From Tomitella gaofuii (GTDB lineage Bacteria; Actinomycetota; Actinomycetes; Mycobacteriales; Mycobacteriaceae), in contig NZ_CP059900.1 of NCBI RefSeq assembly GCF_014126825.1, positions 2,308,954 to 2,372,953 on the forward strand: a stretch of DNA of 64,000 nt, read 5' to 3'. The notes below the pieces were generated by a model. The model ran no database searches. It was not told the DNA's origin and worked only from the letters and a program-made list of their open reading frames with translations. The stretch's first letter is position 1. Each line of letters starts with the position of its first letter. The position numbers and the translations under genes are program-made. Below, one piece after another: positions 1 to 64,000 of this stretch.

Positions 1-147
1 ATGGTGCAGCGACGAGGCGACGCGATGACCGCCGAGGGGCGACTGGCGCTGGCGCACGCCCAGATCGCGCTGCTCCCGGACGACCTGTCCCGCACCCGCG
101 GTCACTGGGGCGATTTGCGACAGTTCCTCCACGCCCTCGCCGCCTGA
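1..147 (+). CDS. 3' end of an unidentified gene (partial)
   Basis: An open frame runs from the first base of the window to a TGA at 145-147 and encodes 48 residues. There is an ATG at base 1 and another at base 25, but no ribosome-binding site can be judged because the window begins here, so this is most likely the C-terminus of a longer upstream gene. The peptide is helical-looking and Ala/Leu/Arg-rich with no motif I recognise. It converges tail-to-tail with the lipoate ligase gene, 15 bases away. Confidence 0.35.
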   Translation: MVQRRGDAMTAEGRLALAHAQIALLPDDLSRTRGHWGDLRQFLHALAA

Positions 148-162
148 TCGCGCGCGTCTGCT

Positions 163-1212
163 CTACGGGACGCGGCGCGTCCACTCCCTGCTGGAGAACT
201 TGCTGTCCACCAGTTCCCGCGCCCGGGCCAGCTCGGCCTCGGTGTAGTCGGCATCCCGGGTGGCGTAGTGCGCCCGGAAGTGCGCGGCGAACGCGTCGAT
301 GATGTCGGCGCGCGCCATGCCGGTCTGCGAGCGCATAGGGTCCACACGCTTGGCCGCGCTGCGGATGCCCTTGTCGGAGAGCTTCTCCTTGCCCACCCGC
401 AGGACCTGGCCCATCTTCTCCGCGTCGATGTCGTACGCCATCGTCACGTGGTGCAGCACGGCGCCGGAGGCGAATCGCTTCTGCGCCGCGCCGGCGATCT
501 TGCCCTTGTCGGAGGCGATGTCGTTGAGCGGCACGTAGCGGGCGGTGATGCCGACGTCGGCGAGCGCGCCCATCACCCACTGGTCGAGGAACTCGTAGGA
601 GCGCTCGAAGCTGAGCCCCTCCACCAGCGAGGCGGGCACCGCCAACGAATACGTGATGCAATTGCCCGGCTCCATGAACATGGCGCCGCCGCCGGAGATG
701 CGCCGCACGATACCGATACCGTGACGCTCCGCGGCCGCCTCGTCCACCTCGTTGCGCACCGATTGGAACGAGCCGATCACCACCAGCGGCGAGTCCCAGT
801 CCCAGAACCGCAGCGTGGGCGGGCGCTCGCCCAGTGCCACTTCCCGGCTGATGACCTCGTCGAGCGCCACGTGCATCGCCGGGTCCAGCACGGCCGGGTC
901 GATGACGTCGAAGGTGTGGTCCTGCCAGCCGGTCGCCCGCCCCAGCGCACGCCGGATCGCGATGCCCACCGACTCCGGGGTGAAGCCGATCATCGACACG
1001 TCCGGACTCAGCGCCCCGCTGATCGCCTGCCCCAGCTGGGCCGCGTCGGCGGTGACGGGCATCCCGGTGACCGCCGCGTTGAGATCCTCCAGGGCGTCGT
1101 CGGGTTCCAGGAAGAAATCGCCGGACACGTGCACCCGCGACAGCCGCCCGTCGTCCACGTCCACCTCGGCCGCGACCAGCTTGCCGCCGGGCACCTTGTA
1201 CTCACCGCGCAT
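163..1212 (-). CDS. lplA: Lipoate-protein ligase A family protein, accessory domain at the N-terminus
   Basis: Predicted 349-residue cytosolic ligase that activates lipoate (or octanoate) with ATP and attaches it to a lysine of E2/GcvH-type lipoyl domains. The catalytic BPL/LplA fold covers about residues 95-330. It has the family glycine-rich motif RRISGGGAMF and the lysine motif SDKGKIAGAAQKR, whose lysine contacts the acyl-adenylate. Residues 1-75, beginning EYKVPGGKL and running through the FFLEPD segment, resemble the accessory domain found C-terminal in E. coli LplA or as separate LplB in archaea, so the domain order is reversed here. The ATG at 1212 fits the KVPGGK start seen in LplB-type domains. 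It lies just downstream of, and reads the same way as, the WYL regulator gene (9-base gap), so the two may be cotranscribed. Confidence 0.85.
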   Translation of the reverse strand: MRGEYKVPGGKLVAAEVDVDDGRLSRVHVSGDFFLEPDDALEDLNAAVTGMPVTADAAQLGQAISGALSPDVSMIGFTPESVGIAIRRALGRATGWQDHTFDVIDPAVLDPAMHVALDEVISREVALGERPPTLRFWDWDSPLVVIGSFQSVRNEVDEAAAERHGIGIVRRISGGGAMFMEPGNCITYSLAVPASLVEGLSFERSYEFLDQWVMGALADVGITARYVPLNDIASDKGKIAGAAQKRFASGAVLHHVTMAYDIDAEKMGQVLRVGKEKLSDKGIRSAAKRVDPMRSQTGMARADIIDAFAAHFRAHYATRDADYTEAELARARELVDSKFSSREWTRRVP

Positions 1213-1221
1213 GGCCCCAAC

Positions 1222-2196
1222 CTATCCCGCCGCCCGGGCCAGGTGCTCCGCCAGGCGCCGGCACTCGCCGACCAGCTCCGGTGGCGACACCACCCGGAAC
1301 TCGATGCCGTGCAGCGCGAGCCGCATCAGCAGCGCGTGCCGGTGCGTGCCGCGGATGCGGACCGTGAAGTCGCCGGTGCCCAGCACGTCCACCTCGGCTT
1401 CCTGATGGCGGATCGCCTCTTCCACTTCCCGCAGCGGCGCGCGGATCCGCAACTCGGCATCGTGCCACTCGTGGTACACGTGCGGAAACAGGTCGTCCCG
1501 CCGCCCCGGCGGCAGCGGACGGGGGTCGAAGCGACGGCGGGAGGGGCCCACAGCGTGCACCTCGTCGAGCCGTTGCAGCGTCCAGGCATGGTGGCGACGG
1601 TCGAATCCCACCACGTACCAGTGCGGGTGCCGGAACAGCAGCCGGTGCGGCTCGAAGAATGCGGCGCGAACCAGCCCCTCGCGGGTCTTCGTCGTCCATC
1701 GCAGCAGGAAGCGGGCGGCGATGGCCTGCGTGACGGTGAACAGCATGGCCGCGTCGACGGGCGGGGCCAGGCTGAGCAGGGGTTGGATCCGTCCGCATTC
1801 GACCGCGGTGCGCCGGTGCAGCCGTTCCGGCAGGAAGCTCTCCAGCTTGGCCAGGGCTCTCGCGGCGGCCGCGTCGAATGCGCCGCCGGCGATCGGTGAG
1901 GCCGGGTCCGCGGTGCCCGCGACCACCGCCAGCCCGACGGCGGCCGCCACCGCCTCGTCGTCGTCGAGCGACAGCGGCGGCATGTTCCGACCGCGGGTCA
2001 GCCGGTACTCGCCGCGCGGCCCAGGCGTGGAAGCGATCGCGAATCCGAGCGCGCGCAGCCGCGCCACGTCGCTGCGGATCGTCCGCGTACTGGTGCCGAG
2101 CTTGTCCGCCAACTCCTCCCCCGGGCGGCTGCCACCCTCCTGTAGCGCTCCGACCAGCATGAACATCCTCTGTGCGACATCCCCCATGTCCTTCAT
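1222..2196 (-). CDS. WYL-domain transcriptional regulator (HTH_11-WYL, PafC/YafY-like)
   Basis: A 324-residue regulator. Residues 1-70 form a winged helix (DeoR/HTH_11 type, segment STRTIRSDVARLRALGF is the recognition helix). About 140-215 is a WYL domain with the signature HWYVVGFDRRHHAW, and a C-terminal WCX-like extension ends near residue 320. WYL domains bind nucleic-acid-derived ligands and commonly regulate defence or DNA-repair genes. It is divergent from the JetABC operon, with 375 bases between the two starts, so it may control that operon; this is inference. The ATG at 2196 precedes another in-frame Met; longer upstream starts would overlap the intergenic repeat and are unlikely. 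Confidence 0.85.
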   Translation of the reverse strand: MKDMGDVAQRMFMLVGALQEGGSRPGEELADKLGTSTRTIRSDVARLRALGFAIASTPGPRGEYRLTRGRNMPPLSLDDDEAVAAAVGLAVVAGTADPASPIAGGAFDAAAARALAKLESFLPERLHRRTAVECGRIQPLLSLAPPVDAAMLFTVTQAIAARFLLRWTTKTREGLVRAAFFEPHRLLFRHPHWYVVGFDRRHHAWTLQRLDEVHAVGPSRRRFDPRPLPPGRRDDLFPHVYHEWHDAELRIRAPLREVEEAIRHQEAEVDVLGTGDFTVRIRGTHRHALLMRLALHGIEFRVVSPPELVGECRRLAEHLARAAG

Positions 2197-2202
2197 TCTG
2201 TC

Positions 2203-2346
2203 CTAGGGATCGCGGATGCAAACGCGTTGCGCGACACGCTGTGGACAACAGGCAGGTTTCCCACAGGCGGCGAAGTCCGCATCAGTGAACAGCAGGTTTC
2301 GTGCTATGCGGCGCGGGCAAACCGCACGCGATCTCTTCCGCGATCC
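2203..2346. repeat. REP/BIME-like inverted pair, copy A
   Basis: The 375-base space between the WYL regulator and jetA holds two inverted copies of a roughly 25-nt unit. One reads forward at 2203-2232 (core CTAGGGATCGCGGA), the other in reverse at 2324-2346 (reverse complement GGATCGCGGAAGAGATCGCG). Related inverted pairs lie at 28651-28776 and 34034-34146. The rest of this space shows no gene I can support, although a frame without a good start runs through it into jetA. Confidence 0.5.
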
Positions 2347-2571
2347 GCAGCCTGCAGAGAGACACATCGCCTCCCCCGACCGGCCAGAGAACGCGCGGTT
2401 CCGACTACCAGATCGCACCGCCGACTGCATGTCGAGAGCATCGTCCGCAGCCGTCCGCGCGCAAGATCACACCGCCCCATGCCTCACCCCGCACGCGGCG
2501 CCCGATACCTCTATCCTCGGCTTCGGCCGATCCTCGGCTGCCACCCCAGGAGCTCCGATCGAAAGGCGACG

Positions 2572-4221
2572 ATGGACCAGGCGGACGCACCGGCCGAGAC
2601 CCCCAGGCCGTTCGCTCACCTGCAACAGCCGGGAGCCCCGCTGTATCGCGCGATCATGGGCACGTTCGTGCAGGCCAAGCGCAGGTTCATCGTGCACCTG
2701 CGGCCGGAGGACATCCGCGCGATGCTCCCGGACCACGGCCGCACGCCCGCCGAAAGCCCGTCTCTCGACGGCGCCCTCGCCTCGCTGGAGCACTGGGGGA
2801 ACCTGCGTTCGGACCCGGACACCAGCCGGGTGACCAGCGTCGAGGAGTTCCGGCGGGCCCGCTACCTGTACCAGATGACCGACCACGGCCAGGCCGCCGA
2901 GGACGCGCTGCAGACGTACGAGGCGGCGCTGGGCCGGCGCGGGTCCCTGCAGTCGGTGGCGCTCGACGATATCGCCGGACGCCTGCGCGAGCTGCACACG
3001 CTCGCGTCGTCCGGCACCCCGGAGCCGGGCGCCACCCACCTGGCGCTGCGCACGCTCGTCGATCGCTTCGAGGATCTGGCCGCCAACGCGCAGGCCTTCA
3101 TGTCCGCCCTGGCCCGGACCATCGACGTGCAGGACGCCGAGGCCGACGCCTTCGTCGCCTACAAGGAACGCCTCATCGAATACCTCGAACGCTTCATCAA
3201 GGACTTGGTGGGCACCGGCGCGGAGATCGCGCGGCTCGTCGAACAGATCGAGGACCTGGGTGTGGACCGGCTGCTGCGGATGGCCGCCGAGCGCGACACG
3301 CGCGACACCGCCCCGGGCCCCGCCGACGCCGGCGACACCGCCGACGCGGTCCTGGCGCGCAGCCTCGCGCTCTGGCGCGACCGATGGCAGGGGTTCCGCG
3401 CCTGGTTCATCGGCAGCGCGCACCACCCCAGCCAGGCGATGGTGCTGCGCGGCCAGGCGCGTTCGGCGATCCCCCGTCTGCTGCAGGTGGTCTCGGCCCT
3501 GCACGACCGGCGTTCGAGGCGCTCCGATCGCGCCGCAGACTTCCGCGCCCTCGCGCAGTGGTTCGCCGAGGCGCCGGACGAGGACGCGATGCACACGCTC
3601 TGGCGGTCCGCATTCGGCTTGCAGCCGTCCCGGCACCTCGGCGTGGACGCCGACACCCTCGAGGCGCGCGCCTACGACCCGGTCCCCCCGGAGACGCCGT
3701 GGGCCGACGCGCCGCCGCTGCTCATCAGCCCACGCCTGCGCCGCACCGGCAGCTACGAACGCCGCGGGCGGCCCGCCCAGGTGCTCGACCGTTCCCTCGC
3801 GCGTCGGCATCTGGCCGAGCGCGCGGCCCAGGAGGTGCGGGAGACGGCGCGCGCACGGGCACGGCTCGCCACCGGCGGGCCCGTGCGGCTGTCGGACGTG
3901 GGCACGCTGGAGCCGGCCGAGTTCCGGTTGTTCCTGGGGCTGCTCGGCGATGCGCTCGCCGCCAAGCCGCTCGGCGCGCGCACGGTGGAGGTGAGCACCG
4001 GCGACGGCGCCATGGCGATCCGGCTGAGCGAATGCGATGCCGCCGGGCCCGAGGCAGGCGAGTCCGGCGCTGCGATGGCCGAGATCCGCACCCCCGACGG
4101 GATCCTGCGCGGGCCGGACCACATCGTCGAAATCCGCGACCTCACCGCCGCGCCCACCGGCGTTGCCGGCCCTGTGGGAGACGAAGCCCCGCTCCCCGAG
4201 TTCGCCCGCCGGGGCGCCTGA
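2572..4221 (+). CDS. jetA: Wadjet type II-like JetA (TIGR02677 family)
   Basis: A 549-residue protein resembling the first subunit of Wadjet-type SMC (JetABCD/EptABCD/MksBEFG) systems, which recognise and restrict plasmids and other circular DNA. JetA is the kleisin-like subunit. The N-terminal motif LYRAIMGTFVQAKRRFIVHL and the RRTGSYERRGRP segment near residue 395 are of the TIGR02677 type. I chose the ATG at 2572, preceded by GAAAGG, because everything upstream lies in the repeat-bearing intergenic space although the frame stays open to 2227. One base separates its stop from jetB, so the genes are translationally linked. Start and family are judged by eye from sequence resemblance. Confidence 0.85.
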   Translation: MDQADAPAETPRPFAHLQQPGAPLYRAIMGTFVQAKRRFIVHLRPEDIRAMLPDHGRTPAESPSLDGALASLEHWGNLRSDPDTSRVTSVEEFRRARYLYQMTDHGQAAEDALQTYEAALGRRGSLQSVALDDIAGRLRELHTLASSGTPEPGATHLALRTLVDRFEDLAANAQAFMSALARTIDVQDAEADAFVAYKERLIEYLERFIKDLVGTGAEIARLVEQIEDLGVDRLLRMAAERDTRDTAPGPADAGDTADAVLARSLALWRDRWQGFRAWFIGSAHHPSQAMVLRGQARSAIPRLLQVVSALHDRRSRRSDRAADFRALAQWFAEAPDEDAMHTLWRSAFGLQPSRHLGVDADTLEARAYDPVPPETPWADAPPLLISPRLRRTGSYERRGRPAQVLDRSLARRHLAERAAQEVRETARARARLATGGPVRLSDVGTLEPAEFRLFLGLLGDALAAKPLGARTVEVSTGDGAMAIRLSECDAAGPEAGESGAAMAEIRTPDGILRGPDHIVEIRDLTAAPTGVAGPVGDEAPLPEFARRGA

Positions 4222-4222
4222 C

Positions 4223-5602
4223 ATGGCAGGTTCACTGACCGATGCGCTGGCGCAGTCGCGCGACGACGAGCGCCGCCGGGCCGCGCGCGCGATCCTGCGG
4301 CGCCCGCTGCTGCGCGCCGACGGGCCGGACGCGGAATCGTTCGCGCTGGTGCAGCGCCACTCGGCGCACCTGCGCGCCTGGTTCCACACGCACGCCGGGT
4401 GGTCACTGCTCGTCACCCCGGAACTCGCACGGTTGACTAAGACGATGGACGCGGACGGCCCCGGCGCGCACACCCACCCCGCCGTCACCGCGCGCCCCCG
4501 CCGGCCGTTCACCCGCCGCCGGTACGTGCTCGCGTGCCTGCTGCTCGCGGTGCTCTCCCGCGCCGACGCCCAGATCACGCTCGGCGGACTCGCCGACGAC
4601 GTGCTGCTGGCGGCCGCCGACCCGGATCTGGCGGCCACCGGCCTGGAGTTCACGTTGGACAGCCGGGCGCAACGCGGCGACCTGGCGGCGGCGGTGCGTC
4701 TGCTCATCGAGTACGGCGTGCTCAGCCGGGTGGCGGGCGACGAGGACCTGTTCGTCGAGGACACCGGCGACGTGCTCTACGACGTGCACCGGCGCGCACT
4801 GGCGGGGATGCTCGCGTCGGCGCGCGGGCCCTCGACGATCGCCACCGCTGCATCATCCGGCCCCGCCGAGCGCTTCGCCGAACGCCTGGCGCGGCTCACG
4901 TTCGAGCCGCCCGCGGGCTCGGAGCAGCTGGGCGACGAGCGCATCCGCCGGTGGCTGACGCGGCGACTGCTCGACGACCCGGTCGTCTACTACGACGACC
5001 TTTCCCCGCGGGCGCGCGCACTGCTGGACGGCCGGCGGGCCGCGTTGACCGGGGCTGTCGCCGACCTGACGGGGCTCGTCCCCGAGGTGCGGGCGGAGGG
5101 CATCGCGATGGTCGACCCGGACGGGACGCTCACCGACGTCCGCATGCCGGAGGGCGGCACCGACGGGCACGCGGCGCTGCTGCTGGCCACCCACCTCGCC
5201 ACCGTCGACGTGCCCGTGCAGGTCGCGGAGCTCGAGTCGCTGATCCGGTCGCGCGCGCACGGATTCGCCGCACAAGGCTTTTGGCGCCGCGGCGCGGCGG
5301 AGCCGGGTGCGGACCGGATCATCGTGCGCACCGCGCTGGACCGCCTCGAGGCGCTGGGGCTGATCCGGCGCGGGCGCGGGGCCGACGGGGAGCCGACGGT
5401 GCAGCCGCGGCCCGCCATCGCCCGGTACGCCGTGACCGCGCCCGCCGCCGACGGCGTCATGGAGCTCCCCGGCCCTGAGGATCCCGACACCGCGAATCCT
5501 GAGGTCGAGCATTCCGACGCAGGGCACCCCGGCACTGCGCTCGCCGTCGAAGACCAGCCCGCAGAGCACTCGAGCAGACACACGGAGGAACACGCCCGGT
5601 GA
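4223..5602 (+). CDS. jetB: Wadjet type II-like JetB (TIGR02678 family)
   Basis: A 459-residue protein in the position and style of JetB, the tandem winged-helix (KITE/MukE-like) subunit of Wadjet SMC complexes. The N-terminus is a helical winged-helix segment (RRAARAILRRPLLRA). The middle contains the RRRYVLACLLLAVLSRADAQ segment near residue 95 that I associate with TIGR02678. The tail after residue 415 is low-complexity acidic and probably disordered. The start ATG follows the jetA stop by one base, and the stop overlaps the GTG start of jetC, as expected of a stoichiometric complex. Confidence 0.85.
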   Translation: MAGSLTDALAQSRDDERRRAARAILRRPLLRADGPDAESFALVQRHSAHLRAWFHTHAGWSLLVTPELARLTKTMDADGPGAHTHPAVTARPRRPFTRRRYVLACLLLAVLSRADAQITLGGLADDVLLAAADPDLAATGLEFTLDSRAQRGDLAAAVRLLIEYGVLSRVAGDEDLFVEDTGDVLYDVHRRALAGMLASARGPSTIATAASSGPAERFAERLARLTFEPPAGSEQLGDERIRRWLTRRLLDDPVVYYDDLSPRARALLDGRRAALTGAVADLTGLVPEVRAEGIAMVDPDGTLTDVRMPEGGTDGHAALLLATHLATVDVPVQVAELESLIRSRAHGFAAQGFWRRGAAEPGADRIIVRTALDRLEALGLIRRGRGADGEPTVQPRPAIARYAVTAPAADGVMELPGPEDPDTANPEVEHSDAGHPGTALAVEDQPAEHSSRHTEEHAR

Positions 5603-8600
5603 GCACGCACACGAGCACGACCGCCGCCGACGCGCTGCCCGTGCCCGCCCGGGGCCGCTGGCAACCGCTGCGCGCCGGCCTGGTGGACCTGTTCTACTAC
5701 GACCGCGAGGAGTTCTGGTTCCGCGACGGGCGCCTGCTGCTGCGCGGCAACAACGGCACCGGCAAGTCCAAGGTGCTGGCGCTCATGCTCCCGTTCCTGC
5801 TGGACGCCGACCTGTCGGCGCACCGCGTGGAGCCGGACGCCGATCCGAAGAAGCGCATGGAGTGGAACCTGTTGCTGGGCGGCGCCTACGACCATTCCGA
5901 GCGCCTGGGCTACACCTGGCTGGAGTTCGGCCGGGTCGACGACGACGGCACCGCGCACTACTGCACCATCGGCGCCGGGCTCAAGGCGGTGGAGGGACGC
6001 GGCATGCTGCCGCCGTGGTTCTTCGTCACCCCGCAGCGCATCGGGGCGGGCCTCGAGCTGGTCGACCACTCGCGCACCGTGCTCACCAAGGACCGGCTGT
6101 CGGCCGCGCTGGACGGGCACGGCACCCGCTTCGACCGCGCGGGCGAGTACCGGCGTGCCGTCGACGAGGCGCTGTTCGGCCTGGGCGCCCAGCGCTACGG
6201 CGCCCTCGTCGACCTGCTGGTGCAACTGCGCCAGCCGCAGCTGTCCAAGCGGCCCAGCGAGAAGGCACTGTCCGCGGCGCTGACCGAGGCGCTGCCGCCC
6301 CTGGATCCGGCGCTGCTGTCGGTGGCGGCCGAGTCGTTCCGCAGCCTGCAGGAGGACCGCGAGGAGCTCGACGGCCTGCGCGAATCGCAGAGCGCCACCG
6401 CGCGTTTCGTCGGCGTCTACGGTGCGTACGCACGGGTGGCGGCGCGCCGCCAGGCCGCCGGACCGCTCGCCGCGCAGGGCAGGTCCCGGCAGCTCGAGCA
6501 GCAGCTCCTCGACGCACAGACCCAATACACCGACGCGGAGGGGCAGGCCGAGGGGGCGCGCGACCGCATCGCCGAGGCGGGCGACCGGATCGCGACGCTG
6601 CGCACGCAGGACGCGGCGCTGCGCGACAGCACTGCCATGGACGCCGCGCGCGAGCTCGATGCGGCCCGTGCGGCGGCGCGCGAACGGGAGGCCGACGCCG
6701 ACCGCATCGCCGGCGAAGCCCGGCAGTCGGAGGCGACGCGCGACCGGCTGGCCGACCGCGCCGCCGCGGCCAACGACGCGCTGGCCGAGGCGCAGCAGCG
6801 CCTGCACGGTGCGCGGGCGCGCGCCTCGGAACGGGCGGGGGCCGCCGGCCTGGCCGACGGCGCGCACGAGGCGGACGAGGCGCAGCGGCGGGTCGACGCC
6901 CAGCTGCGCGCCCTGGACCGGGTGCGCGCGCTCGCCGACGACGCCGCCCTGGGCGAACGGGCGTTGGCCGACGCGCGGCGGCGGCTCGACGACGTCGCCT
7001 CGCGCGCCGACGCGGCCGAGTCGCGGATCGCCTCCGCGCGCCGCGCCGTCGAGGAAGAGGCCGAGTCGTTCACCGACTCGGTGCGCACCCACCTTTCCAC
7101 GACACGCGAACTGCAGGTGGCGGACCCGGCGGCGCTGTTCGCCGAGCTGGCCGACTGGTGCGGCTCCCCCTCGGGGCGCGGGCCCGTCGCCCCCCACCTC
7201 GACGCCGCGGAGTCTCGCGCCCGTGAGCAGCTCACCGCCCGCCGCGCCGGGCTGTCGGCGGAACTGTCGGGGCGGCGCACCCGCCGGGCGGCGTGGGAGG
7301 ACGAGCTCGTCTCCGCCGAGTCCGGCGAGGACGCGGTGCCGCCGGTGCCGTACACCCGCCACCGGTCCCCCGGCGCCGGAGCGGACACGGGGGCCCCGTT
7401 GTGGCGGGTGACGGACTTCGCCCCGCACGTCACCGACGCCGAGCGGGCGGGCATCGAGGCCGCGCTCGAGGCGTCGGGGATCCTCGACGCCCGCATCGAC
7501 TCCGACGGCGGCGTCACACACCCGTCGGCCGGTGAGCTGATCCTCGCTCCCGAGGCCGCGCCCGAGGCCGGCCCCTCTGCGCCGGGGGCGCACACCCTCG
7601 CGGCGGTGCTCGTCCCTGCGGCGGACCCCGAGGACACGGCCGCGGCCGCGCTGCCGACGGACGCGATCACGGTGGTGCTCGGCAGCATCGGCCTGGGTCC
7701 CGACAGCGGCCGCGCGTGCTGGGTGGCGCCCGACGGCCGGTTCCGCATGGGTGTACTCGCCGGCGCCTGGTCCAAGCCCGGCGCCCAGTACATCGGGCGC
7801 GGAGCCCGCGAGCAGGCGCGTCGGGCCCGGCTGCAGCGGTTGACCGGGGAGATCGCGGAGATCGACGCGCAGTCGGCCACCCTGGGCGAGCAGGATTCCG
7901 TTCTCGCCCAGCGCCTCACAACCCTCTCGGCGGAGCGCGCGGGTGCGCCGTCGGACGACGCGGTGCGCAGCGCCCGCCACGCGGTGGTGGCGTTGCAGAA
8001 CGAGCTGCGCCGCCTGCACGAGGAGCGCGACACCGCCGCCGACGCCGTCGAGGAGGCCGCGGCGGAGCACCGGACCGCGGCGGAGTCGCTCCACGAGGAC
8101 GCGGCCGACACCGGGCTGCCCGCGGCGCCGGCGGATCTCGACCGTATCCGCGACGCGCTCGGCGACTACCGCGTCGCGCTGGCCGATTTGTGGCCCGCGG
8201 CCGCGGCGGCGACCGCGGCGAAGGAGGCGTACGCCCAGGCCCGGGACGACCTGGGCCGCAGCGAGGAGGCGCGCGCCGCCGCCACCGAGCGGATGGACGA
8301 CGCCCACGCGGCCGCCGAGCGGGCCCGGGTGCGGTATCAGACGCTGCGCGAGTCGGTCAGCTCGGACGTGGACGAACTGCACGAGCAGCTCGAATCCGTC
8401 CAGCGCCTCATCGCCGCGGCGGAGGCGGAGCAGCACGATGCGCGGCGCGATGAACGCGCGGCGCTGGAGGCCCGCGGCAAGGCGGACGGCCGCCGCCAGG
8501 AGCTCGCCGTCGAGGACGAGGCGGCGCGGGCCGCGCTCGCGGCGGCGGCGGACGGGTTCCGCCGGTTCGCCGCCTCGGGGCTGCTGGACCTGGCCCTGGC

Positions 8601-9747
8601 CGCCGGCTCCGGGGACCACGGCACGGCCGGCGATGCGCAGTCCGGTGCTCCCACTGCGCCGACGGATCACTCCACGGACGGGGTCGTCGCGTTCGCCCGC
8701 GCCGTCGACCGCGCGCTGGCCGGCGTCGACGCCGGCGACGCCGCGTGGCGGCGCACGCGTCAGCGGGTGACCGACGAGCACAAGGCCCTCGAAGACGTGC
8801 TGGGCCGGCGGGGCGACTCGTCGTCGATGCGGATGGTCGACGATGCGGCCGTCGTCGTCGATGTGACGTTCCGGGGACGCCCCGCGCCCGTCGCCGATCT
8901 CGACGTCATGCTCGCCGCCGAGGTCGCCGAACACGAGCGGCTCCTCACTGCGCGCGAACGCGAGATCCTGGAGAACCATCTGCTGGGCGAGATCTCGACC
9001 ACCATGCAGGAGCTCATCTCCGGCGCCGAGGCGCAGGTGGCGCGGATGAACGACGAGCTGGCGTCGCGACCCACGAGCACCGGCATGCGTCTGCGCCTGG
9101 ACTGGCAGCCGCGCGAGGACGGCCCGGCGGGGCTCGCCGAGGCGCGGCGGATGCTGCGCCGGAGCATCGACGGCTGGTCCGAGGAGGACCGCGAGGCGGT
9201 CGGCGGATTCCTGCAGCGGCGGATCCACGAGGTGCGGGCCCGCGACGCGGGCGGCACGTGGCTGGAGAACCTCGGCGAGGCGCTCGACTACCGCACGTGG
9301 TTCCGGTTCGTCATCGAACGGCACCAGAACGGCAAATGGCGCCCGGCCACCGGGCCCGCCTCGGGCGGCGAGTCGGCGCTGGTGGTGAGCGTGCCGTTGT
9401 TCGCGGCCGCGTCCGCCCACTACAGCTCGGCGGGCAATCCGCACGCGCCCCGGCTGGTGATGCTCGACGAGGCGTTCGCCGGCGTCGACGACAACGCGCG
9501 GGCGAAGTACCTGGGCCTGCTGGCGTCGTTCGACATGGACGTGGTGATGACGAGCGAGCGCGAGTGGGGCTGCTACGCGGAGGTGCCCGGCATCGCCATC
9601 GCCCAGCTGGCGCGCACGGACGGCGTGGAGGCGGTGCTCGTGACCCGGTGGGAGTGGGACGGCGCGCGCAAACTGCATGCGCCCGTGCCGGTCCGCGCCG
9701 ACGCCGCCGCACCCCCGCCCCCGGGTCAGGACGGGCTCTGGGAGTAG
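5599..9747 (+). CDS. jetC: Wadjet type II-like SMC ATPase JetC (TIGR02680 family)
   Basis: A 1382-residue SMC/MukB-like ATPase, the DNA-extruding motor of Wadjet. The N-terminal head carries the P-loop GNNGTGKS at about residues 50-57. Long Ala/Arg/Glu-rich coiled coils cover about 290-640 and 740-1010, separated by a hinge-like globular part. The C-terminal head has an ABC-type signature (ASGGES, about 1254-1259) and Walker B VMLDEAFAGVDD (about 1287-1298). The GTG start overlaps the jetB stop. Strikingly, jetD (TIGR02679, the toprim-like nuclease) is absent: a convergent glycosidase gene ends only 37 bases after the jetC stop. Either jetD lies elsewhere or the system is crippled. Confidence 0.9.
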   Translation: MSTHTSTTAADALPVPARGRWQPLRAGLVDLFYYDREEFWFRDGRLLLRGNNGTGKSKVLALMLPFLLDADLSAHRVEPDADPKKRMEWNLLLGGAYDHSERLGYTWLEFGRVDDDGTAHYCTIGAGLKAVEGRGMLPPWFFVTPQRIGAGLELVDHSRTVLTKDRLSAALDGHGTRFDRAGEYRRAVDEALFGLGAQRYGALVDLLVQLRQPQLSKRPSEKALSAALTEALPPLDPALLSVAAESFRSLQEDREELDGLRESQSATARFVGVYGAYARVAARRQAAGPLAAQGRSRQLEQQLLDAQTQYTDAEGQAEGARDRIAEAGDRIATLRTQDAALRDSTAMDAARELDAARAAAREREADADRIAGEARQSEATRDRLADRAAAANDALAEAQQRLHGARARASERAGAAGLADGAHEADEAQRRVDAQLRALDRVRALADDAALGERALADARRRLDDVASRADAAESRIASARRAVEEEAESFTDSVRTHLSTTRELQVADPAALFAELADWCGSPSGRGPVAPHLDAAESRAREQLTARRAGLSAELSGRRTRRAAWEDELVSAESGEDAVPPVPYTRHRSPGAGADTGAPLWRVTDFAPHVTDAERAGIEAALEASGILDARIDSDGGVTHPSAGELILAPEAAPEAGPSAPGAHTLAAVLVPAADPEDTAAAALPTDAITVVLGSIGLGPDSGRACWVAPDGRFRMGVLAGAWSKPGAQYIGRGAREQARRARLQRLTGEIAEIDAQSATLGEQDSVLAQRLTTLSAERAGAPSDDAVRSARHAVVALQNELRRLHEERDTAADAVEEAAAEHRTAAESLHEDAADTGLPAAPADLDRIRDALGDYRVALADLWPAAAAATAAKEAYAQARDDLGRSEEARAAATERMDDAHAAAERARVRYQTLRESVSSDVDELHEQLESVQRLIAAAEAEQHDARRDERAALEARGKADGRRQELAVEDEAARAALAAAADGFRRFAASGLLDLALAAGSGDHGTAGDAQSGAPTAPTDHSTDGVVAFARAVDRALAGVDAGDAAWRRTRQRVTDEHKALEDVLGRRGDSSSMRMVDDAAVVVDVTFRGRPAPVADLDVMLAAEVAEHERLLTAREREILENHLLGEISTTMQELISGAEAQVARMNDELASRPTSTGMRLRLDWQPREDGPAGLAEARRMLRRSIDGWSEEDREAVGGFLQRRIHEVRARDAGGTWLENLGEALDYRTWFRFVIERHQNGKWRPATGPASGGESALVVSVPLFAAASAHYSSAGNPHAPRLVMLDEAFAGVDDNARAKYLGLLASFDMDVVMTSEREWGCYAEVPGIAIAQLARTDGVEAVLVTRWEWDGARKLHAPVPVRADAAAPPPPGQDGLWE

Positions 9748-9784
9748 GCGGGCCCGTCGCCTGCGGTGTCCGGGCATCCGGGGC

Positions 9785-12265
9785 TCACGCCAGGCCCACG
9801 GCCACCCCGTCGCCCGCCGCGATCGTCCCCGCGTGGACGTGGACGGTGCCGCGGCCGCCGGGGCCCGGGGCGAACGTCCACGTTCCGGGGCCGGCGGGAC
9901 CGCGGTGGGCGAATCCCGCCGCACCCGCGCCCAGGTCGTCACCGGACGACGCCACGCGGGAGACCACGGCACCACCCACCGTGACGGCTCGCGGCTCCGG
10001 CACTCCCTCGACGCGCACATGCACCGCGCGGTGCGTCGCCACGCCGCCCGCGGCACCGGTGCGCGGCCCCATCGCGAGGATACGGTGACCGTCGGACCAG
10101 ACGAGGTCGGCCCGCGCCCCGCCCGCCGCGGCGGACTCCGGCGTCGAATCGTCCTCGTAGAGCGACGCGCGCCCGTCGGCCCCCGCGAAGGCGCGCAGCA
10201 GCAGGGGCCCGCCCGCCACGGGTGCCTCGCCCGCCGGATGCAGCGGGAGCACCGCCCCGGCGCGGGCGAACACAGGCATGCGGTCCAGCGGGACCACGAG
10301 ATCCTTCTCTACGGGTCCGGTGTGCCGTGCGCCGGTGAACACGTCGTGCCACTCGCCGGGCGGGAACCACACGCGCGTGACCGCAGGATCGCCGGGGACG
10401 CCGACGGGGGCCACGAGCAGGTCGTCGCCCAGCATGAACTGGCGGTCGTAGGAGTAGGCCTGCTCGAATCCGGGCCACGCCAGGTACATTCCGCGCGCCA
10501 GCGGCATGCCGGTGTCGGCGCTGCGGCGGCCCAGCGTGTAGAGGTACGGCACGAGGGCCGCGCGGGCGCGCATGTACTCGGCCGCGATTCCGCGCACGGG
10601 TTGCGGGAACTCCCAGGGCAGCCGGCGCGGATCGCCCCGGTCCGCCGTCCCCGAGTGCAGTCGCATCACCGGGGAGAAGGCGCCCGCCTGCACCCACCGG
10701 GCGTAAAGGACGTCGTCGAGCGGCCCCTGGAAGCCGCCGACGTCGTGGGAGACGTAGGGCATCCCCGCGTTGCCCTCCGCCACGGTGAACCGCGTCTGGA
10801 AGTCGAGCATCTCCCACGAGGAGACGGCGTCGCCGGTGAAGTGGATCGTGTTGCGGTGCTCGCCCCACGGGCCGGGCCGGGCGCCGGCCCAGTCCTGCCA
10901 CGATCCGCCCGCGCGGGACAGCACCGGCCAGCGGCTGCCGCGGGCCCGCGAGCGCGCGCCGTAGCGGGAGTTGATCCAGGCGTCGCCGGAGGACGTGCCG
11001 TCGGGCGGTCCGGCCGTCGACCCGTCGCAGCACCAGTCGAGCCACCAGAAGTCCGCGCCGTCGTCCTCGAACGGCGCGTGCAGCGCCAGGTAGGCGTCGA
11101 GCTGCGCGGGCACCGACCAGTCGAAGCCGAAGTGCTGGTCGACCACCGCCTGCGGGTCGGAGGTGAGCGAGATGAGATTCGGCATGGCGATCGGCGTCAG
11201 CGGCCCCGCGTGCCGCACCGTCGGCCCGTACTGCGGATCGGCGGCGGCGATGCTCGGGTGCACGTTGAGCCCCACCTGCAAGCCCTGCTCGTGCGCCCAG
11301 GCGAGGAACCCGGGCGGGTCCGGGAACAGCTCGGGCCGCCAGTTCCAGCCGTTCCACTTGTGGGGCGCCTTGTAGTCGGTGTCCACCATGAGCACGCTCA
11401 GCGGCACGCGCTCGTCGTCGAAGGCGGGCAGCAACCGCGAGCGGTAGTCGTCGTCGGAGTACGGGTGGTAGCGGGAGAACCAGAGCCCGAAGGCCGCCCG
11501 GGGCGGGAAGGCGGGCGGGCCGGAGACGCGGCGGTAGTCGGCGAAGACGTCCGGGTACTCGTTGCCGTAGCCGAACAGGTAGCCGTCCTGACGGCCCCCG
11601 GGCTGCCTGCGCACCCGGTGCCCGTCGACGAGGAGCTGGGACGTCGAGTCGTCCAGGAACACCCACCCGTCGCGGCTGAGCAGACCGTCGTGCAGCAGTA
11701 CGGGGCCGAACTGCGTGTCGAGCGCGCGCAGCCAGCCGCCCAGGTTCCCCTGCGTCGCGGGGGCGCCGTCGGTCTTGGGCACGCCGCCGCCGAGATAGCC
11801 GGCCATGCCCAGCCCCGAGAGGGGCGCGGTGTACCCCGGCCGCCCCCAGCGCGGATGCACGTCCGCCCACGCGTCGCCGCGCAGCACCTGCGCGCGCAGA
11901 GTGGCATCGTCGAGCGTCTTCGCGGCGGGGTCGATGTGCAGGCGGATGCGCCCGGTGTCGAGGGTGACCCGGCCCGGCGCGTCGGCCCGCTCGTATGCGG
12001 CGCCGTCGTGCACGCGGTGCGCGCCGAGCATGGTGGCGCGGTCCTCGAACCGGCCGTCGGGCGCACACTCGAGCCGCACGCAGGTGGGTGAGACCACCTG
12101 CACCCGGACGGACCTTCCGATCCGCTCGCCCGCACCGGTGCCGTCAGGGACTCCGCCCGCGGCCGCCGAACCCGCGCCGACGCCGGAGAGCGCGCCCGCT
12201 CCCCCGGCTGCACCGGCCGCGGCCAGCGCGTATCCCAGGAATCCGCGACGGCCGATCGGTTCCAC
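9785..12265 (-). CDS. Tat-exported glycoside hydrolase family 31 enzyme
   Basis: An 826-residue GH31 glycosidase (alpha-glucosidase/alpha-xylosidase superfamily). The start is a GTG at 12265, chosen because AAGGGTGGG lies just upstream; a GTG at 12301 is also open. The N-terminus is a twin-arginine signal (RRGFLGYALAAAGAAGG) followed by an Ala/Gly-rich cleavage region, so it acts outside the membrane. The GH31 (alpha/beta)8 barrel shows FGLWFSRYHPY, a probable nucleophile Asp near residue 410 in WWLDW and a probable acid/base Asp near 479 in HFTGDAVSSW, then SHDVGGF. C-terminal beta domains follow. The substrate cannot be read from sequence; WLDWCC is atypical for plain alpha-glucosidases. 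Confidence 0.85.
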   Translation of the reverse strand: MEPIGRRGFLGYALAAAGAAGGAGALSGVGAGSAAAGGVPDGTGAGERIGRSVRVQVVSPTCVRLECAPDGRFEDRATMLGAHRVHDGAAYERADAPGRVTLDTGRIRLHIDPAAKTLDDATLRAQVLRGDAWADVHPRWGRPGYTAPLSGLGMAGYLGGGVPKTDGAPATQGNLGGWLRALDTQFGPVLLHDGLLSRDGWVFLDDSTSQLLVDGHRVRRQPGGRQDGYLFGYGNEYPDVFADYRRVSGPPAFPPRAAFGLWFSRYHPYSDDDYRSRLLPAFDDERVPLSVLMVDTDYKAPHKWNGWNWRPELFPDPPGFLAWAHEQGLQVGLNVHPSIAAADPQYGPTVRHAGPLTPIAMPNLISLTSDPQAVVDQHFGFDWSVPAQLDAYLALHAPFEDDGADFWWLDWCCDGSTAGPPDGTSSGDAWINSRYGARSRARGSRWPVLSRAGGSWQDWAGARPGPWGEHRNTIHFTGDAVSSWEMLDFQTRFTVAEGNAGMPYVSHDVGGFQGPLDDVLYARWVQAGAFSPVMRLHSGTADRGDPRRLPWEFPQPVRGIAAEYMRARAALVPYLYTLGRRSADTGMPLARGMYLAWPGFEQAYSYDRQFMLGDDLLVAPVGVPGDPAVTRVWFPPGEWHDVFTGARHTGPVEKDLVVPLDRMPVFARAGAVLPLHPAGEAPVAGGPLLLRAFAGADGRASLYEDDSTPESAAAGGARADLVWSDGHRILAMGPRTGAAGGVATHRAVHVRVEGVPEPRAVTVGGAVVSRVASSGDDLGAGAAGFAHRGPAGPGTWTFAPGPGGRGTVHVHAGTIAAGDGVAVGLA

Positions 12266-12400
12266 AGCGCCCACCCTTCGACGCTGTGATGGTAAGCACA
12301 CTGAGTGCCGGTACGCGTCAATTCGCGGCCTCGGCGCGCCGGGGAAAGTGCCGGTGCGGTCCCCACGCCGCAGAGTCCAGTCGGCCGGTTCCGGCGCCGC

Positions 12401-12446
12401 TGGACAATGCGGTTAGTGCGTTATGATGGACCGTACAGAACGCACT
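12401..12446 (+). promoter_or_regulatory. Probable promoter and autoregulatory operator of the Xre-RES toxin-antitoxin operon
   Basis: An inverted repeat AGTGCGTT (12415-12422) / AACGCACT (12439-12446) with a 16-nt spacer lies 44 bases upstream of the antitoxin start. It overlaps a plausible -10 (TATGAT, 12422-12427) preceded by TGGACA at 12401-12406, 15 nt away. An operator straddling the promoter is what is expected for a repressor-antitoxin. The perfect 8-bp arms are seen directly; the function is inferred. Confidence 0.6.
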
Positions 12447-12490
12447 CCGTGGGAAGTGCTCGAGGCGGCGGTCAGTGAGGAAGGTGGGCA

Positions 12491-13051
12491 ATGGCGGGCG
12501 ACGGCTCAGCGGCACTCGAGAATGCCGCGCCGCAGAAGTCTGCGGCGGACGACCCGGTGGTGGCCACTGCGGCGGATCTCGCGCAGACACGCCGCAACGT
12601 GGCCGCGCTCGGCTCCGCGATCCACTCCGCGCATCTCACCGCGGCCTCGCCGGCGCTCGCCCGCGCGGTCCAGGCGCAACAGAATCTGTACGACGCGCTC
12701 GACGCCGAGTTCGGGCTGCTCACCTCGGCGCAGGTGGCGGACCGGCTGGGGTCGCTGGCCAGCGTGCGCCGCAACGCCGCCGCCGCGGCACGGGCCGCGG
12801 GGAGACTGCTCGCATTGCGACGCGGCAACCGGCTGCTGTACCCGGGGTTCCAGTTCACCGCCGCCGGGATCCGGCCCGTCATCGCCGAGCTGCGGTCGCT
12901 CGGCGAACGGCACGGATGGCACGAGGCCGGGCTCATCGAATGGCTCCTGGGGCCCACCACCAAGCTCGACGGCGCACGGCCGGTGGACGTGGTCGACGAC
13001 GCCTCCCGGCTTCTCGCCGCGGCGGAGGCGTCGTTCGGCGTGTCCTGGTGA
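12491..13051 (+). CDS. Xre/MbcA/ParS-type antitoxin
   Basis: A 186-residue antitoxin of the MbcA/ParS (DUF2384-like) class paired with RES-domain toxins. It should bind and block the toxin and repress its own promoter. A helical N-terminal segment (about 25-75) is followed by LLTSAQVADRLG and the LLALRRGNRLLYPGFQF core typical of these proteins. The C-terminal part contains EWLLGPTTKLDGARPVDVV, the usual 'W-L-x(n)-L-x-G-x-x-P' module. The ATG at 12491 has a strong GAGGAAGG site. The stop overlaps the toxin's GTG start, giving the usual antitoxin-first coupling. Confidence 0.85.
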   Translation: MAGDGSAALENAAPQKSAADDPVVATAADLAQTRRNVAALGSAIHSAHLTAASPALARAVQAQQNLYDALDAEFGLLTSAQVADRLGSLASVRRNAAAAARAAGRLLALRRGNRLLYPGFQFTAAGIRPVIAELRSLGERHGWHEAGLIEWLLGPTTKLDGARPVDVVDDASRLLAAAEASFGVSW

Positions 13052-13695
13052 GCACACTCCCGCCCGACGGCTTCGCGACGCCGATGCCGCCGGAGCCGTT
13101 CGCGCCGCTCTCCGAGAGCCTGCCCCGGGGACACCGGCTCCACCGTGTACACAGCAGCGTGCGCACCGTCGCCGAGTTCAACTGCGGTTTCGGCAGCCGC
13201 ACCCGTTTCGGGTTCTTCGGCGATCCCGTGGTGCCGGTGCTCTACGCCGCGGACACGGCGGAGGCCGCGCTCGCTGAATCTTTGCTGCACGACATCCCCG
13301 CGGCCGGTGGACTGCTCCCCTACTCGGCGTACCGCGACAAGGTGATGGGGCTCGTGGAGGTGCGGCGGCGCCTTCGGCTGGCGAGCCTGCGCGGGCTGGG
13401 GCTGCGCCGGCTCGGGGTGGAGGCCCGGCAGGTGACCGACACCGCCGCGACCGAGTACCCGCGGACCGTCGCCTGGGCACAGGCGGCGCACGCGGCGGGT
13501 TTCGACGGCGTCGCGTGGACGTCCCGCAAGTGCAACGACGCGCGCGCGGTCGTGCTCTTCGGCGACCGGTGCGCGGGCGCGCTGCGCCAGGACCCGTCCT
13601 TCGGGCGGATGTTCCAGAGCGGACCCGGCCTGGACTGGCTCATCGAGGTGTGCGGCCCGCTGCGCGTCGACGTGCTGCCGCCGTCGGGGCAGTGA
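13048..13695 (+). CDS. RES-domain toxin (NAD+ phosphorylase/glycohydrolase family)
   Basis: A 215-residue RES-domain protein. Characterised members such as MbcT degrade NAD+ or ADP-ribosylate targets, arresting growth. Conserved elements seen are the arginine in HRLHRVHSS, the aromatic/Gly strand FGFFGDPVVPVLYAAD, the glutamate helix TAEAALAESLLHD, and the serine region GVAWTSRKCNDARAVVLFGDR near the end, which matches the Arg-Glu-Ser triad that names the family. The GTG start at 13048 overlaps the antitoxin stop. It sits 3.3 kb from the Wadjet genes, so it is probably part of the same defence-rich segment. Confidence 0.88.
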   Translation: MSTLPPDGFATPMPPEPFAPLSESLPRGHRLHRVHSSVRTVAEFNCGFGSRTRFGFFGDPVVPVLYAADTAEAALAESLLHDIPAAGGLLPYSAYRDKVMGLVEVRRRLRLASLRGLGLRRLGVEARQVTDTAATEYPRTVAWAQAAHAAGFDGVAWTSRKCNDARAVVLFGDRCAGALRQDPSFGRMFQSGPGLDWLIEVCGPLRVDVLPPSGQ

Positions 13696-13845
13696 TCCGG
13701 GCCGGGGTGCAAGCCTCGGCTGTGATCCTCCGTCGGAGGGGTCCGCTACCGTGAATCACGACGCGTCGTCGACCGCTGACGCGAACGAACCGGACTACAC
13801 GTACCGTGCAGAGGGGCGGCGCGAACCGAACTCCAGGGGGCACTC

Positions 13846-13890
13846 ATGCACATCGCCCGATCGCCCGTTTCCACCGGCAGCATCGCATGA
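13846..13890 (+). CDS. 14-codon leader ORF overlapping the XseA-like gene
   Basis: A tiny ORF (MHIARSPVSTGSIA) has an SD-like CAGGGGG about 5-7 bases before its ATG, and its TGA overlaps the ATG of the next gene (ATGA at 13887-13890). The downstream gene has no ribosome-binding site of its own, so it is probably translated by coupling or re-initiation. This is direct sequence evidence for layout; the regulatory role is inferred. It may also simply position ribosomes. Confidence 0.45.
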   Translation: MHIARSPVSTGSIA

Positions 13891-15338
13891 CCACCGCAGC
13901 GAATATAGCGCCCGAGGCGCGGCTGCCGCACTTCTTGTCCGCAGCAACGGAACTCGACGCAGCTCCGCTGCACATCGACGAGATCAGCGCTGAGGCCACG
14001 CGGAGTCTCAAGGACGCGCGCAGCTGTCTCCGCGGTGAGATCCGCTCGATCTCGGAGGATTCCTACAAGAACCTCTATGCGGAACTGATGCCAATCGGGA
14101 CGTCGCGTTCCGAGCCGCTGTCCATTCGCATCGCACGCCGCAATCGGGACCAGCTCGAGACGGTACTGAGTGGTTCGAACATGCCCGACCTCGAGGAACT
14201 GCTGGTATGCGGCCGTTGCGTCACCGTCGCCGGCGTTCTCGCCGTCAACACCCGGCACAACGCGTATTTCGACGTCCACGGCATCTCTTCGCATTCGGCG
14301 TATCCTGGGCCGGCTCTCCGCGCCCTGAAGGGACACATCGAGTTCCTCCGGGAGCACGGGGTGGACGAGCGCAGATTGAGCACCCGCTTCGAGTACGACA
14401 AGCAGATGCCCGGCGACACCCCCATCCGCAACGTCACAATTCTGGCGGCCAGGGATTCGCACGCGTACGACGACTTCGCCCACTCAATCGCCCACCTTCT
14501 CCGCACAAGGAGGGTTGTGCTTACGCGCCGCACGGTGCGGATGGAAGGAGACGGCGCCGCCGAAGAGATCAGCGCGGCACTCGCTGCAATCACTGCCGAT
14601 GACGCCGACGCGGTGGTGGTCGTCCGCGGAGGCGGCGGCACTAACGCGTTTCGCCCATTCGACGATCCGATCCTGGTCGAAGAGGTTATCCACCATCCGC
14701 TGCCGGTGGTCACAGGTCTCGGACATGCCCGCAACGTCACTTCCACCGACAGGGCCGCCTTCGCCGCATTCAGCACCCCGACCGCCGTCGGCGAAGCCCT
14801 GCGACGCGCCGTCTACGGGGCGGAGAAGCGCGAACGCGTCGTCCGGTATGGACCGCCCCGCGCGGCGCGCGACGACGCGCGTCCGAAGAGTTTCCGAAGC
14901 GGACCCGCAGAACAGGAAGCAGCGCGGGTACGGCAGTTGAATAGCGATATGATGGCCCAGAACGACCGCCTGCGCCTGGAGAAGAGAACGGCGGAAAATG
15001 ACGTCGCGTCAGTCCAGGCCCGCTACCGCCACGTACTCCACACGATGGGATTGCGCCGGATCCGTACTCTCTCGCGGATCCGCGGCTGGGCGTGGGCAGC
15101 CCCAGCGCTGGTGGCCACAGGCATCGCGCTCGGCGTACCGGAGGCTGCGGGCGCCGCAGCGATCACCGCGGTGTGCTGCGCACTCGTCGCGGTCTTTCTC
15201 TGGCGCGGTCCGTTGCGGGCCGTGCGTCCCGCCCGAAGACCCGAGACGTTCGCTTCTCATGAGCAATGGGAAGCGGCCGCGATGGAGGTGTCGACTCCAC
15301 GTCGCTTCCGACGCGTGTGGTCCGTACTCACGGACTGA
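13887..15338 (+). CDS. Membrane-anchored exonuclease VII large-subunit-like protein
   Basis: A 483-residue protein related to XseA. Residues about 40-130 look like the XseA OB-fold (LRGEIRSISEDSYKNLY, then VTVAGVLAVNTRHNAYFDVHG). About 190-310 match the catalytic core, with VVVVRGGGGTNAFRPFDDP and PVVTGLGHARNVTSTDRAA corresponding to the XseA RGGG and GHE-x-D-x-T-x-x-D motifs, though the E of GHE is Ala here. About 340-380 is a short coiled coil. About 390-440 holds two hydrophobic segments (APALVATGIALGVPE; ITAVCCALVAVFLW), so the protein is probably membrane-tethered. XseA normally lacks membrane segments and needs XseB, and no xseB is adjacent. The N-terminus may start at a GTG at 13806, but the ATG at 13887 is favoured by the leader overlap. 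A role in defence is inferred from its neighbours. Confidence 0.6.
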   Translation: MTTAANIAPEARLPHFLSAATELDAAPLHIDEISAEATRSLKDARSCLRGEIRSISEDSYKNLYAELMPIGTSRSEPLSIRIARRNRDQLETVLSGSNMPDLEELLVCGRCVTVAGVLAVNTRHNAYFDVHGISSHSAYPGPALRALKGHIEFLREHGVDERRLSTRFEYDKQMPGDTPIRNVTILAARDSHAYDDFAHSIAHLLRTRRVVLTRRTVRMEGDGAAEEISAALAAITADDADAVVVVRGGGGTNAFRPFDDPILVEEVIHHPLPVVTGLGHARNVTSTDRAAFAAFSTPTAVGEALRRAVYGAEKRERVVRYGPPRAARDDARPKSFRSGPAEQEAARVRQLNSDMMAQNDRLRLEKRTAENDVASVQARYRHVLHTMGLRRIRTLSRIRGWAWAAPALVATGIALGVPEAAGAAAITAVCCALVAVFLWRGPLRAVRPARRPETFASHEQWEAAAMEVSTPRRFRRVWSVLTD

Positions 15339-15543
15339 CGCCGTTCGGTGGACCGCCGGACCCGCCGGACCCGCCTGCCCCTTTGCCGAATCACGCGCGC
15401 ATCCGGGTCCCGTACTCGTAAGGTTGCGGTGTGAGCGGCCCGCCTCCAGCGGGTCGCTGCATGCGGCGCGTCGCGTGACGGCGGTGCCGGGCGTGACGCG
15501 GAAGCTTCCAGGGGCTACCTGGCACAGGGAAAGAGGGTAGGAC

Positions 15544-16149
15544 ATGTCGGAGAAGATCCAGGGCCCGCAGAAGCTGGGGCCGCTGACTCCGCTCGTCGGT
15601 GAATGGGAGGGCGATGGCGGCGTCGACCTCTCGTACCACAACAACGAGGACGAGACCTCCAAGACCAGTTACTTCGAACACGCGTGGTTCAAGCCGATCC
15701 CGATCCAGGAGAACGGCCGGCAGACCCTGTGGGGCCTCAAGTACGCGATGACGGCGTGGCGGCACGGTGAGGAGGCGATGGACCCGTTCCACGATGAGAT
15801 CGGGTTCCTGCTGTGGGACGCCGAGCACAAGCAGGTCATGCGCGATGTCGTGTTCGGCCGCGGCATCGCCATCCTCGCCGGCAGCACGGCGGAGGCACGC
15901 GACACCGAGATGCGGTTCGACGCCAAACCCGGAGACCCCTGTTACGGCATCCTGCAGAACCACTATCTGCTCGAACGCGCGGAGATCCTCGACTTCAAGA
16001 GCGCCTTCACCATCGACGACGAGGAGACCTTCAGCTACACCTCGGATCTGCACATGAAGCTCGCCGCCATCGGCGGGGAGATGCACCACACCGACAACAA
16101 CACGCTCAAGCGGGTCAAGCGGTATCACCCTGGCAGCGAGTTCAACTGA
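15544..16149 (+). CDS. Nitrobindin-like heme-binding beta-barrel protein (DUF1794/THAP4-like)
   Basis: A 201-residue protein of the actinobacterial nitrobindin family, beta-barrels that bind ferric heme b and can isomerise peroxynitrite or bind NO. The family fingerprint PLVGEWEGDGG is at residues 18-28, and strand-turn repeats with aromatic residues follow (SYFEHAWFKPI, FSYTSDLHMKLAAIG). Heme is normally held by a C-terminal His; candidates are in MHHTDNNTLKRVKRYH. The AAAGAGGG site fits the ATG at 15544. It is monocistronic, ending at a strong hairpin. Confidence 0.75.
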   Translation: MSEKIQGPQKLGPLTPLVGEWEGDGGVDLSYHNNEDETSKTSYFEHAWFKPIPIQENGRQTLWGLKYAMTAWRHGEEAMDPFHDEIGFLLWDAEHKQVMRDVVFGRGIAILAGSTAEARDTEMRFDAKPGDPCYGILQNHYLLERAEILDFKSAFTIDDEETFSYTSDLHMKLAAIGGEMHHTDNNTLKRVKRYHPGSEFN

Positions 16150-16170
16150 ACCGTTTCCGCACATCACCCT

Positions 16171-16206
16171 CCCAGGGGCGGGCCGCCTAGGCGGCCCGCC
16201 CCTGGG
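16171..16206. terminator. Perfect 17-bp-stem hairpin after the nitrobindin-like gene
   Basis: Arms CCCAGGGGCGGGCCGCC and its exact complement flank a 2-nt TA loop, 21 bases after the stop codon. No U-tract follows, as is common for actinobacterial terminators. It is symmetrical and could act in both directions. Confidence 0.8.
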
Positions 16207-16344
16207 ACGTGTGCAGGGTGTCCGACACCCGCCCCGTCGGCCGGTCGATTCTTGTCGGTGCCCGCCGCTACCGTGTCCCCGTCAGTCACGTTGACCGGTG
16301 TCGATAGGCAGGACTTGCACAGCAGGGTCTACAAAGGGGACCGC

Positions 16345-17328
16345 ATGAATCAGGGTGAGATGGCCGGGCACGGCGAGCGCAGTAATCGCGCTCGAGGTGC
16401 GTTGGTGGGGACCGCCGCCGGGGACGCGCTCGGAGCCGGATACGAGTTCAGTTTTCCGGGCCCCGAGGTGCCGATCGTCATGCAGGGCGGCGGGCCGTTC
16501 GGCTTCGCGCCCGGCGAGTGGACGGACGACACGGCGATGACGGCGGGGATCGCCCGGGCCGCCACTCTGCATCGCCTGGACACCGCGGAGGGCCTCGACG
16601 CGGTGGCCGCGGAGTTCCTGCGCTGGCAGGAGTCCGGCCCCAAGGACATGGGCAATCAGACGCGGCGCGTCCTGTCCCGCCGCTCGTCCACGGCGGCGGC
16701 CATGCAGGCGGCCGCCACAGCCACCGGCCCCGGCAACGCCGGCAACGGTTCGCTCATGCGCACCGCGGCGATCGCTGTCGCGTTCGCGCACGACCCGACG
16801 CCGACGGCGATGCTCTCCACTGCTGCCGAGGTCTCCCGCCTCACCCACACCGGCGTCGATACGCACCTGGCGTGCCGAGTGTGGTCGCATGCCGTCTGGT
16901 CGGCGATCCGCACCGGTGGGCTTCCGGACCTGCACGCCACGGTCGCTGCGGTGGTGCCTGACGATGCCCGGGGCCGGTGGCGACAGTGGGTGGCGGCGGC
17001 GGAAACGCAGGACCGGCCCGAGTTCGAGCACAACAACGGCTGGGTCGTCTCCGCGCTCCAGACGGCACGGTGGGGCATCCACCGCACGCGCCCGGCGGAC
17101 GACGCCACCGGAGCGCCGGACGGTGCCGACGCGCACATCCGCAACGGTCTGGCGGCGACGGTGCGGGCGGGCCACGACACCGACACGACCGCCGCCATCG
17201 CCGGGGGCTTGCTCGGCGCGGTGTACGGCGCCGCCGCATTGCCGGCCGAGTGGACGCAGAAGTTGCACGGGTGGCCGGGACTCGATGCCGCGGGGCTGGC
17301 GAGCCTCGCGGACGCGGCAGTGCGCTGA
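16345..17328 (+). CDS. ADP-ribosylglycohydrolase (DraG family)
   Basis: A 327-residue cytosolic hydrolase that removes ADP-ribose from proteins or nucleic acids. The di-Mg2+ binding motifs are all present: GTAAGDALGAGYE near residue 20, WTDDTAMT near 60, GNAGNGSLMRTAA near 138 and GHDTDTTAAIAGGLLGAVYG near 285. The ATG at 16345 follows AAAGGGGA. The gene lies 2.6 kb from the RES toxin, whose relatives use NAD+ to modify targets, so a reversal role is conceivable but unproven. It stands alone between the nitrobindin terminator and the rph promoter region. Confidence 0.88.
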   Translation: MNQGEMAGHGERSNRARGALVGTAAGDALGAGYEFSFPGPEVPIVMQGGGPFGFAPGEWTDDTAMTAGIARAATLHRLDTAEGLDAVAAEFLRWQESGPKDMGNQTRRVLSRRSSTAAAMQAAATATGPGNAGNGSLMRTAAIAVAFAHDPTPTAMLSTAAEVSRLTHTGVDTHLACRVWSHAVWSAIRTGGLPDLHATVAAVVPDDARGRWRQWVAAAETQDRPEFEHNNGWVVSALQTARWGIHRTRPADDATGAPDGADAHIRNGLAATVRAGHDTDTTAAIAGGLLGAVYGAAALPAEWTQKLHGWPGLDAAGLASLADAAVR

Positions 17329-17459
17329 TAAGAACGGGAGGCAGCCCCCTGATCCCCTCCCACTTTCATTTTATACACGATTTCCGCAGCTCATGAGGCG
17401 TTGGATTCTCCTGCATACTCGCCGGCGTACTGCCGGAACGAGGGGATGGAGAGCGCGCA

Positions 17460-20057
17460 ATGGTCTATGTTCTGGGCTTCGATGAGGCTGGCTCGGGCGA
17501 GGTGGACCTGGTCGGCGGCAAGGGCGCGAATCTTGCGGCGTTGTCGCGGATCGACGGCATCCGGGTGCCGGACGGATTCTGCGTGACCACCACCGCTTTC
17601 GCGCGGGTGATTGCGGGTGCGGCCGATGTTTCCGACGGCCTCGCACGGCTCGCGCGGGCCGCGGCCGACGACGGGGCCCGGATCGTCGACGCCGGCGCGA
17701 ACCTGCGCTCCGCGATCCTGCGGTGCCCGGTGCCCGACGACGTCGACTCCGCCATCACGGAAGCGGTGCGCACCCGCGGCGACGAGGGCCCATGGGCCGT
17801 CCGCTCCAGCGCCACGGCGGAGGATCTGCCCTCCGCGTCGTTCGCCGGCCAGCACGATTCGTATCTCGATGTGGGCGGCGGGCGGACAGGAGCGGACGGG
17901 GCCGGCGAGGTCCTCGCACACGTCCGGCGCTGCTGGGCGTCGCTGTTCACCGACAGGGCCGTCGCCTACCGGCTGCGCAACGGCATCGAACACGACGGCG
18001 TGCGCATGGCGGTGGTCGTCCAGCGGATGGTCTTCCCCCGCGCGTCCGGAGTCCTGTTCACCGCCGACCCCGTCTCCTCCGACCGGACACTCATATCGAT
18101 CGACGCGGTCCCCGGGCTCGGCGACGCGCTCGTCTCCGGCCGCGCCACTCCCGATACCGTCACGGTGCGCGACGGTGCTGTCGTCACCCGTACACCTGCA
18201 CCGCATCGCAGCTCCGCGAAGGTCGTGCTCACCGACGAGCAGGCCGTCGCCTTGAGCGCGGTGGGACGGCGGGTCGAGGCGCACTTCGGTCACCCGCAGG
18301 ACATCGAATGGTGTGGCGACGCCGCCGGATTCCACATCGTGCAGAGCAGGCCGATCACAACGCTGTTCCCGATCCCGGAGCCGGCTCACGACGACGGGCC
18401 CGGCGACAAACGCGTCTACGCCTCGGTCGGGCACCAGCAGGGTATGACCGACGCGTTCGCCCCGCTGGGCATCTCCCTGTGGCAGATGACGAGTCCCGCG
18501 CCGATGCGCCACGCGGGCGGGCGGCTGTTCGTCGACGTCACCGGGATGCTCGCCGACCCCGCCCGGCGCGACGGCGTCATCGCGTCCCTGGGCGCCTCCG
18601 ACCCGCGCACCGGCGACGCGCTGCGGGAGATCGTCGGCCGCGACGGGTTCCTGCCCCGGCCGGCTTCCGCCCCGGACTCGCCACCCGACGCGACATCGGG
18701 TCCCGAGACCGGGTCGGATACGGCGGCGGACGGAACGGGCACCGCCGTCGTCGCCGAGCTCGTCTCCGACACCGACGCCTCGCTGGCGGCGCTGCGGCGG
18801 GACATCCGGGGCACGGCGGGCACGGAGCTCCTCGACTTCATCGCCGGCGACATCCCGGAACTCCAGCGGATGCTCTTCTCCCCGCGTACCGCGCAGGTGG
18901 TCGGCGCCGCAATGGACTCGCTGACCTTGTCCGACAACCTCCGCGAATGGCTGGGCGACGACACGGCCGGGGAGATCCTCTCGCAGTCCGGTCCGCAGAA
19001 CATCACCGTCGCGATGGCGCACGCGCTCCTCGACGTCGCCGACGCCGTCCGTCCCCACCCGGCCGTGGTGAAGCTTCTCGGCGCGGCCGACGACCATGAC
19101 GGCAGTGACCTTCTGGCGCAACTCGACTCCGTGGCGGGCGGCGCCGAGGCGCGCGACGCGCTTGCCGGGTTCCTCGAGCGTTTCGGCATGCGGTGCGCCG
19201 GGGAGATCGACATCACCACCCCCCGGTGGGTGGAGGACCCCGCCGTGCTGGCGCCGATGATCCTCGCGAACGTCCGGCGCTTCGCGCCCGGCGAAGCCGC
19301 ACGCCGGTCGGCGCAGATGCTCCGCGAGGTCACGGAGAAGCAAGACGAGGTGCTCGACCGGCTCCGTGCACTGCCCGATGGTGAGGACAAGGCCGAGCGG
19401 ACGCGGCGGATGATCTCCCGGGTCCGCACGTTCTCCCGCTACCGCGAGTACCTGAAGTACGCGATGGTGCGCCGATACTTCATCTACAAACGGGCGCTGC
19501 TCGAGGAGGCCGATCGGCTGGTGCGCGAGGACGTCCTCGAGGCCGCGGAGGACATCTTCTTCCTCCACTACGGCGAACTCCGCGCGCTGGTGCGCACGCG
19601 GGCACCCATGACGGAGCTGATAGCACGGCGGAGGGCGGAGTCCCGCTCGTTCCAGCGGCTGACGACGCCGCGGGTGCTCACCTCGGACGGCGAGATCGTC
19701 ACCGGCGCAGCGACGCGTGCGGGCGTACCGGACGGTGCGCTCACCGGGGTTCCGGTGTCCGCGGGCATCATCGAGGGCCGGGCGCGGGTGGTGCTGAGCA
19801 TCGCCGACGCGGACCTGAGCGCAGGAGACATCCTCGTCACCGCCTACACCGACCCCAGCTGGACCCCGGTGTTCGTCGGCATCGCAGGCCTGGTCACCGA
19901 GGTGGGCGGCGTGATGACACACGGCGCAGTGATCGCGCGCGAGTACGGGCTGCCGGCCGTCGTCGGGGTGGACGGGGCGACCCGGCGCATCCACGACGGC
20001 GACCGGATCCGGGTGCACGGCGCCGGCGGATACGTCGAGATCCTGGGCGCGGGCTGA
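17460..20057 (+). CDS. rph: Rifampin phosphotransferase
   Basis: An 865-residue enzyme of the PEP-synthase/PPDK fold that transfers the beta-phosphate of ATP to the C21 hydroxyl of rifamycins. The length equals that of characterised RPH proteins. Residues about 1-315 are the ATP-grasp domain (LVGGKGANLAALS, WAVRSSATAEDLPSASFAGQ). About 320-755 is the rifampin-binding domain. About 775-865 is the swivelling His domain with the catalytic His near residue 821 in GGVMTHGAVIAREYGLPA. A plausible -10 (TATACA) lies at 17372-17377, but I found no copy of the rifamycin-associated element usually seen upstream of actinobacterial rph. The start ATG at 17460 is reached directly by the family-typical YVLGFDEAGS. 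Confidence 0.9.
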   Translation: MVYVLGFDEAGSGEVDLVGGKGANLAALSRIDGIRVPDGFCVTTTAFARVIAGAADVSDGLARLARAAADDGARIVDAGANLRSAILRCPVPDDVDSAITEAVRTRGDEGPWAVRSSATAEDLPSASFAGQHDSYLDVGGGRTGADGAGEVLAHVRRCWASLFTDRAVAYRLRNGIEHDGVRMAVVVQRMVFPRASGVLFTADPVSSDRTLISIDAVPGLGDALVSGRATPDTVTVRDGAVVTRTPAPHRSSAKVVLTDEQAVALSAVGRRVEAHFGHPQDIEWCGDAAGFHIVQSRPITTLFPIPEPAHDDGPGDKRVYASVGHQQGMTDAFAPLGISLWQMTSPAPMRHAGGRLFVDVTGMLADPARRDGVIASLGASDPRTGDALREIVGRDGFLPRPASAPDSPPDATSGPETGSDTAADGTGTAVVAELVSDTDASLAALRRDIRGTAGTELLDFIAGDIPELQRMLFSPRTAQVVGAAMDSLTLSDNLREWLGDDTAGEILSQSGPQNITVAMAHALLDVADAVRPHPAVVKLLGAADDHDGSDLLAQLDSVAGGAEARDALAGFLERFGMRCAGEIDITTPRWVEDPAVLAPMILANVRRFAPGEAARRSAQMLREVTEKQDEVLDRLRALPDGEDKAERTRRMISRVRTFSRYREYLKYAMVRRYFIYKRALLEEADRLVREDVLEAAEDIFFLHYGELRALVRTRAPMTELIARRRAESRSFQRLTTPRVLTSDGEIVTGAATRAGVPDGALTGVPVSAGIIEGRARVVLSIADADLSAGDILVTAYTDPSWTPVFVGIAGLVTEVGGVMTHGAVIAREYGLPAVVGVDGATRRIHDGDRIRVHGAGGYVEILGAG

Positions 20058-20115
20058 CGGGCGAGGACGACGCGCTGCGGCAGCCTCCCGTTCGCTCCCC
20101 CGGTGCCGCCGCATG

Positions 20116-20133
20116 CTCCAGGCTCCCCTGGAG
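20116..20133. promoter_or_regulatory. Inverted repeat between rph and the lipase gene
   Basis: CTCCAGG-CTCC-CCTGGAG forms a 7-bp perfect inverted repeat 59 bases after the rph stop. A TATGTT that could be a -10 follows immediately. It may be a weak terminator for rph or a repressor operator for the lipase gene; the sequence does not decide. Confidence 0.4.
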
Positions 20134-20182
20134 TATGTTGCATGGATCACTGTTTAACGGCTGAGTAAGGTGGTGGTCTGGA

Positions 20183-21562
20183 TTGGGATTCCGGCGACGG
20201 GCACGGCTACTGTGCGTAGCCCTGGCCAGTACGGTGGCGGTCACGCTCGTGGGACTCCCCGCCGTGGCGCAGGCCGCCGACTCGTTCTACCGGTACCACG
20301 GCGCCGCTCCGCTCTCGTCCTACGAGCCGGGCGCGGTACTGAACACGCGCACACTGCCATACCACGTGCTCAACATTCCGACGCCCGTCACCGCGGTGCA
20401 GATCCTGTACCGGTCGACCGACGCCATGGGCGATCCGACCGCCAACGTCACGACCGTGCTGTTGCCGCCCGCACCGACGAGCCCGGTGAAGGTGATCTCG
20501 TTCCAGTCGTTCTATGACTCGCTGAACCCGGAGGACAGCCCGTCGCGCGTGATCGCAGGAGATGCCCAGTTGCTCGGGTTCACCCCGCTCACCGAGAAGA
20601 TCCAGGACAGTCACCTGCTTGACCATGTCCGGACCGGCGGCGTCGTCGGCAGTTCCGAGAACGCATTCTTCGGCCCGCTGCTGCTCGCCGGGTACACAGT
20701 GGTTCTGCCCGATACGGAAGGGCAGAACGCCCACTTCGCGGCCGGGCCGGAGTACGGGATGCTCACCCTCGATTCTTTGCGGGCGGCGCGCAACGTCGCG
20801 TCGACGGGTATCAGCGACACCACGCAGATCGGGCTGATGGGGTATTCGGGGGGATCGATCGCCTCGAACTGGGCCGCGATCAAGGCGCCGGCCTACGCCC
20901 CGGACATCAACAAGAACCTCGTGGGCGTCGCCGAGGGCGGAGTGCTGGTCGACCCCATCCACAATCTGACCTACGCCAACGGAAGCATCGGCTGGGCCGG
21001 CATCGTGGGGATGGCGATCGTCGGCATCGCCCGTTCCTACGACATCGACTTCGACAAGTATCTCAGCGACTTCGGCAAACAGACCGTGGCTCGGCTGCGG
21101 GACGCCTCCATCTCGAACGCGTTCCTGCAGTACCCCGGCCTGACGTTCCAGCAGATGGTCAAGCCGCAATACGCCGATCCCGCTTCGATCCCGGAGCTCG
21201 TCGAGTACGCGAACAAGCTCAACATGGGCACCGCGCCGATACCGACGGTTCCGTTCTTCATCGCCCAGGGCGCCAACGGCGTCCTCGAAGGCACCCGGCC
21301 CGGCCCGCCGGGGATCGGTCGGGGTGACGGGATCATGGTCACGGGGGACGTCCGCGCTCTCGCCGCGCGCTACTGCGCCGCAGGGCTGAACGTCCAGTAC
21401 GACGAGTACGAGGCGCTCAGCCATGTTCCCAGCGCCCTCGTGTGGTACCCGGGCGCGGTCCAGTGGCTGCTGGACCGGTTCGCAGGCCGCCCGGCACCAT
21501 CGGACTGCGGGCACATCCCCGCAGGCAATTCGCTCGCCCCGCAACAGCTCGTGGCGAACTGA
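20183..21562 (+). CDS. Secreted lipase (LIP-family alpha/beta hydrolase)
   Basis: A 459-residue exported lipase of the actinobacterial/Candida-type secretory lipase family. A Sec signal with three arginines and a hydrophobic core (CVALASTVAVTLVGLP) ends at a probable cleavage site AQA-AD near residue 33. The nucleophile elbow GYSGG is near residue 220, followed by GGVLVDP. A late Asp/His region (QGANGVLEG..., EALSHVPS) supplies the probable rest of the triad. The start is a TTG at 20183 with AAGGTGG about ten bases upstream; no better start keeps the signal intact. It probably hydrolyses long-chain esters outside the cell. Confidence 0.82.
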   Translation: MGFRRRARLLCVALASTVAVTLVGLPAVAQAADSFYRYHGAAPLSSYEPGAVLNTRTLPYHVLNIPTPVTAVQILYRSTDAMGDPTANVTTVLLPPAPTSPVKVISFQSFYDSLNPEDSPSRVIAGDAQLLGFTPLTEKIQDSHLLDHVRTGGVVGSSENAFFGPLLLAGYTVVLPDTEGQNAHFAAGPEYGMLTLDSLRAARNVASTGISDTTQIGLMGYSGGSIASNWAAIKAPAYAPDINKNLVGVAEGGVLVDPIHNLTYANGSIGWAGIVGMAIVGIARSYDIDFDKYLSDFGKQTVARLRDASISNAFLQYPGLTFQQMVKPQYADPASIPELVEYANKLNMGTAPIPTVPFFIAQGANGVLEGTRPGPPGIGRGDGIMVTGDVRALAARYCAAGLNVQYDEYEALSHVPSALVWYPGAVQWLLDRFAGRPAPSDCGHIPAGNSLAPQQLVAN

Positions 21563-21774
21563 ACCGGCCGCCCCTCGGCGGGGGTCGACAAGGCGATCCC
21601 CGCCGTATCCACCACGGCGGTCGAATCTTCTATTCCACGACGACTCTCTCCGAATGACACCGATGCGATTCCGCAGTTCTTGCGGGGTTTTCTCCGGCGC
21701 TATCAAAAACTGTCGGTGGCGTCTGATTACCTACGGGACATCAGCAAGTTCGGCACATTGAAGGAGAGTTACCG

Positions 21775-22644
21775 ATGACCACCCCACCACCGCACATGCC
21801 CCCGGCTCCCCCGGCCGGCGGTTTTCCCGGAGCCCCCGCGACGGCGGAAAAGCAGAAGAACATCGTGGGCCGCATCGCGGTGATCACTGCGGTGGTCGGG
21901 TTCATCTTCGCGTGCATTCCGGGCGCCCTCATCGTCGGGTGGATTCTGCTGCCGATCGCCTTCATCCTCGGCATCGTGGGGCTGTTCCAGGCGGGCAAGC
22001 GCAAGGGCACCAGCATCGCAGCCGTCATCGTCGCGATCGTCGGCATCGTCGTCGGGTTCGTCGTCTTCGCCACGGTCGTGAGCAATGCCGTCGACGATGC
22101 GTTCGGCGGCAGCGGCGACGTGTCCGTCTCCACTCCCGGTGGCAGCGCAGACGCCGCGGCGGCCGGCGCTGGCGCGGCCGGTGCCGCCTCCGATTCCGGG
22201 TCGTCGTCCGCGGATCAGGGCACGCGGAACAACCCGTACCCGCTCGGTTCCACCGTCTCCGACGGCGATTGGCAGGTGACGGTCAACAGCGTCACCCTCG
22301 ACGCGGACGACGTGGTGTCCGCCGAGAACCCGTTCAACGATGCCGCGCCGGCCGGGTCGCAGTACCTGCTGGCCAACGTCACCGTCACCTACACCGGCAC
22401 CGACCCGCAGGGCAAGATGCCGTTCACGACCATCGCCTACGTGACAGCCGAGGGCAACACGGTGAACTCCTACGACAGCATGGTGCTTGCCCCCGACACG
22501 CTCGACACCTTGAGCCCGCTGTTCGAAGGCGCCTCCACCACCGGCAACGTGGCGTTCACGGTGCCGTCGGCGTCGGCCGGCGACGGCACACTGGCGGTGC
22601 GAGCCACGCCATTCGGCGACAAGGTCTTCGTCGCCGTGCGCTGA
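21775..22644 (+). CDS. Membrane protein with DUF4190-like and DUF4352-like domains
   Basis: A 289-residue protein. A Pro-rich cytoplasmic head (1-25) is followed by three hydrophobic segments between about 32 and 110 (DUF4190-like, containing GIVGLFQAGKRKGTSIAAVI), an Ala/Gly/Ser linker, and a C-terminal exported beta-sandwich (about 150-289). The last has the DUF4352 pattern NPYPLGSTVSDGDWQVTV ... GSQYLLANVTVTYTG. Function is unknown; such proteins look like cell-envelope sensors or chaperones. SD AAGGAGAG is directly upstream. The 212-base space before it holds no gene. Confidence 0.7.
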   Translation: MTTPPPHMPPAPPAGGFPGAPATAEKQKNIVGRIAVITAVVGFIFACIPGALIVGWILLPIAFILGIVGLFQAGKRKGTSIAAVIVAIVGIVVGFVVFATVVSNAVDDAFGGSGDVSVSTPGGSADAAAAGAGAAGAASDSGSSSADQGTRNNPYPLGSTVSDGDWQVTVNSVTLDADDVVSAENPFNDAAPAGSQYLLANVTVTYTGTDPQGKMPFTTIAYVTAEGNTVNSYDSMVLAPDTLDTLSPLFEGASTTGNVAFTVPSASAGDGTLAVRATPFGDKVFVAVR

Positions 22645-22761
22645 CCCATGCCCGACCCACCGGCGGCCCGCGCACTTACCCATCCGGGTCGTGCGCGGGC
22701 CGCCACGTGTCCGGGGGCGGCGCCGGACTCTGGTCCGCCCACCCGCGGCCGCGGGCCGGAT

Positions 22762-23082
22762 TCAGCGCACTGCCATCTCCCCCAGCTCATCCCACTCGTC
22801 GCGGTCCATGACGACGTTGCGCACGCGCGGCGTCTCCTGGAGCAGCGGCGGCAGGTCCTGCTGCGCCTGGCGGAAGTGCGCGCTGGTCACGTGGGCCTCG
22901 GCGGCATCATCCTGGAACGCCTCGACCAGCACGTACTCGTTAGGGTCGTCGACGCTGCGCGACCAGTCGAACCACAGGTTCCCCGGCTCCGCCCGCGTGG
23001 CGGCGGTGAAGTCACGGACGTGGTCCAGCCACGAATCCGCGTGCTCGGGCTTGACCTTGAACTTGGCGACGATGAAGATCAT
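22762..23082 (-). CDS. Antibiotic biosynthesis monooxygenase-like (ABM) protein
   Basis: A 106-residue single ABM ferredoxin-like domain: MIFIVAKFKVKPEH, then RAEPGNLWFDWSRS, the aspartate/valine strand EYVLVEAFQDDAAEAHV, then HFRQAQQDLPPLL. These small dimeric proteins oxidise quinols or degrade reactive small molecules without cofactors, and the family is seldom predictable to substrate. The ATG at 23082 gives the family-typical start; an upstream in-frame Met would add 12 unlikely residues. Confidence 0.8.
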   Translation of the reverse strand: MIFIVAKFKVKPEHADSWLDHVRDFTAATRAEPGNLWFDWSRSVDDPNEYVLVEAFQDDAAEAHVTSAHFRQAQQDLPPLLQETPRVRNVVMDRDEWDELGEMAVR

Positions 23083-23238
23083 GGCGCCATTGTGGCACCC
23101 GCGGCGGCGCGGTTTCACCCGCCACTGACGCCCTCGCTCTTCGAGCCGCGCACCGCCTGCGCAGTCCGCGCGCGCATTCCCCGCAGGAATCCGGGAACGG
23201 GCCCTCGGACCGGGAGGCGGCGCCGGGGTCGGGGCGCG

Positions 23239-23856
23239 TCAGAACACTTCGCGGTACCGGTACCACCCGTCGCCGAGCGGCTGGTAGCCCCGCACACCCT
23301 CGCGGTCGGTGAAGCCCCGGCGGGGCGACTCATCGGGCAGGTAGGCGATGCCCACCGTGTTCAGGAATCCGCCGGTCAGCCGGAAGTGGCAGGACCCCGT
23401 CGTCCCGTGCACGCTCTCCACCGAGTACACGCCGATCCACTGTCGCTCATACGTGTTCACGCACTCCTGCGCGTGGGCGGTCATCGTGCCCTGCATCGCC
23501 CACCACCCGAGGTGGAACGGCACCCGGAACACCAGCAGGCCGGCTGTCACCACGACCATGGCCGGTGCGATGAGCACGCGCCGGTCCCACCGGTACAGCA
23601 CCAGTTGCACCACCGTGAACGCCACCCAGACGGCCCCGAGCAGGACGAACACCCAGCCCGCGAGTATCACGGCGGGCAGTAGCGGGAACGGCGAGAGGAA
23701 GACCGCGAGCGCCGCCGCGCAGGCCAGCGCCACCAGTGTCGGGATGACGATGCCCATCGCGATCCGCCACCAGCGCGGCGTCGCCGCCCGGCCCGCACCG
23801 CGGCCGGACTGACGGATCGTGGTGTCGCCCTCCGATGCGGACTCTCCCGGGTTCAC
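23239..23856 (-). CDS. Putative three-helix membrane protein
   Basis: A 205-residue protein of unknown function. Three hydrophobic helices (VIPTLVALACAAALAVFLSP, LLPAVILAGWVFVLLGAVWV, LIAPAMVVVTAGLLVF) are followed by a roughly 100-residue soluble tail with two cysteines and many aromatic residues (GTTGSCHFRLTGG, GDGWYRYREVF), probably outside the membrane. I chose the GTG at 23856 because GGGAGGG precedes it; the frame stays open upstream. It is divergent from the sulfoquinovosidase gene. Confidence 0.6.
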   Translation of the reverse strand: MNPGESASEGDTTIRQSGRGAGRAATPRWWRIAMGIVIPTLVALACAAALAVFLSPFPLLPAVILAGWVFVLLGAVWVAFTVVQLVLYRWDRRVLIAPAMVVVTAGLLVFRVPFHLGWWAMQGTMTAHAQECVNTYERQWIGVYSVESVHGTTGSCHFRLTGGFLNTVGIAYLPDESPRRGFTDREGVRGYQPLGDGWYRYREVF

Positions 23857-24081
23857 TGTGTCCCTCCCGTCACTCCCGACTCGTCCCCCGGTGCGCGGTG
23901 CGCCCGGCGTGCGCAGAACCCGCACGCCGGCGCACCGGCCCGGTTACCATCTGGCCCATCATGCCCGGGCGCGCACAGTCCCGCCCCGCCACCGTCGCAG
24001 TCGCAGTCGAGGAGGAGTCAGGGTGGGCGAAGCCGGAATCGCACGGTCGACGCCGAACGGCCGGCCGCACCTCCCAGCGCC

Positions 24082-26370
24082 GTGTCGCGCCGCGCGGTGT
24101 TGCGTTCTGCCGTCGGCATCGGCGCGGGCATCGTCGTCGCCGGCCTCACGTCGACGGCCGCCCCGCCCGCGGCCCGCGCCGGTGTCCCCTTCCTGCGCTA
24201 TGCCCCGCCCCCGGTCCTGCCCGTCGGGCGTCTCACCGTCGCACCGGGCGCCGTCGGCACCGTCGACGCGGGCGCCTTCCGCGTCGTCCTCGCGCCCGCG
24301 TCCGTCGGCATCGCCACCGGCGGACGCACGGTGTTCGCCTCCCCTGCGGGCGCCTTCCTCGCCGCTGCGAATGGGCGGCTGCACTGGCAGGAGAACACCG
24401 GGCATTTCTCGTCCACCCCGGTGCTCACCTCGCTGCAGCTGAACCAGGAGATCCAGCACGTGCAGGTGGAAAACGGCGCGGTGCTCCTCAGCGGGATCCT
24501 CGCGCCGCCGGTGGATCTGGGCCCGCTGTCCAGCGAGCTCGCACCCGGGGCCCCGTTCGATCTCGCCACCACACGCGCGTTCACCGTGCGCATCGGCCCC
24601 GGTGCCCACGGCCTGGAGATCCGCGTGGACGTGCCCGGCGCCGACGTCGTCTTGCTCCGCCCCGCCCGCACCCCCGGCGAGGGCGTGCACGGCGCGGGCG
24701 AGCAGTTCACGCGCTTCGATCTGTCGGGCGACGAGGTGCCGATCGTCACCCGCGAGCAGGGCGTCGGCCGCGGGCGCGAACCCCTCACGGCCGCCGCCGA
24801 GGCCACGCAGGGCGCCGGAGGCTCCCCCACCACCACCTATGCCCCGCTGCCGTTCCTCGCCACCGACGCGATGCGGGCCTTCGCCCTCGATACCGACGTG
24901 GTGGCCACGTTCGACTGCCGGCCCCCGGACCGCATCGACATCGCCGCCTGGGCCGCCGGATACACCGCCACCGTGTACTCGGGCGCGAACCCGACCGACC
25001 TGTTCACTGCGCACACCGCCGATACGGGGCGGATGCGCGCACTGCCGCAGTGGTCCGGCGCCGGCGCGATCCTGGGGCTCCAGGGCGGCACTGAGGCCGT
25101 CACCGCCAAACTCGCCGCTCTCGAGGCCGCGGGCGCGGCGGTCACCGGCGCGTGGCTGCAGGACTGGTCGGGGCAACGCACCACCGACTTCGGCGAGCGG
25201 CTCTGGTGGAATTGGGTGCTCGACCGGGAGCGCTACCCGGGGTGGTACACGTTCGTGTCCGCGCTCCACGCTCGCGGCATCCGCGTCCTCACCTACGTCA
25301 ACGCTTTCCTCGCCGACCCGTCGGGCAAGCCCGGCGGCGTGGACCGCGACCTGTTCGCCGAGGCGAACGCGCGCGGCTACCTCGTCCGACACCCGGCGGG
25401 CGGTCCGTATCTGCTGGATCAGGGCGGCTTCGGCGCCGCACTCGTAGACCTGACGAACCCGGCCGCGTTCGATTGGTTCCGGGACGTCATCGCCACCGAG
25501 GTGGCCGGCGCCGGGGCGGACGGGTGGATGGCCGACTTCGGCGAGGGACTCCCCTTCGACGCCGTGCTGCACTCGGGCACGCCTGCCGAATGGCACAACC
25601 GCTGGCCGGTGGCGTGGGCCGAACTCAACAACGCGGCGCGCAGGCAGGCCGGCAAACCCGATGCGCTCGTGTTCCTCCGCGCGGCAGGCCGCGGATCCGC
25701 CGCGCACGCCCCGCTGTTCTGGGCCGGCGACCAACTGGTGACGTGGGACACGCACGACGGCCTGGCCAGCGCGCTGCTCGGGATGCTCGCGGGCGGCGTG
25801 TCCGGGATGACCCTCACGCACAGCGACACCGGCGGGTACACGGGGCTGTCGCAGCCGGTGGTGGGCGTGCAGCGTGGGCGGGAGCTGCTGCTGCGCTGGG
25901 CAGAGTTCAGCGCGTGGGGCACGGTGATGCGCACCCACGAGGGCAACCAGCCCGGACGCAACGCGCAGGCGTACGACCCGGATTCCGCCGCCGCCTTCGC
26001 CGAACAGACGCGGGTGTTCGCGGCCCTGGCCGACTATCGCCGCGGCGTCGTCGCCGAGGCGGCGCGCACTGGGGTCCCCGCGCTGCGGCATCCATGGATC
26101 GGCGCTCCGGGCTCCGCGGCGGCCGGGCGCGACGACCAGTTCCTTTTCGGCAGCGGAATCTTCGTGGCGCCCGCGATGACGCCGGGCCAGTCGCGCACCA
26201 CGGCCACGCTGCCGCCCGGGGACTGGGTGCACGTGTGGAGCGGGAAGCGTTTCACCGGTGACGCCGCGGTGACGGTGGACAGCCCCCTGGGACGGCCCGC
26301 GGCGTTCTACCGGGCCGGCGATCCGGCGGCGGAGGACGCGGCGCGGAGGGTGCGCGCGGCGGTGGGGTGA
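24082..26370 (+). CDS. Tat-exported sulfoquinovosidase-like GH31 enzyme
   Basis: A 762-residue GH31 enzyme that matches E. coli YihQ (sulfoquinovosidase, releasing sulfoquinovose from plant sulfolipid glycosides) in all the motifs I can recall. These are QDWSGQRTTDFGERLWWNW with the sulfonate-binding Arg (about 373) and Trp (about 376), WMADFGEGLP with nucleophile Asp (about 485), WAGDQ with acid/base Asp (about 550) and HSDTGGYTG with Tyr (about 586). The spacing of these residues agrees with YihQ. The N-terminus SRRAVLRSAVGIGAG is a twin-arginine signal, so the enzyme is probably exported, unlike YihQ. The start is a GTG at 24082 without an obvious ribosome-binding site. No other sulfoglycolysis genes are adjacent. 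Confidence 0.83.
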   Translation: MSRRAVLRSAVGIGAGIVVAGLTSTAAPPAARAGVPFLRYAPPPVLPVGRLTVAPGAVGTVDAGAFRVVLAPASVGIATGGRTVFASPAGAFLAAANGRLHWQENTGHFSSTPVLTSLQLNQEIQHVQVENGAVLLSGILAPPVDLGPLSSELAPGAPFDLATTRAFTVRIGPGAHGLEIRVDVPGADVVLLRPARTPGEGVHGAGEQFTRFDLSGDEVPIVTREQGVGRGREPLTAAAEATQGAGGSPTTTYAPLPFLATDAMRAFALDTDVVATFDCRPPDRIDIAAWAAGYTATVYSGANPTDLFTAHTADTGRMRALPQWSGAGAILGLQGGTEAVTAKLAALEAAGAAVTGAWLQDWSGQRTTDFGERLWWNWVLDRERYPGWYTFVSALHARGIRVLTYVNAFLADPSGKPGGVDRDLFAEANARGYLVRHPAGGPYLLDQGGFGAALVDLTNPAAFDWFRDVIATEVAGAGADGWMADFGEGLPFDAVLHSGTPAEWHNRWPVAWAELNNAARRQAGKPDALVFLRAAGRGSAAHAPLFWAGDQLVTWDTHDGLASALLGMLAGGVSGMTLTHSDTGGYTGLSQPVVGVQRGRELLLRWAEFSAWGTVMRTHEGNQPGRNAQAYDPDSAAAFAEQTRVFAALADYRRGVVAEAARTGVPALRHPWIGAPGSAAAGRDDQFLFGSGIFVAPAMTPGQSRTTATLPPGDWVHVWSGKRFTGDAAVTVDSPLGRPAAFYRAGDPAAEDAARRVRAAVG

Positions 26371-26452
26371 CCGAGCGTGGTGATCCAGTCGTCGACACCG
26401 CCGTCCATGTATGGTCGCTGGGCCATTACACGACCACTGAAAAGAGCTTCGC

Positions 26453-26968
26453 GTGACGAATCCCGGGACGACCGGCGGCCCTGGCGATGGCAGCCCGACG
26501 TACGGCCGAGGGCAATACGAAAGGTACGCAGGCGATGCGACGCCTCCGGGGCAGGCCTACCCGCAGGGGCCCGGGCACCCGCTGCCGCACGCCGCTCCCG
26601 GGTACCCGCATCCGGGTCCGGGAGCCGCACCGTGGCCGGGCGGTGTCCCTGCTCAGCCCGCGGCCGGTGTGCCGCTGGGCGGCCCGCACCCGGCGCCCTT
26701 CGGCTATGACCCCCTGACCGGGATCCCGTACTCGGACAAGACGAAAGTCGTGGCGGGGATTCTGTCGATCTTTCTGGGCTTCTTCGGGGCCGGACGGTTC
26801 TACGCGGGTCACACAGGCCTGGGGATCGCCCAACTGGTCGTGAACATCGTGCTCAGCTTGGTCACGCTCGGAATCTGGCTGCTGTTCGCGTGGATCTGGC
26901 CGCTGGCCGACGGAATCGTCCTGATGACGGGACACCCGAAGGACGGGAACGGCCGCCCACTGCGCTAG
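26453..26968 (+). CDS. TM2-domain membrane protein
   Basis: A 171-residue protein. The first 85 residues are Gly/Pro/Tyr-rich and disordered. Then comes a TM2 domain: KTKVVAGILSIFLGFFGAGRFYAGHTGLG, with the conserved G-x-x-G-x-x-x-FY-x-G turn, and a second helix VVNIVLSLVTLGIWLLFAWIW plus a DG-I-L-x-x-G tail. Role unknown. The start is a GTG at 26453, with an AAGAG weakly placed upstream. Confidence 0.8.
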   Translation: MTNPGTTGGPGDGSPTYGRGQYERYAGDATPPGQAYPQGPGHPLPHAAPGYPHPGPGAAPWPGGVPAQPAAGVPLGGPHPAPFGYDPLTGIPYSDKTKVVAGILSIFLGFFGAGRFYAGHTGLGIAQLVVNIVLSLVTLGIWLLFAWIWPLADGIVLMTGHPKDGNGRPLR

Positions 26969-26984
26969 CAGTCGTCCGCACTGC

Positions 26985-28169
26985 TCACTCCCGCAGCGAC
27001 ACCGCCTCGAGTGCCTTGGCGATGCGTTCGAGCGCGTCGAGCATGACGGGCCGCGGCATGGCGAAGATGAACCGCACGTGCCCGGCCCCGGCCGCGCCGC
27101 AGTCGGTGCCCTCGGTGCACGCGACCCCGGCGTGCTCCAGCAGGAACTCCGCGGGCGCCCCTTCGATCCGGTACGCGGACAGGTCCAGCCACGCCACATA
27201 GGTGCCCTCGGGCGGCCGGAACCCCACGTGCGGCAGGCGCTCCGCCAGGAACTCCGCCAGCGCCTGCACATTCCGCTGGAGGTATGCGCGCACATCGAGG
27301 AGCCACGGGGCGCCCGAGTCGAACGCGGCCGTCGTCGCGGCGAGCCCCAGGTTGGCGGCGCCGTGCATCGGCATGAAACCCACCCGCCGCCACAGCGCCT
27401 CGTCCGCGTCGTTGGTGGTGATGAGCTGGGCGCACTTGAGGCCGGGGATGTTGAAAGCCTTCGACGCGGCCGTCGCCGTCACGGAGTGCCCCGCGGCGGC
27501 AGAACCGGTCGAGGCGTAGGGGATGTGGCGGTGGTCGCCGAACACCAGCGGCATCCAGATCTCGTCGGAGAACACGCGTCCGCCCTTGCGCTCCACCAGT
27601 TCCTCGATCGCCTGCAGCTCGTCGCGGGTGAACACGCGACCGGTGGGATTGTGCGGGTTGCACAGCACGAGCAGCCCGCCGCCGTCGTCGAAGGCGCGCT
27701 CGAGGGCGGCCAGGTCGTCAGCGAAGTGCCGGCCGCCGCCGTCACGCAGCATCGGCACCTCGATCACCTCGCGGCCCTCGTCGGGCGGCACGCTGAGGAA
27801 CGGCATGTATGCGGGCGTGGGGACGATGACCTTGGAGCCGGGACGGCTGAAGTAGCGGATGGCGGCCCGGTAGGCGGCGACCACGTCGGGCATCTGGTGC
27901 ACTCGTGCGGGGTCGACGTCCCAGCCGCACGCCCCGTGGAGGTAGCGGGCGACGGAGGACTGCATCCCGGTGACGTACCGCTGGGGCAGGTACGCGAAGG
28001 CGCCCCTGTCGACCTCCCGATGCAGCGCGGCCGTGATGGCCGGGGCCACGCCGAAGTCCATCTCGGCGACGAAGGCCCCGATGGCTCCGTCTTCGCGCAC
28101 CCACTTGGTGGTGCCGTCAGAGCGGAGGTCGTCGAGGGTGATGGCGTCGAGTTCGGCGAAGGTGGGCAT
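26985..28169 (-). CDS. PLP-dependent C-S lyase, MalY/PatB family
   Basis: A 394-residue type I aminotransferase-fold enzyme of the MalY/PatB class, which cleave cystathionine or S-alkyl-cysteines to pyruvate, ammonia and a thiol. Seen are the N-terminal WVREDGAIGAFVAEMDF, CNPHNPTGRVF, SDEIWMPLVFGDHRHIP and the PLP-lysine motif TATAASKAFNIPGLK. The ATG at 28169 was chosen because the sequence upstream is not protein-like. It converges with the TM2 gene. Confidence 0.85.
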   Translation of the reverse strand: MPTFAELDAITLDDLRSDGTTKWVREDGAIGAFVAEMDFGVAPAITAALHREVDRGAFAYLPQRYVTGMQSSVARYLHGACGWDVDPARVHQMPDVVAAYRAAIRYFSRPGSKVIVPTPAYMPFLSVPPDEGREVIEVPMLRDGGGRHFADDLAALERAFDDGGGLLVLCNPHNPTGRVFTRDELQAIEELVERKGGRVFSDEIWMPLVFGDHRHIPYASTGSAAAGHSVTATAASKAFNIPGLKCAQLITTNDADEALWRRVGFMPMHGAANLGLAATTAAFDSGAPWLLDVRAYLQRNVQALAEFLAERLPHVGFRPPEGTYVAWLDLSAYRIEGAPAEFLLEHAGVACTEGTDCGAAGAGHVRFIFAMPRPVMLDALERIAKALEAVSLRE

Positions 28170-28222
28170 GCGCGGTCTCCTTGTCCGGGGCGTGGGAGCG
28201 CCCCGTCCCATCCTGCCCCCGG

Positions 28223-28525
28223 CTACCCGTACACCTCCGGCGGGGCGGTCCCGTCCGACTTGGGCCACGTCTCTCCGGCCACCTCGATCCGGTCGACGGC
28301 AAGGGACCGGATGTGCACGTCGCCCGCCTCGAGCTTGCGGACGACCGCCCTGCCGACGGCGATACGGCCGATGGCGACGGCGCCCACGGCGAGCGCGCCC
28401 ACCGCGCACGCCGCCAGTGCCAACGGGGCCGCCGCGGTGGGCCCCAGCGCCCGCGGACCGGCCGCCCGCGGTCCGATCACGTGCGGCCTGCGCAGTTCGC
28501 CATCCGTGCATGCAGTGCAGCCCAT
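28223..28525 (-). CDS. Small Ala/Val/Gly-repeat protein of unknown function
   Basis: A 100-residue protein. After MGCTACTDG it has a run of short Ala/Gly/Val repeats (GALAVGAVAIGRIAVGRAVV), resembling a beta-helical or short hydrophobic repeat, then a hydrophilic end DVHIRSLAVDRIEVAG. AAAGGGGAG precedes the ATG, which makes translation believable. Two N-terminal cysteines (C-x-x-C) might bind a metal. I do not recognise a family. Confidence 0.5.
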   Translation of the reverse strand: MGCTACTDGELRRPHVIGPRAAGPRALGPTAAAPLALAACAVGALAVGAVAIGRIAVGRAVVRKLEAGDVHIRSLAVDRIEVAGETWPKSDGTAPPEVYG

Positions 28526-28650
28526 GGTCACTCCCCTTTCCGCGCCTGCCCTCGCGATGGTAGGCGCGTCAGCCGGCGGGCGGAGCGGATTCCGCGGCGC
28601 CGCGTGAATCCGCTGACGGGAGCGGGTCGATGTCCTTCTCGGGAGGCCAA

Positions 28651-28776
28651 GGAATGCGGAAGCATTCGCGTCGCCCCGCCGCACGGCGCCCACCAGTACG
28701 GAAGCGGACGAATGCAGCACCGACCTGCGGATGCCGTGGCCGACCGGGCACACCCGATCACTTCCGCAATGCAGAG
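28651..28776. repeat. REP/BIME-like inverted pair, copy C
   Basis: Forward unit GGAATGCGGAAGCATTCGCG (28651-28670) plus TCGCC, and a reversed unit at 28752-28776 whose complement reads GCATTGCGGAAGTGATCGGG. They lie in the 279-base space between the Ala/Val-repeat gene and the MFS gene. This space otherwise shows no gene. See copies A and B for the consensus. Confidence 0.55.
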
Positions 28777-28804
28777 GCTTGCACACCGACCCCAGCCTGC
28801 ACCT

Positions 28805-29974
28805 TCACCGCATGAGATCCGGGGCGAACAGCAACGCCGTCACCGCCCCCGCGGCGCTCAGCCCGCACAGCACCCAGAACACGCCGGCCACGTCGTCGCC
28901 GATGCCCAGCCCGATCACGAACACGAGCAGCGCCCCCACACCGTTGGCGAACCCCAGCGCGATTCCCGAGCCCATCGACCGGTTCTCCGGGAAGATGTCC
29001 TGGCCTATCAGCACCGTTACCGGCGCCGTCATGAACAGCGCGATGCCCAGTGCGCCGGCCACGATCCACGCCCACGGCCCGTCCAGGTAGGCCATCGGGG
29101 CGACGAGCACGGCCGCGCCCAGCGCCGATGCGATGAGCACCGGCCGCCGTCCCACCCTGTCGCTGAGGTGCCCGCCCGCGAAGTTGCCCACCACCCCCAC
29201 CACCGTCATCGTGGTGATCACCGACGCGCCGCTCACCAGGCTTTCGCCGCGGGAGTCCCACAGAATCGGCAGGAAGGTGACGAACGAGAAGACGGTGACT
29301 GTCCGGATCCCCTGGTAGCCGATGAGCACGGCGAGGGGCCGCGCGTGCGTGCGCCATCGGATCGCCCTGCCCTGTCCGCGCCGGTCCGGCAACGACGGCG
29401 CCCACCGCAGGATCCATGGCACCGTCACGAGGCCGGGCACGGCGAGGATCCACAGACCGCCGAGCCCCAGGTGGGCGACGATGAGGCTGGCGAGCGTGGG
29501 CCACAGGCCGCGACCCAGCTCGCCTCCGACGAGGAACGCCGAGGTGACGAGGCCCTGACGGCCGGCCATCATCGCGCGGATGCCGGCGAGCGCCTGCGGA
29601 TGGAAGAACGCGTTGCCGACGCCGATGAGCACCAGCAGTGCGATCATCGACCACAGGCTGTGCGCCACGCCCAGCAGCCCGCCGCCGACGGAGCTCGTGG
29701 TGAGGCCGATCATGATGAGGCTACGTCCGCCGATCCTGTCGGCCAGGCGCCCGGTGAACGGTTGGAGCGCCTGCCCGATGGTGAGCGCCGTGACGAGCAC
29801 GCCGGCCATCTTCGCGGGCTGGTCGAGGGTGGCGAGCACCGCCGGCAGCACGCCGGGCAAATAGTTCGATGCGCCGTCGTTGAGCAGGTGCGCCCAGGTG
29901 AGGCCGCCCAGCCGGGTGCGAAACCGGTCGATGCCGCCGTCCCGCGCCGCCTGCCCCGTCGTCACCGCCACCAT
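28805..29974 (-). CDS. MFS transporter, fosmidomycin-resistance-like
   Basis: A 389-residue transporter with about 12 hydrophobic helices. The first half carries WAHLLNDGASNYLPGVLPAVL, the loop motif GRLADRIGGRSLIM between helices 2 and 3 and GVGNAFFHPQALAGI, which resembles the fosmidomycin-resistance (Fsr) branch; the second half repeats the loop as GGHLSDRVGRRPVLI. It probably exports a small drug or metabolite. The start is uncertain: ATG at 29974 or a TTG at 30007. Neither has a strong ribosome-binding site. Confidence 0.8.
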   Translation of the reverse strand: MVAVTTGQAARDGGIDRFRTRLGGLTWAHLLNDGASNYLPGVLPAVLATLDQPAKMAGVLVTALTIGQALQPFTGRLADRIGGRSLIMIGLTTSSVGGGLLGVAHSLWSMIALLVLIGVGNAFFHPQALAGIRAMMAGRQGLVTSAFLVGGELGRGLWPTLASLIVAHLGLGGLWILAVPGLVTVPWILRWAPSLPDRRGQGRAIRWRTHARPLAVLIGYQGIRTVTVFSFVTFLPILWDSRGESLVSGASVITTMTVVGVVGNFAGGHLSDRVGRRPVLIASALGAAVLVAPMAYLDGPWAWIVAGALGIALFMTAPVTVLIGQDIFPENRSMGSGIALGFANGVGALLVFVIGLGIGDDVAGVFWVLCGLSAAGAVTALLFAPDLMR

Positions 29975-30064
29975 CACGACGCTCGGCCCCGGCGGCGCCG
30001 CTGTCAAGGCCGCGCGATCGAGACCAGCTGCCCGCCGTTCCGAGCACCTCCTACCCGATCCGAG

Positions 30065-30229
30065 CTCCGGATCCCGGTCCTGCAGCGAGAAACGGTGCGC
30101 GGGCTGCCCGATGAGTAGCAGCGGCTGCTCGGGCTCGGGTTGTACGACGCAATCGAGAACGGCGGCGGCCGCATGGGCGCCGCCGACCTGCAGGATCCCG
30201 TCAAGCTGATGGCGGCCGGAAATCTGTAG
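30065..30229 (+). pseudogene. Possible remnant of an unidentified gene
   Basis: One frame gives LRIPVLQRETVRGLPDE, a TAG, then LYDAIENGGGRMGAADLQDP and a proper end at a TAG (30227-30229). The sequence is protein-like on both sides of the internal stop and has no start codon upstream. It overlaps the tail of the HTH gene on the other strand. It could be a decayed solute-binding protein tail, but I cannot name it. Confidence 0.3.
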
Positions 30230-30689
30230 CGGCCTGCGGCGGCCCGTCGGCCTCGCGCCGCCGTGCCGCCGCTTCGGCGATCAACTCGGCCTTCACCAGC
30301 ACGGCGGCGGACGGCATCACGGTCCCCCGCAGGTAGGTGGACATACGTGACGGCGACGTTCCGACCGCACGGGCGAATGCGGCCGCTGTGCCCCCGAACC
30401 GGGCTGTGTTCTCGTTGAGGCGGTCCGTGACGAGCGACCGCGCCGCCCGATCCTGCGCGGCCGCCAGTCGGCGACGCAGGACGGCGACGACGCCGACGTC
30501 CTCTGCCAGTTCGAGAGCAGTATCGAGCTGTTCTGCCAGTGCACCGTAGGGCTCCAGATCGACTGCAGCGCCGATGCGCCGCCAATCCCTGAGCGAGCCG
30601 CGGTCGATCGCAGTCAGCAGGCCCTCGACACCCCACTGCTCAACTGGGTCCTCGGGTGTGACGTCGAGATTCCGGAATCGCAACACCAT
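30201..30689 (-). CDS. HTH antitoxin partner of the nucleotidyltransferase toxin
   Basis: A 162-residue protein. An N-terminal helical domain (1-75) is followed by an Xre-like helix-turn-helix at about 105-135 (AFARAVGTSPSRMSTYLRG) and an Ala/Arg-rich tail. It begins one base after the stop of the upstream nucleotidyltransferase gene, the arrangement of MenAT/AbiE-type toxin-antitoxin operons. It probably represses the operon and neutralises the toxin; an alternative is a simple DNA-binding repressor. Confidence 0.65.
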   Translation of the reverse strand: MVLRFRNLDVTPEDPVEQWGVEGLLTAIDRGSLRDWRRIGAAVDLEPYGALAEQLDTALELAEDVGVVAVLRRRLAAAQDRAARSLVTDRLNENTARFGGTAAAFARAVGTSPSRMSTYLRGTVMPSAAVLVKAELIAEAAARRREADGPPQAATDFRPPSA

Positions 30690-30690
30690 C

Positions 30691-31353
30691 TCATGCCTCC
30701 AGAATCGCATCGGCGACTGCGCGGCAGACGGCTACGACGCGCTGCCACGAATGCCACCGGGGGTCGAGTTGCTTGTACCGGTCAAGCGTGCGCGTGGTGT
30801 CGGCATCAGACGGACGGGGTGCGCCCAATTGCCGCAGAAGTTGGGACGCCACTGAGTCCGTGCCGGACGGCGACGCGTAGTACGCGTCTATGCCGGCGAA
30901 GGCCCGTCCCGCCCACTCGATGCCGAACCGGTCGGACAAGGCGGCCACGTCGAGGAAGTCGCGCGTCTGGTTCCGCTTGACCACGAGATACGCCTTGATG
31001 CGGAGCGTTTCCTCCCGAGTCGGCACGATGAGCCGGGCCTCACCGACGTGCGCGACTTCAGTCTCCAACGGCTGTTCGCGGATCAACTGCCGCACTCCGG
31101 CTTCGATCTCGCCGAGCTCGCCGAGGATGACCTTCCCGGGCACCGCACGGTTGAGCACCCACTCCGGATCCGATTCCAGCGCCTCCAGTACCGCGTCGAA
31201 ACGGTCACGAAGATCGCGCAGAACATGATCATGATCGGTGGAAAGCCGATGCCTTGAGTGATATGCCGCCGCACTGCCGCCGACGAGCACAGCATCCGGA
31301 ACCAGCTGCTGCAGGCGCGCTGCCGAACGCAATACTTCATCGAGATCAACCAC
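30691..31353 (-). CDS. AbiEii/MenT-like nucleotidyltransferase toxin
   Basis: A 220-residue nucleotidyltransferase. The pol-beta signature is present: VLVGGSAAAYHSRHRLSTDHD, i.e. GGS followed by D-H-D, which binds the metal-NTP. The C-terminal half (FLDVAALSDRFG) is typical of the AbiEii/DUF1814 toxins that add nucleotides to tRNA 3' ends. It opens the operon with a GTG start at 31353 and no ribosome-binding site. A -10 (GATAAT) ends only about nine bases upstream, so the message is likely leaderless. Confidence 0.78.
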   Translation of the reverse strand: MVDLDEVLRSAARLQQLVPDAVLVGGSAAAYHSRHRLSTDHDHVLRDLRDRFDAVLEALESDPEWVLNRAVPGKVILGELGEIEAGVRQLIREQPLETEVAHVGEARLIVPTREETLRIKAYLVVKRNQTRDFLDVAALSDRFGIEWAGRAFAGIDAYYASPSGTDSVASQLLRQLGAPRPSDADTTRTLDRYKQLDPRWHSWQRVVAVCRAVADAILEA

Positions 31354-31362
31354 GAACCAATA

Positions 31363-31378
31363 TTATCAGAATTGATAA
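31363..31378 (-). promoter_or_regulatory. Operator-like palindrome over the promoter of the nucleotidyltransferase operon
   Basis: TTATCA-GAAT-TGATAA is a perfect 6-bp inverted repeat. Read on the minus strand it contains the -10 GATAAT just nine bases before the GTG start. A self-binding HTH partner would occlude the promoter here. The palindrome is seen; regulation is inferred. Confidence 0.55.
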
Positions 31379-31481
31379 CTGACGGATCCCGTAGCGCCCA
31401 GCGGTTCGGCCCGGAAGTCGTTACCCTCCGGTGGTAGATCTTGTCGTGGCCGACCCACCTCACCCGCCGGAAGGACCGCAC

Positions 31482-32006
31482 ATGACTCCGCCCCGCGCCT
31501 ACGGCACGCTCACCACGGACGATGGCCGCCCGACGCTCCGGTTCGAGCTGGACGTGCCCTATCCGGTGGAGCGCGTGTGGCGGGCGGTGAGCGTTCCGGC
31601 CGAGCTTGAGCAGTTCTTCCCCGCCGCCGCACCGTGGACGCCCGTCACCGGCGAAGAGGTCGACCTGGGCGGTCCGGTACTCACGGTCACGGAGGCGAGC
31701 CCGCCACACCGGCTGGAGTGGACGTTCGCCGGCCAGCCGCAGAGCTTCGCGCTGTCGGAGCAGGGCGACGGCTGCACGCTGGTGTTCACGCACGTCATCG
31801 GCGACCTGCCCGCGGCGCAGACGGCCGCGGGGTGGGAGTGCTACCTCTCGCGGCTCGAACCGCATCTGGCGGGCGGGCACCGCACCGAAGCGGAGGCGCA
31901 CGAGCACTGGCTGCAGATCCACGACCTGTATGCGGAGAAGTTCGGCGTCGACCCAGAGCCGGGCCGCGCCTGGGCCGCGGCGAATCTGGGCGGCGGCGCC
32001 GGCTGA
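31482..32006 (+). CDS. SRPBCC-domain protein (AHSA1-like)
   Basis: A 174-residue protein with the START/Bet v1 fold: RFELDVPYPVERVWRAVSV, then WTPVTGEEVDLGGPVL, HRLEWTF and TLVFTHVIGD, then a long C-terminal helix with a tryptophan (AAGWECYLSRLEPHL). Members bind hydrophobic ligands or act as co-chaperone/toxin-like immunity modules. The ligand cannot be predicted. GGAAGGACC precedes the ATG at 31482. Confidence 0.78.
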   Translation: MTPPRAYGTLTTDDGRPTLRFELDVPYPVERVWRAVSVPAELEQFFPAAAPWTPVTGEEVDLGGPVLTVTEASPPHRLEWTFAGQPQSFALSEQGDGCTLVFTHVIGDLPAAQTAAGWECYLSRLEPHLAGGHRTEAEAHEHWLQIHDLYAEKFGVDPEPGRAWAAANLGGGAG

Positions 32007-32024
32007 CGCGGCCGCGTCCGTCTG

Positions 32025-32684
32025 TTACTGCGGTTTCCTTGCGACGAGCCGCTCCACCACGCCGAGCTTGAACCGGTCCGCCCTTTCCACAACGAATCCC
32101 GCGGCGACCACGTTGTCGTGAGGCCTGCGGCGGAAGTGCTCGCCGCCCAGCGGGATCGAGAACGCTTCCAGCCCTCGCTGCACCCCGCGCGCGATCCGGG
32201 ACGTGCTGGCGACGTGGTCGACGAGAATGAGCTTCCCGCCCAGGCGCAACACCCTGTGCATCTCGGCCACGGCCCTGTCGATGTCCGGGATGGCGCACAA
32301 CCCGAACGTGCACACCGCCGTGTCGAATGCCCCGTCGTCGAAGGGCAGCGCGTGCGCATCGGCCTGGCGCAGCGTCACCTTGCGGCCCAGCGACGCAGCC
32401 CTGTCGCGGGCCTGCGCCAGCATCTCCTCGCTGAGGTCGATGCCGGTCAGTGCGGCGTCCTCCGGGTAGAGGGGCAGGTTGAGCCCCGTGCCCACGGCCA
32501 CCTCGAGGACCTCGCCGGACGCCTGCCCGCAGGCCCATTGCCGCGAGTCGCCGAACACCCAGCGGTCCATCTGCTGCATCGACTGGTCGTAGTGGCCGGA
32601 GTGCTTATCCCAGTACCTGTGCCACCGTTCCGCGCGGGGGTCGGCGGGCGACGGACCGGGCGAAGGCGCTGGCGAGCTCGTCAT
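32025..32684 (-). CDS. Class I SAM-dependent methyltransferase
   Basis: A 219-residue methyltransferase. The SAM motif VLEVAVGTGLNLPLYP is near residue 58, followed by GIDLSEEMLAQARDRA and DAHALPFDDGAFDTAV. It resembles UbiE/ubiquinone-type or phosphatidylethanolamine N-methyltransferase-like proteins of actinobacteria. The ATG at 32684 and another at 32696 are both possible. Substrate unknown. Confidence 0.82.
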   Translation of the reverse strand: MTSSPAPSPGPSPADPRAERWHRYWDKHSGHYDQSMQQMDRWVFGDSRQWACGQASGEVLEVAVGTGLNLPLYPEDAALTGIDLSEEMLAQARDRAASLGRKVTLRQADAHALPFDDGAFDTAVCTFGLCAIPDIDRAVAEMHRVLRLGGKLILVDHVASTSRIARGVQRGLEAFSIPLGGEHFRRRPHDNVVAAGFVVERADRFKLGVVERLVARKPQ

Positions 32685-32715
32685 GGTGCCAGCCAACCAT
32701 GCCGACGTTCCGGAG

Positions 32716-33864
32716 TCATCGGGATTCGCCCGGAGAAACCCGCTGCGGTTCCTGCCACCGCGCCACGCGTGCCGACGCTCGCACCGCCACGCCCGCCGGC
32801 ATCGCCCGCATCAGCACGTCCCGCGCGGCCACCACGGCCGGATGCGACGCCTGCGTCACGCTCCCCGCCAGACGCGAACCGCGCCAGAGAGCCCGCGCCC
32901 GCCGTCGTCGCAGCCGGTCGTACTCGTCCAACGCCGCGTCGAGCGCCCCCGCACTGCGCAGCAGCAGCACCAGGGTGACGGCGTCCTCGATGGCCTGCCC
33001 GGCGCCCTGGCCCAGGTCCGGGGTCATCGCGTGGGCGGCGTCGCCGAGCAGCACTCCCCGTCCCGCGACGAACCGCGGTGGCAACGCTGCGAGGTCGTGG
33101 ATGTCGTGCCGCAACAGCGCGGATCTCGGAGTCGCGTCGAGCAGCGCGGGGATCGGCGCATGCCAACCGCCGAACCGCGCGCGCAGCAGCGCGGGCTCGT
33201 CGCCGAAGTCCGTGCCCTCCTCGGCGGTGAGCACGGCGAACCAGTAGACGCGGTCGTCGGGCAGGGGCACGATTCCGAACCGCGCGCCCGCGCCCCACGT
33301 CTCCCCCGCCTCGTCCGCGAGGTGCCCGCGCGACGCCGTAACGCCGCGCCAGGCGGTGTATCCGGCGTAGCGGACGCCGCAGTCGAGTCCCCACGCCGTG
33401 CGGGCGGTGCTGCGCACCCCGTCCGCGGCAATGACCAGGTCGAACGACTCCTCGCTGCCGTCCACCGTGACGACGGGCGCGCCGCCGGGGGCCGCCCGGG
33501 CAGTGCGACCCGCGCGCACCGTTCCCTCGGCGAGCGGCGCGAGGAGCGCGGAATGCAGCTCCGCGCGGTGCAGGCTGCGCACCGCCGGACCGGATCCGGG
33601 CGACACGGAGACGAGCCATCGTCCCGACGGGCGTCGCTGCCCGGACCGCATCCGGCCCAGCGCGTCGCCGCTGACGGCCCGGACGGTGTCGCCCAGCCCG
33701 ATCGCGTCGAGCGCAGCGAACGCGTTGGCGAACAGGGTCAGCCCGGCGCCGACCGCACCGGGGGTGCCGCTCCGTTCGAAGACGACGACGTCGTGGCCGT
33801 CGGCCTGCAGTCCGGCCGCGGCGACGAGCCCGCCGATGCCGGCGCCGATGATTCCGATACGCAT
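32716..33864 (-). CDS. FAD-dependent monooxygenase (PHBH-like)
   Basis: A 382-residue flavoprotein. The N-terminus GIIGAGIGGLVAAAGLQADG is the GxGxxG FAD site, DLVIAADGVRSTART is the DG motif and GRGVLLGDAAHAMTPDLGQG is the GD motif. They fall in the order expected for single-component aromatic hydroxylases. No reductase partner is adjacent. The start at 33864 gives the standard length; an upstream frame to 33942 adds residues that are not FAD-like. Confidence 0.85.
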   Translation of the reverse strand: MRIGIIGAGIGGLVAAAGLQADGHDVVVFERSGTPGAVGAGLTLFANAFAALDAIGLGDTVRAVSGDALGRMRSGQRRPSGRWLVSVSPGSGPAVRSLHRAELHSALLAPLAEGTVRAGRTARAAPGGAPVVTVDGSEESFDLVIAADGVRSTARTAWGLDCGVRYAGYTAWRGVTASRGHLADEAGETWGAGARFGIVPLPDDRVYWFAVLTAEEGTDFGDEPALLRARFGGWHAPIPALLDATPRSALLRHDIHDLAALPPRFVAGRGVLLGDAAHAMTPDLGQGAGQAIEDAVTLVLLLRSAGALDAALDEYDRLRRRRARALWRGSRLAGSVTQASHPAVVAARDVLMRAMPAGVAVRASARVARWQEPQRVSPGESR

Positions 33865-34033
33865 GGGTGCCAGTGTGGCCGACGGGGCCCGCCGGGCGGT
33901 CGGATAGCGGCCGGTCGGTGAATCTCGTGATGCGCGGCGCAATCCGCCCTTCGCCGCATCCGTCTTCGAATCCGCGGTCGACGTCTATGCGGCGGATCCA
34001 CAAGCCGCCTGACCAGGCCTTTCGTAAGGCTCT

Positions 34034-34146
34034 GGATAGCGGAAGGAATCGCGTCGCCGCACTACCTGGGATTTCGTTGTGGCTGAGCCGACGACCGGCG
34101 GCGATGTCGCGTGGAACGCAAGCAGAATCTTTTCCGCAATCCCTAG
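34034..34146. repeat. REP/BIME-like inverted pair, copy B
   Basis: The 329-base gap between the monooxygenase and the GH79-like gene contains a forward unit GGATAGCGGAAGGAATCGCG (34034-34053) continuing TCGCC, and a reversed unit at 34122-34146 whose complement starts CTAGGGATTGCGGAAAAGAT. With copies A and C this defines a shared core GGATTGCGGAAG-n2-ATTCGCGTCGCC. The remainder of the gap shows no gene. Confidence 0.6.
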
Positions 34147-34193
34147 CCTGCCGAAGAGCACCGCCGCCTGCCGGAAAGCGCCCGCCCAGAGCG

Positions 34194-35747
34194 TCACCCC
34201 GCCGTGAGCAGCACCGCGCCCGGTCGGCCGAATCGCACGGCGTATCCCCCGGCGTCAGCCGACACGGGCGACGATCCCGGCGCGAACGCCCCGTCGGCCG
34301 CGACTGTCGTGCCCGCGTACGTCGCCGCGCCGACGGTGTCGACGGACTCCCCGTCGAGTCGCTGCATCGCGGCCGTGCCGCCCGGTCCGCCGTCGATGAC
34401 CACGCGGACGGTGCCGTCGAAACCGCGGTCCATGTCGTCGACGATCACCCGCACCGCCCCCTCCGGCATGCGCACCGCGAAGGCGGACACGTGCGCGGCG
34501 CCGTCCACCGTCACCGGCAGCACGGCTCCGCCGGCCATCCGGCCCACCATGTACGCCCCGTAATAGTTGGGGTTGACGCGCGCGGTGCCGGCGTCGGAGG
34601 CGGCCGGGTCGGCGAAGCAGATCATCGAATAGCTCGTGCAGTCGTCGATGTGGTCGTGCAGGTTGATCCCGGCGACGCCCTCGCGGGCGGCGGTCATCGC
34701 GTAGTCGACGGTCCACAGCGCGGCGCCGAAGGTGTCCGTCACCCCGGGCCGGCCCTCCATGGCCACCGAGTTGGTCTCGGAGATGCGCGGCACCATCCCC
34801 GCGCCCGCCGCCTTGGCGACGAAGTACCGCAGGAACGCCTCCTGCTTGTCGGAGGACTCGCGGGAGAGCAGCTTGTCCACCGTCGGCAGGCCGCCCACCG
34901 CGTCCGACAACGCCTGCGGAAAGCCCATCCGTTCGGTGTTGACGAACGGGTAGTAGTGCTGGGTGAGCGCGGCGCCGGGTGCCCCGAACGCGGCGATGTA
35001 CGCGTCGAGCCACGGATCGAGCGCGGCCGGCAGAAGCGGGTCGATCGCCGGGTTGCCCACCGCTCCCCCGGCCGTGTCCGGACCGCTGACGGGAGTGCCG
35101 GGCGCCGCGGCCGCGATGGCGTCGCGGTAGGCCCGCGAGTCGGGGATGTACTGCTGCGGCACCAGGTACTGCGGCCGCTCCCCGCCGCCGAAGAGGCCGA
35201 CCACCGGGTACACGTTGGGTTCGTTGCCGATCTGGATGGACCGCAGTCGGGGGCCGATCCGCTCGCGCGCCTGCGCCGCCTCCTGTGCGGCGGCGGCCGG
35301 GTCGGGGCGAGCCAGGTTGACGCCGAGATCGACGGTGGTGTCGGTGGCCTCGGCGAGCGCGCCGAGTCGGCTCAGGTCGTCCGGGGAGACGGCGGCCTCG
35401 GCCCAGGCGGGCGGCGGCGCCGACGGGTCGGGCTGCCAGGCCGTGTTGTCCACGGCGTTGGCGGAGAAGCGCAGGTTCCCGGCGCCGAGGTGTCCGATGA
35501 GCTCGTCGACGTTGCTGCGCGCGGGGTCGGTCCACGTGCGGTGCAACTGGTCGGCCTCGAAGGACAGCCCCAGGAAGTCCTCGGGGATGACGCGGCCGGG
35601 GGCGGTGGCGTCGACGCGCACGGTGACCATGTCCGGCGCATCGGCTGCCGCCGGCCCCGCCAACCCGGCCAGCGCCGTCAGCGTCATCGTTCCGACCGCC
35701 GCGATCGCCGCGCCCCGGATTCCCATACCTCGGATTCCCGCACCCAT
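34194..35747 (-). CDS. Exported GH79-like glycosidase
   Basis: A 517-residue secreted glycosidase with a hydrophobic signal (IAAVGTMTLTALAGLAGPAAA). The catalytic (alpha/beta)8 region has SIQIGNEPN as the probable acid/base Glu and RISETNS as the probable nucleophile Glu, the pair typical of clan GH-A enzymes such as heparanase-like GH79 beta-glucuronidases. A C-terminal beta-sandwich (VIVDDMDRGFDGTVRVVIDG) follows. AGGGGAGTGGG precedes the ATG at 35747. Substrate unproven. Confidence 0.72.
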   Translation of the reverse strand: MGAGIRGMGIRGAAIAAVGTMTLTALAGLAGPAAADAPDMVTVRVDATAPGRVIPEDFLGLSFEADQLHRTWTDPARSNVDELIGHLGAGNLRFSANAVDNTAWQPDPSAPPPAWAEAAVSPDDLSRLGALAEATDTTVDLGVNLARPDPAAAAQEAAQARERIGPRLRSIQIGNEPNVYPVVGLFGGGERPQYLVPQQYIPDSRAYRDAIAAAAPGTPVSGPDTAGGAVGNPAIDPLLPAALDPWLDAYIAAFGAPGAALTQHYYPFVNTERMGFPQALSDAVGGLPTVDKLLSRESSDKQEAFLRYFVAKAAGAGMVPRISETNSVAMEGRPGVTDTFGAALWTVDYAMTAAREGVAGINLHDHIDDCTSYSMICFADPAASDAGTARVNPNYYGAYMVGRMAGGAVLPVTVDGAAHVSAFAVRMPEGAVRVIVDDMDRGFDGTVRVVIDGGPGGTAAMQRLDGESVDTVGAATYAGTTVAADGAFAPGSSPVSADAGGYAVRFGRPGAVLLTAG

Positions 35748-35900
35748 GTCCCACTCCCCTCTCCGCTTCCCGCACGGTACGAGGAGGACGGCTGCCGCGC
35801 GGGGTTTTCGCTGGGTTGGGCTCCGGAGGTGCGATGCCGTGGTGCCGTGCGCTCGGGCAACACCCGCATCCACCGCCCCGGCGGCGCCTATCCTGAGGTC

Positions 35901-36698
35901 ATGGCCGAATCGGGCACGATCAGGATCGACGGCGCCACCCTCGCCTATACCGATCACGGTGGCGAGGGCCCGGTGGTCTTCCACGCGCACGGACTGTCCT
36001 CGTGCAGCGCCAATGAACAGGCGGCGGGACTCATCGACGCCGATGCGATACGCGGCGCGGGACTGCGCCTGATCGCCTACGACGCCCGCGGACACGGCGG
36101 CTCCTCCGGACGACCCGACCCGGCCGACTACACGTGGGACAACCTGGCCGACGACCTGCTCGCGCTCGCCGACGTGTTCTCGCCCGGCGCCCCCGTGCAT
36201 GCCATCGGCGTGTCGATGGGCACCGCGACCATCCTGCACGCGCTCACCCGGCGCCCGGAGCGGTTCCGTTCCGTCGTGCTCGGCGCCCCGCCCACCGCGT
36301 GGGCCACACGCGCAGCGCAGGCGGCCGTCTACGGCGAACTCGCCGCAGCAATAGAGGACGACGCAGCCGCCGCGGCGTCGATGATGGAGAGCATGCCGGT
36401 GCCGGAGATCTTCGCCGACACCGACCGGCGGGACCCCGCCCCCGCGGTCGATCCACACCTGCTGCCCGCCGTGCTGCGCGGTGCCGGAGTCAGCGACCTG
36501 CCCGAACCCCGCGCGCTTGCCGCCGTCGCACTGCCGGTGCTGCTCCTCGCGTGGGATACGGACCCGGGCCACCCGGTCTCCACCACGGAGCGACTGGCGT
36601 TGTTGCTGCCGGACGCCGACGCGCACATCTCGCTCACCGCTGCCGACGTCGGCACCTGGCCGGGACGCGCCGCCGAGTTCTTCGCCACCCGCGGATAG
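35901..36698 (+). CDS. Alpha/beta hydrolase
   Basis: A 265-residue alpha/beta-hydrolase. VVFHAHGLSS gives the oxyanion His-Gly, YDARGHGGSSGR is the second strand-turn, and the elbow GVSMG is present near residue 102. The acid region is LAWDTDPGHP. The C-terminal catalytic His expected after strand 8 is not obvious: HISLTAADVGTWPGR may carry it at an unusual place. Substrate unknown. Confidence 0.78.
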   Translation: MAESGTIRIDGATLAYTDHGGEGPVVFHAHGLSSCSANEQAAGLIDADAIRGAGLRLIAYDARGHGGSSGRPDPADYTWDNLADDLLALADVFSPGAPVHAIGVSMGTATILHALTRRPERFRSVVLGAPPTAWATRAAQAAVYGELAAAIEDDAAAAASMMESMPVPEIFADTDRRDPAPAVDPHLLPAVLRGAGVSDLPEPRALAAVALPVLLLAWDTDPGHPVSTTERLALLLPDADAHISLTAADVGTWPGRAAEFFATRG

Positions 36699-36888
36699 TC
36701 GCCGGCGCCGACAATAGGGGCCCTCGGGTTCAGCCCGCGGCGAGTTGGTGCGCCCGCTAATAGGAGTTGGCCGATGCCACGCCGCCGCGTTCGGTGGACA
36801 TTGGGTTGCAATCACCGGTCCGAAGCAACCAAAAGTCCACCCAGTGCCGGGTCTCACCAGAGTCAGAGAGCGCCGACCGCACGGGCCC

Positions 36889-37752
36889 CTACGGCATCCG
36901 CGCAGACACCCCGGCCCCGATCTCGAGGGTCTCCCCGGTGACGTGCCGCGCGGCCGGCGACGCCAGGTACGCGACGGCGGCGGTGACGTCGGCCGGGTCG
37001 GTCCACGGCTCGCCGAGCGGATTGAGTCGGGCGTACCGGCCGCGGACCTGCTCGCGGGTGGGCTCGTCCATGTCGGGCGCGAACAGCGAGTACATCGCCG
37101 GGTTGTGCACCATGTCGGTGGACACGGTGCCGGGGCAGACGATGTTGGCGGTGACCCCCGTACCGGCGAGCTCCAGGGCGAGGGTCTTCGTCAACCCGAT
37201 CACCCCCCACTTGGCCGCCGAATAGTGGCCCAGGTTGGGGGTGCCGGAACGTCCCCCCATGGAGGCGACGGTGATGATCCGGCCCCAGCCGCGCGCGGTC
37301 ATCGCCGGAGCCACTGCGCGCAGCGTGTAAAAGACGCCGGTGAGGTCGACGTCGAGCATCGTCGCCCACTGGGCATCGGTCAGCTCCACCACGGGCCCGA
37401 AGCTGACGACGCCCGCGTTCGCGATGCACACGTCGATGCCGCCGAACGCGTCCACCGCCTCCTCGACGGCCCCGCGCATCCGGGCGCCGTCTCGCACGTC
37501 GGCCTGCACCGCGAGGCACCGCCCACCTGCCTCCTCGATGAGGGCGCGGGTCTGGTCGAGGTCGTCGGCTGTCGCGAGCGGGTACGGGATGGTGTCGACG
37601 TCGGCGCAGATGTCGGTGGCCACGATGGACGCGCCGCGGCGGGCGAACTCCACCGCGTGGCTGCGCCCCTGCCCGCGGGCGGCACCGGTGATGAGGACGG
37701 TCATGCCCGCGAAGTCGCGGACCGGTTCATGGGCGGGAGCAGTGGAAGTCAT
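36889..37752 (-). CDS. Mycofactocin-coupled SDR family oxidoreductase
   Basis: A 287-residue short-chain dehydrogenase. The Rossmann motif is TGAARGQGRSHAVEFARRGA, the characteristic GAARGQGRSHA of the mycofactocin-coupled SDR family. DICADV follows, then NAG at about residue 110 and Ser-Tyr-x3-Lys in SMGGRSGTPNLGHYSAAKW. The C-terminus TGETLEIGAGVSAR is also family-typical. These enzymes hold their nicotinamide cofactor and need mycofactocin to be reoxidised, but no mft genes are in the window. The start overlaps the stop of the amidohydrolase gene (ATGA). Confidence 0.85.
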   Translation of the reverse strand: MTSTAPAHEPVRDFAGMTVLITGAARGQGRSHAVEFARRGASIVATDICADVDTIPYPLATADDLDQTRALIEEAGGRCLAVQADVRDGARMRGAVEEAVDAFGGIDVCIANAGVVSFGPVVELTDAQWATMLDVDLTGVFYTLRAVAPAMTARGWGRIITVASMGGRSGTPNLGHYSAAKWGVIGLTKTLALELAGTGVTANIVCPGTVSTDMVHNPAMYSLFAPDMDEPTREQVRGRYARLNPLGEPWTDPADVTAAVAYLASPAARHVTGETLEIGAGVSARMP

Positions 37753-38606
37753 CGGATCCTGTACGTCGTCGCGGCGGTGTCGGTGTAGAAGTGGCGGAGC
37801 TCAGTGTCGGACGCCTCGGAGAGCAGGGTGCGGAGCGCGCCGATCCACTGGCCGTAGGTCCCTGCCATGGTCTCGATAGGCATGTTGGACCCGAACATCA
37901 CCCTGTCCCAGCCGAACTCGGCGATCGCCGTCTCCACCCACGGCCTCAGCACGTCCGTGGAGAGATCGGCGGTGGCCATGCCGAGTCCGGTGACCTTGCA
38001 GGCGATGCCCGGGCGGTCGGCGCACGCTCGGATCGCGGCGTGCCACGCGTCGAACCCCTCTGCGTCGGTGGCGCCGGGCCAGCCGGTGTGTTCGAGCGCG
38101 ACGGTCAGCTGCGGGTGACGCGCGAGCACGTCGAGCCACCGCTGCATCGCCTCCGGCTGTGTGACCAAATCGAAGACGTACCCCCCGCGCTCGAGCCAGT
38201 CGAGGATGGTGGCGGCGGCCGGCGAGTCCGGTGCGAGCCCGGTGAGCACCCGGATCCCGCGGAACCGCGGGCTGCGTGCCTGCCCCTCAAGGTCGGCGAC
38301 GATCTCCGCCGCGTCCAAGTCGGGGTCGACGCTGCCGACGATGACGAGGTCGAGTTCTTCGCGGTCGGCGAGCAAGTCGACCCACCGCGTCTCGTCGAGG
38401 TATGCACGCGGCGCGGTGGTGGCCGAGACGTGCACGAACTTGTCGACATCCAGGTCGCCGGCGGCGGCGCGGTAGTCGTCGGGCAGGAAGTCCGCATACA
38501 GCAACGGGGTCCCCACCTGTTCGGCGAACGGCTGCAGGGCGGTGTACCAGTCGTTGTCGGTGACGCTCCACTGATGCACGTGGGCGTCGATCACTCCGCC
38601 TGTCAT
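37749..38606 (-). CDS. Amidohydrolase/lactonase (PF04909-type)
   Basis: A 285-residue TIM-barrel metal hydrolase of the amidohydrolase_2 family. VIDAHVHQW is the metal-binding His-x-His at the N-terminus, then ALEHTGWPG and the late MFGSNMPIE. Similar enzymes open lactones or decarboxylate aromatic intermediates (rhamnonolactonase/ACMSD-like). GAGGAGG precedes the ATG at 38606. It heads a two-gene operon with the SDR and is divergent from the LysR regulator, which probably controls it. Confidence 0.8.
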   Translation of the reverse strand: MTGGVIDAHVHQWSVTDNDWYTALQPFAEQVGTPLLYADFLPDDYRAAAGDLDVDKFVHVSATTAPRAYLDETRWVDLLADREELDLVIVGSVDPDLDAAEIVADLEGQARSPRFRGIRVLTGLAPDSPAAATILDWLERGGYVFDLVTQPEAMQRWLDVLARHPQLTVALEHTGWPGATDAEGFDAWHAAIRACADRPGIACKVTGLGMATADLSTDVLRPWVETAIAEFGWDRVMFGSNMPIETMAGTYGQWIGALRTLLSEASDTELRHFYTDTAATTYRIR

Positions 38607-38688
38607 CAAAGGACCTCCTCGTTTCACTTGAGTCAATCCTGGGCCTCGGGTGCGGCGATCCGCCAATACCGGAGCAGCATCCATCTAG

Positions 38689-38700
38689 CATGTCGACATG
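38689..38700. promoter_or_regulatory. 12-bp palindrome at the LysR start
   Basis: CATGTCGACATG is a perfect palindrome ending on the ATG of the LysR gene, within the 91-base divergent space shared with the amidohydrolase operon. LysR proteins bind such sites; an upstream GAGTCAATCC is a further possible half-site. Because it overlaps the start codon it may be autoregulatory or chance. Confidence 0.35.
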
Positions 38701-39576
38701 ATGGATGTTGTCAGCCTGCGCGATCTCGAATATGTGGCCGCGGTGGAACGCGAACGCAACGTCACCCGCGCGGCCGCCTCCATACCGATGGCGCAGCCGG
38801 CGCTCAGCCAGGCGATCGCACGGATCGAGCGGCGCCTCGGCGTCACGCTGTTCCGCAGGACCAGCCGCACTGTCGTGCCCACAGAGGCAGGGGCGCTGCT
38901 GGCTGAGCGCGGACGCCACCTTCTCGCGGATGTGGCCCGCACGATCGACGACACACGTGCCGCCGGCGGCCACCGCCAGGTGCGCATCCAGGTGACCGAG
39001 CCGTCGCTCACGGTGCCGCGACAGGTGTTCTCGGCGGTACGTCATGCACTGCCGGGCGCCGCCGTGCACCAGATGACGGTGCCGCGCTCGCAGGTGGCCG
39101 ACATGCTCGTCAGTGGCGAGTTGACGGCCTCGGTCGGGCCCCGCGAGCACGGGCCCGGGCTGGCCACGGAAGCGCTGTGCCACGAGGCGGTGATGGCGGT
39201 CATGGCACCCGGCCATCCTCTGGCGCAGCGGGATACAGTGACGGTAGCCGACGTCGCCGGTTATCCGACCGTGTCGATAGATTCCGGGATGAGCGACTGG
39301 AATGCGACCGTGGCGCGCTACTTCACACGATTCGGTGCCGTACCGCAGTGGACGGAGTCGTCCGCGTTCGGCGCGGTCGCCGCGGCCGACCTGGTGCACG
39401 GGTCGGGGGCGGTGTTCCTTGCGCTCGAATCGATCGCCCACGGCCTTACCGGACCGAGCGAGCACCGCCCTTTCGATCCGGCATGGTCCATCACGTGGTT
39501 CGTGAATTGGCGCTCACGCCCTGCGCCGATGGCGTGGACGTCCGAGGTGGTGGACGCCATGCGGGGATCCGCGTGA
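38698..39576 (+). CDS. LysR-family transcriptional regulator
   Basis: A 292-residue LTTR. The winged helix is at 1-60 (LEYVAAVERERNVTRAAASI, then QPALSQAIARIERRLGVTLF), followed by a co-inducer-binding domain. Divergent from the amidohydrolase-SDR operon, its likely target. The ATG at 38698 is followed by another ATG at 38701; either could be used. Confidence 0.87.
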   Translation: MMDVVSLRDLEYVAAVERERNVTRAAASIPMAQPALSQAIARIERRLGVTLFRRTSRTVVPTEAGALLAERGRHLLADVARTIDDTRAAGGHRQVRIQVTEPSLTVPRQVFSAVRHALPGAAVHQMTVPRSQVADMLVSGELTASVGPREHGPGLATEALCHEAVMAVMAPGHPLAQRDTVTVADVAGYPTVSIDSGMSDWNATVARYFTRFGAVPQWTESSAFGAVAAADLVHGSGAVFLALESIAHGLTGPSEHRPFDPAWSITWFVNWRSRPAPMAWTSEVVDAMRGSA

Positions 39577-39593
39577 ACCCCGCGTCCCCGCGC

Positions 39594-40186
39594 TCACAAC
39601 CAGACTTGCTCGAGTACGGACACGACTTCGTGCTCGTGCCGACGCCGGTATGCGCTAAGGATCCGCCGCGGCCGATCCTCACCGGGTTGTCCGACGGCCG
39701 CGGCCAAGGCCTCGATGGCATCCGCGTCGCTGGACACGGGGTTGTGGCCGATCAGCGACACGGCCGTGTGCAGCGGAGTGCCGCCACGGACCACCGGCGC
39801 GACCGGTCGATACTCGAAGCGGCCGTCGTCCGTGAACACAAGGAGCACCCGGTCGCCCTCGCGCCCACCGTGATGCTCGATGAGCCGGCGGATGGTCCCC
39901 ACCGACGGCTGCGATTGCCGGAACCGTACGCCTGCTCGCCGACGGCGCTCGGCAGCAGCTTCTCTTCGCCCCAGGACAATCCGGTGTCGGCGACGACTCC
40001 GCTCGGAACGACGAACCCGGAGCCGCGCAGGTGATCGTGGGCCAACTCGACCAGCAGCCCCCACCCGTCTGCGAGCCGGTACAGCCGTGGCGATTCCTCC
40101 GGCGGCCGCACCGGCGCGCCGGGAGTGTCCCCTGGATGACCACCCGAGGCGCCGCTTGGATGGCCACGCCGGATGTCGGTGCCCAC
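39594..40186 (-). pseudogene. Frameshifted gene of unknown function
   Basis: Two adjacent frames together give a continuous, protein-like sequence: LYRLADGWGLLVELAHDHLR ... GEEKLLPSAVGEQAYG in one frame and, after a one-base slip near 39912-39930, VRFRQSQPSVGTIRRLIEHH ... EYRPVAPVVRGGTPLHTAVS in the other. The most likely start is a GTG at 40186, next to an inverted repeat. I do not recognise a family. It might be inactivated, or use frameshifting, or the break may be a sequencing error. It is divergent from the toxin gene. Confidence 0.5.
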
Positions 40187-40187
40187 C

Positions 40188-40208
40188 GCTAGCGTTGCCA
40201 ACGATAGC
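40188..40208. promoter_or_regulatory. Near-perfect inverted repeat upstream of the frameshifted gene
   Basis: GCTAGCGTT-GCC-AACGATAGC (8 of 9 arm bases pair) lies directly before the GTG at 40186, in the space shared with the toxin gene. It is a likely repressor operator. Confidence 0.45.
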
Positions 40209-40292
40209 GAGCCCGACGAAGCGGACGAAAGCCCGGGGGCGGCTACGGGAAAGCGGTGGCGGGCAACACTGCGGAATCGGCGGGGTGAGGCC

Positions 40293-41066
40293 GTGGGAAT
40301 GGACAAAGCCGAGGCGTTGACGGGGTTGCGGGAGGAGGAAAACCGCCAGAAGGCGGCGGGCAAGGAGTCGGTACCCGCGTTCGCCAAGGCGTATCGGGAC
40401 AAGGCGAGGGCCGGTGAGGCGGGCGCGTTCGCCCCGGGCGACGACCAGGCGACCGGGACTTCGGGGCCGGGTGGTGGCGGTGAGCCGCCAGCTGTTCCGC
40501 CGCGTGGCGGAGGCTCAGTGGGCGGTGCCGACGAAGGCGGACTGGGCCCGCTCGTTCCTGCGGCATCAGACATACCTGACGTCGAATCGTACGACTATCG
40601 CGGGCCTCTCGGCCACGCGTCGAGCGCGAGGACTGAATCACCATTGCCTGAAGATGTCCTTCGTACCGCCGAGGTGGCATCAGCAGACTGGCCTGCTGAT
40701 GAGCTGGACAAGTATTTCGAGACGCAGGCGGAACGCGATCTGGCGCAGATCCTCCGAGACCGATATGGGGTGAAGCTGAGGTCCGTCGAAGGCAGGAACA
40801 AGCCGGGAGTGAGGACGCCGGACGCCGTGACCATCGATGGGGTGCAGGGCGTCGAGATGAAGGAGGCGAGCAGCGATCGAGCAGTTCGCACTCACCTCCG
40901 TTGGGCGATGCAACAGGCCGACACCGTCGTGATTGACGCTCGACGTACTTCGCCGGACGCAGCGCGGGCGGGCCTCGACGCCGCACGACGGCAATATGGC
41001 GGCCACTACCGCGAAATTCTCCTGGTGCTGCGCGGCGGACGGGCGGTACGCTGGGCGCATGGCTAG
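40293..41066 (+). CDS. Polymorphic-toxin tail with PD-(D/E)XK nuclease domain
   Basis: A 257-residue protein. An N-terminal charged helix (MDKAEALTGLREEENRQKAA) and a Gly/Pro-rich linker lead to a C-terminal toxin domain (about 160-257). It reads RTPDAVTIDGVQGVEMKEAS, giving Asp near 177, Glu near 188 and Lys near 190 in the PD-(D/E)XK pattern, then IDARRTSPDAARAGLDAARR. This resembles the CdiA-CT tRNA nuclease class. The frame continues upstream to 40173, but that part overlaps the neighbour on the other strand, so GTG 40293 or ATG 40299 is preferred. The stop overlaps the next gene. No secretion signal is visible. Confidence 0.62.
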   Translation: MGMDKAEALTGLREEENRQKAAGKESVPAFAKAYRDKARAGEAGAFAPGDDQATGTSGPGGGGEPPAVPPRGGGSVGGADEGGLGPLVPAASDIPDVESYDYRGPLGHASSARTESPLPEDVLRTAEVASADWPADELDKYFETQAERDLAQILRDRYGVKLRSVEGRNKPGVRTPDAVTIDGVQGVEMKEASSDRAVRTHLRWAMQQADTVVIDARRTSPDAARAGLDAARRQYGGHYREILLVLRGGRAVRWAHG

Positions 41067-41343
41067 CATCTTCTACGTGCACACGACGGCTGACGCTGAT
41101 CCAGCACGTCTCGCGCGCGAGGTGCGCGCGATCGATCCGCAGATCTGGGTCGAGGTCGACGCGAACCCCGACGAAGAGTTGTTCAATGGGCCTTACACGA
41201 CGATGCTGGTCTGCCACGGCCCCGGCGATCCTGGCGTCTTCGCACGCGAGCTACGGACGCGGACTCCGTACGATGTGCGATCGGATGACGAACTGGAAGT
41301 AATGCTCGGCCCGCTCCCGCGCAAGCAGGACCCCGCAGCGTAG
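41059..41343 (+). CDS. Probable immunity protein for the adjacent toxin
   Basis: A 94-residue acidic protein (MASIFYVHTTADADPA ... DDELEVMLGPLPRK) whose ATG lies 8 bases inside the toxin gene's 3' end. That overlap and the small, acidic, family-poor character are typical of immunity genes following polymorphic toxins. No homology is recognised; the role is inferred from context. Confidence 0.55.
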   Translation: MASIFYVHTTADADPARLAREVRAIDPQIWVEVDANPDEELFNGPYTTMLVCHGPGDPGVFARELRTRTPYDVRSDDELEVMLGPLPRKQDPAA

Positions 41344-41445
41344 CTGCTGCTGGGAGGGAATGCCGACGGCCGGCGCGCGGTGTCGAATACCGCCATAAGG
41401 TTCCCATTCCGGGGGTCGAATCCTCCGCCCTCCACTCACTAATGA

Positions 41446-41733
41446 ACTGACCCCGTAACACCAGCTGCCGGGGGCTTCTCATGCCCGTGCCCTGGCGACT
41501 CGGGACACCCCAGGCTGGTCCCTTCGCCATGTCCGACACCACCACCCCCGCTGCACCCACCGGTGCGCCCCGGCGAGAAGGTCACATCGAAGGTCATCTT
41601 CCTGATGCCGGGCAGGTCGGACATCCACGCCGGGGATCGTTCCACACGTACGGTGACTCTCAGGCTCGCCGACGGTCAGTACTTCCGGGCAGATACGAAT
41701 GCTCACGGCACACGGCGGGCAGGAGAACGATGA
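41446..41733 (+). pseudogene. Possible 3' remnant of a beta-rich gene
   Basis: A frame without a start runs from 41446 to TGA 41731-41733 and ends with VTSKVIFLMPGRSD ... STRTVTLRLADGQYFRADTN, which looks like a genuine beta-sandwich protein. Its stop overlaps the next gene's ATG (41730). Upstream residues are Pro/Cys-rich and not protein-like, suggesting a truncation. An internal ATG at 41605 would give 42 residues. Confidence 0.3.
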
Positions 41734-42614
41734 ACCCCGATCCACGTACCAGCAGCGCGGAAACCTTCGATACGGCGCACACGCTGGCGGTACGCGGCAT
41801 CGAACTCGGCGTGGAGCACTTCGGCGACGTCTCGGCGCCGCTCGTGTTGCTCGCCGGCGGCCCCACGATGCTCTCGTGGCCTGACTCGCTGTGCGCGGCG
41901 CTCGCGCGCGGTGGGCGCCACGTCGTGCGCTACGACCTGCGGGACGCCGGTGCCTCCACCACCCTCGACCCCACAGCGCCGCAGTACACGCTGCGCGACC
42001 TCGCGGCCGACGCAGCAGTCCTCGCCCGCACGCTCGACGACCGCCCGGCACACCTGGCGGGCATCGGGGTCGGCGGGATGGTGGCGCAGGTCGCCGCGCT
42101 CGACCATCCGGACGCGTTCACCGCGTTGACGCTCGCCGGGACGCGCCCCGTAGCACCGGGACCCGTCGACGACGACCTGCCCGACCACGACGCCACCGCG
42201 ATGCAGCCACTGTTCGCGCGCCCGATGCCCGACTGGGCGGATCGCACTGCGGTGGCCGCGTTCGCGGCACGAGGTGCAGGGATCCTCGGCGACGACCCCG
42301 CGGCGGCCCGGGAGATCGCCGGACGCATCTGGGACCGCACGCCCGGCACCACGCCGGCGGTGCACATGGCCAACCAGATGGGCACCGTGTTCGCCGCACT
42401 CGACTGCGCACCCCGCTGGCGCGAACGGCTTCCCTCGCTCACTCTCCCCAGCCTGGTGGTGCACGGCCGCCGCGACCCGTTCTTCCCTGTCGGCAACGGC
42501 CAGGCGCTGGCACGCGACATCCCCGGCGCACGGCTGCTCGTCCTCGAATCGGCGGGCACCGCGATCCCCGATGCGGCCGCCGACGCGGTCGCCGCGGCCA
42601 TGCTCGAGCTTTGA
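41730..42614 (+). CDS. Alpha/beta-hydrolase-fold protein lacking the nucleophile serine
   Basis: A 294-residue alpha/beta hydrolase fold (VLLAGGPTMLSWPDSL, RYDLRDAGAS, late LPSLVVHGRRDPFFPVGNG). The elbow expected as GxSxG reads GIGVGGM, with Gly in the Ser position, and the final His expected near ESAGTAIPD is also missing. Only the Asp of GRRD remains. It may be a catalytically dead binding protein or act differently. A short unexplained frame overlaps its start. Confidence 0.72.
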   Translation: MNPDPRTSSAETFDTAHTLAVRGIELGVEHFGDVSAPLVLLAGGPTMLSWPDSLCAALARGGRHVVRYDLRDAGASTTLDPTAPQYTLRDLAADAAVLARTLDDRPAHLAGIGVGGMVAQVAALDHPDAFTALTLAGTRPVAPGPVDDDLPDHDATAMQPLFARPMPDWADRTAVAAFAARGAGILGDDPAAAREIAGRIWDRTPGTTPAVHMANQMGTVFAALDCAPRWRERLPSLTLPSLVVHGRRDPFFPVGNGQALARDIPGARLLVLESAGTAIPDAAADAVAAAMLEL

Positions 42615-42689
42615 CGGCGCGTCGGGCTGGGCACCGACGTCGCTCACAACGCGGCCCCACACGGTGGCCCGCATCACTACGCTGACTGC

Positions 42690-44282
42690 ATGCACCCTCC
42701 GCAGGACGCCGCACCGCTCCCCTCGCTCCACACCGCGACCGTCGACGCGGTCCTCGCCGCCCGCGCCGAGGACACTCCCGACGCCCCGTTCCTCCACTTC
42801 GGCAGCGACACCGTCACCTACGCGCAGATGCACGCCCGCGCCGAGCGCGCCGCCGCAGGTTTGCGCCGTAGTGGGATCGGGCCCGGTGACCGCGTCGCCA
42901 TCGCGGCCGCGAACGCACCCGAGTGGCTCGTCGCCTACTTCGCCTGCTGCCGCCTCGGCGCCGTGCTGGTGACGCTCAACGTGGCGTATCGGGAGCGCGA
43001 GTTCGTCTACATGCTCGGCCAGTCGGGGGCCCGGCTGCTGCTGTGCGACGAGCGGTCCGGCGAGTTCGAGTTCCGCCCGTTCCTCGACGCGCTGCGCCCC
43101 CGGATCACGTCGGTGGAGCGGATCGCATACTTCGGCGCGCCTGCCGCGGAGGACTCGTGGGAGAACCTCGTCGCCGCCGGTGCCGACACTATTGCAGGAT
43201 CAGCCGCAGCGCCGGCGCCCGCGTCGTCCCCCGGTTCCCCCGCCGTCATCCTCTACACCTCCGGCACCACTGGGGATCCCAAGGGCGCGACGCTCACCCA
43301 CCGGAGCCTGCTCGCATCGGCTGCCGCGCAGGCCGAGCGTTTCGGGCAGAAGCCCGACGACGTCGCGCTCGGCGTCATGCCGTTCAACCACGTCGGCGGG
43401 CTCACGTGCACGATCGGCGCGAGCCTCGTCTCCGGCGGCGCGGTGGCGCTGCTGCCCCGTTTCCACCCCGACCTCGTCGCGCAAGTGGTGCCCGCGCGGC
43501 GGGTGACGATGTTCGTGGGCGTGCCGACGATGTATCGCATGATGCTCGGCTCGGAGCAGTTCGCCGCCTGCGACGTCTCGAGCGTGCGGCTGTGCGTGGT
43601 GGGCGGCTCGAACCTCGAGCCGGAGCTCGCCGGGCAGGTGCGCGACCGCTTCGGCGGGCCCCGCCTGGCCAATCTGTACGGCCTCTCGGAGACGTCGGGC
43701 GCGTGCATCATCTCGCCCGCCGGCGACACCTTCGAGCAGGTGGCCACCTCGATCGGCACCGCACTCACCGGGTTCGAGGCCCGCATCGCCGCCGACGACG
43801 GCGCGCCGTTGCCCACTGGCGAGGCGGGCGAGCTGCAGGTGCGCGGGGCGTGCGTCGCCGCGGGATACTGGGAGGCGCCCGACGCGACGGCCGGCGCGTT
43901 CGGCGGCGACGGCTGGCTGTCCACCGGCGACATCGGCACGCTCAGCGACGACGGCCACGTGACGCTGCTGGCACGCAAGAAGGAGATGTACGTGCGCGGC
44001 GGCTACAACGTCTACCCCGCCGAGGTGGAGAACCTCCTCGCCACGGATCCGTCCGTGGCGATGTGCGCGGTGATCGGGGTGCCGGACTCCACGTTCGGCG
44101 AGACCGGGCACGCCTTCGTCGTCCCCGCGCCGGACGCGGCGGTGGACACCGCCGCGCTGCTGCGACTGTGCGCCGCCTCGCTCGCCGAGTACAAGGTGCC
44201 CGCCCGCATCGAGGTGGTGGACGCGCTGCCGATGACCCCGGCGGGCAAGATCCGCAAGGTGCTGCTCACGCCAGCGAACTAA
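42690..44282 (+). CDS. Acyl-CoA synthetase / AMP-dependent ligase
   Basis: A 530-residue ANL-superfamily ligase that activates carboxylic acids to acyl-CoA via an acyl-adenylate. The P-loop YTSGTTGDPKGATLTH is near residue 190, NLYGLSETSG near 330, STGDIG near 412 and the final lysine motif PMTPAGKIRKVLL at the end. N-terminal and C-terminal domains are complete. The chain-length preference is not readable. Ten bases separate it from the NmrA gene, so the two are an operon. Confidence 0.88.
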   Translation: MHPPQDAAPLPSLHTATVDAVLAARAEDTPDAPFLHFGSDTVTYAQMHARAERAAAGLRRSGIGPGDRVAIAAANAPEWLVAYFACCRLGAVLVTLNVAYREREFVYMLGQSGARLLLCDERSGEFEFRPFLDALRPRITSVERIAYFGAPAAEDSWENLVAAGADTIAGSAAAPAPASSPGSPAVILYTSGTTGDPKGATLTHRSLLASAAAQAERFGQKPDDVALGVMPFNHVGGLTCTIGASLVSGGAVALLPRFHPDLVAQVVPARRVTMFVGVPTMYRMMLGSEQFAACDVSSVRLCVVGGSNLEPELAGQVRDRFGGPRLANLYGLSETSGACIISPAGDTFEQVATSIGTALTGFEARIAADDGAPLPTGEAGELQVRGACVAAGYWEAPDATAGAFGGDGWLSTGDIGTLSDDGHVTLLARKKEMYVRGGYNVYPAEVENLLATDPSVAMCAVIGVPDSTFGETGHAFVVPAPDAAVDTAALLRLCAASLAEYKVPARIEVVDALPMTPAGKIRKVLLTPAN

Positions 44283-44292
44283 GGAGAATTGC

Positions 44293-45144
44293 ATGGCTGA
44301 CATCGCTCTGACGGGCGCGACCGGCACGGTCGGCGGCATGGCGGCGCGCTTGCTCGCCGACGCCGGAGTCCCGATGCGCCTGCTCGTGCGCGACCCCTCC
44401 CGTGCGCCGGACCTGCCGGGCACCGAGGTGCAGCGGGCCGAGTACGGGGGCGACGCGTGCCGCGCGGCGCTCATCGGGATCGACACGGCGCTCATGGTGT
44501 CGACGCACGAGTCTTCCGACCGGGTGGAGGTGCACCAGGCGTTCGTGCAGGCCGCCGTCGAGGCGGGCGTGCGGCAGGTGGTGTACCTGTCGTTCGTCGG
44601 GGCGGGCGACGGCGCCGGGTTCCTGCTGGCGCGCGATCACGGCGCCACCGAGCGGATCATCCAGGATTCGGGCCTGGCGTGGACGTTCCTGCGGGACAAC
44701 TTCTACGCCGAGGCGATCGCCGGGTTCGCGGGCGACGACGGTGCGCTTCGCGGTCCCGCCGGCGACGGGCGCGTGGCGGCGGTGTCGCAGCGGGACGTGG
44801 CCGCGGTGGCCGCGCACATCCTCGCCGACCCGTGGCCCCACGCGAACCGCGCCTACGACCTCACCGGCCCGGAGGCGCTCACGCTCGACCAGATCGCCGC
44901 GACGCTTATTGAAGTGACGGGGCGGCCGCACCGGTTCGTCGACGAGACGATGGACGAGGCCCGTGCCAGCAGGGCGGTGTATGACGCGCCGGCGTGGCTG
45001 GTGGACGCGTGGATCAGCACCTACACCGCGATCCGCGACGGCGAGCTCGAGCGCGTGAGCAACGCTGTGCCGACTCTGTTGGGCCGCCCGGCGATGAGTT
45101 TTGCGGAGGCGATGCGGGCGGCCGCTGCGGGACACACCACGTGA
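44293..45144 (+). CDS. NmrA/SDR-like NAD(P)-binding protein
   Basis: A 283-residue atypical SDR: TGATGTVGGMAARLL at the N-terminus binds NAD(P), then RLLVRDPSRAPDL, VVYLSFVGAGDG and LAWTFLRDNFYAEA. The classic Tyr-x3-Lys is absent, as in NmrA-type sensor-like oxidoreductases. It follows the acyl-CoA ligase by ten bases with AAGGAGAA upstream, so it is probably cotranscribed. Confidence 0.83.
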   Translation: MADIALTGATGTVGGMAARLLADAGVPMRLLVRDPSRAPDLPGTEVQRAEYGGDACRAALIGIDTALMVSTHESSDRVEVHQAFVQAAVEAGVRQVVYLSFVGAGDGAGFLLARDHGATERIIQDSGLAWTFLRDNFYAEAIAGFAGDDGALRGPAGDGRVAAVSQRDVAAVAAHILADPWPHANRAYDLTGPEALTLDQIAATLIEVTGRPHRFVDETMDEARASRAVYDAPAWLVDAWISTYTAIRDGELERVSNAVPTLLGRPAMSFAEAMRAAAAGHTT

Positions 45145-45163
45145 ACGCACCCGGTTACCGCAG

Positions 45164-47491
45164 TCATCTCCCGAACAGCGCGCGGCGCGCCGAAGCGAAG
45201 TAGGCGACGGCGCGGTCGGCATCGGACTCGGAGGAGTCGGGGGCGACCAGGTACGTCCATGTCGCGGACGGCCGCCGCAATCCGAGGTCTTCGATGGCGG
45301 CGTCGGCGCTGTCGGCGTTGTCGAGCGCGGCCCGGGTCGCGGCGGCCGCCTCCTCGGCCAGTCCCCGGAAGTCCTGCGCGGCCAGGAGCGTGAACTCCTC
45401 GAGCGGGTCCTGCCGTCCGAGCCGGCGCAGATGGATCCCTTCGCGAATGTCGACCATGCGGTTCATGTGCCGGGTCCAGATGCGATCGAGCTGATACAAG
45501 ACCACGTCCGCGGCGAGGCCGCGACGCGACGGCGCGGTCCACTTTCCCACGGCATCGGGGTCGTCCGGCCACACGCCAGCCAGGTGGTCGTCGAGCGCGC
45601 CAGGCTCGGTGAGCAGGCGTTCGCGCGTGTGCAGGATGCTTAGGCGCTGGTTATCGGTCACGGTGTGGAAGCTGCGGGTCGTGCGGTGCAACTGCAGGAG
45701 GGCGCCTTCCGCGACGCGCTGCGCGTGGGCGTAGAGCCGGTGTGATCGCCGATCACGCACGAGCCCGTCGTCGTCGACCGACCGCGGCCACCGCACCGGA
45801 GCGACGTTCTCGGTGACGACGGGGTCTGCCAGGCTGGTGTAGAAGACGGTGCGGCCCGGGTCGCCCTGGCGCCCCGCGCGCCCCTGCAACTGCCGGTCCA
45901 GCCGCGGGCTGACGTAGCGCCCCAGCCCCAGCACCAGCAGTCCCCCGGCGTCGGCGGCTCCTGGACCCAACCGGATGTCGACCCCGCGGCCCGCCATCTG
46001 GGTGGACACCGTGACCGCGCCCTTGTGTCCGGCCCGGGCGATCGTCTCGGCCTCGTCCGCGTCGTTCTTCGCGTTGAGGACGGCGGTGTGCACGCCTTGG
46101 CCGGCCAGCATTGCCGCGAACCGCTCGGAGTCGGCGACGCTGCCGGTGCCGACGAGCACCGGTTGCCCCGCGTCGTGCGCCGCACGCACCCGGGCCGCCG
46201 CCGCGGTGTCACGCTGCTCGGCGGACGCGTAGAGCAGGTCCGGCTCGTCAATGCGGATCGACGGGTGATGCATGCCGATCACGCCGGTGTACAGGTCGAG
46301 GTCCTCAGCCAGGCGATCGGCCGCCTCCAACGCGGAGCCGCTCATCCCCGTGATGCCCCGATAACCGCGCACCACCGTTTCGACGAGGATCTGGTCGAGC
46401 ACTTCGGCCTGCGCGGTCACCGCCACGCCTTCCTTGCGTTCGATGGCCGCATGCAGCCCGTCCGGCCAGCGTTGGCGCTGCGCGATCCGCCCGCGCGCGT
46501 CGTCGATGAGCCGCACCCGCCCTTCCGCGACGACGTAGTCCACGTCGCGGTGCACCAGGGCCTGTGCGTGCAGCGCCACATACGCGGCGGTGACAAGGTC
46601 GATGTTGTCCTCGGAGTACAGATTGTCCACGCCGAGCCGGTCTTCGAGGAACCGGATGCCCGCGTCGGTCAGCGTCGCGCCGGCGCCGCCGGCGTCCACC
46701 TCGTAGTCGACTCCCTCGGCCAATGCGGCGACCGCGCCGGCGACCGGAATCTCCGCGGCCGTGTCGGCGCCGCTGCCCGCGATCACCAGCGGGACCACGG
46801 CGTCGTCGACGAGGACCGCGTCGATCTCGTCGATAACGACCATGTCCAGGGGCGGCAGCAACCGTTGCGCCTCGACGGTGCGCCGACGGTCGCGCAGCAC
46901 GTCGAACCCCACCTGGTGCACCGTCGCGTAGACGACATCGCTGCCGTATGCGCGTCGCCGTTCGACGTCGGTCATGTGCTCGGCGACGGCCGTGACGTTG
47001 AGATCGAACATCTCGTAAAACCCGGCGCCCGCTGCGGCATCGCGCCCCGCGAGATACTCGTTGGCGGTCAGCACGTGGACACGCCGGCCGGCCAGTGCGA
47101 ATCCCGCGGCGACGAGGAAACCGACGAGGGTCTTCCCTTCACCGGTCGCCATATCGGCCACACGGCCACGCAACATGCTGACGGCCGCGAGCAGTTGTTC
47201 CGGGTACGGCGCGAGGCCGATCCGCCGGCGGGATACCTCACAGGCGACGGCGAGGTACCGGGTCAGAGCGGCATCGTCGTCGGGATCGAGGCCGGCCCGG
47301 GCGCGGGCGGCCTCGGACAGTGCGCCGTCCGTGTGCGTCCGCCACGCGGCGGCGCCCTCCACGGCATCGGCGACGAGCGGCTCGAAGCGGCGCAGGTCCG
47401 CGGTGCCGGGGTCGTGGCGCAGCCGGCGCACGGCGGCGGCGACGCGCTGTCCCGGCGACGAGGGTGTGCGCAGCGTTTCGGAGGGCCCCAT
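45164..47491 (-). CDS. secA2: Accessory Sec translocase ATPase SecA2
   Basis: A 775-residue SecA paralogue, shorter than the housekeeping SecA1. Walker A MATGEGKT is at about 114-121, Walker B MVVIDEIDAVLVDD near 215-230, helicase motif TQMAGRGVDIRLGPGA and the QLQGRAGRQGDPGR motif near 560-575. It drives export of a subset of proteins in actinobacteria. The ATG at 47491 is chosen; upstream sequence is not SecA-like. Monocistronic here; no accessory Asp/SecY2 genes nearby. Confidence 0.9.
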   Translation of the reverse strand: MGPSETLRTPSSPGQRVAAAVRRLRHDPGTADLRRFEPLVADAVEGAAAWRTHTDGALSEAARARAGLDPDDDAALTRYLAVACEVSRRRIGLAPYPEQLLAAVSMLRGRVADMATGEGKTLVGFLVAAGFALAGRRVHVLTANEYLAGRDAAAGAGFYEMFDLNVTAVAEHMTDVERRRAYGSDVVYATVHQVGFDVLRDRRRTVEAQRLLPPLDMVVIDEIDAVLVDDAVVPLVIAGSGADTAAEIPVAGAVAALAEGVDYEVDAGGAGATLTDAGIRFLEDRLGVDNLYSEDNIDLVTAAYVALHAQALVHRDVDYVVAEGRVRLIDDARGRIAQRQRWPDGLHAAIERKEGVAVTAQAEVLDQILVETVVRGYRGITGMSGSALEAADRLAEDLDLYTGVIGMHHPSIRIDEPDLLYASAEQRDTAAAARVRAAHDAGQPVLVGTGSVADSERFAAMLAGQGVHTAVLNAKNDADEAETIARAGHKGAVTVSTQMAGRGVDIRLGPGAADAGGLLVLGLGRYVSPRLDRQLQGRAGRQGDPGRTVFYTSLADPVVTENVAPVRWPRSVDDDGLVRDRRSHRLYAHAQRVAEGALLQLHRTTRSFHTVTDNQRLSILHTRERLLTEPGALDDHLAGVWPDDPDAVGKWTAPSRRGLAADVVLYQLDRIWTRHMNRMVDIREGIHLRRLGRQDPLEEFTLLAAQDFRGLAEEAAAATRAALDNADSADAAIEDLGLRRPSATWTYLVAPDSSESDADRAVAYFASARRALFGR

Positions 47492-47642
47492 CGCCCCAGT
47501 GTGCACGAGCACGGGGGTGGTCAGCGTCGGCGTGCTGGGCGATCGAGGGTCCGCGGCCACGCTCCTGTTCAACAAGCTGCAACGTAGATCGGCGGAGAGA
47601 CGGATGAAGATGGACACCCCGAATTGCGCGAAGGAGTAATTT

Positions 47643-47726
47643 CTATACACCGACCACGAAGGCAGGATCCGGCTCCTCTCTGTACGCAGGTCCAGGAAGG
47701 AAGAGGTCGCACTCTATGAAGCCTGA
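47643..47726 (+). pseudogene. 3' remnant of a brnT toxin gene
   Basis: The frame ending at TGA 47724-47726 reads YTDHEGRIRLLSVRRSRKEE then VALYEA, the typical C-terminus of BrnT ribonuclease toxins. Upstream a TAA lies three codons before the preserved part, and no N-terminal half is present. The toxin is therefore truncated to about one third. The remnant overlaps the brnA start as in intact brnTA operons. Confidence 0.65.
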
Positions 47727-47952
47727 AGACTTCGACGCACGGTTCGATGCCGGGCAGGACGTCACCGGGGAGCTCGACGTCGACGCCGCCCGGCGTCCCG
47801 GCCGTGACCAACGGCGTGTCAACGTCGACTTCCCCGGATGGATGGTCGACGCTTTGGACCAGGAAGCTGCGCGCCTGGGCGTGACCCGCCAATCGGTGAT
47901 CAAGATGTGGCTGGCCGAACGCCTCGACAACCTCCACCGTCCCGCCGCGTGA
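47716..47952 (+). CDS. brnA: BrnA-like CopG/RHH antitoxin, orphan
   Basis: A 78-residue antitoxin. An acidic N-terminus (toxin-binding) precedes a ribbon-helix-helix: RRVNVDFPGWMVDALDQEA and GVTRQSVIKMWLAERLD. It is intact while its toxin partner upstream is broken. AGGAAGG lies ahead of the ATG. An orphan antitoxin can still act as a DNA-binding repressor. Confidence 0.8.
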   Translation: MKPEDFDARFDAGQDVTGELDVDAARRPGRDQRRVNVDFPGWMVDALDQEAARLGVTRQSVIKMWLAERLDNLHRPAA

Positions 47953-48014
47953 CCGCGGCCGCGTGACGCCCGGGGCCTGTATGTGGCCCGAAGAGCGATC
48001 CGGTCCGGTAAACA

Positions 48015-49373
48015 GTGGGAGTGGCCACTCCCATCGAGCAGCTTTCGGCGAAAGAGCGGCGCCAGTCGATGATCATCGCCGCCTTCGGCACGATCGTCGA
48101 GTGGTACGACTTCTCGATCTACTTCTACGTCGCCACCATCCTCACGGCCGAGTTCTTCGGCGACGACACCGACTCGATCCTGCTCACCCTCGGCATCGGC
48201 GCGGCCGGGTTCTTCTTCCGCCCGCTCGGGGCGATGGTCTTCGGCCACCTCGGCGACCGGGTCGGCCGGCGCCAGGCGCTCGTTGTCTCGGCGGTGCTCA
48301 TCGCCATCGCCATGTTCGCCACCGCCGCGCTCCCCGGATACGAGACCGTCGGCATCTGGGGCGGGGTGGGCATGGTGCTGCTGCGCTGCCTCGCCGGGTT
48401 CTCCGTGGGCGCCGAATACACCGGCACGATGGTGTACCTCATGGAGACCGCGTCCCCCGGCAAGCGCGGGGTCACCACCTCGTGGGCGGCCGCGAACAGC
48501 GAGATCGGCTCGCTGCTGGCCGTCGGCCTCGGCGCGCTGTGCGCGCACCTGCTCAGCCCCGAGGCGATGCAGTCCTGGGGCTGGCGCATCCTGTTCGTCG
48601 TCGGCGGCGTGCTCGCGGCGATCATGGTGCCGCTGCGCAGCAGGCTCAGCGAAACGCCGACCACACAGCGCCTGCACCAGAACACGCCCACGGATGCGAA
48701 GGCGGCGAAGGGTTCGTGGCGCGAGTCCCCGCTCGTGCTGGTGCTGCTCCACCAGCCGCGGGCGGTGCTCGTCGCGTTCCTCATTTCCTCGATCGGAGCG
48801 ACCAGCTACTTTCTCAACATCACGTACGTGCCGACCTACCTGGCCGAGGAGGCCGATTTCGCCGACGCGGGCGCGCTCGGCCTCGGCACCATCGCCGCCG
48901 TCACAGCCATCGTGGTCACTCCCCTGTTCGGGCTGCTGGCAGACCGGATCGGGCGGAAATTCTCGCTGGCGGTCCTCGTCGGCGGACTGGTGGCGACGAC
49001 CATCCCCGTCTACGCGCTGCTGCACTCCCCCTCCGCGGGGCTGAGCATGTCCGCGGCGGCGTTCCTCGCCGTGCCCGCCGCCGGCTGGAGCGCCGTCGCC
49101 GCGTCGACGATCCCCGAGCAGTTCACCGCCATCGGCCGCTTCTCCGGCATGGCCATCGGCTACAACATCGCCACCGTCGCCTTCGGCGGGCTTTCCCCGC
49201 TCATCGCCACGGCCCTCATCTCGGCGACGGGGCTCTCCCTCGCGCCCGCGATCTACGCCACGATCATCATCGCCGCCTGCGGCATCCCCGCACTGCTGCT
49301 CATGCGCAACCTCGCGCACGCGAAGATCGACGACCTCGACCGCGACGAACTGCTCGTGGGTGCAGAGCCGTGA
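48015..49373 (+). CDS. MFS transporter of the metabolite:H+ symporter (MHS) family
   Basis: A 452-residue, 12-helix carrier of the ProP/KgtP/ShiA group. GTIVEWYDFSIYFYVA is the family N-terminus, FGHLGDRVGRRQALV the helix 2-3 loop, then RCLAGFSVGAEYTGTMVYL. It imports organic acids, shikimate or betaine-type compounds. The GTG at 48015 is favoured; another GTG at 48021 is possible. It is followed directly by the IS1380 insertion. Confidence 0.87.
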   Translation: MGVATPIEQLSAKERRQSMIIAAFGTIVEWYDFSIYFYVATILTAEFFGDDTDSILLTLGIGAAGFFFRPLGAMVFGHLGDRVGRRQALVVSAVLIAIAMFATAALPGYETVGIWGGVGMVLLRCLAGFSVGAEYTGTMVYLMETASPGKRGVTTSWAAANSEIGSLLAVGLGALCAHLLSPEAMQSWGWRILFVVGGVLAAIMVPLRSRLSETPTTQRLHQNTPTDAKAAKGSWRESPLVLVLLHQPRAVLVAFLISSIGATSYFLNITYVPTYLAEEADFADAGALGLGTIAAVTAIVVTPLFGLLADRIGRKFSLAVLVGGLVATTIPVYALLHSPSAGLSMSAAAFLAVPAAGWSAVAASTIPEQFTAIGRFSGMAIGYNIATVAFGGLSPLIATALISATGLSLAPAIYATIIIAACGIPALLLMRNLAHAKIDDLDRDELLVGAEP

Positions 49374-49406
49374 TCAGGCGGGGACCGCGCAACTGTACGC
49401 CCTGAG

Positions 49407-51045
49407 CCCTGATCCACCGGCGTGATTGACGGTGTATTGATTTCGTGGTTTCTGTGCGGCGTTTCGGGTGTGGGCATGCGTGGGCTGCCGGCCGGTGCCG
49501 GAATGTCCACTGTGGTTCCTCGTATCGGGCCGCTGGTGCGGCAGGTGTTCAGACTGTGTGGGGCGTCGGTGGTCCGGTAGCGTTGTGCCACAACAGGTTC
49601 CATCCCGACATCCACGGCCAGTACGTCGGCAGATGCAGCATCAACCGGCGCCCGGTGCGGGCGATGCGGGCGGGGACACCGATGATGCGGGCCTGGAGCG
49701 TCGCCCACCGGGCGGTGGCCATGCCGGCGGCGACGGACGCGGCCCGGGCCAGGTTGAACCCGATCACCGCGATCGCCACCCACGCCGCATTGGCCGTATA
49801 GATCCCGGAGGGCAGGTGCGCGAGGGGGCCGTTCTTCAACTCGGCGTGCACCTGCTCGATGATCGCGTGGCCGCGGTGACGCTGGTCGGCGTCGACCACC
49901 GACAGCGTGCTGTTGGTGATGAACGCGTGGTGCCGGTAGGCGGCGAACAACTCGCCCTGCCCGGCGTGGTCCGCGGCCCGTGGCTGGAGGCGTTTGACGC
50001 GGCGCACCACCAGCCGGCAATCGACGTGGTCGGCCTTGCGGCGTGAGGTGAACGCGGTGAAGTCGACTTCGGCGACCTCGGCATCGGAGATCCAGCGGTG
50101 CTCGTCATCGTCCCAGACGGCGTGCGGGTAGGCGATCGGTGTCCACGCCTGCTCGTCGATACTGGCGATCGCGCTGGTGACCGCCGGATTCATAGGGGTA
50201 GTGATCGAGAACCACCCGCCGCGGCGCGCGGCGGCCGCGGTGAAATCGCGGCGGTAGTAGGCCGAGTCGGCGCGCACCAGGATCTGCCCGGCGGCCCCGG
50301 CCCGCCTCGAGGCGCTGATCGCGTCGGCGAGCATCCCGGCCGACCCGGACGCCGAGGCGGTGTTGCCTTTGCGTAGCCGGGCTGCGGTGATCACGGGCGC
50401 GGACACCGGCGTCGAGGTGACCGCGATCTGCATGTTCAACCCGCGTACACCGGTGTAGCCGAATCCGGCGGCCTGCTTGGCGTAGCCGTGGACCTGGTGC
50501 ACGGAATCGTCGACGTCGAGGAACGCGAGCGCCTCGGAATCGTCATGCCCGCCGATCAGGCCCGGCACCCGGTCGGCGAGCCGGGCGAGCAGGCGCGTGC
50601 CGGCCGCGTCGAGTTGGCGGACATGCCCATGGGTGAACAAACGCAGGAACGTGCCCAGGGTCGACGGAGCGCGGACACCGGTGAACAGGGCGGGCATGCC
50701 GCCGTGACACAGCAGGTCCATGTCGTCGATGCTGTCGGCGCCGGCGAGCATCCCCGACAGCAAGCAGGTGGTCTTGGCCGCCGCGTTCGGGCTCTCAACG
50801 GTCAGCCGGCCGAGCAGCTCGGAAAGACCCGCCGACTCGGCCAACTGCAGGACCGGGACCACCCGGCGGCCGACACGAGATTGCAGTCGTCGAAAACCGG
50901 GTGGATCGTGTGAGAAGCTTTCACCTACGAGGTGCCCTCTCCGTGCTGGTGGGTGTGGATGTCGCAATCAACATCTTCCCAGCACAGAAGGGCACCTCGT
51001 CCTCATGACACGCCCGAACCGACCATCACCACCGGTGGATCAGGG
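49407..51045. mobile_element. IS1380-family insertion sequence with 5-bp target duplication
   Basis: Inverted repeats CCCTGATCCACCGG (49407-49420) and CCGGTGGATCAGGG (51032-51045) are perfect over 14 bp. They are flanked by CTGAG on both sides (49402-49406 and 51046-51050), a target-site duplication. The element is 1639 bp and carries one transposase gene on the minus strand. The duplication shows that it inserted as a unit between the MFS gene and the ParA gene. Confidence 0.85.
49549..50967 (-). CDS. IS1380-family transposase
   Basis: A 472-residue DDE transposase. The IS1380 core is recognisable: LDVDDSVHQVHGYAKQAAGF, then LVRADSAYYRRDF, ITTPMNPAV and the late HAIIEQVHAELKNGPLAHLPS. No disruption is visible. 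The exact start is uncertain (TTG at 50967 has a GGGAAG upstream). Confidence 0.85.
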   Translation of the reverse strand: MRHPHPPARRGHLVGESFSHDPPGFRRLQSRVGRRVVPVLQLAESAGLSELLGRLTVESPNAAAKTTCLLSGMLAGADSIDDMDLLCHGGMPALFTGVRAPSTLGTFLRLFTHGHVRQLDAAGTRLLARLADRVPGLIGGHDDSEALAFLDVDDSVHQVHGYAKQAAGFGYTGVRGLNMQIAVTSTPVSAPVITAARLRKGNTASASGSAGMLADAISASRRAGAAGQILVRADSAYYRRDFTAAAARRGGWFSITTPMNPAVTSAIASIDEQAWTPIAYPHAVWDDDEHRWISDAEVAEVDFTAFTSRRKADHVDCRLVVRRVKRLQPRAADHAGQGELFAAYRHHAFITNSTLSVVDADQRHRGHAIIEQVHAELKNGPLAHLPSGIYTANAAWVAIAVIGFNLARAASVAAGMATARWATLQARIIGVPARIARTGRRLMLHLPTYWPWMSGWNLLWHNATGPPTPHTV

Positions 51046-51141
51046 CTGAGACCCCACTGTCACCTATCAGTGCAGCAGTCCCATACGATACATTAAGATA
51101 ACAACTTAAACCGCACTCTAGACAATCAGAACGGAGGCACT

Positions 51142-52182
51142 GTGGCCGGGCGCAACAAGGCATTGACATTCATGAATAATAAGGGAGGAGTCGGCAAGAC
51201 AACCCTCGCATGCAACCTAGCATACGATCTTGCATTTCGACAGAACAAGCAAGTCCTCGTCATTGATTTAGATCCCCAATGCAATGCTACGCAGCTTTTA
51301 CTCGAAGAGGATGTCTGGTCCAGGATACTGAGCAACAATGCGGCCCATAATGACCGTCAATCAATATTGTATGCACTGAGCGAAATTCGGCGCGGAGATA
51401 GTGGAGTGAAATCTGATATTACACCAGTCTGGTCCAAGCGCTTCGGCGTCAACGTTTTAACTGGACACCCTGCCTTAGCCCTAGTTGAAGACACCCTTAG
51501 CTCCTCTTGGTCCGATCTTCTCGCCGGTGACCTTGGCGGAGCGAGAAGAACAAACTGGCTCACGGTACTTCTTGCCGACATGAACCGAGAATTCGATTAC
51601 GCAATCATTGATGTTGGCCCAAGCCTCGGCGCGCTAAACAGAAGCGTAATTATCGGTAGTGACTATGTATTGACCCCAACGGCTGCTGACTTATTTAGCC
51701 TAAACGCCCTGGAGAACATTTCTGAATGGATTCAGCATTGGGGTCTCCGTTTTCAGGATGCCATGAGGCGGGTGGCTGCTGGATATCCGGATGAACCGTC
51801 GATTCCTACCCAGTCAGCCGATATGCTCAACGCTTCCTACATCGGGTTTACAATACAACAGTACGTTACGAAATCCAGCGCCGATGGGAAGCGCCGCGGT
51901 GTAAAGAGTTACGATTATTACCGTAATCAAATCCCCTCAAAAGCACAGAAATTGGCGGTAGCGCTGCGCCCCACTCATGAAGGCGCTGTCAATGATCTGG
52001 GGACCGTCCCTCACATGTTCTCGATGGTCCCACTTGCCCAGGGACGTCATGCACCGATTGCATCCCTCACCAAAGAGGATGGCTTGCGTGGCGCACAGAT
52101 TGGGCAGCAGGCCAACTATCGAAAGCAGTTGGAAGAAATCGGAGATCGTCTCTTTGCACTACTCTCGAGCGTAGATTCATGA
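51142..52182 (+). CDS. ParA/Soj-type ATPase, first gene of a ParA-SIR2 pair
   Basis: A 346-residue ParA-like deviant Walker ATPase. KGGVGKTT is at residues 14-21, VLVIDLDPQCNATQLLL follows, then YAIIDVGPSLGALNRSVIIG as Walker B and LTPTAADLFSLNALENI. There is no ParB, parS or plasmid origin nearby, and the downstream partner is a SIR2 protein instead. The coding region is visibly AT-richer than its neighbours (about half GC, more A/T at third positions), so it is acquired. GTG start with GGAGG; its stop overlaps the SIR2 start (ATGA). Confidence 0.8.
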   Translation: MAGRNKALTFMNNKGGVGKTTLACNLAYDLAFRQNKQVLVIDLDPQCNATQLLLEEDVWSRILSNNAAHNDRQSILYALSEIRRGDSGVKSDITPVWSKRFGVNVLTGHPALALVEDTLSSSWSDLLAGDLGGARRTNWLTVLLADMNREFDYAIIDVGPSLGALNRSVIIGSDYVLTPTAADLFSLNALENISEWIQHWGLRFQDAMRRVAAGYPDEPSIPTQSADMLNASYIGFTIQQYVTKSSADGKRRGVKSYDYYRNQIPSKAQKLAVALRPTHEGAVNDLGTVPHMFSMVPLAQGRHAPIASLTKEDGLRGAQIGQQANYRKQLEEIGDRLFALLSSVDS

Positions 52183-53081
52183 ACCGTAAATCAATAGTAT
52201 GGCCCAGGATACTAATAGATTCCTTAACCCGAGGCGAATGTGTCATATTCGTCGGAGCAGGCTTCACGAAAAATGCAGTCTCGCCTAAACCCGGATTAGT
52301 CCCGGTTTCCTGGTCAGAACTACTTTCCGCCCTCCTTGATGAAGTCGCACCACAAGATTCACATGGAACCAGAGAGCCTGCCGGGAAGGCGATAGAAAGC
52401 CAAATCGGCAGCGGAGATCTTCTATGGGCCGCACAGGCGCTGGAATACCTGTTCCAAGAGGCGGGGCGGAGTGCAGATTTCAGAGAGGTTATCGCAGCCG
52501 CAGTTGACGGCACAGGCTCCACGAGATTCCAACCCGGCCGCCCGCACCAAGCACTCTTGAGCCTCGACGCTCGAATTATCGTCACCACAAACTACGACAA
52601 GGTGCTGGAGAGGCTCTTTAGCGACGGTTACACATACCTTACCTACAAGAGCGACAACATTGCGGAGTCGATTCGCACTGGACGTTCTATTGTACTGAAA
52701 CTCCACGGATCCACTGACGACCCAAAAGGAATGGTACTGACTAGGCTAGATTTCTCGATACTGAGAAGAAATGGAGAGCAGGCACTGAAAGTGCTGGAGG
52801 CTCTTACCTTAACAAGAACTGTTCTGTTCCTTGGCTACGGGCTCGATGATCCGGATCTGCATCTGATCATGGAAAATCAAATGCGTGCCGCCGGGTCTGC
52901 CCCGGGGCACTACCTTTTGACTTCGGACCTAGAAATTTCGAAGGCGAAGCGTAACGTATTAGAACAAGCCTTTGGCGTCCACGTTATCCGCTACCAGTCG
53001 GGCCCCTCGGAGGGTTTTGTAACGGCAGTTGAAGATTTGGCGGTTCAGGTGGAAAGCTCGCGCATGGAGACGCACTCCTAG
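52179..53081 (+). CDS. SIR2-domain protein, second gene of a ParA-SIR2 pair
   Basis: A 300-residue SIR2_2-type protein. FVGAGFTKNA (26-33) binds NAD, TTNYDKVLE gives Asn near 138 and Asp near 140, VLKLHGSTDDPKG gives the catalytic-type His near 176, and FLGYGLDDPDL closes the fold. In defence systems such domains deplete NAD+ upon phage sensing. The ATG lies inside the upstream gene's stop, so coupling is tight. AT-rich like its partner. No transmembrane or HerA/STAND domain is present. Confidence 0.82.
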   Translation: MNRKSIVWPRILIDSLTRGECVIFVGAGFTKNAVSPKPGLVPVSWSELLSALLDEVAPQDSHGTREPAGKAIESQIGSGDLLWAAQALEYLFQEAGRSADFREVIAAAVDGTGSTRFQPGRPHQALLSLDARIIVTTNYDKVLERLFSDGYTYLTYKSDNIAESIRTGRSIVLKLHGSTDDPKGMVLTRLDFSILRRNGEQALKVLEALTLTRTVLFLGYGLDDPDLHLIMENQMRAAGSAPGHYLLTSDLEISKAKRNVLEQAFGVHVIRYQSGPSEGFVTAVEDLAVQVESSRMETHS

Positions 53082-53269
53082 AGCCTCGATCTTTTTTAGG
53101 CTGACGTGCACGCCAGATATATTCCGGATGCGAGGTTTCAGCAGACGACTGGCTCCCAGACGCCAACCAACTGTCCGACGCGGTCGGGTAGCGCCGGAGT
53201 CCACGGTCCTAGTGGGGTGCGTTGATAGTATCTTTTCGGTGGTCATGCTGCGATAATCAGTGCATGCGC

Positions 53270-53330
53270 GAGAATGACAACCTCATTTGGCCCCGGTGTG
53301 CTGTTCTGATTTGGCCCCACCCTGGACACG
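53270..53330. repeat. End of a broken IS21-like element (left side)
   Basis: TGACAACCTCATTTGGCCCC and, about 26 bases on, TTCTGATTTGGCCCCACC form the repeated GGCCCC motifs of IS21 ends. The other end, inverted and similar, is at 58801-58860. Confidence 0.5.
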
Positions 53331-53366
53331 GTTGATGGTCGGGTTGGCGTGGCCGTGGGGGCCTGG

Positions 53367-53784
53367 TCAGGCGGGGCGGGTCTCCTTCCTCGGCCCCTGG
53401 TGGCCGGTGGTGTGCGCGGTGCTCGTGGCCAGCCGGTAGGAATCGGTGCCGATGGCGATGATGTGCGCGTTGAACGTGAGCCGGTCGACCACCGCCGCCG
53501 CGAGACGCGGGTCGGTGAACGTCGCCCCCACTCGGAGAACGGCGCATTCGACGCGCAGGCGATCGAGGCGCGTTCCTCCCGGGCCGTGATCACCTGGAAC
53601 AACAACTCGGCCCCGCGAGGGTCGACATGCACGTAGCCCACCTCATCGAGGCAGAGCAGGTCCAGGCGGGCGTAGCGGCCGACGACACGCGAGAGCTGCC
53701 GCGTATCGGCGGCTTCCGCCAGCTCGTTGACCAGGGCCGCGGTGGTGATGTAGCGGACCCGGCGGCCCTCCTGAGTTGCACAGG
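53367..53784 (-). pseudogene. istB remnant of an IS21-family element
   Basis: Minus-strand frames give VRYITTAALVNELAEAADTR ... LLCLDEVGYVHVDPRGAELL and then, after a one-base deletion near 53533-53539, TFTDPRLAAAVVDRLTFNAH to a TGA at 53367. The N-terminal half with the Walker A motif is missing at the 53784 junction. It is a truncated, frameshifted IS21 helper ATPase. Confidence 0.8.
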
Positions 53785-53785
53785 T

Positions 53786-54430
53786 TTAGTGCCCTGGCGA
53801 GTCGGCCGGGATCTGGAGTTTGTGCAAGATCTCGGCGGCCTCGGGGCAGATCGGATCGGCCGCGGTGTGTTCGTGGCCCGCGATCATCACGGTGATCTCC
53901 TGCAGGGGCCGCAGCACCTGCACGAGCTGCCGTATCGACACGCCGGCGTGGTCCTGCAGGTAGCAGGAGACCGCCAACGCGGTAACACGATCGTCAAGTG
54001 CACCTCGATCGCGTCGCGGGTGCGGTGGAAGATCGGCCGCGCCCGCAGGTCGGCCTTCGACATGCGGAACGACTGCTCCACATGCCACAGGTCGTGGTAC
54101 TTGCGGATCACCTCGCCCGGATCCATTAGCCCCACAGGAACATTCGTCACATATCTTTTGAGTCCGGCCAGGTCGCGGGCGCGTTGCAGACTCGCCGCGT
54201 CCAGGCTCTTCGCGTCGCCTTGGGCTTTGACGAACCGCACCTGCTTGCCCGCCCGTTTCCCGTCGACGACTTCCCTGGCCCGGGCCTCTTGGGCATTGAG
54301 GGTCTGATCGTCACGCAGTGCCCGTTTCCGGCGGTATTGCCAGATCGCCCGCCACGCCTTCTCGTCGGCCGGATCCCACACCGGCTCCGCTTTCTTCTTC
54401 ACGTCGTTGACGACGGTGCGTGTTAGGGAC
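53786..54430 (-). pseudogene. IS1634-type transposase remnant
   Basis: LKRYVTNVPVGLMDPGEVIR and DLWHVEQSFRMSKADLRARP are C-terminal IS1634/ISPna-like transposase motifs. A frameshift occurs near 53975-53990, after VHLTIV, and the last frame reads ALAVSCYLQDHAGVSIRQLV to a TAA at 53786. The N-terminal half is lost where the IS21 element begins. Confidence 0.75.
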
Positions 54431-54483
54431 GCATTTCGGGTATCGGGGTTCTGATGGTCGGGTAGCTGAGTATTCGTAGTTGT

Positions 54484-54560
54484 GGGGGCCACGTGATCGT
54501 GCCTTTGGGGGCCACCGATCGTGCCGACGGGGGCCAGGAGCCGTCGCAGCGGGGGCCACT
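54484..54560. repeat. 22-nt-spaced GGGGGCCA repeats at the left IS21 end
   Basis: Four copies of GGGGGCCA recur every 22 nt (about 54484, 54506, 54528, 54550). Four similar GGCCCCC copies, also partly 22-nt spaced, are at about 56948-57028 near the right end. These are likely transposase-binding sites. Confidence 0.65.
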
Positions 54561-54580
54561 GGCTCCCCGTCGGCATCAGA

Positions 54581-55327
54581 TCACTGGGCCGACGCCACGT
54601 GCTCTCGCATGTTCTGCGAGCCCGTATCGATCCAGACGGTGTTGTGCACGATGCGGTCCATGATCGCGTCCGCGTGTACGCCACCACCGAGCCGCGCGTG
54701 CCAGTCCTTCTTCGCGTACTGGGTGCAGAACACCGCCCCGCCGGGGTCGTAGCGGCGCTCGAGCAGCTCCAGCAGCATCGAACGCATCGCCTCGTCGGGA
54801 TGGTCGAGCAGCCACTCATCGATCACCAGCAGCGCGAATGCCGAGTATTTGCGCAGGAACTTCGTCTGCCCCTGCGGCTTGTCCTTCGCCAGCACCCACG
54901 CCTCCTCGAGGTCGGGCATCCGGATGTAGTGCGCACGCAGCCGGTGCTGACAAGCCTGTTTCGCCAGCGCGCAGCCGAGATACGACTTGCCCGAGCCGGT
55001 GAACCCCTGGAAGACCACGTTCTGCTGCCGCGCGATGAACGAACAGGTCGCCAACTGCGCGAGCACGTTCCGGTCGAGTCCACGCTGCTCGACCAGATCC
55101 AGCCGGCGCAGGTCCGCACCGGGGTAACGCAGCCCCGCCCGGCGGATCAGGCCCTCGACCTTGCTGTGGTTGAACGCGCTGTGCGCCTCGTCCACGACCA
55201 GCTGGAACCGGTCGGCGAACGACATGCCCAGCACGTGCGCCTCGTCCTGGGCATCGAGCGCGTCGAGCAGCGTGGCCGCGCCCATCTCACGCAGTTTGCG
55301 CTTGGTCTCGATATCGATCGCGGTCAT
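54581..55327 (-). CDS. istB: IS21 helper ATPase IstB
   Basis: A 248-residue AAA+ ATPase of IS21. Walker A GFTGSGKSYLGCALA is near residue 110, Walker B LLVIDEWLLD near 170, followed by FCTQYAKKDWH and the C-terminal DRIVHNTVWID. It assists IstA in target selection. The start overlaps the istA stop (ATGA). Confidence 0.87.
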   Translation of the reverse strand: MTAIDIETKRKLREMGAATLLDALDAQDEAHVLGMSFADRFQLVVDEAHSAFNHSKVEGLIRRAGLRYPGADLRRLDLVEQRGLDRNVLAQLATCSFIARQQNVVFQGFTGSGKSYLGCALAKQACQHRLRAHYIRMPDLEEAWVLAKDKPQGQTKFLRKYSAFALLVIDEWLLDHPDEAMRSMLLELLERRYDPGGAVFCTQYAKKDWHARLGGGVHADAIMDRIVHNTVWIDTGSQNMREHVASAQ

Positions 55328-56886
55328 CGGGCCCCTCCGGCGTAGTAGTCGGCGCCGCGGACGAACCCGCCGTCTTCTGCCGGCTCCTCGCGGGGCGGAC
55401 GCAGCGTGGCGGTCTTGTCCTGCCCGGTGGCCAGGATCGGTTGCAAGTGTGCGTAGCGCGGCGAGCGGATCCGGCCCGTCAGGGCGAGCGCGCAGGCCGC
55501 CTCGACCCGGTCGGCGGAGTACCGGCGCGACAGCCGCAGCACTGCCAGCGCCGGATCCAAGCCCTGCTCTACGATCGGCACGGACTCGAAGATCCGCGCG
55601 GTCACGATCACCGCGGCGGGGCCGATCCGCTGCGCCCAGGCCCGCACCCGCTCGGAGTCCCAGGCCTGGAAACGGCCGCCCGCGGGCAGGTCCGCGTCGT
55701 TGGTGCGGTACTCGTTAGCCGCCGACTCCGGCAACAGCAGGTGACTGGTCAGCCGCTGGTGGCCCTGGTAGATCTCGAGGGTGCGGGCGGTGATCCGCAG
55801 ATCGACCACGGCGCCGATGTGCGCGAACGGCGCCGAGTAGAAATTCCGGGCGAACGCGACGTGCCCGTTGCGGGCCACCCGCCGGCCATAGAACCACTGG
55901 GAGACCTCGTAGGCGACCGCAGGCAACGCCGTCAGCAGCGGCTTTTCCTCCGCGACGAACACGCTGGCGCGCGAGCCGGGCCGCTTCTGGAACGGCTCGG
56001 CGTTGTAGGCGTCCATCCGCTCACTGACAGCTGCAGCAAGCTCGGGCAGGCTCGTGAACTGCCGGTCCCGCAGCCCGGCGATCACCCAGGTCGCCACATG
56101 TCCGACGGTGTTTTCCACGCTGGCTTTGTCTTTCGGCTTTCGCACTCGGCCCGGCAGTACCGCCGCCGAATAGTGCGCCGCCATCTCCCGATACGCGTCG
56201 TTGAGGACGATCTCGCCCTCGCGCGGGTGCTTGAGCACGCCGGTCTTGAGGTTGTCCGGCACGATCCGGGGCACCGACCCGCCCAGTGCCTCGAACATTG
56301 CCACGTGCGCGAGCAGCCAGGTCTCCTGACGCATGTCCAGCGCCGGGAAGCAGAATGCGTACCGGGAAAACGGCAGGCAGCCCACGAACAGATACACCGT
56401 CCGCCGTGCGCCGGTGATCGGGTCGGCCAGTTCCATCGTGGGCCCGGACCAGTCGACCTCGACGCTCTGCGCGGCCTTGTGCCCGACCCGCGAGGCAGCG
56501 CCGGTGACCAGCACGTGGCGCTGGTAGGTGCGACAGAACCGGTCATAGCCCATCGCGGGCGCCCCGGCGGCTGCGGTGGCATCAAGGTACTCGCCGTGCA
56601 ACAGCTTCAGCGTCACCCCGACACGGGCCAGCTCCCGGTGGACACGCTCCCAGTCGGGCTGGGCGAACACGCTCTCGTGCTCGCCGCGGCCCGGGAACAG
56701 CCGCGAGTACACCTGCTCGTCGGCGAGCTCGGCGACTTCGTCCCAGCCGATCCCCGCCGCATCCGCTGCCTCGAACACGTCCTTGACGGACTTGCGGGAC
56801 ATGCCCTGCGAGGACGCGATCGCCCGTCCCGACAGGCCCTCGGCGCGCAGCTGGAGCGCCAGCTTCGCTCTGATCTTCCGTACCAT
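55324..56886 (-). CDS. istA: IS21 transposase IstA
   Basis: A 520-residue rve/DDE transposase. The N-terminal HTH (GLSGRAIASSQGMSRKSVK) is followed by the DDE core: VEVDWSGPTMEL, RIVPDNLKTGVLKHP and DKASVENTVGHVATW. The C-terminal domain is complete. No interruption is visible, so it may be active. Confidence 0.87.
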   Translation of the reverse strand: MVRKIRAKLALQLRAEGLSGRAIASSQGMSRKSVKDVFEAADAAGIGWDEVAELADEQVYSRLFPGRGEHESVFAQPDWERVHRELARVGVTLKLLHGEYLDATAAAGAPAMGYDRFCRTYQRHVLVTGAASRVGHKAAQSVEVDWSGPTMELADPITGARRTVYLFVGCLPFSRYAFCFPALDMRQETWLLAHVAMFEALGGSVPRIVPDNLKTGVLKHPREGEIVLNDAYREMAAHYSAAVLPGRVRKPKDKASVENTVGHVATWVIAGLRDRQFTSLPELAAAVSERMDAYNAEPFQKRPGSRASVFVAEEKPLLTALPAVAYEVSQWFYGRRVARNGHVAFARNFYSAPFAHIGAVVDLRITARTLEIYQGHQRLTSHLLLPESAANEYRTNDADLPAGGRFQAWDSERVRAWAQRIGPAAVIVTARIFESVPIVEQGLDPALAVLRLSRRYSADRVEAACALALTGRIRSPRYAHLQPILATGQDKTATLRPPREEPAEDGGFVRGADYYAGGAR

Positions 56887-57112
56887 TCCTGATTGCTCCT
56901 TCCGCCGCGTGCCCTATACACACGGCGGAAGGAGCGTAGGCAAGCAGGCCCCCAACGACACCATCACCGGCCCCCACCGGCGCCACCACTACGACAACGG
57001 CCCGGCCCCCGAACCCACGATCACCGGACCCCAGCAAAGCGAATATTCAGTAGCAGCCGGACGGGTATCGGGTAGCGGTGTTTCCGGTTCCCGTCCGGCT
57101 GCCGATGGGGGA

Positions 57113-57366
57113 CTACCGGGCCTCGGCCAGGTGGCGCCTCATGTTCGGCCCGTCGAGGGAGACCAGCTCGGCGTTCGCGACGATCCGGTTGAGGATCGAT
57201 TCGGCGATGACCGCGTCTTGGAGGGACTTGTACCAGTCAGGCGGATCGAACTGGGAAGTCACCAGAGTAGAGCCGCGCCCGTCTCGGGCGGCCAGGATGT
57301 TGAGCAGCTCGGCCGCGGTGTGTCCGGAGACCGGTGTGGTCAGGAAGTCATCGAGGACCAGCAGGT
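57113..57366 (-). pseudogene. 3' remnant of a second istB-like gene
   Basis: Minus frame: LLVLDDFLTTPVSGHTAAEL, then TLVTSQFDPPDWYKSLQDAV, ILNRIVANAELVSLDGPNMR, ending in a TAG at 57113. The 5' half is replaced by the IS30 element and, behind it, an ISL3 gene start. It differs from the istB at 54581. Confidence 0.75.
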
Positions 57367-58464
57367 GGCGGTGTCAACTCGTGGAAGCAACAGACTCGGT
57401 CAGTAGGTTCGTGAACACTTCCCGTGGGGTCAGAAACCCGAGCACGGCGCGTGGCCGGTCGTTGAGCTCGTCGGCGATCGCGTTCAGGTAGGGCTGGTGG
57501 TCGGTGATCTCGGTGCCCTTGGGCAGGTACTCGCGGATCAAGCCGTTCTTGTTCTCGTTGGTGCCCCGCTCCCACGGCGAGTGCGGGTGCGCGAAGTAGA
57601 CCGGCAGGTCCGTGGCCGTGGTCAATGCGGCGTGCCGGGCCATCTCGGTGCCCTGGTCCCAGGTGAGCGCGCCGAGGATGTGTTTCGGCATGTCGCTGAC
57701 GGTGTCGATGAGCACATCCGCGAGCCCATCGGCGCTTTTACCTGCGGGAAGGCCGCAGATCATGGTGAATCTGCTGGTGCGCTCGACCAGCGTGGCCGCG
57801 GCGGTCTTGCCGGCCTTGCCGACGATCAGATCCCCTTCCCACGAACCAGGAACCCGCCGGTCTGCGGCCTGCTCGGGCCGGGCGTCGATGGACACCATGC
57901 CGACGATCCGCCCACCCGTTCGCTCGCCGAGCGCCTTACGTGGCTTGCGTCGGGTCCGTTTGGAGCGCAACAGGATTCCCGACTTCGCCAGCTCACCCTT
58001 CGGGAGGGCGTAGATCCACCGGTAGATCGCTTCGTGGCTGACGGTTCGCCCGTCGGCATCGGGTGAGTGCACCATGGTGTCCACGCTGGCGTCCGTGGCC
58101 TCGAGACGCAACCGGCCGGCGATCTGCCGGGGCGTGCGCGACCTGCGCAGATCGACCCGGATCCGTTCTTCGAGCACGGGGTCCGAGTCGATCTTGCGGA
58201 CCTGAGGGCGGCTGCGGCGTTTCTCCGCTTCGCAGTCAGCGTGCACGGGCTTGTAGCCACAGGTCTTGGTCGCGTTGCGCTTGCGTTCGCGCCAGACGAC
58301 AGTGTGGTCGCGGCCGATGGCTGCGGCGATCTCCCGATCGGTCTGCCCGGTATCGATGCCCGCCGCAATCCGCGACCGGTCGCCCATCGTCAACTGCCGC
58401 CGCACCATCCGCCCAGCTCCTCGCCCCGTCGCCTACGTTGTTGCTACGACGCTATGACACCGCC
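57367..58464. mobile_element. IS30-family insertion sequence with 4-bp target duplication
   Basis: GGCGGTGTCA (57367) and TGACACCGCC (58455-58464) are the inverted ends, and AGGT precedes (57363-57366) and follows (58465-58468) the element. Length 1098 bp with one transposase gene on the minus strand. The same left end recurs as a stub at 60083. Confidence 0.82.
57374..58408 (-). CDS. IS30-family transposase
   Basis: A 344-residue transposase. The N-terminal HTH contains TDREIAAAIGRDHTVVWRE. The DDE residues sit in GSWEGDLIVGKAGK, ALTWDQGTEMARH and WERGTNENKNGLIREYLPKG. The stop codon lies within the left inverted repeat. Complete and probably active. Confidence 0.88.
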   Translation of the reverse strand: MVRRQLTMGDRSRIAAGIDTGQTDREIAAAIGRDHTVVWRERKRNATKTCGYKPVHADCEAEKRRSRPQVRKIDSDPVLEERIRVDLRRSRTPRQIAGRLRLEATDASVDTMVHSPDADGRTVSHEAIYRWIYALPKGELAKSGILLRSKRTRRKPRKALGERTGGRIVGMVSIDARPEQAADRRVPGSWEGDLIVGKAGKTAAATLVERTSRFTMICGLPAGKSADGLADVLIDTVSDMPKHILGALTWDQGTEMARHAALTTATDLPVYFAHPHSPWERGTNENKNGLIREYLPKGTEITDHQPYLNAIADELNDRPRAVLGFLTPREVFTNLLTESVASTS

Positions 58465-58649
58465 AGGTCTTTCGGCCGGGTGATTGCGGTGCCGTTACGG
58501 GAAGTCGACGCCACCCCGCAGTCCGGGCAGACGCGCGCACCGTCGTCGTCGGTGACCACGTCGACGATTCTGGTGCCATCGTCGAGATGATGAACGTCGA
58601 TGACCCGCAGCCCCGGTAGCCCGAACAGCGTTGTCGTAGCATCGTCCAT
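58465..58649 (-). pseudogene. ISL3 transposase 5' remnant
   Basis: MDDATTTLFGLPGLRVIDVH ... CPDCGVASTSRNGTAITRPK is the N-terminus of an ISL3 transposase with its zinc-finger (C-x-x-C). It is joined at GACCTG to the istB remnant at 57113-57366, with the IS30 inserted at the junction. Confidence 0.75.
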
Positions 58650-58948
58650 GCCCTTGGCCCTCCTGGGATCCGATTGCTTCGCAACAACCAGATTTCAGGA
58701 GGCCAGGGGCTTCGGCATGTCAGACACGCCGAACGGCATCAGGCCAGGACGGCCCGCTCAACCTCGAAGAGCCACGAAGGCTAGGGATGGTCGGTCGAGG
58801 GTGGGGCCATTTCAGGCCAGCACTACCAGGTCAGGTGGGGCCACTTCAGACTGTCACACTCAATGGATAGACCACACCGACGAATCCTGACACGAGCGAC
58901 TGCCTGCCGCGTAATATCTGAGCTACCCAACGCAGAACATCCGAAAGT
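58650..58948. other. Gene-free mosaic: ISL3 end and IS21-like right end
   Basis: An ISL3-like terminal sequence (TTGCTTCGCAACAACCAG, around 58673) is followed by duplicated GTGGGGCCATTTCAG (58801-58815) / GTGGGGCCACTTCAG (58835-58849) and CTGTCACACTCAATGG. The last two inversely match the IS21-like end at 53270-53330. No gene is supported here. AT-richer sequence begins at about 58880. Confidence 0.5.
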
Positions 58949-59080
58949 ATGGACAAATTGCCGATTAAACGAACCACTTCGTCAAGTATCCGTCGGTACG
59001 CCGCAATAATTCGGAAGAAGCTATTTAAATACAAGGTTCGACAGATCTGCAGGATGAAACCTTACCCGGAGGCGATTAAT

Positions 59081-59989
59081 ATGCTCAATAGCTCATCACT
59101 AGACACTCGCCGCACAGAGCTACGATCGGCAGCCCTCGCCATTCTTGCTATCCTTCTTACAGCGTCAATCACCTTCGTGATCAATTCGTATTCCTCTAAC
59201 AAAAATGCAGTCCAAGCCGACAAAGCGGTCAGCGAAGCTCGACATAAGGAAGATTCTACTGGCATGCCAGCCGAAGTTCAATTCATAGCGCCTGATCGCG
59301 GGCCGACAAATCCATGGCCAGGCTGGGTATCTGCAGATAAACTCCAGGTCCCGTCAGGGTCGCCTTCCAATTATATTCCATCACACGGCACAGTGATCCA
59401 TGTCGGTCGTCCCACGATGTTTACCAAAGGTGGCGTCACGTACCGCGATTATGCACAACTGGGTATCACCTTCGACTTAAAGGGCGTGACAAACTATCCG
59501 GTTAAACTCACTTCCCTTGAGGCGGTGGTAATGTCACAAACACCAGCCCCAGACGGGACTGTATACTGCGTATACCCTCAAGGTTCCAGCCTAAGGGGGG
59601 ATATCGTTTTCGATCTCAGCGTAGGCGCCGACCATAACGCATTCTCGACAGAATATGGCACTGATATGCTCGATAGATACCTCGACAATCACGTGGTTAC
59701 GATCGATCGATCGGAGTATATTGGTTTCAATGCAATTGCATTTACCCCTCCGGACACGGACACCACATTTCTTATCCGGGCATGCTTCGACACGATGAAA
59801 TGCGTGAATGTAGACGACAATGGCGTCCCGTTCCGCCTCGTGTCTTACCCAACAGCGACTGACAATGCGTTTGTAACTGCATATCCGCAAGGTTCCGGCA
59901 TCGACGCTATGGGTATTTATCCGTGCAGATATCCGAGCGAATGCGCATCTAGCATGAATTCCATTATTCGCAATCCCGTTCCCAACTGA
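59081..59989 (+). CDS. Single-pass membrane protein of unknown function in an AT-rich island
   Basis: A 302-residue protein. A short cytoplasmic head is followed by one hydrophobic helix (SAALAILAILLTASITFVIN, about 16-35), then a large extracytoplasmic domain with repeated aromatic/Gly/Pro strands. GGAGG is eight bases before the ATG at 59081; the frame is open further up to 58949, adding a basic segment without a better ribosome-binding site. Late cysteines (FDTMKCVN, GIYPCRYPSECAS) may form disulphides. No family recognised. Base composition resembles the ParA-SIR2 genes, so it probably came with them. Confidence 0.6.
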   Translation: MLNSSSLDTRRTELRSAALAILAILLTASITFVINSYSSNKNAVQADKAVSEARHKEDSTGMPAEVQFIAPDRGPTNPWPGWVSADKLQVPSGSPSNYIPSHGTVIHVGRPTMFTKGGVTYRDYAQLGITFDLKGVTNYPVKLTSLEAVVMSQTPAPDGTVYCVYPQGSSLRGDIVFDLSVGADHNAFSTEYGTDMLDRYLDNHVVTIDRSEYIGFNAIAFTPPDTDTTFLIRACFDTMKCVNVDDNGVPFRLVSYPTATDNAFVTAYPQGSGIDAMGIYPCRYPSECASSMNSIIRNPVPN

Positions 59990-60082
59990 GATTCATCGGG
60001 CCGCTGACGAAGTCGTGGGTTAGTGAGGCCCTGGATGGAGCGCGGGGCGGAATCTCCGATAGGTTCTGGACTGTCGAACCTG

Positions 60083-60122
60083 GGCGGTATCAATTCGTGG
60101 AAGCAACAGACCCGGTCAGTAG
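60083..60122. repeat. Solo IS30 end
   Basis: A 40-bp stretch starting GGCGGTATCAATTCGTGG matches the left end of the IS30 at 57367 with only a few differences. No transposase accompanies it. Confidence 0.7.
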
Positions 60123-60154
60123 CTGAACCGTCCTGGTCCGGTCGGAGACCTGGA

Positions 60155-60255
60155 TTAGGCCACCTCGGGTGTCGCGGCGACGTTTTGACGGTAGCGCTCC
60201 TCATGCTCGGTCGGCGAGGTGTAGGCGATCGCGGAGTGCAGACGCTTCTCTTGGG
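60155..60255 (-). pseudogene. IS3-family OrfB C-terminal stub
   Basis: The minus frame ending at TAA (60155-60157) reads KRLHSAIAYTSPTEHEERYR, the end of an IS3-type integrase. The rest is gone. Confidence 0.65.
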
Positions 60256-60366
60256 GTCATGGGTACCGGTCGTGGCCGTGCTGGTGCGTGTGTGCAGGTC
60301 AGAGTGGGTGAAGTGAGGGTCTGACGTGTACGACTGGTGTGGTGCACGTTCGTCGGGGACCGCTGT

Positions 60367-60903
60367 TCAGGTCGTGGTGTTCAGGCGGGTCATCAGTTCG
60401 CGGTTCGCGGCGAGGTCCTGGTCTCGTTCTGCGAGCTGTAGCCGCAGGTCGAGGGTCTGCTGTTCGAGCTGGACGATGCGCTGTTGGAGCTCGTCGACGT
60501 CTTGTGGCGCGCCGAGTCCGGTTTCCTGCCAGAGGCGTTCGCCGAGTGCCTCGGATAGGCGCCGCTCGAGTCGTTGGATGTGGCTGGTCAACCGGGTCGC
60601 GCGTTCGTGAGCGGCGAGCAGGTCGGCCTGCAGCGATGCGCGGCTGACTGTGGGCTGCGCCGGTTGGCTGTCTGGTCGGGCTTGTTCGGCGCGCACTTGC
60701 GCGAGCAGGTCGCGGTGCCGGTAGAGGAATGTCCGGTCGACGCCGGCACTGGTGGCGATGCCAGCGACGCTGATCTCTCTCCCAGCGGCGTGTGCTTGGG
60801 ACAAGGCGGCTAGGACGCGGTCGCGGCGTCGGGTGGTGTCGGCGCGTCGGCCCGCGATCGCGGCTGCGGTGCGCCGGTCCGGTGCCGGGTCGGCCGGGGT
60901 CAT
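60367..60903 (-). CDS. Tn554-like TnpC (DUF6262 family)
   Basis: A 178-residue helical protein: an N-terminal TetR/KfrA-like HTH (AGIATSAGVDRTFLYRHRDL) followed by a long coiled coil (IQRLERRLSEALGERL, DELQQRIVQLEQQTLDLRLQ). It matches the third protein of Tn554-type transposons, which accompanies two tyrosine recombinases. Its start overlaps the stop of a recombinase stub upstream. Confidence 0.7.
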   Translation of the reverse strand: MTPADPAPDRRTAAAIAGRRADTTRRRDRVLAALSQAHAAGREISVAGIATSAGVDRTFLYRHRDLLAQVRAEQARPDSQPAQPTVSRASLQADLLAAHERATRLTSHIQRLERRLSEALGERLWQETGLGAPQDVDELQQRIVQLEQQTLDLRLQLAERDQDLAANRELMTRLNTTT

Positions 60904-61005
60904 GAGTTCTCCGTGCGGATGTCGGGTAGTGGCTGCCGGATGCGGGGCATGCCCAGGGCGACCGCGCGGTGACGCCGCACCGTGGTCACGGCATGTTCGA
61001 TGGGC
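60900..61005 (-). pseudogene. 3' stub of a tyrosine recombinase (Tn554 TnpB-like)
   Basis: The frame ending at 60900 reads VTTVRRHRAVALGMPRIRQP and LPDIRTENS, then TGA overlapping the TnpC start. The rest of the recombinase was removed by, or lost with, the IS256 insertion at about 61006. Confidence 0.5.
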
Positions 61006-62461
61006 GTGTCAGATGGTCTGTGTAAGTGGTCAGGTCTGACCCCGAAGGGACCCTCCTGTGACCGTGCAAGACGATGAAGCCGTGGACCAGACACGCCAGC
61101 AGCGCCGTGACCGTCAGAACGAGCTCGCCGACCGGCTCGCCGCCTCGGGCGCCCTCGACGAGATCTTCACCCGCATCGACGCCGGCGAATCCCTCACCGG
61201 CGAAACAGGCCTGCTGAACGCGATGATGAAGTCCGCCCTCGAACGCGGCCTGAACGCGGAGCTGACCGGACACCTCGGATACGAGGCCGGCGACCCGGAC
61301 GCCTCGGCGTTCCCGAACTCGCGCAACGGATCCCACGCCAAGACGGTGGCCACCGAGATCGGCGACGTCGAGTTGCGCGTGCCGCGGGACCGGGACGGCA
61401 CGTTCACCCCGATGCTCGTGCGCAAGGGGCAGCGCCGCCTCGACGGACTCGACGCGATGATCATCTCGCTCTACGCGGGCGGCATGACGATCCGCGATAT
61501 TCAACATCACCTGGCCACCACGGTCGGCACCGAACTGTCGCACGAGACGATCTCGAAGGTCACCGAGGAGGTGGCCGACGAGGTCGCCCGCTGGCAGCAG
61601 CGCCCTCTCGATTCGCTGTACCCGGTGATCTACCTCGACGCGATCATCGTCAAGGTCCGCGACGGCGCCCACGTGCGCAACAAGGCCGCCCACATCGCCG
61701 TCGGCGTCGACATGGACGGGGTCAAGCACGTCCTGGGCATCTGGATCCAGCAGACCGAGGGCGCGAAGTTCTGGGCCGGGGTGTGCGCCGAGCTGCGCAA
61801 CCGTGGGGTCGCTGACGTGCTCATCGTCTGCTGCGACGGGCTGACCGGCTTCGCCGACGCGGTCGGCGCCACCTGGCCGCAGGCGACCGTGCAGACCTGC
61901 GTGGTGCACCTGATCCGCGCCTCGATGCGGTTCGTGTCCTACAAGGACCGCAAGGCCGTCGCCGCCGTGCTCAAGCACGTCTACCAGGCGTCGACCGCCG
62001 ACGCGGCCACCGAAGCCCTCGACCGGCTGGCGGACTCCGAGCTCGGCCACCGCTATCCGAGCACGGTCAAGACGTTCCGCGACGCGTGGGAACGGTTCGT
62101 CCCGTTCCTGGCGTTCCCGCCGGAGTTGCGCAGGGTCATCTACACCACGAACAGCATCGAATCGTTGAACTACCAGCTCCGCAAGGTCACCAAGAACCGC
62201 GGACACTTCCCCAACGACCAGGCGGTGATGAAGCTGCTCTGGCTCGCGATCGCGAACATCGAGGACAAGCGGGCCCGTCAGCGGGCAAAGGAACGCGGCC
62301 TGCCCTCGGCCGAACGACGGGCCCCAGGACGCCTCGTCGAAGGCGCCGTCACCACGAACTGGAAACGTGCCCTCGCCCAGCTTTCCCTGATCTATCCCGA
62401 ACGCATCAACCAGCACCTCTAACTCGAACACCTGAACGACTTACACAAACATCTTGACAGG
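61006..62461. mobile_element. IS256-family insertion sequence
   Basis: Imperfect inverted ends: GTGTCAGATGGTCTGTGTAA at 61006, and a right end at 62439-62461 whose complement reads CTGTCAAGATGTTTGTGTAA. About 1.46 kb with one transposase. No clear target duplication was seen. Confidence 0.75.
61058..62422 (+). CDS. IS256-family (mutator-type) transposase
   Basis: A 454-residue transposase. RDIQHHLATTVGTELSHETI, YLDAIIVKVRDGAHVRNKAA (first D), VLIVCCDGLTGFADAVGATW (second D) and TTNSIESLNYQLRKVTKNRG (E) make up the mutator DDE core. Complete and probably active. The likely start is GTG at 61058. Confidence 0.88.
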   Translation: MTVQDDEAVDQTRQQRRDRQNELADRLAASGALDEIFTRIDAGESLTGETGLLNAMMKSALERGLNAELTGHLGYEAGDPDASAFPNSRNGSHAKTVATEIGDVELRVPRDRDGTFTPMLVRKGQRRLDGLDAMIISLYAGGMTIRDIQHHLATTVGTELSHETISKVTEEVADEVARWQQRPLDSLYPVIYLDAIIVKVRDGAHVRNKAAHIAVGVDMDGVKHVLGIWIQQTEGAKFWAGVCAELRNRGVADVLIVCCDGLTGFADAVGATWPQATVQTCVVHLIRASMRFVSYKDRKAVAAVLKHVYQASTADAATEALDRLADSELGHRYPSTVKTFRDAWERFVPFLAFPPELRRVIYTTNSIESLNYQLRKVTKNRGHFPNDQAVMKLLWLAIANIEDKRARQRAKERGLPSAERRAPGRLVEGAVTTNWKRALAQLSLIYPERINQHL

Positions 62462-62596
62462 CTCTCCGTCCTCGGGCCGCGGGGATCACGTTAGTGGATG
62501 AGGCCGGGTGACGAGAACGACGACACCGCGTCCGCGCGAGGGCACGGCGCGATCCGATCGCCCCACTGCGCACCCGCCGTCTGGTGTAATCCCCGA

Positions 62597-63511
62597 ATGG
62601 CCACTGTCGACCCCCACTACATCGCGGCATCGCTGCCCGCGTGCATGACAGCCATCGCACGGCACACCCCCGAGCCCGTCCGTGAACATTGGTGCGACGT
62701 CGACGGCGTGCGCTACCCGGCCAAACAGGCCTATCAGGTCCTCACGGGACTCCCCCGCTCCCAGTTCACGTCGCACCAAGCACTTCGCCAGCTCAGGTCG
62801 GTCGGATTCATCGCCAGCGAATACCGCCGCCGTGCCCCCGAGCAGAACCACGGCGACAGCGCACCGAGCGCCTTCACGATCCTGTCGGGGTATCTCGCCG
62901 AACACGCGCTGACCGACCAGATCGGCGACGCGGAGGAGGCGCTTCTCGGCGCTGACGCGGAATCGACCAGGCAGATCGTCGAGGACTACCGGTTCAGCGA
63001 GGATCTCCTCGACGCCGCGCTCGAAGTCCGCACTCAGGTGGGACGCCTCAACGCCGTCATCCACGCCACCTGCATCGCCCGCGTACTGCCGCTCATCCTC
63101 GAGCCGGGCGAGACGATCTCCGCACGTCCTTCGCTGGCTGCAGGGAATGACCCGGGCCGGCCGTTCGATCTGGAGACCGACCGCCGGGTCGCCGAGTTCA
63201 AGATCTCCCAGTGGAAGGGCGCCGACGCGATGCGCAAGCGCGCAGCCTTTAAGGACCTGGTCCATCTTGCCCTCGACGAGTCCGGGCGTCGCCCCGAGCT
63301 CTACATCGTCGGCCCCGCGCCCGAGCGATTCCTGTCCGCCTCCGCTACTACAGCGGAATGGGCGCTCAACCGCGCGGGACCACGGATCAGGCAGCGGTTC
63401 CGCGAAGCCTATGGAGACCCGGCGGAGATGACCGTCGCGGATTTCCGGCGAGGGCCCGCGGCGCACGTCGCCATCGTCGACATGTCGTCACTGCTGCCGT
63501 CGCTGGCGTGA
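62597..63511 (+). CDS. Putative PD-(D/E)XK nuclease
   Basis: A 304-residue protein. The N-terminal part has VRYPAKQAYQVLTGLPRSQF, a 'YP-x-KQ ... TG' motif I associate with modules found on nucleases and restriction proteins. The C-terminal half contains FDLETDRRVAEFKISQWKG, a plausible PD-(D/E)XK core with Asp near 191 or 195, Glu near 200 and Lys near 202, followed by RAAFKDLVHLALD. It lies right after the IS256. It may be part of a restriction or anti-phage unit; no methyltransferase is in view. Confidence 0.5.
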   Translation: MATVDPHYIAASLPACMTAIARHTPEPVREHWCDVDGVRYPAKQAYQVLTGLPRSQFTSHQALRQLRSVGFIASEYRRRAPEQNHGDSAPSAFTILSGYLAEHALTDQIGDAEEALLGADAESTRQIVEDYRFSEDLLDAALEVRTQVGRLNAVIHATCIARVLPLILEPGETISARPSLAAGNDPGRPFDLETDRRVAEFKISQWKGADAMRKRAAFKDLVHLALDESGRRPELYIVGPAPERFLSASATTAEWALNRAGPRIRQRFREAYGDPAEMTVADFRRGPAAHVAIVDMSSLLPSLA

Positions 63512-63708
63512 CCGCGTCTGGACTGCCGCCCACGGGAGCTGACGCAGGTGACGGCAGCGTGGTTGTACGAAATCCGGGGCGATTCATTTTCCTGGAAACG
63601 GACGTCACCAAGGCCCGTGCCCAGGGGCCACCACAGACAAAATCTCATTGCAGATCAGGGCCAGGCAGAACTGCCTGACGTCGGCCCGGGCGGCGTGCCC
63701 GCCGTCTC

Positions 63709-63987
63709 TCAGCGCTTCGCGCGGCCTGTGCAATCCTCCAACGGCGTCATAGACCTATCGTGAACGCGCCACAGCGCCCAGCCGTCGCCGGGAGTCGGAG
63801 TTCCCGGTGCGATCCGCTCGATCACCGCCGCTGCCGCAGCCGTCGGGTCGGAGAACACGTACCCTTTCAGCTCACCTTTCGAGATGCGCACTCCACCGGT
63901 CGCGGGATCGAACACGGCGATGGTGCGGAAGCCGTCGTGGTCCAGAAAGACCCGCAACTGGTCCCCCACCGCCGCGCTTGCAGGCAT
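63709..63987 (-). CDS. Small protein with a RAMA-like domain (possibly partial)
   Basis: A 92-residue protein: LRVFLDHDGFRTIAVFDPAT, then YVFSDPTAAAAAVIERIAPG and DGWALWRVHD. The order 'strand - variable loop - SP-x-AA - GW-x-x-W' matches the RAMA domain linked to modified-DNA recognition. The frame remains open to the window edge, so a longer protein is possible. It converges with the nuclease gene. Confidence 0.5.
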   Translation of the reverse strand: MPASAAVGDQLRVFLDHDGFRTIAVFDPATGGVRISKGELKGYVFSDPTAAAAAVIERIAPGTPTPGDGWALWRVHDRSMTPLEDCTGRAKR

Positions 63988-64000
63988 CCCGACAGGTTGT

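Follow-up and report, generated by a model that had tools for sequence, protein, structure and literature searches.

A conserved, mobile ParA–SIR2 gene pair as a probable two-gene defence module with an exchangeable ParA-type regulator

A two-gene pair in Tomitella gaofuii, coding for a ParA-like ATPase and a stand-alone SIR2 protein, is probably a horizontally transferred defence module of the abortive-infection type, in which the ParA would gate destruction of NAD+ by the SIR2 protein. The basis for this proposal is established: the two genes are conserved as a pair and co-inherited, their catalytic residues are intact, the pair is mobile, and it is located at an anti-phage hotspot.

An intact, overlapping gene pair in an IS-rich setting

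The pair lies in the window, by which we mean the whole 64-kb stretch of DNA analysed here. The assembly around the window is a single contig of 4.35 Mb, and its GC content together with a match to an Actinobacteria sRNA suggests an actinobacterial source. Both open reading frames are intact and overlap as an earlier reading, made from the letters of the window alone (hereafter the sequence-only reading), had described them (Table 1): the TGA stop codon of ParA occupies 52180–52182 and the ATG of SIR2 begins one base earlier, an arrangement likely to couple translation of the two genes. The same reading had called the pair AT-richer than the chromosome, and its GC content is indeed 51.9%, compared with 70.4% in the remainder of the window. 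GC3 is 0.52 for ParA and 0.55 for SIR2, versus 0.68–0.94 for the other called ORFs except an AT-rich ORF at 58949–59989. The surroundings are rich in insertion sequences, as had also been noted, with an IS1380-type element ending 91 bases before the ParA start codon and transposases of the IS21, IS30 and Mutator types downstream (family names that are partly our own judgement). Seven ORFs besides the pair were tested between 49549 and 62422: transposase or IS families account for five and DUF6262 for one, and the seventh has no match. Scans for promoters and terminators gave no signal above chance.

Table 1 Features of the ParA–SIR2 pair and its immediate surroundings in the window
Feature	Position	Strand	Basis and remarks
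ParA-like deviant-Walker ATPase, 346 aa, GTG start	51142..52182	+	Pfam AAA_31 (1e-29); proposed sensor/switch
SIR2_2 protein, 300 aa	52179..53081	+	Pfam SIR2_2 (1.2e-27); proposed NAD+-consuming effector
ATGA overlap, ParA stop/SIR2 start	52179..52182	+	Read in sequence
GGAGG, ribosome-binding-site-like, ahead of ParA	51133..51137	+	Read in sequence
TTAAG-N7-CTTAA inverted repeat upstream of ParA	51093..51109		Candidate operator, by eye
IS1380-type element, transposase 49549–50967	49402..51050	-	Inverted repeats 49402–49420/51032–51050; DDE_Tnp_1_4

The pair is conserved across phyla and travels as a unit

We scanned the GTDB species-genome collection with a SIR2 profile and one strict peptide pattern and recovered 64 loci, 36 of which were in-family at a cut-off of 150 bits that was chosen after the scores had been seen (the nearest score below it is 145 and the lowest above it is 206). 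This ParA lies directly upstream of the SIR2 gene in 33 of the 36, including three damaged copies (L036, L047 and L071); the exceptions are one locus at a contig end (L049) and two solitary Ralstonia SIR2 genes without ParA (L032 and L033). At the out-of-family loci (26–145 bits), this ParA was present in the available flanks in 0 of 28. The in-family loci belong to Pseudomonadota (25), Bacteroidota (6), Bacillota (3), Cyanobacteriota (1) and Planctomycetota (1). On viral contigs, with duplicates kept, the ParA stands beside all 16 in-family SIR2 genes and beside none of four others. A first viral scan that used only the window SIR2 as query gave five distant SIR2 loci (L013–L017), in none of which a ParA of this family was seen. 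Phage records gave one weak match to the window SIR2 and no match to an Enterobacter SIR2.

Plasmids carry the pair as well. By tblastn, ParA–SIR2 neighbours were present on plasmids of Salmonella, Spirosoma, Vibrio, Burkholderia, Photobacterium and Neorhizobium, amounting to eight of the 30 records listed for SIR2, all of them within the nine best, with the later, more distant SIR2s outside the count; a DNA-level search of plasmids for relatives returned no match.

Of 57 non-redundant pairs drawn from 72, 49 overlap, 40 of them by exactly four bases. The sequence-only reading had asked whether ParA and SIR2 genes with overlapping starts are neighbours in other genomes and had tied its proposal to the answer; together, the survey and the overlaps uphold it, since overlapping pairs occur, apart from the window, in five named phyla. 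The IS-rich surroundings could suggest that IS activity joined two unrelated neighbours by chance, but this distribution refutes such an origin, to which we assign a negligible probability.

The two proteins also appear to have evolved together. Identity matrices of ParA and SIR2 from 40 pairs correlate with r of 0.909 (Mantel test), against a maximum of 0.305 among 5000 permutations, and by this comparison the two share one history. In a tree of 115 ParAs, built by a quick method with SH-aLRT support only and rooted by us on three canonical ParAs, the SIR2-linked ParAs form a single clade (SH-aLRT 100) that holds 50 pairs, the window and one contig-edge row, and whose named members come from Pseudomonadota, Bacteroidota, Bacillota, Cyanobacteriota and Planctomycetota. 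The window ParA is divergent, on a long branch flagged by the tree tool, and the SIR2 is rare in the window's phylum, being present in one of 346 sampled genomes, the window's own; a copy that is both divergent and the only one in its phylum sample could be decayed there. Every one of the 26 genome-scan pairs for which 6 kb or more of flank was available exceeds that flanking DNA in AT content, with a mean difference of 15.5 points. Judged from these patterns, the ParA–SIR2 pair is a conserved mobile unit of several bacterial phyla.

Both proteins retain their catalytic residues

The window ParA matches the AAA_31, CbiA and ParA families and carries a KGGVGKTT deviant Walker A motif. Residues K14, K19, D44 and D157 are invariant in all 42 aligned ParAs, the window included, which bears out the earlier choice of Lys19 as a key residue. 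Towards the C terminus, W200, G235 and P305 are kept across the family, in an alignment of the family alone with canonical ParAs outside it. Among solved structures just one is close, 3pg5, which bears the title 'Uncharacterized protein' (E of 1.3e-94 with the family profile) and is presumably a structural-genomics entry from a Corynebacterium. The protein resembles the ParA/Soj/ParF partition ATPases in its KGGVGKT deviant Walker A and ParA core, but with 346 residues it is longer than the solved Soj and ParF chains (206–276 residues), and its partner is SIR2 where theirs is ParB.

In the SIR2 protein, G26, G28, N138, D140 and H176 are invariant in 40 of 40 aligned sequences, again with the window included; Asn138 and His176 had been singled out in the sequence-only reading. 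The catalytic SIR2_2 Asn and His are thus present as in the broad class of SIR2 effectors with anti-phage activity. Pfam and PADLOC checks of the two proteins, which that reading had recommended, gave AAA_31 and SIR2_2, and the pair matched no specific model of PADLOC (2023) or NCBIfam; the PADLOC ThsA, LmuA and Dsr1 models match the SIR2 over their first 230–256 positions only. The nearest solved relatives are 7uxt, DSR2, ThsA, FAM118B and KomC, of which ThsA, DSR2 and KomC are NADases going by their entry names or abstracts. Given the SIR2_2 family and these relatives, NAD+ consumption is the most likely activity of the effector.

SIR2 folds can be deacylases, and some copies of the pair lie close to phage repressors and integrases, so we considered whether the SIR2 might instead be a deacetylase or signalling enzyme that acts under the ParA in the regulation of a prophage or element, neither killing the cell nor restricting phages. 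This is quite improbable: the domain belongs to SIR2_2 in Pfam, ThsA, DSR2 and KomC are among its nearest solved relatives, and the partners of sister ParAs include RelA_SpoT, HEPN and PIN proteins, as described below.

The pair occupies an anti-phage hotspot in Escherichia coli

A near-identical pair is present in 12 of 5426 complete E. coli genomes. We examined six of these 12 loci. In each, a P2-like prophage carries the pair in the interval between its replication endonuclease gene (gpA) and its portal gene (gpQ); the neighbouring genes vary by strain, and no annotated ParB is beside the pair. At one of the E. coli loci (L199), the RefSeq start of SIR2 is 78 bases late and the ORF is open from the ATGA overlap. 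The pair from viral contig L113 had no DNA match in E. coli. According to Rousset et al. (PMC9122126), the gpA–portal site of P2-like prophages is an anti-phage hotspot, for which 169 systems are curated in the supplement; a putative plasmid partitioning system is reported there for roughly one P2-like phage in four. This partitioning system might include ParAs of the present family, and the supplement may list the ParA–SIR2 pair without a name.

More broadly, Pfam annotation of 120 neighbours of the pair included, among the first 25 of 154 families, at least nine integrases, at least six N6/N4 DNA methylases, at least three portals, at least three CI repressor C-termini and at least two gpA proteins; ordinary metabolic genes are also among these neighbours. 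Five hand-picked adjacent genes match the PADLOC models SoFic, MTase_II, PDC-S28, PDC-M15A and PDC-S02, taken as raw matches. The pair is thus associated with defence loci and mobile elements, through the P2 hotspot at six of six E. coli loci and through the defence-type neighbours of the hand-picked loci, and both lines support the defence function first suggested from the sequence.

The partitioning system reported in PMC9122126 at the same hotspot, together with the PHROGs name of the family, 'ParA-like partition protein', raises the question of whether the ParA is a partition protein, or the remnant of one, with SIR2 as a passenger. Several observations lead us to reject this reading, which we regard as very improbable. 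No parS-like site of the chromosomal type occurs in the 64-kb window with up to three mismatches allowed, and the repeats close to the pair, which are two-copy families and one 2.4-copy array of a 22-base unit (54483–54536), include an array that we read as no centromere. The gene that follows ParA is SIR2, in agreement with the earlier statement that ParB and a partition site are missing, and the six E. coli pairs likewise have no adjacent annotated ParB. The Vibrio plasmid L020 has a ParA–ParB set of its own, apart from the pair, which together with the missing parS speaks against membership of a plasmid partition set, the possibility that the sequence-only reading had itself raised against its proposal. 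Canonical ParAs, from the host and from L020, score just 35–70 bits against the family profile. Finally, the linkage to SIR2 is strict and the two proteins share a history.

Sister ParA clades are paired with other likely growth-arrest enzymes

A ParA scan of viral contigs yielded 365 relatives, of which the best 80 were kept. Among these 80, the ParA is accompanied by SIR2 at 21 loci, by a RelA_SpoT-type protein at 18, by a HEPN-type protein at four, by a conserved protein without known family at three and by an AlbA_2-type protein at two; five lie at a contig edge and 27 are without a recognised partner, which means that the ParA may also have roles of its own. In the window's order, a ParA relative (at 1e-20) is present in ten of 298 sampled genomes, the window's own included, and, the window aside, the ParA is next to an AlbA (5), HEPN (3) or PIN (1) gene at nine of ten order-level loci. 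At class level, 25 of 246 genomes, again with the window's own, contain a ParA relative (at 1e-30), and 19 new loci comprise seven with an AlbA gene, one with a PIN-like gene and 11 without a recognised partner. The sequence-only reading had missed this pairing of the same ParA family with other effectors.

Pfam identified RelA_SpoT in two representative partners and PIN_12 and SLFN_AlbA_2 in one each, and HEPN_RiboL-PSP matched one representative above the cut-off and one below it. These and the other partner genes mostly overlap or abut the ParA gene. For a third kind of partner (L164, L167 and L182), the label of nucleotide cyclase was withdrawn; the two members tested have no Pfam or PADLOC family, and no confident match to a solved structure was found. 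The RelA/SpoT-type pairs L154 and L152 had no DNA match in E. coli. On viral contig L133 an AlbA–ParA cassette sits inside a BREX locus, in the order PglX-AlbA-ParA-PglZ-BrxL.

Partner types cluster on the ParA tree, with 15 label changes versus 58.9 in shuffles, and partnerless ParAs are scattered over it. Because D183, W200, G235 and P305 are common to ParAs with different partner types, we read these proteins as one ParA family with exchangeable partners. The pattern of sister clades paired with other likely growth-arrest enzymes supports the ParA being an exchangeable regulator, and we favour a modular family whose ParA-type ATPase would gate an effector, here a putatively NAD+-consuming SIR2, as abortive-infection defence. 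A bolder version, to which we give even odds, is that the ParA family is a general, exchangeable immune switch with at least four kinds of growth-arrest effector, an orphan-fold partner and an AlbA–ParA cassette placed inside BREX or beside a helicase, built on a scaffold that would be a relative of partition ParAs not used in partition. The four effector kinds would likely be a SIR2 NADase, a RelA/SpoT-type nucleotide synthetase, a HEPN RNase and a PIN RNase.

Comparison with known SIR2 systems

SIR2 NADases are recurrent immune effectors in bacteria, and membership of the pair in Thoeris, SIR2–HerA, DSR or Kongming is ruled out by partner or architecture. In PADLOC the window SIR2_2 is nearest to ThsA of Thoeris, which is also near it among solved structures; however, ThsA has a STALD/SLOG part that the window SIR2 lacks (the ThsA profile match covers positions 14–231 of 478), and Thoeris needs the TIR protein ThsB, whereas no TIR gene was among the neighbouring window ORFs tested. 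SIR2–HerA resembles the pair in having a SIR2 effector with an adjacent ATPase gene. HerA is an FtsK/HerA-type ATPase, different from ParA; the partner here is a deviant-Walker ParA, and no HerA model was among the Pfam and PADLOC matches listed or among the 25 of 38 listed for NCBIfam. DSR1 and DSR2 have a related, N-terminal SIR2 domain but are single proteins of about 1000 residues or more, in contrast to 300 residues here, and the NCBIfam Dsr2 model scores 28.3 bits against a cut-off of 1400. In Kongming (KomABC), we take KomC to be under the control of separate proteins, KomA being a deaminase and KomB of the HAM1 type. The nearest solved relatives do include KomC, a short stand-alone SIR2 NADase of 264 residues (PDB 8zsf/9xvc), but neither KomA nor KomB was found among the neighbouring window ORFs tested, and the partner here is a ParA-like ATPase.

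The switches of SIR2 effectors known to us are TIR messengers, HerA, Argonaute, STAND and fused sensor repeats, and on sequence grounds the ParA–SIR2 pair is probably a defence system that joins a SIR2 effector to a switch of a new type. As far as the accessible text of PMC7159879 goes, MinD/ParA-like domains do occur in predicted conflict systems, but they are embedded in larger systems and predicted to be inactive, whereas the present ParA is a free protein with invariant ATPase residues. The parts available of PMC7159879, PMC8649781, PMC9503650, PMC10121019, PMC8754150 and PMC11326445 do not describe the ParA–SIR2 pair. A wider search by title and abstract, with preprints, supplements and most subscription papers beyond its scope, also found among the papers listed no description of it and, consistent with the sequence-only reading, no named two-gene system of this make-up.

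Proposed mechanism

We propose that the ParA, a member of a separate clade within the ParA family, is translated together with a stand-alone SIR2_2 enzyme and probably binds it; the enzyme would be silent in healthy cells. Upon infection, an ATP-driven change in the ParA, either of the dimer or of its DNA-bound state, would let the SIR2 destroy NAD+, so that growth would stop before phage maturation. With its ATPase residues retained, the ParA would probably alternate between ATP- and ADP-bound states and signal to the SIR2 made alongside it. The NADase activity would be that expected of the SIR2_2 family, and the ParA and SIR2 proteins presumably touch directly. Infection as the trigger is suggested by the hotspot location and by the nature of the sister partners. 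We infer that the ParA acts as sensor or switch, as the sequence-only reading had proposed, and that the pair restricts phages.

An arrangement akin to toxin–antitoxin addiction, in which the ParA would be an antitoxin that silences a toxic SIR2 and the pair would mainly stabilise the prophage, plasmid or island carrying it, would fit much of what we observed: the genes overlap with the regulator first, the pair is found on plasmids and prophage contigs, the sister partners look like growth-arrest toxins, and just two of the 36 in-family SIR2 copies, one contig-end copy aside, are without ParA. The deviating loci argue the other way. L047 has a full-length SIR2 ORF, with catalytic motifs recognised by eye, behind a ParA that lacks its N-terminal part and lies beside an ORF that we read as transposase-like, and L032 and L033 keep a SIR2 ORF alone; going by these ORFs, the SIR2 seems not to be lethal without the ParA. 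Addiction and defence may coexist and are not exclusive, and we consider addiction as the main role of the pair unlikely. For the defence module, the same loci (the truncated ParA of L047 and the solitary SIR2 genes) lean weakly towards the ParA being an activator of SIR2, which it would then arm instead of merely restraining.

Implications

If the proposal is true, the ParA-type switch would add a new means of arming a SIR2 effector. The version in E. coli P2 prophages makes the proposal testable at once in laboratory strains. Since ParAs of this one family stand with several different likely growth-arrest enzymes, the signal for one pair, once worked out, may account for a group of uncharacterised prophage genes whose only current annotation is 'ParA family protein' or 'partition'. 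A general ParA immune switch with several effectors is the bolder idea and would matter more if true, as it would constitute a class of regulators comparable in role to STAND ATPases or to TIR and CD-NTase sensors.

A possible variant and damaged copies of the ParA–SIR2 pair

A DNA methylase gene lies about 10 bases upstream of ParA–SIR2 in four loci (L018, L095, L101 and L103), with the methylases of the last three sharing 83–85% identity with that of L018, and methylase, ParA and SIR2 possibly constitute a three-gene variant. Other copies are damaged: ParA is truncated and adjoins a transposase-like ORF in L047, where the SIR2 ORF is full-length, and the reading frame is broken in ParA in L036 and L094 and in SIR2 in L071. 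For the E. coli copy (L199), the RefSeq start of SIR2 is placed 78 bases downstream of the start that overlaps the ParA stop (ATGA).

Other features of the window

An Rfam match to the sRNA family Ms_IGR-7 (RF02469; 50.6 bits) coincides with the end of the IS1380-type element, and this family may in reality represent an IS end. The window holds a second foreign-looking gene, an AT-rich ORF whose product had no match in a Pfam search. A DUF2397 gene and an SbcC_Walker_B gene, which together resemble a portion of a Wadjet-type operon, lie over 40 kb away from ParA–SIR2.

Coordinates of features in the window and in related loci
Locus	Positions	Feature
Window	2227–4221	DUF2397 protein gene
Window	5599–9747	1382-aa protein with SbcC_Walker_B
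Window	50927–51043	Ms_IGR-7 match
Window	58949–59989	AT-rich ORF, 346 aa; GC 0.50, GC3 0.52; flanked by transposase genes
L133 (viral contig)	1556–11348	BREX locus: PglX, then AlbA-type gene and ParA, then PglZ, then BrxL
L164	7038–7757	Conserved partner of one ParA sub-clade
L167	7078–7725	Same partner
L182	1617–2300	Same partner
L199 (E. coli)	13004–13876	SIR2

ParA with other partners in viral contigs

In viral contigs, ParA relatives occur with other genes, including within a BREX locus. One sub-clade has a conserved partner, two members of which matched no family in Pfam or PADLOC; a three-row profile of this partner gave no confident match to solved structures. Among the best 80 of 365 ParA relatives, ParA is paired with a RelA/SpoT-type synthetase at 18 loci between L147 and L185, some of them near-duplicate contigs, with two of the synthetase-type proteins confirmed as RelA_SpoT by a Pfam search. 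The paired genes overlap or are separated by a gap within 9 bases at these loci, and the pairs are possibly unrecognised toxic alarmone synthetase modules.
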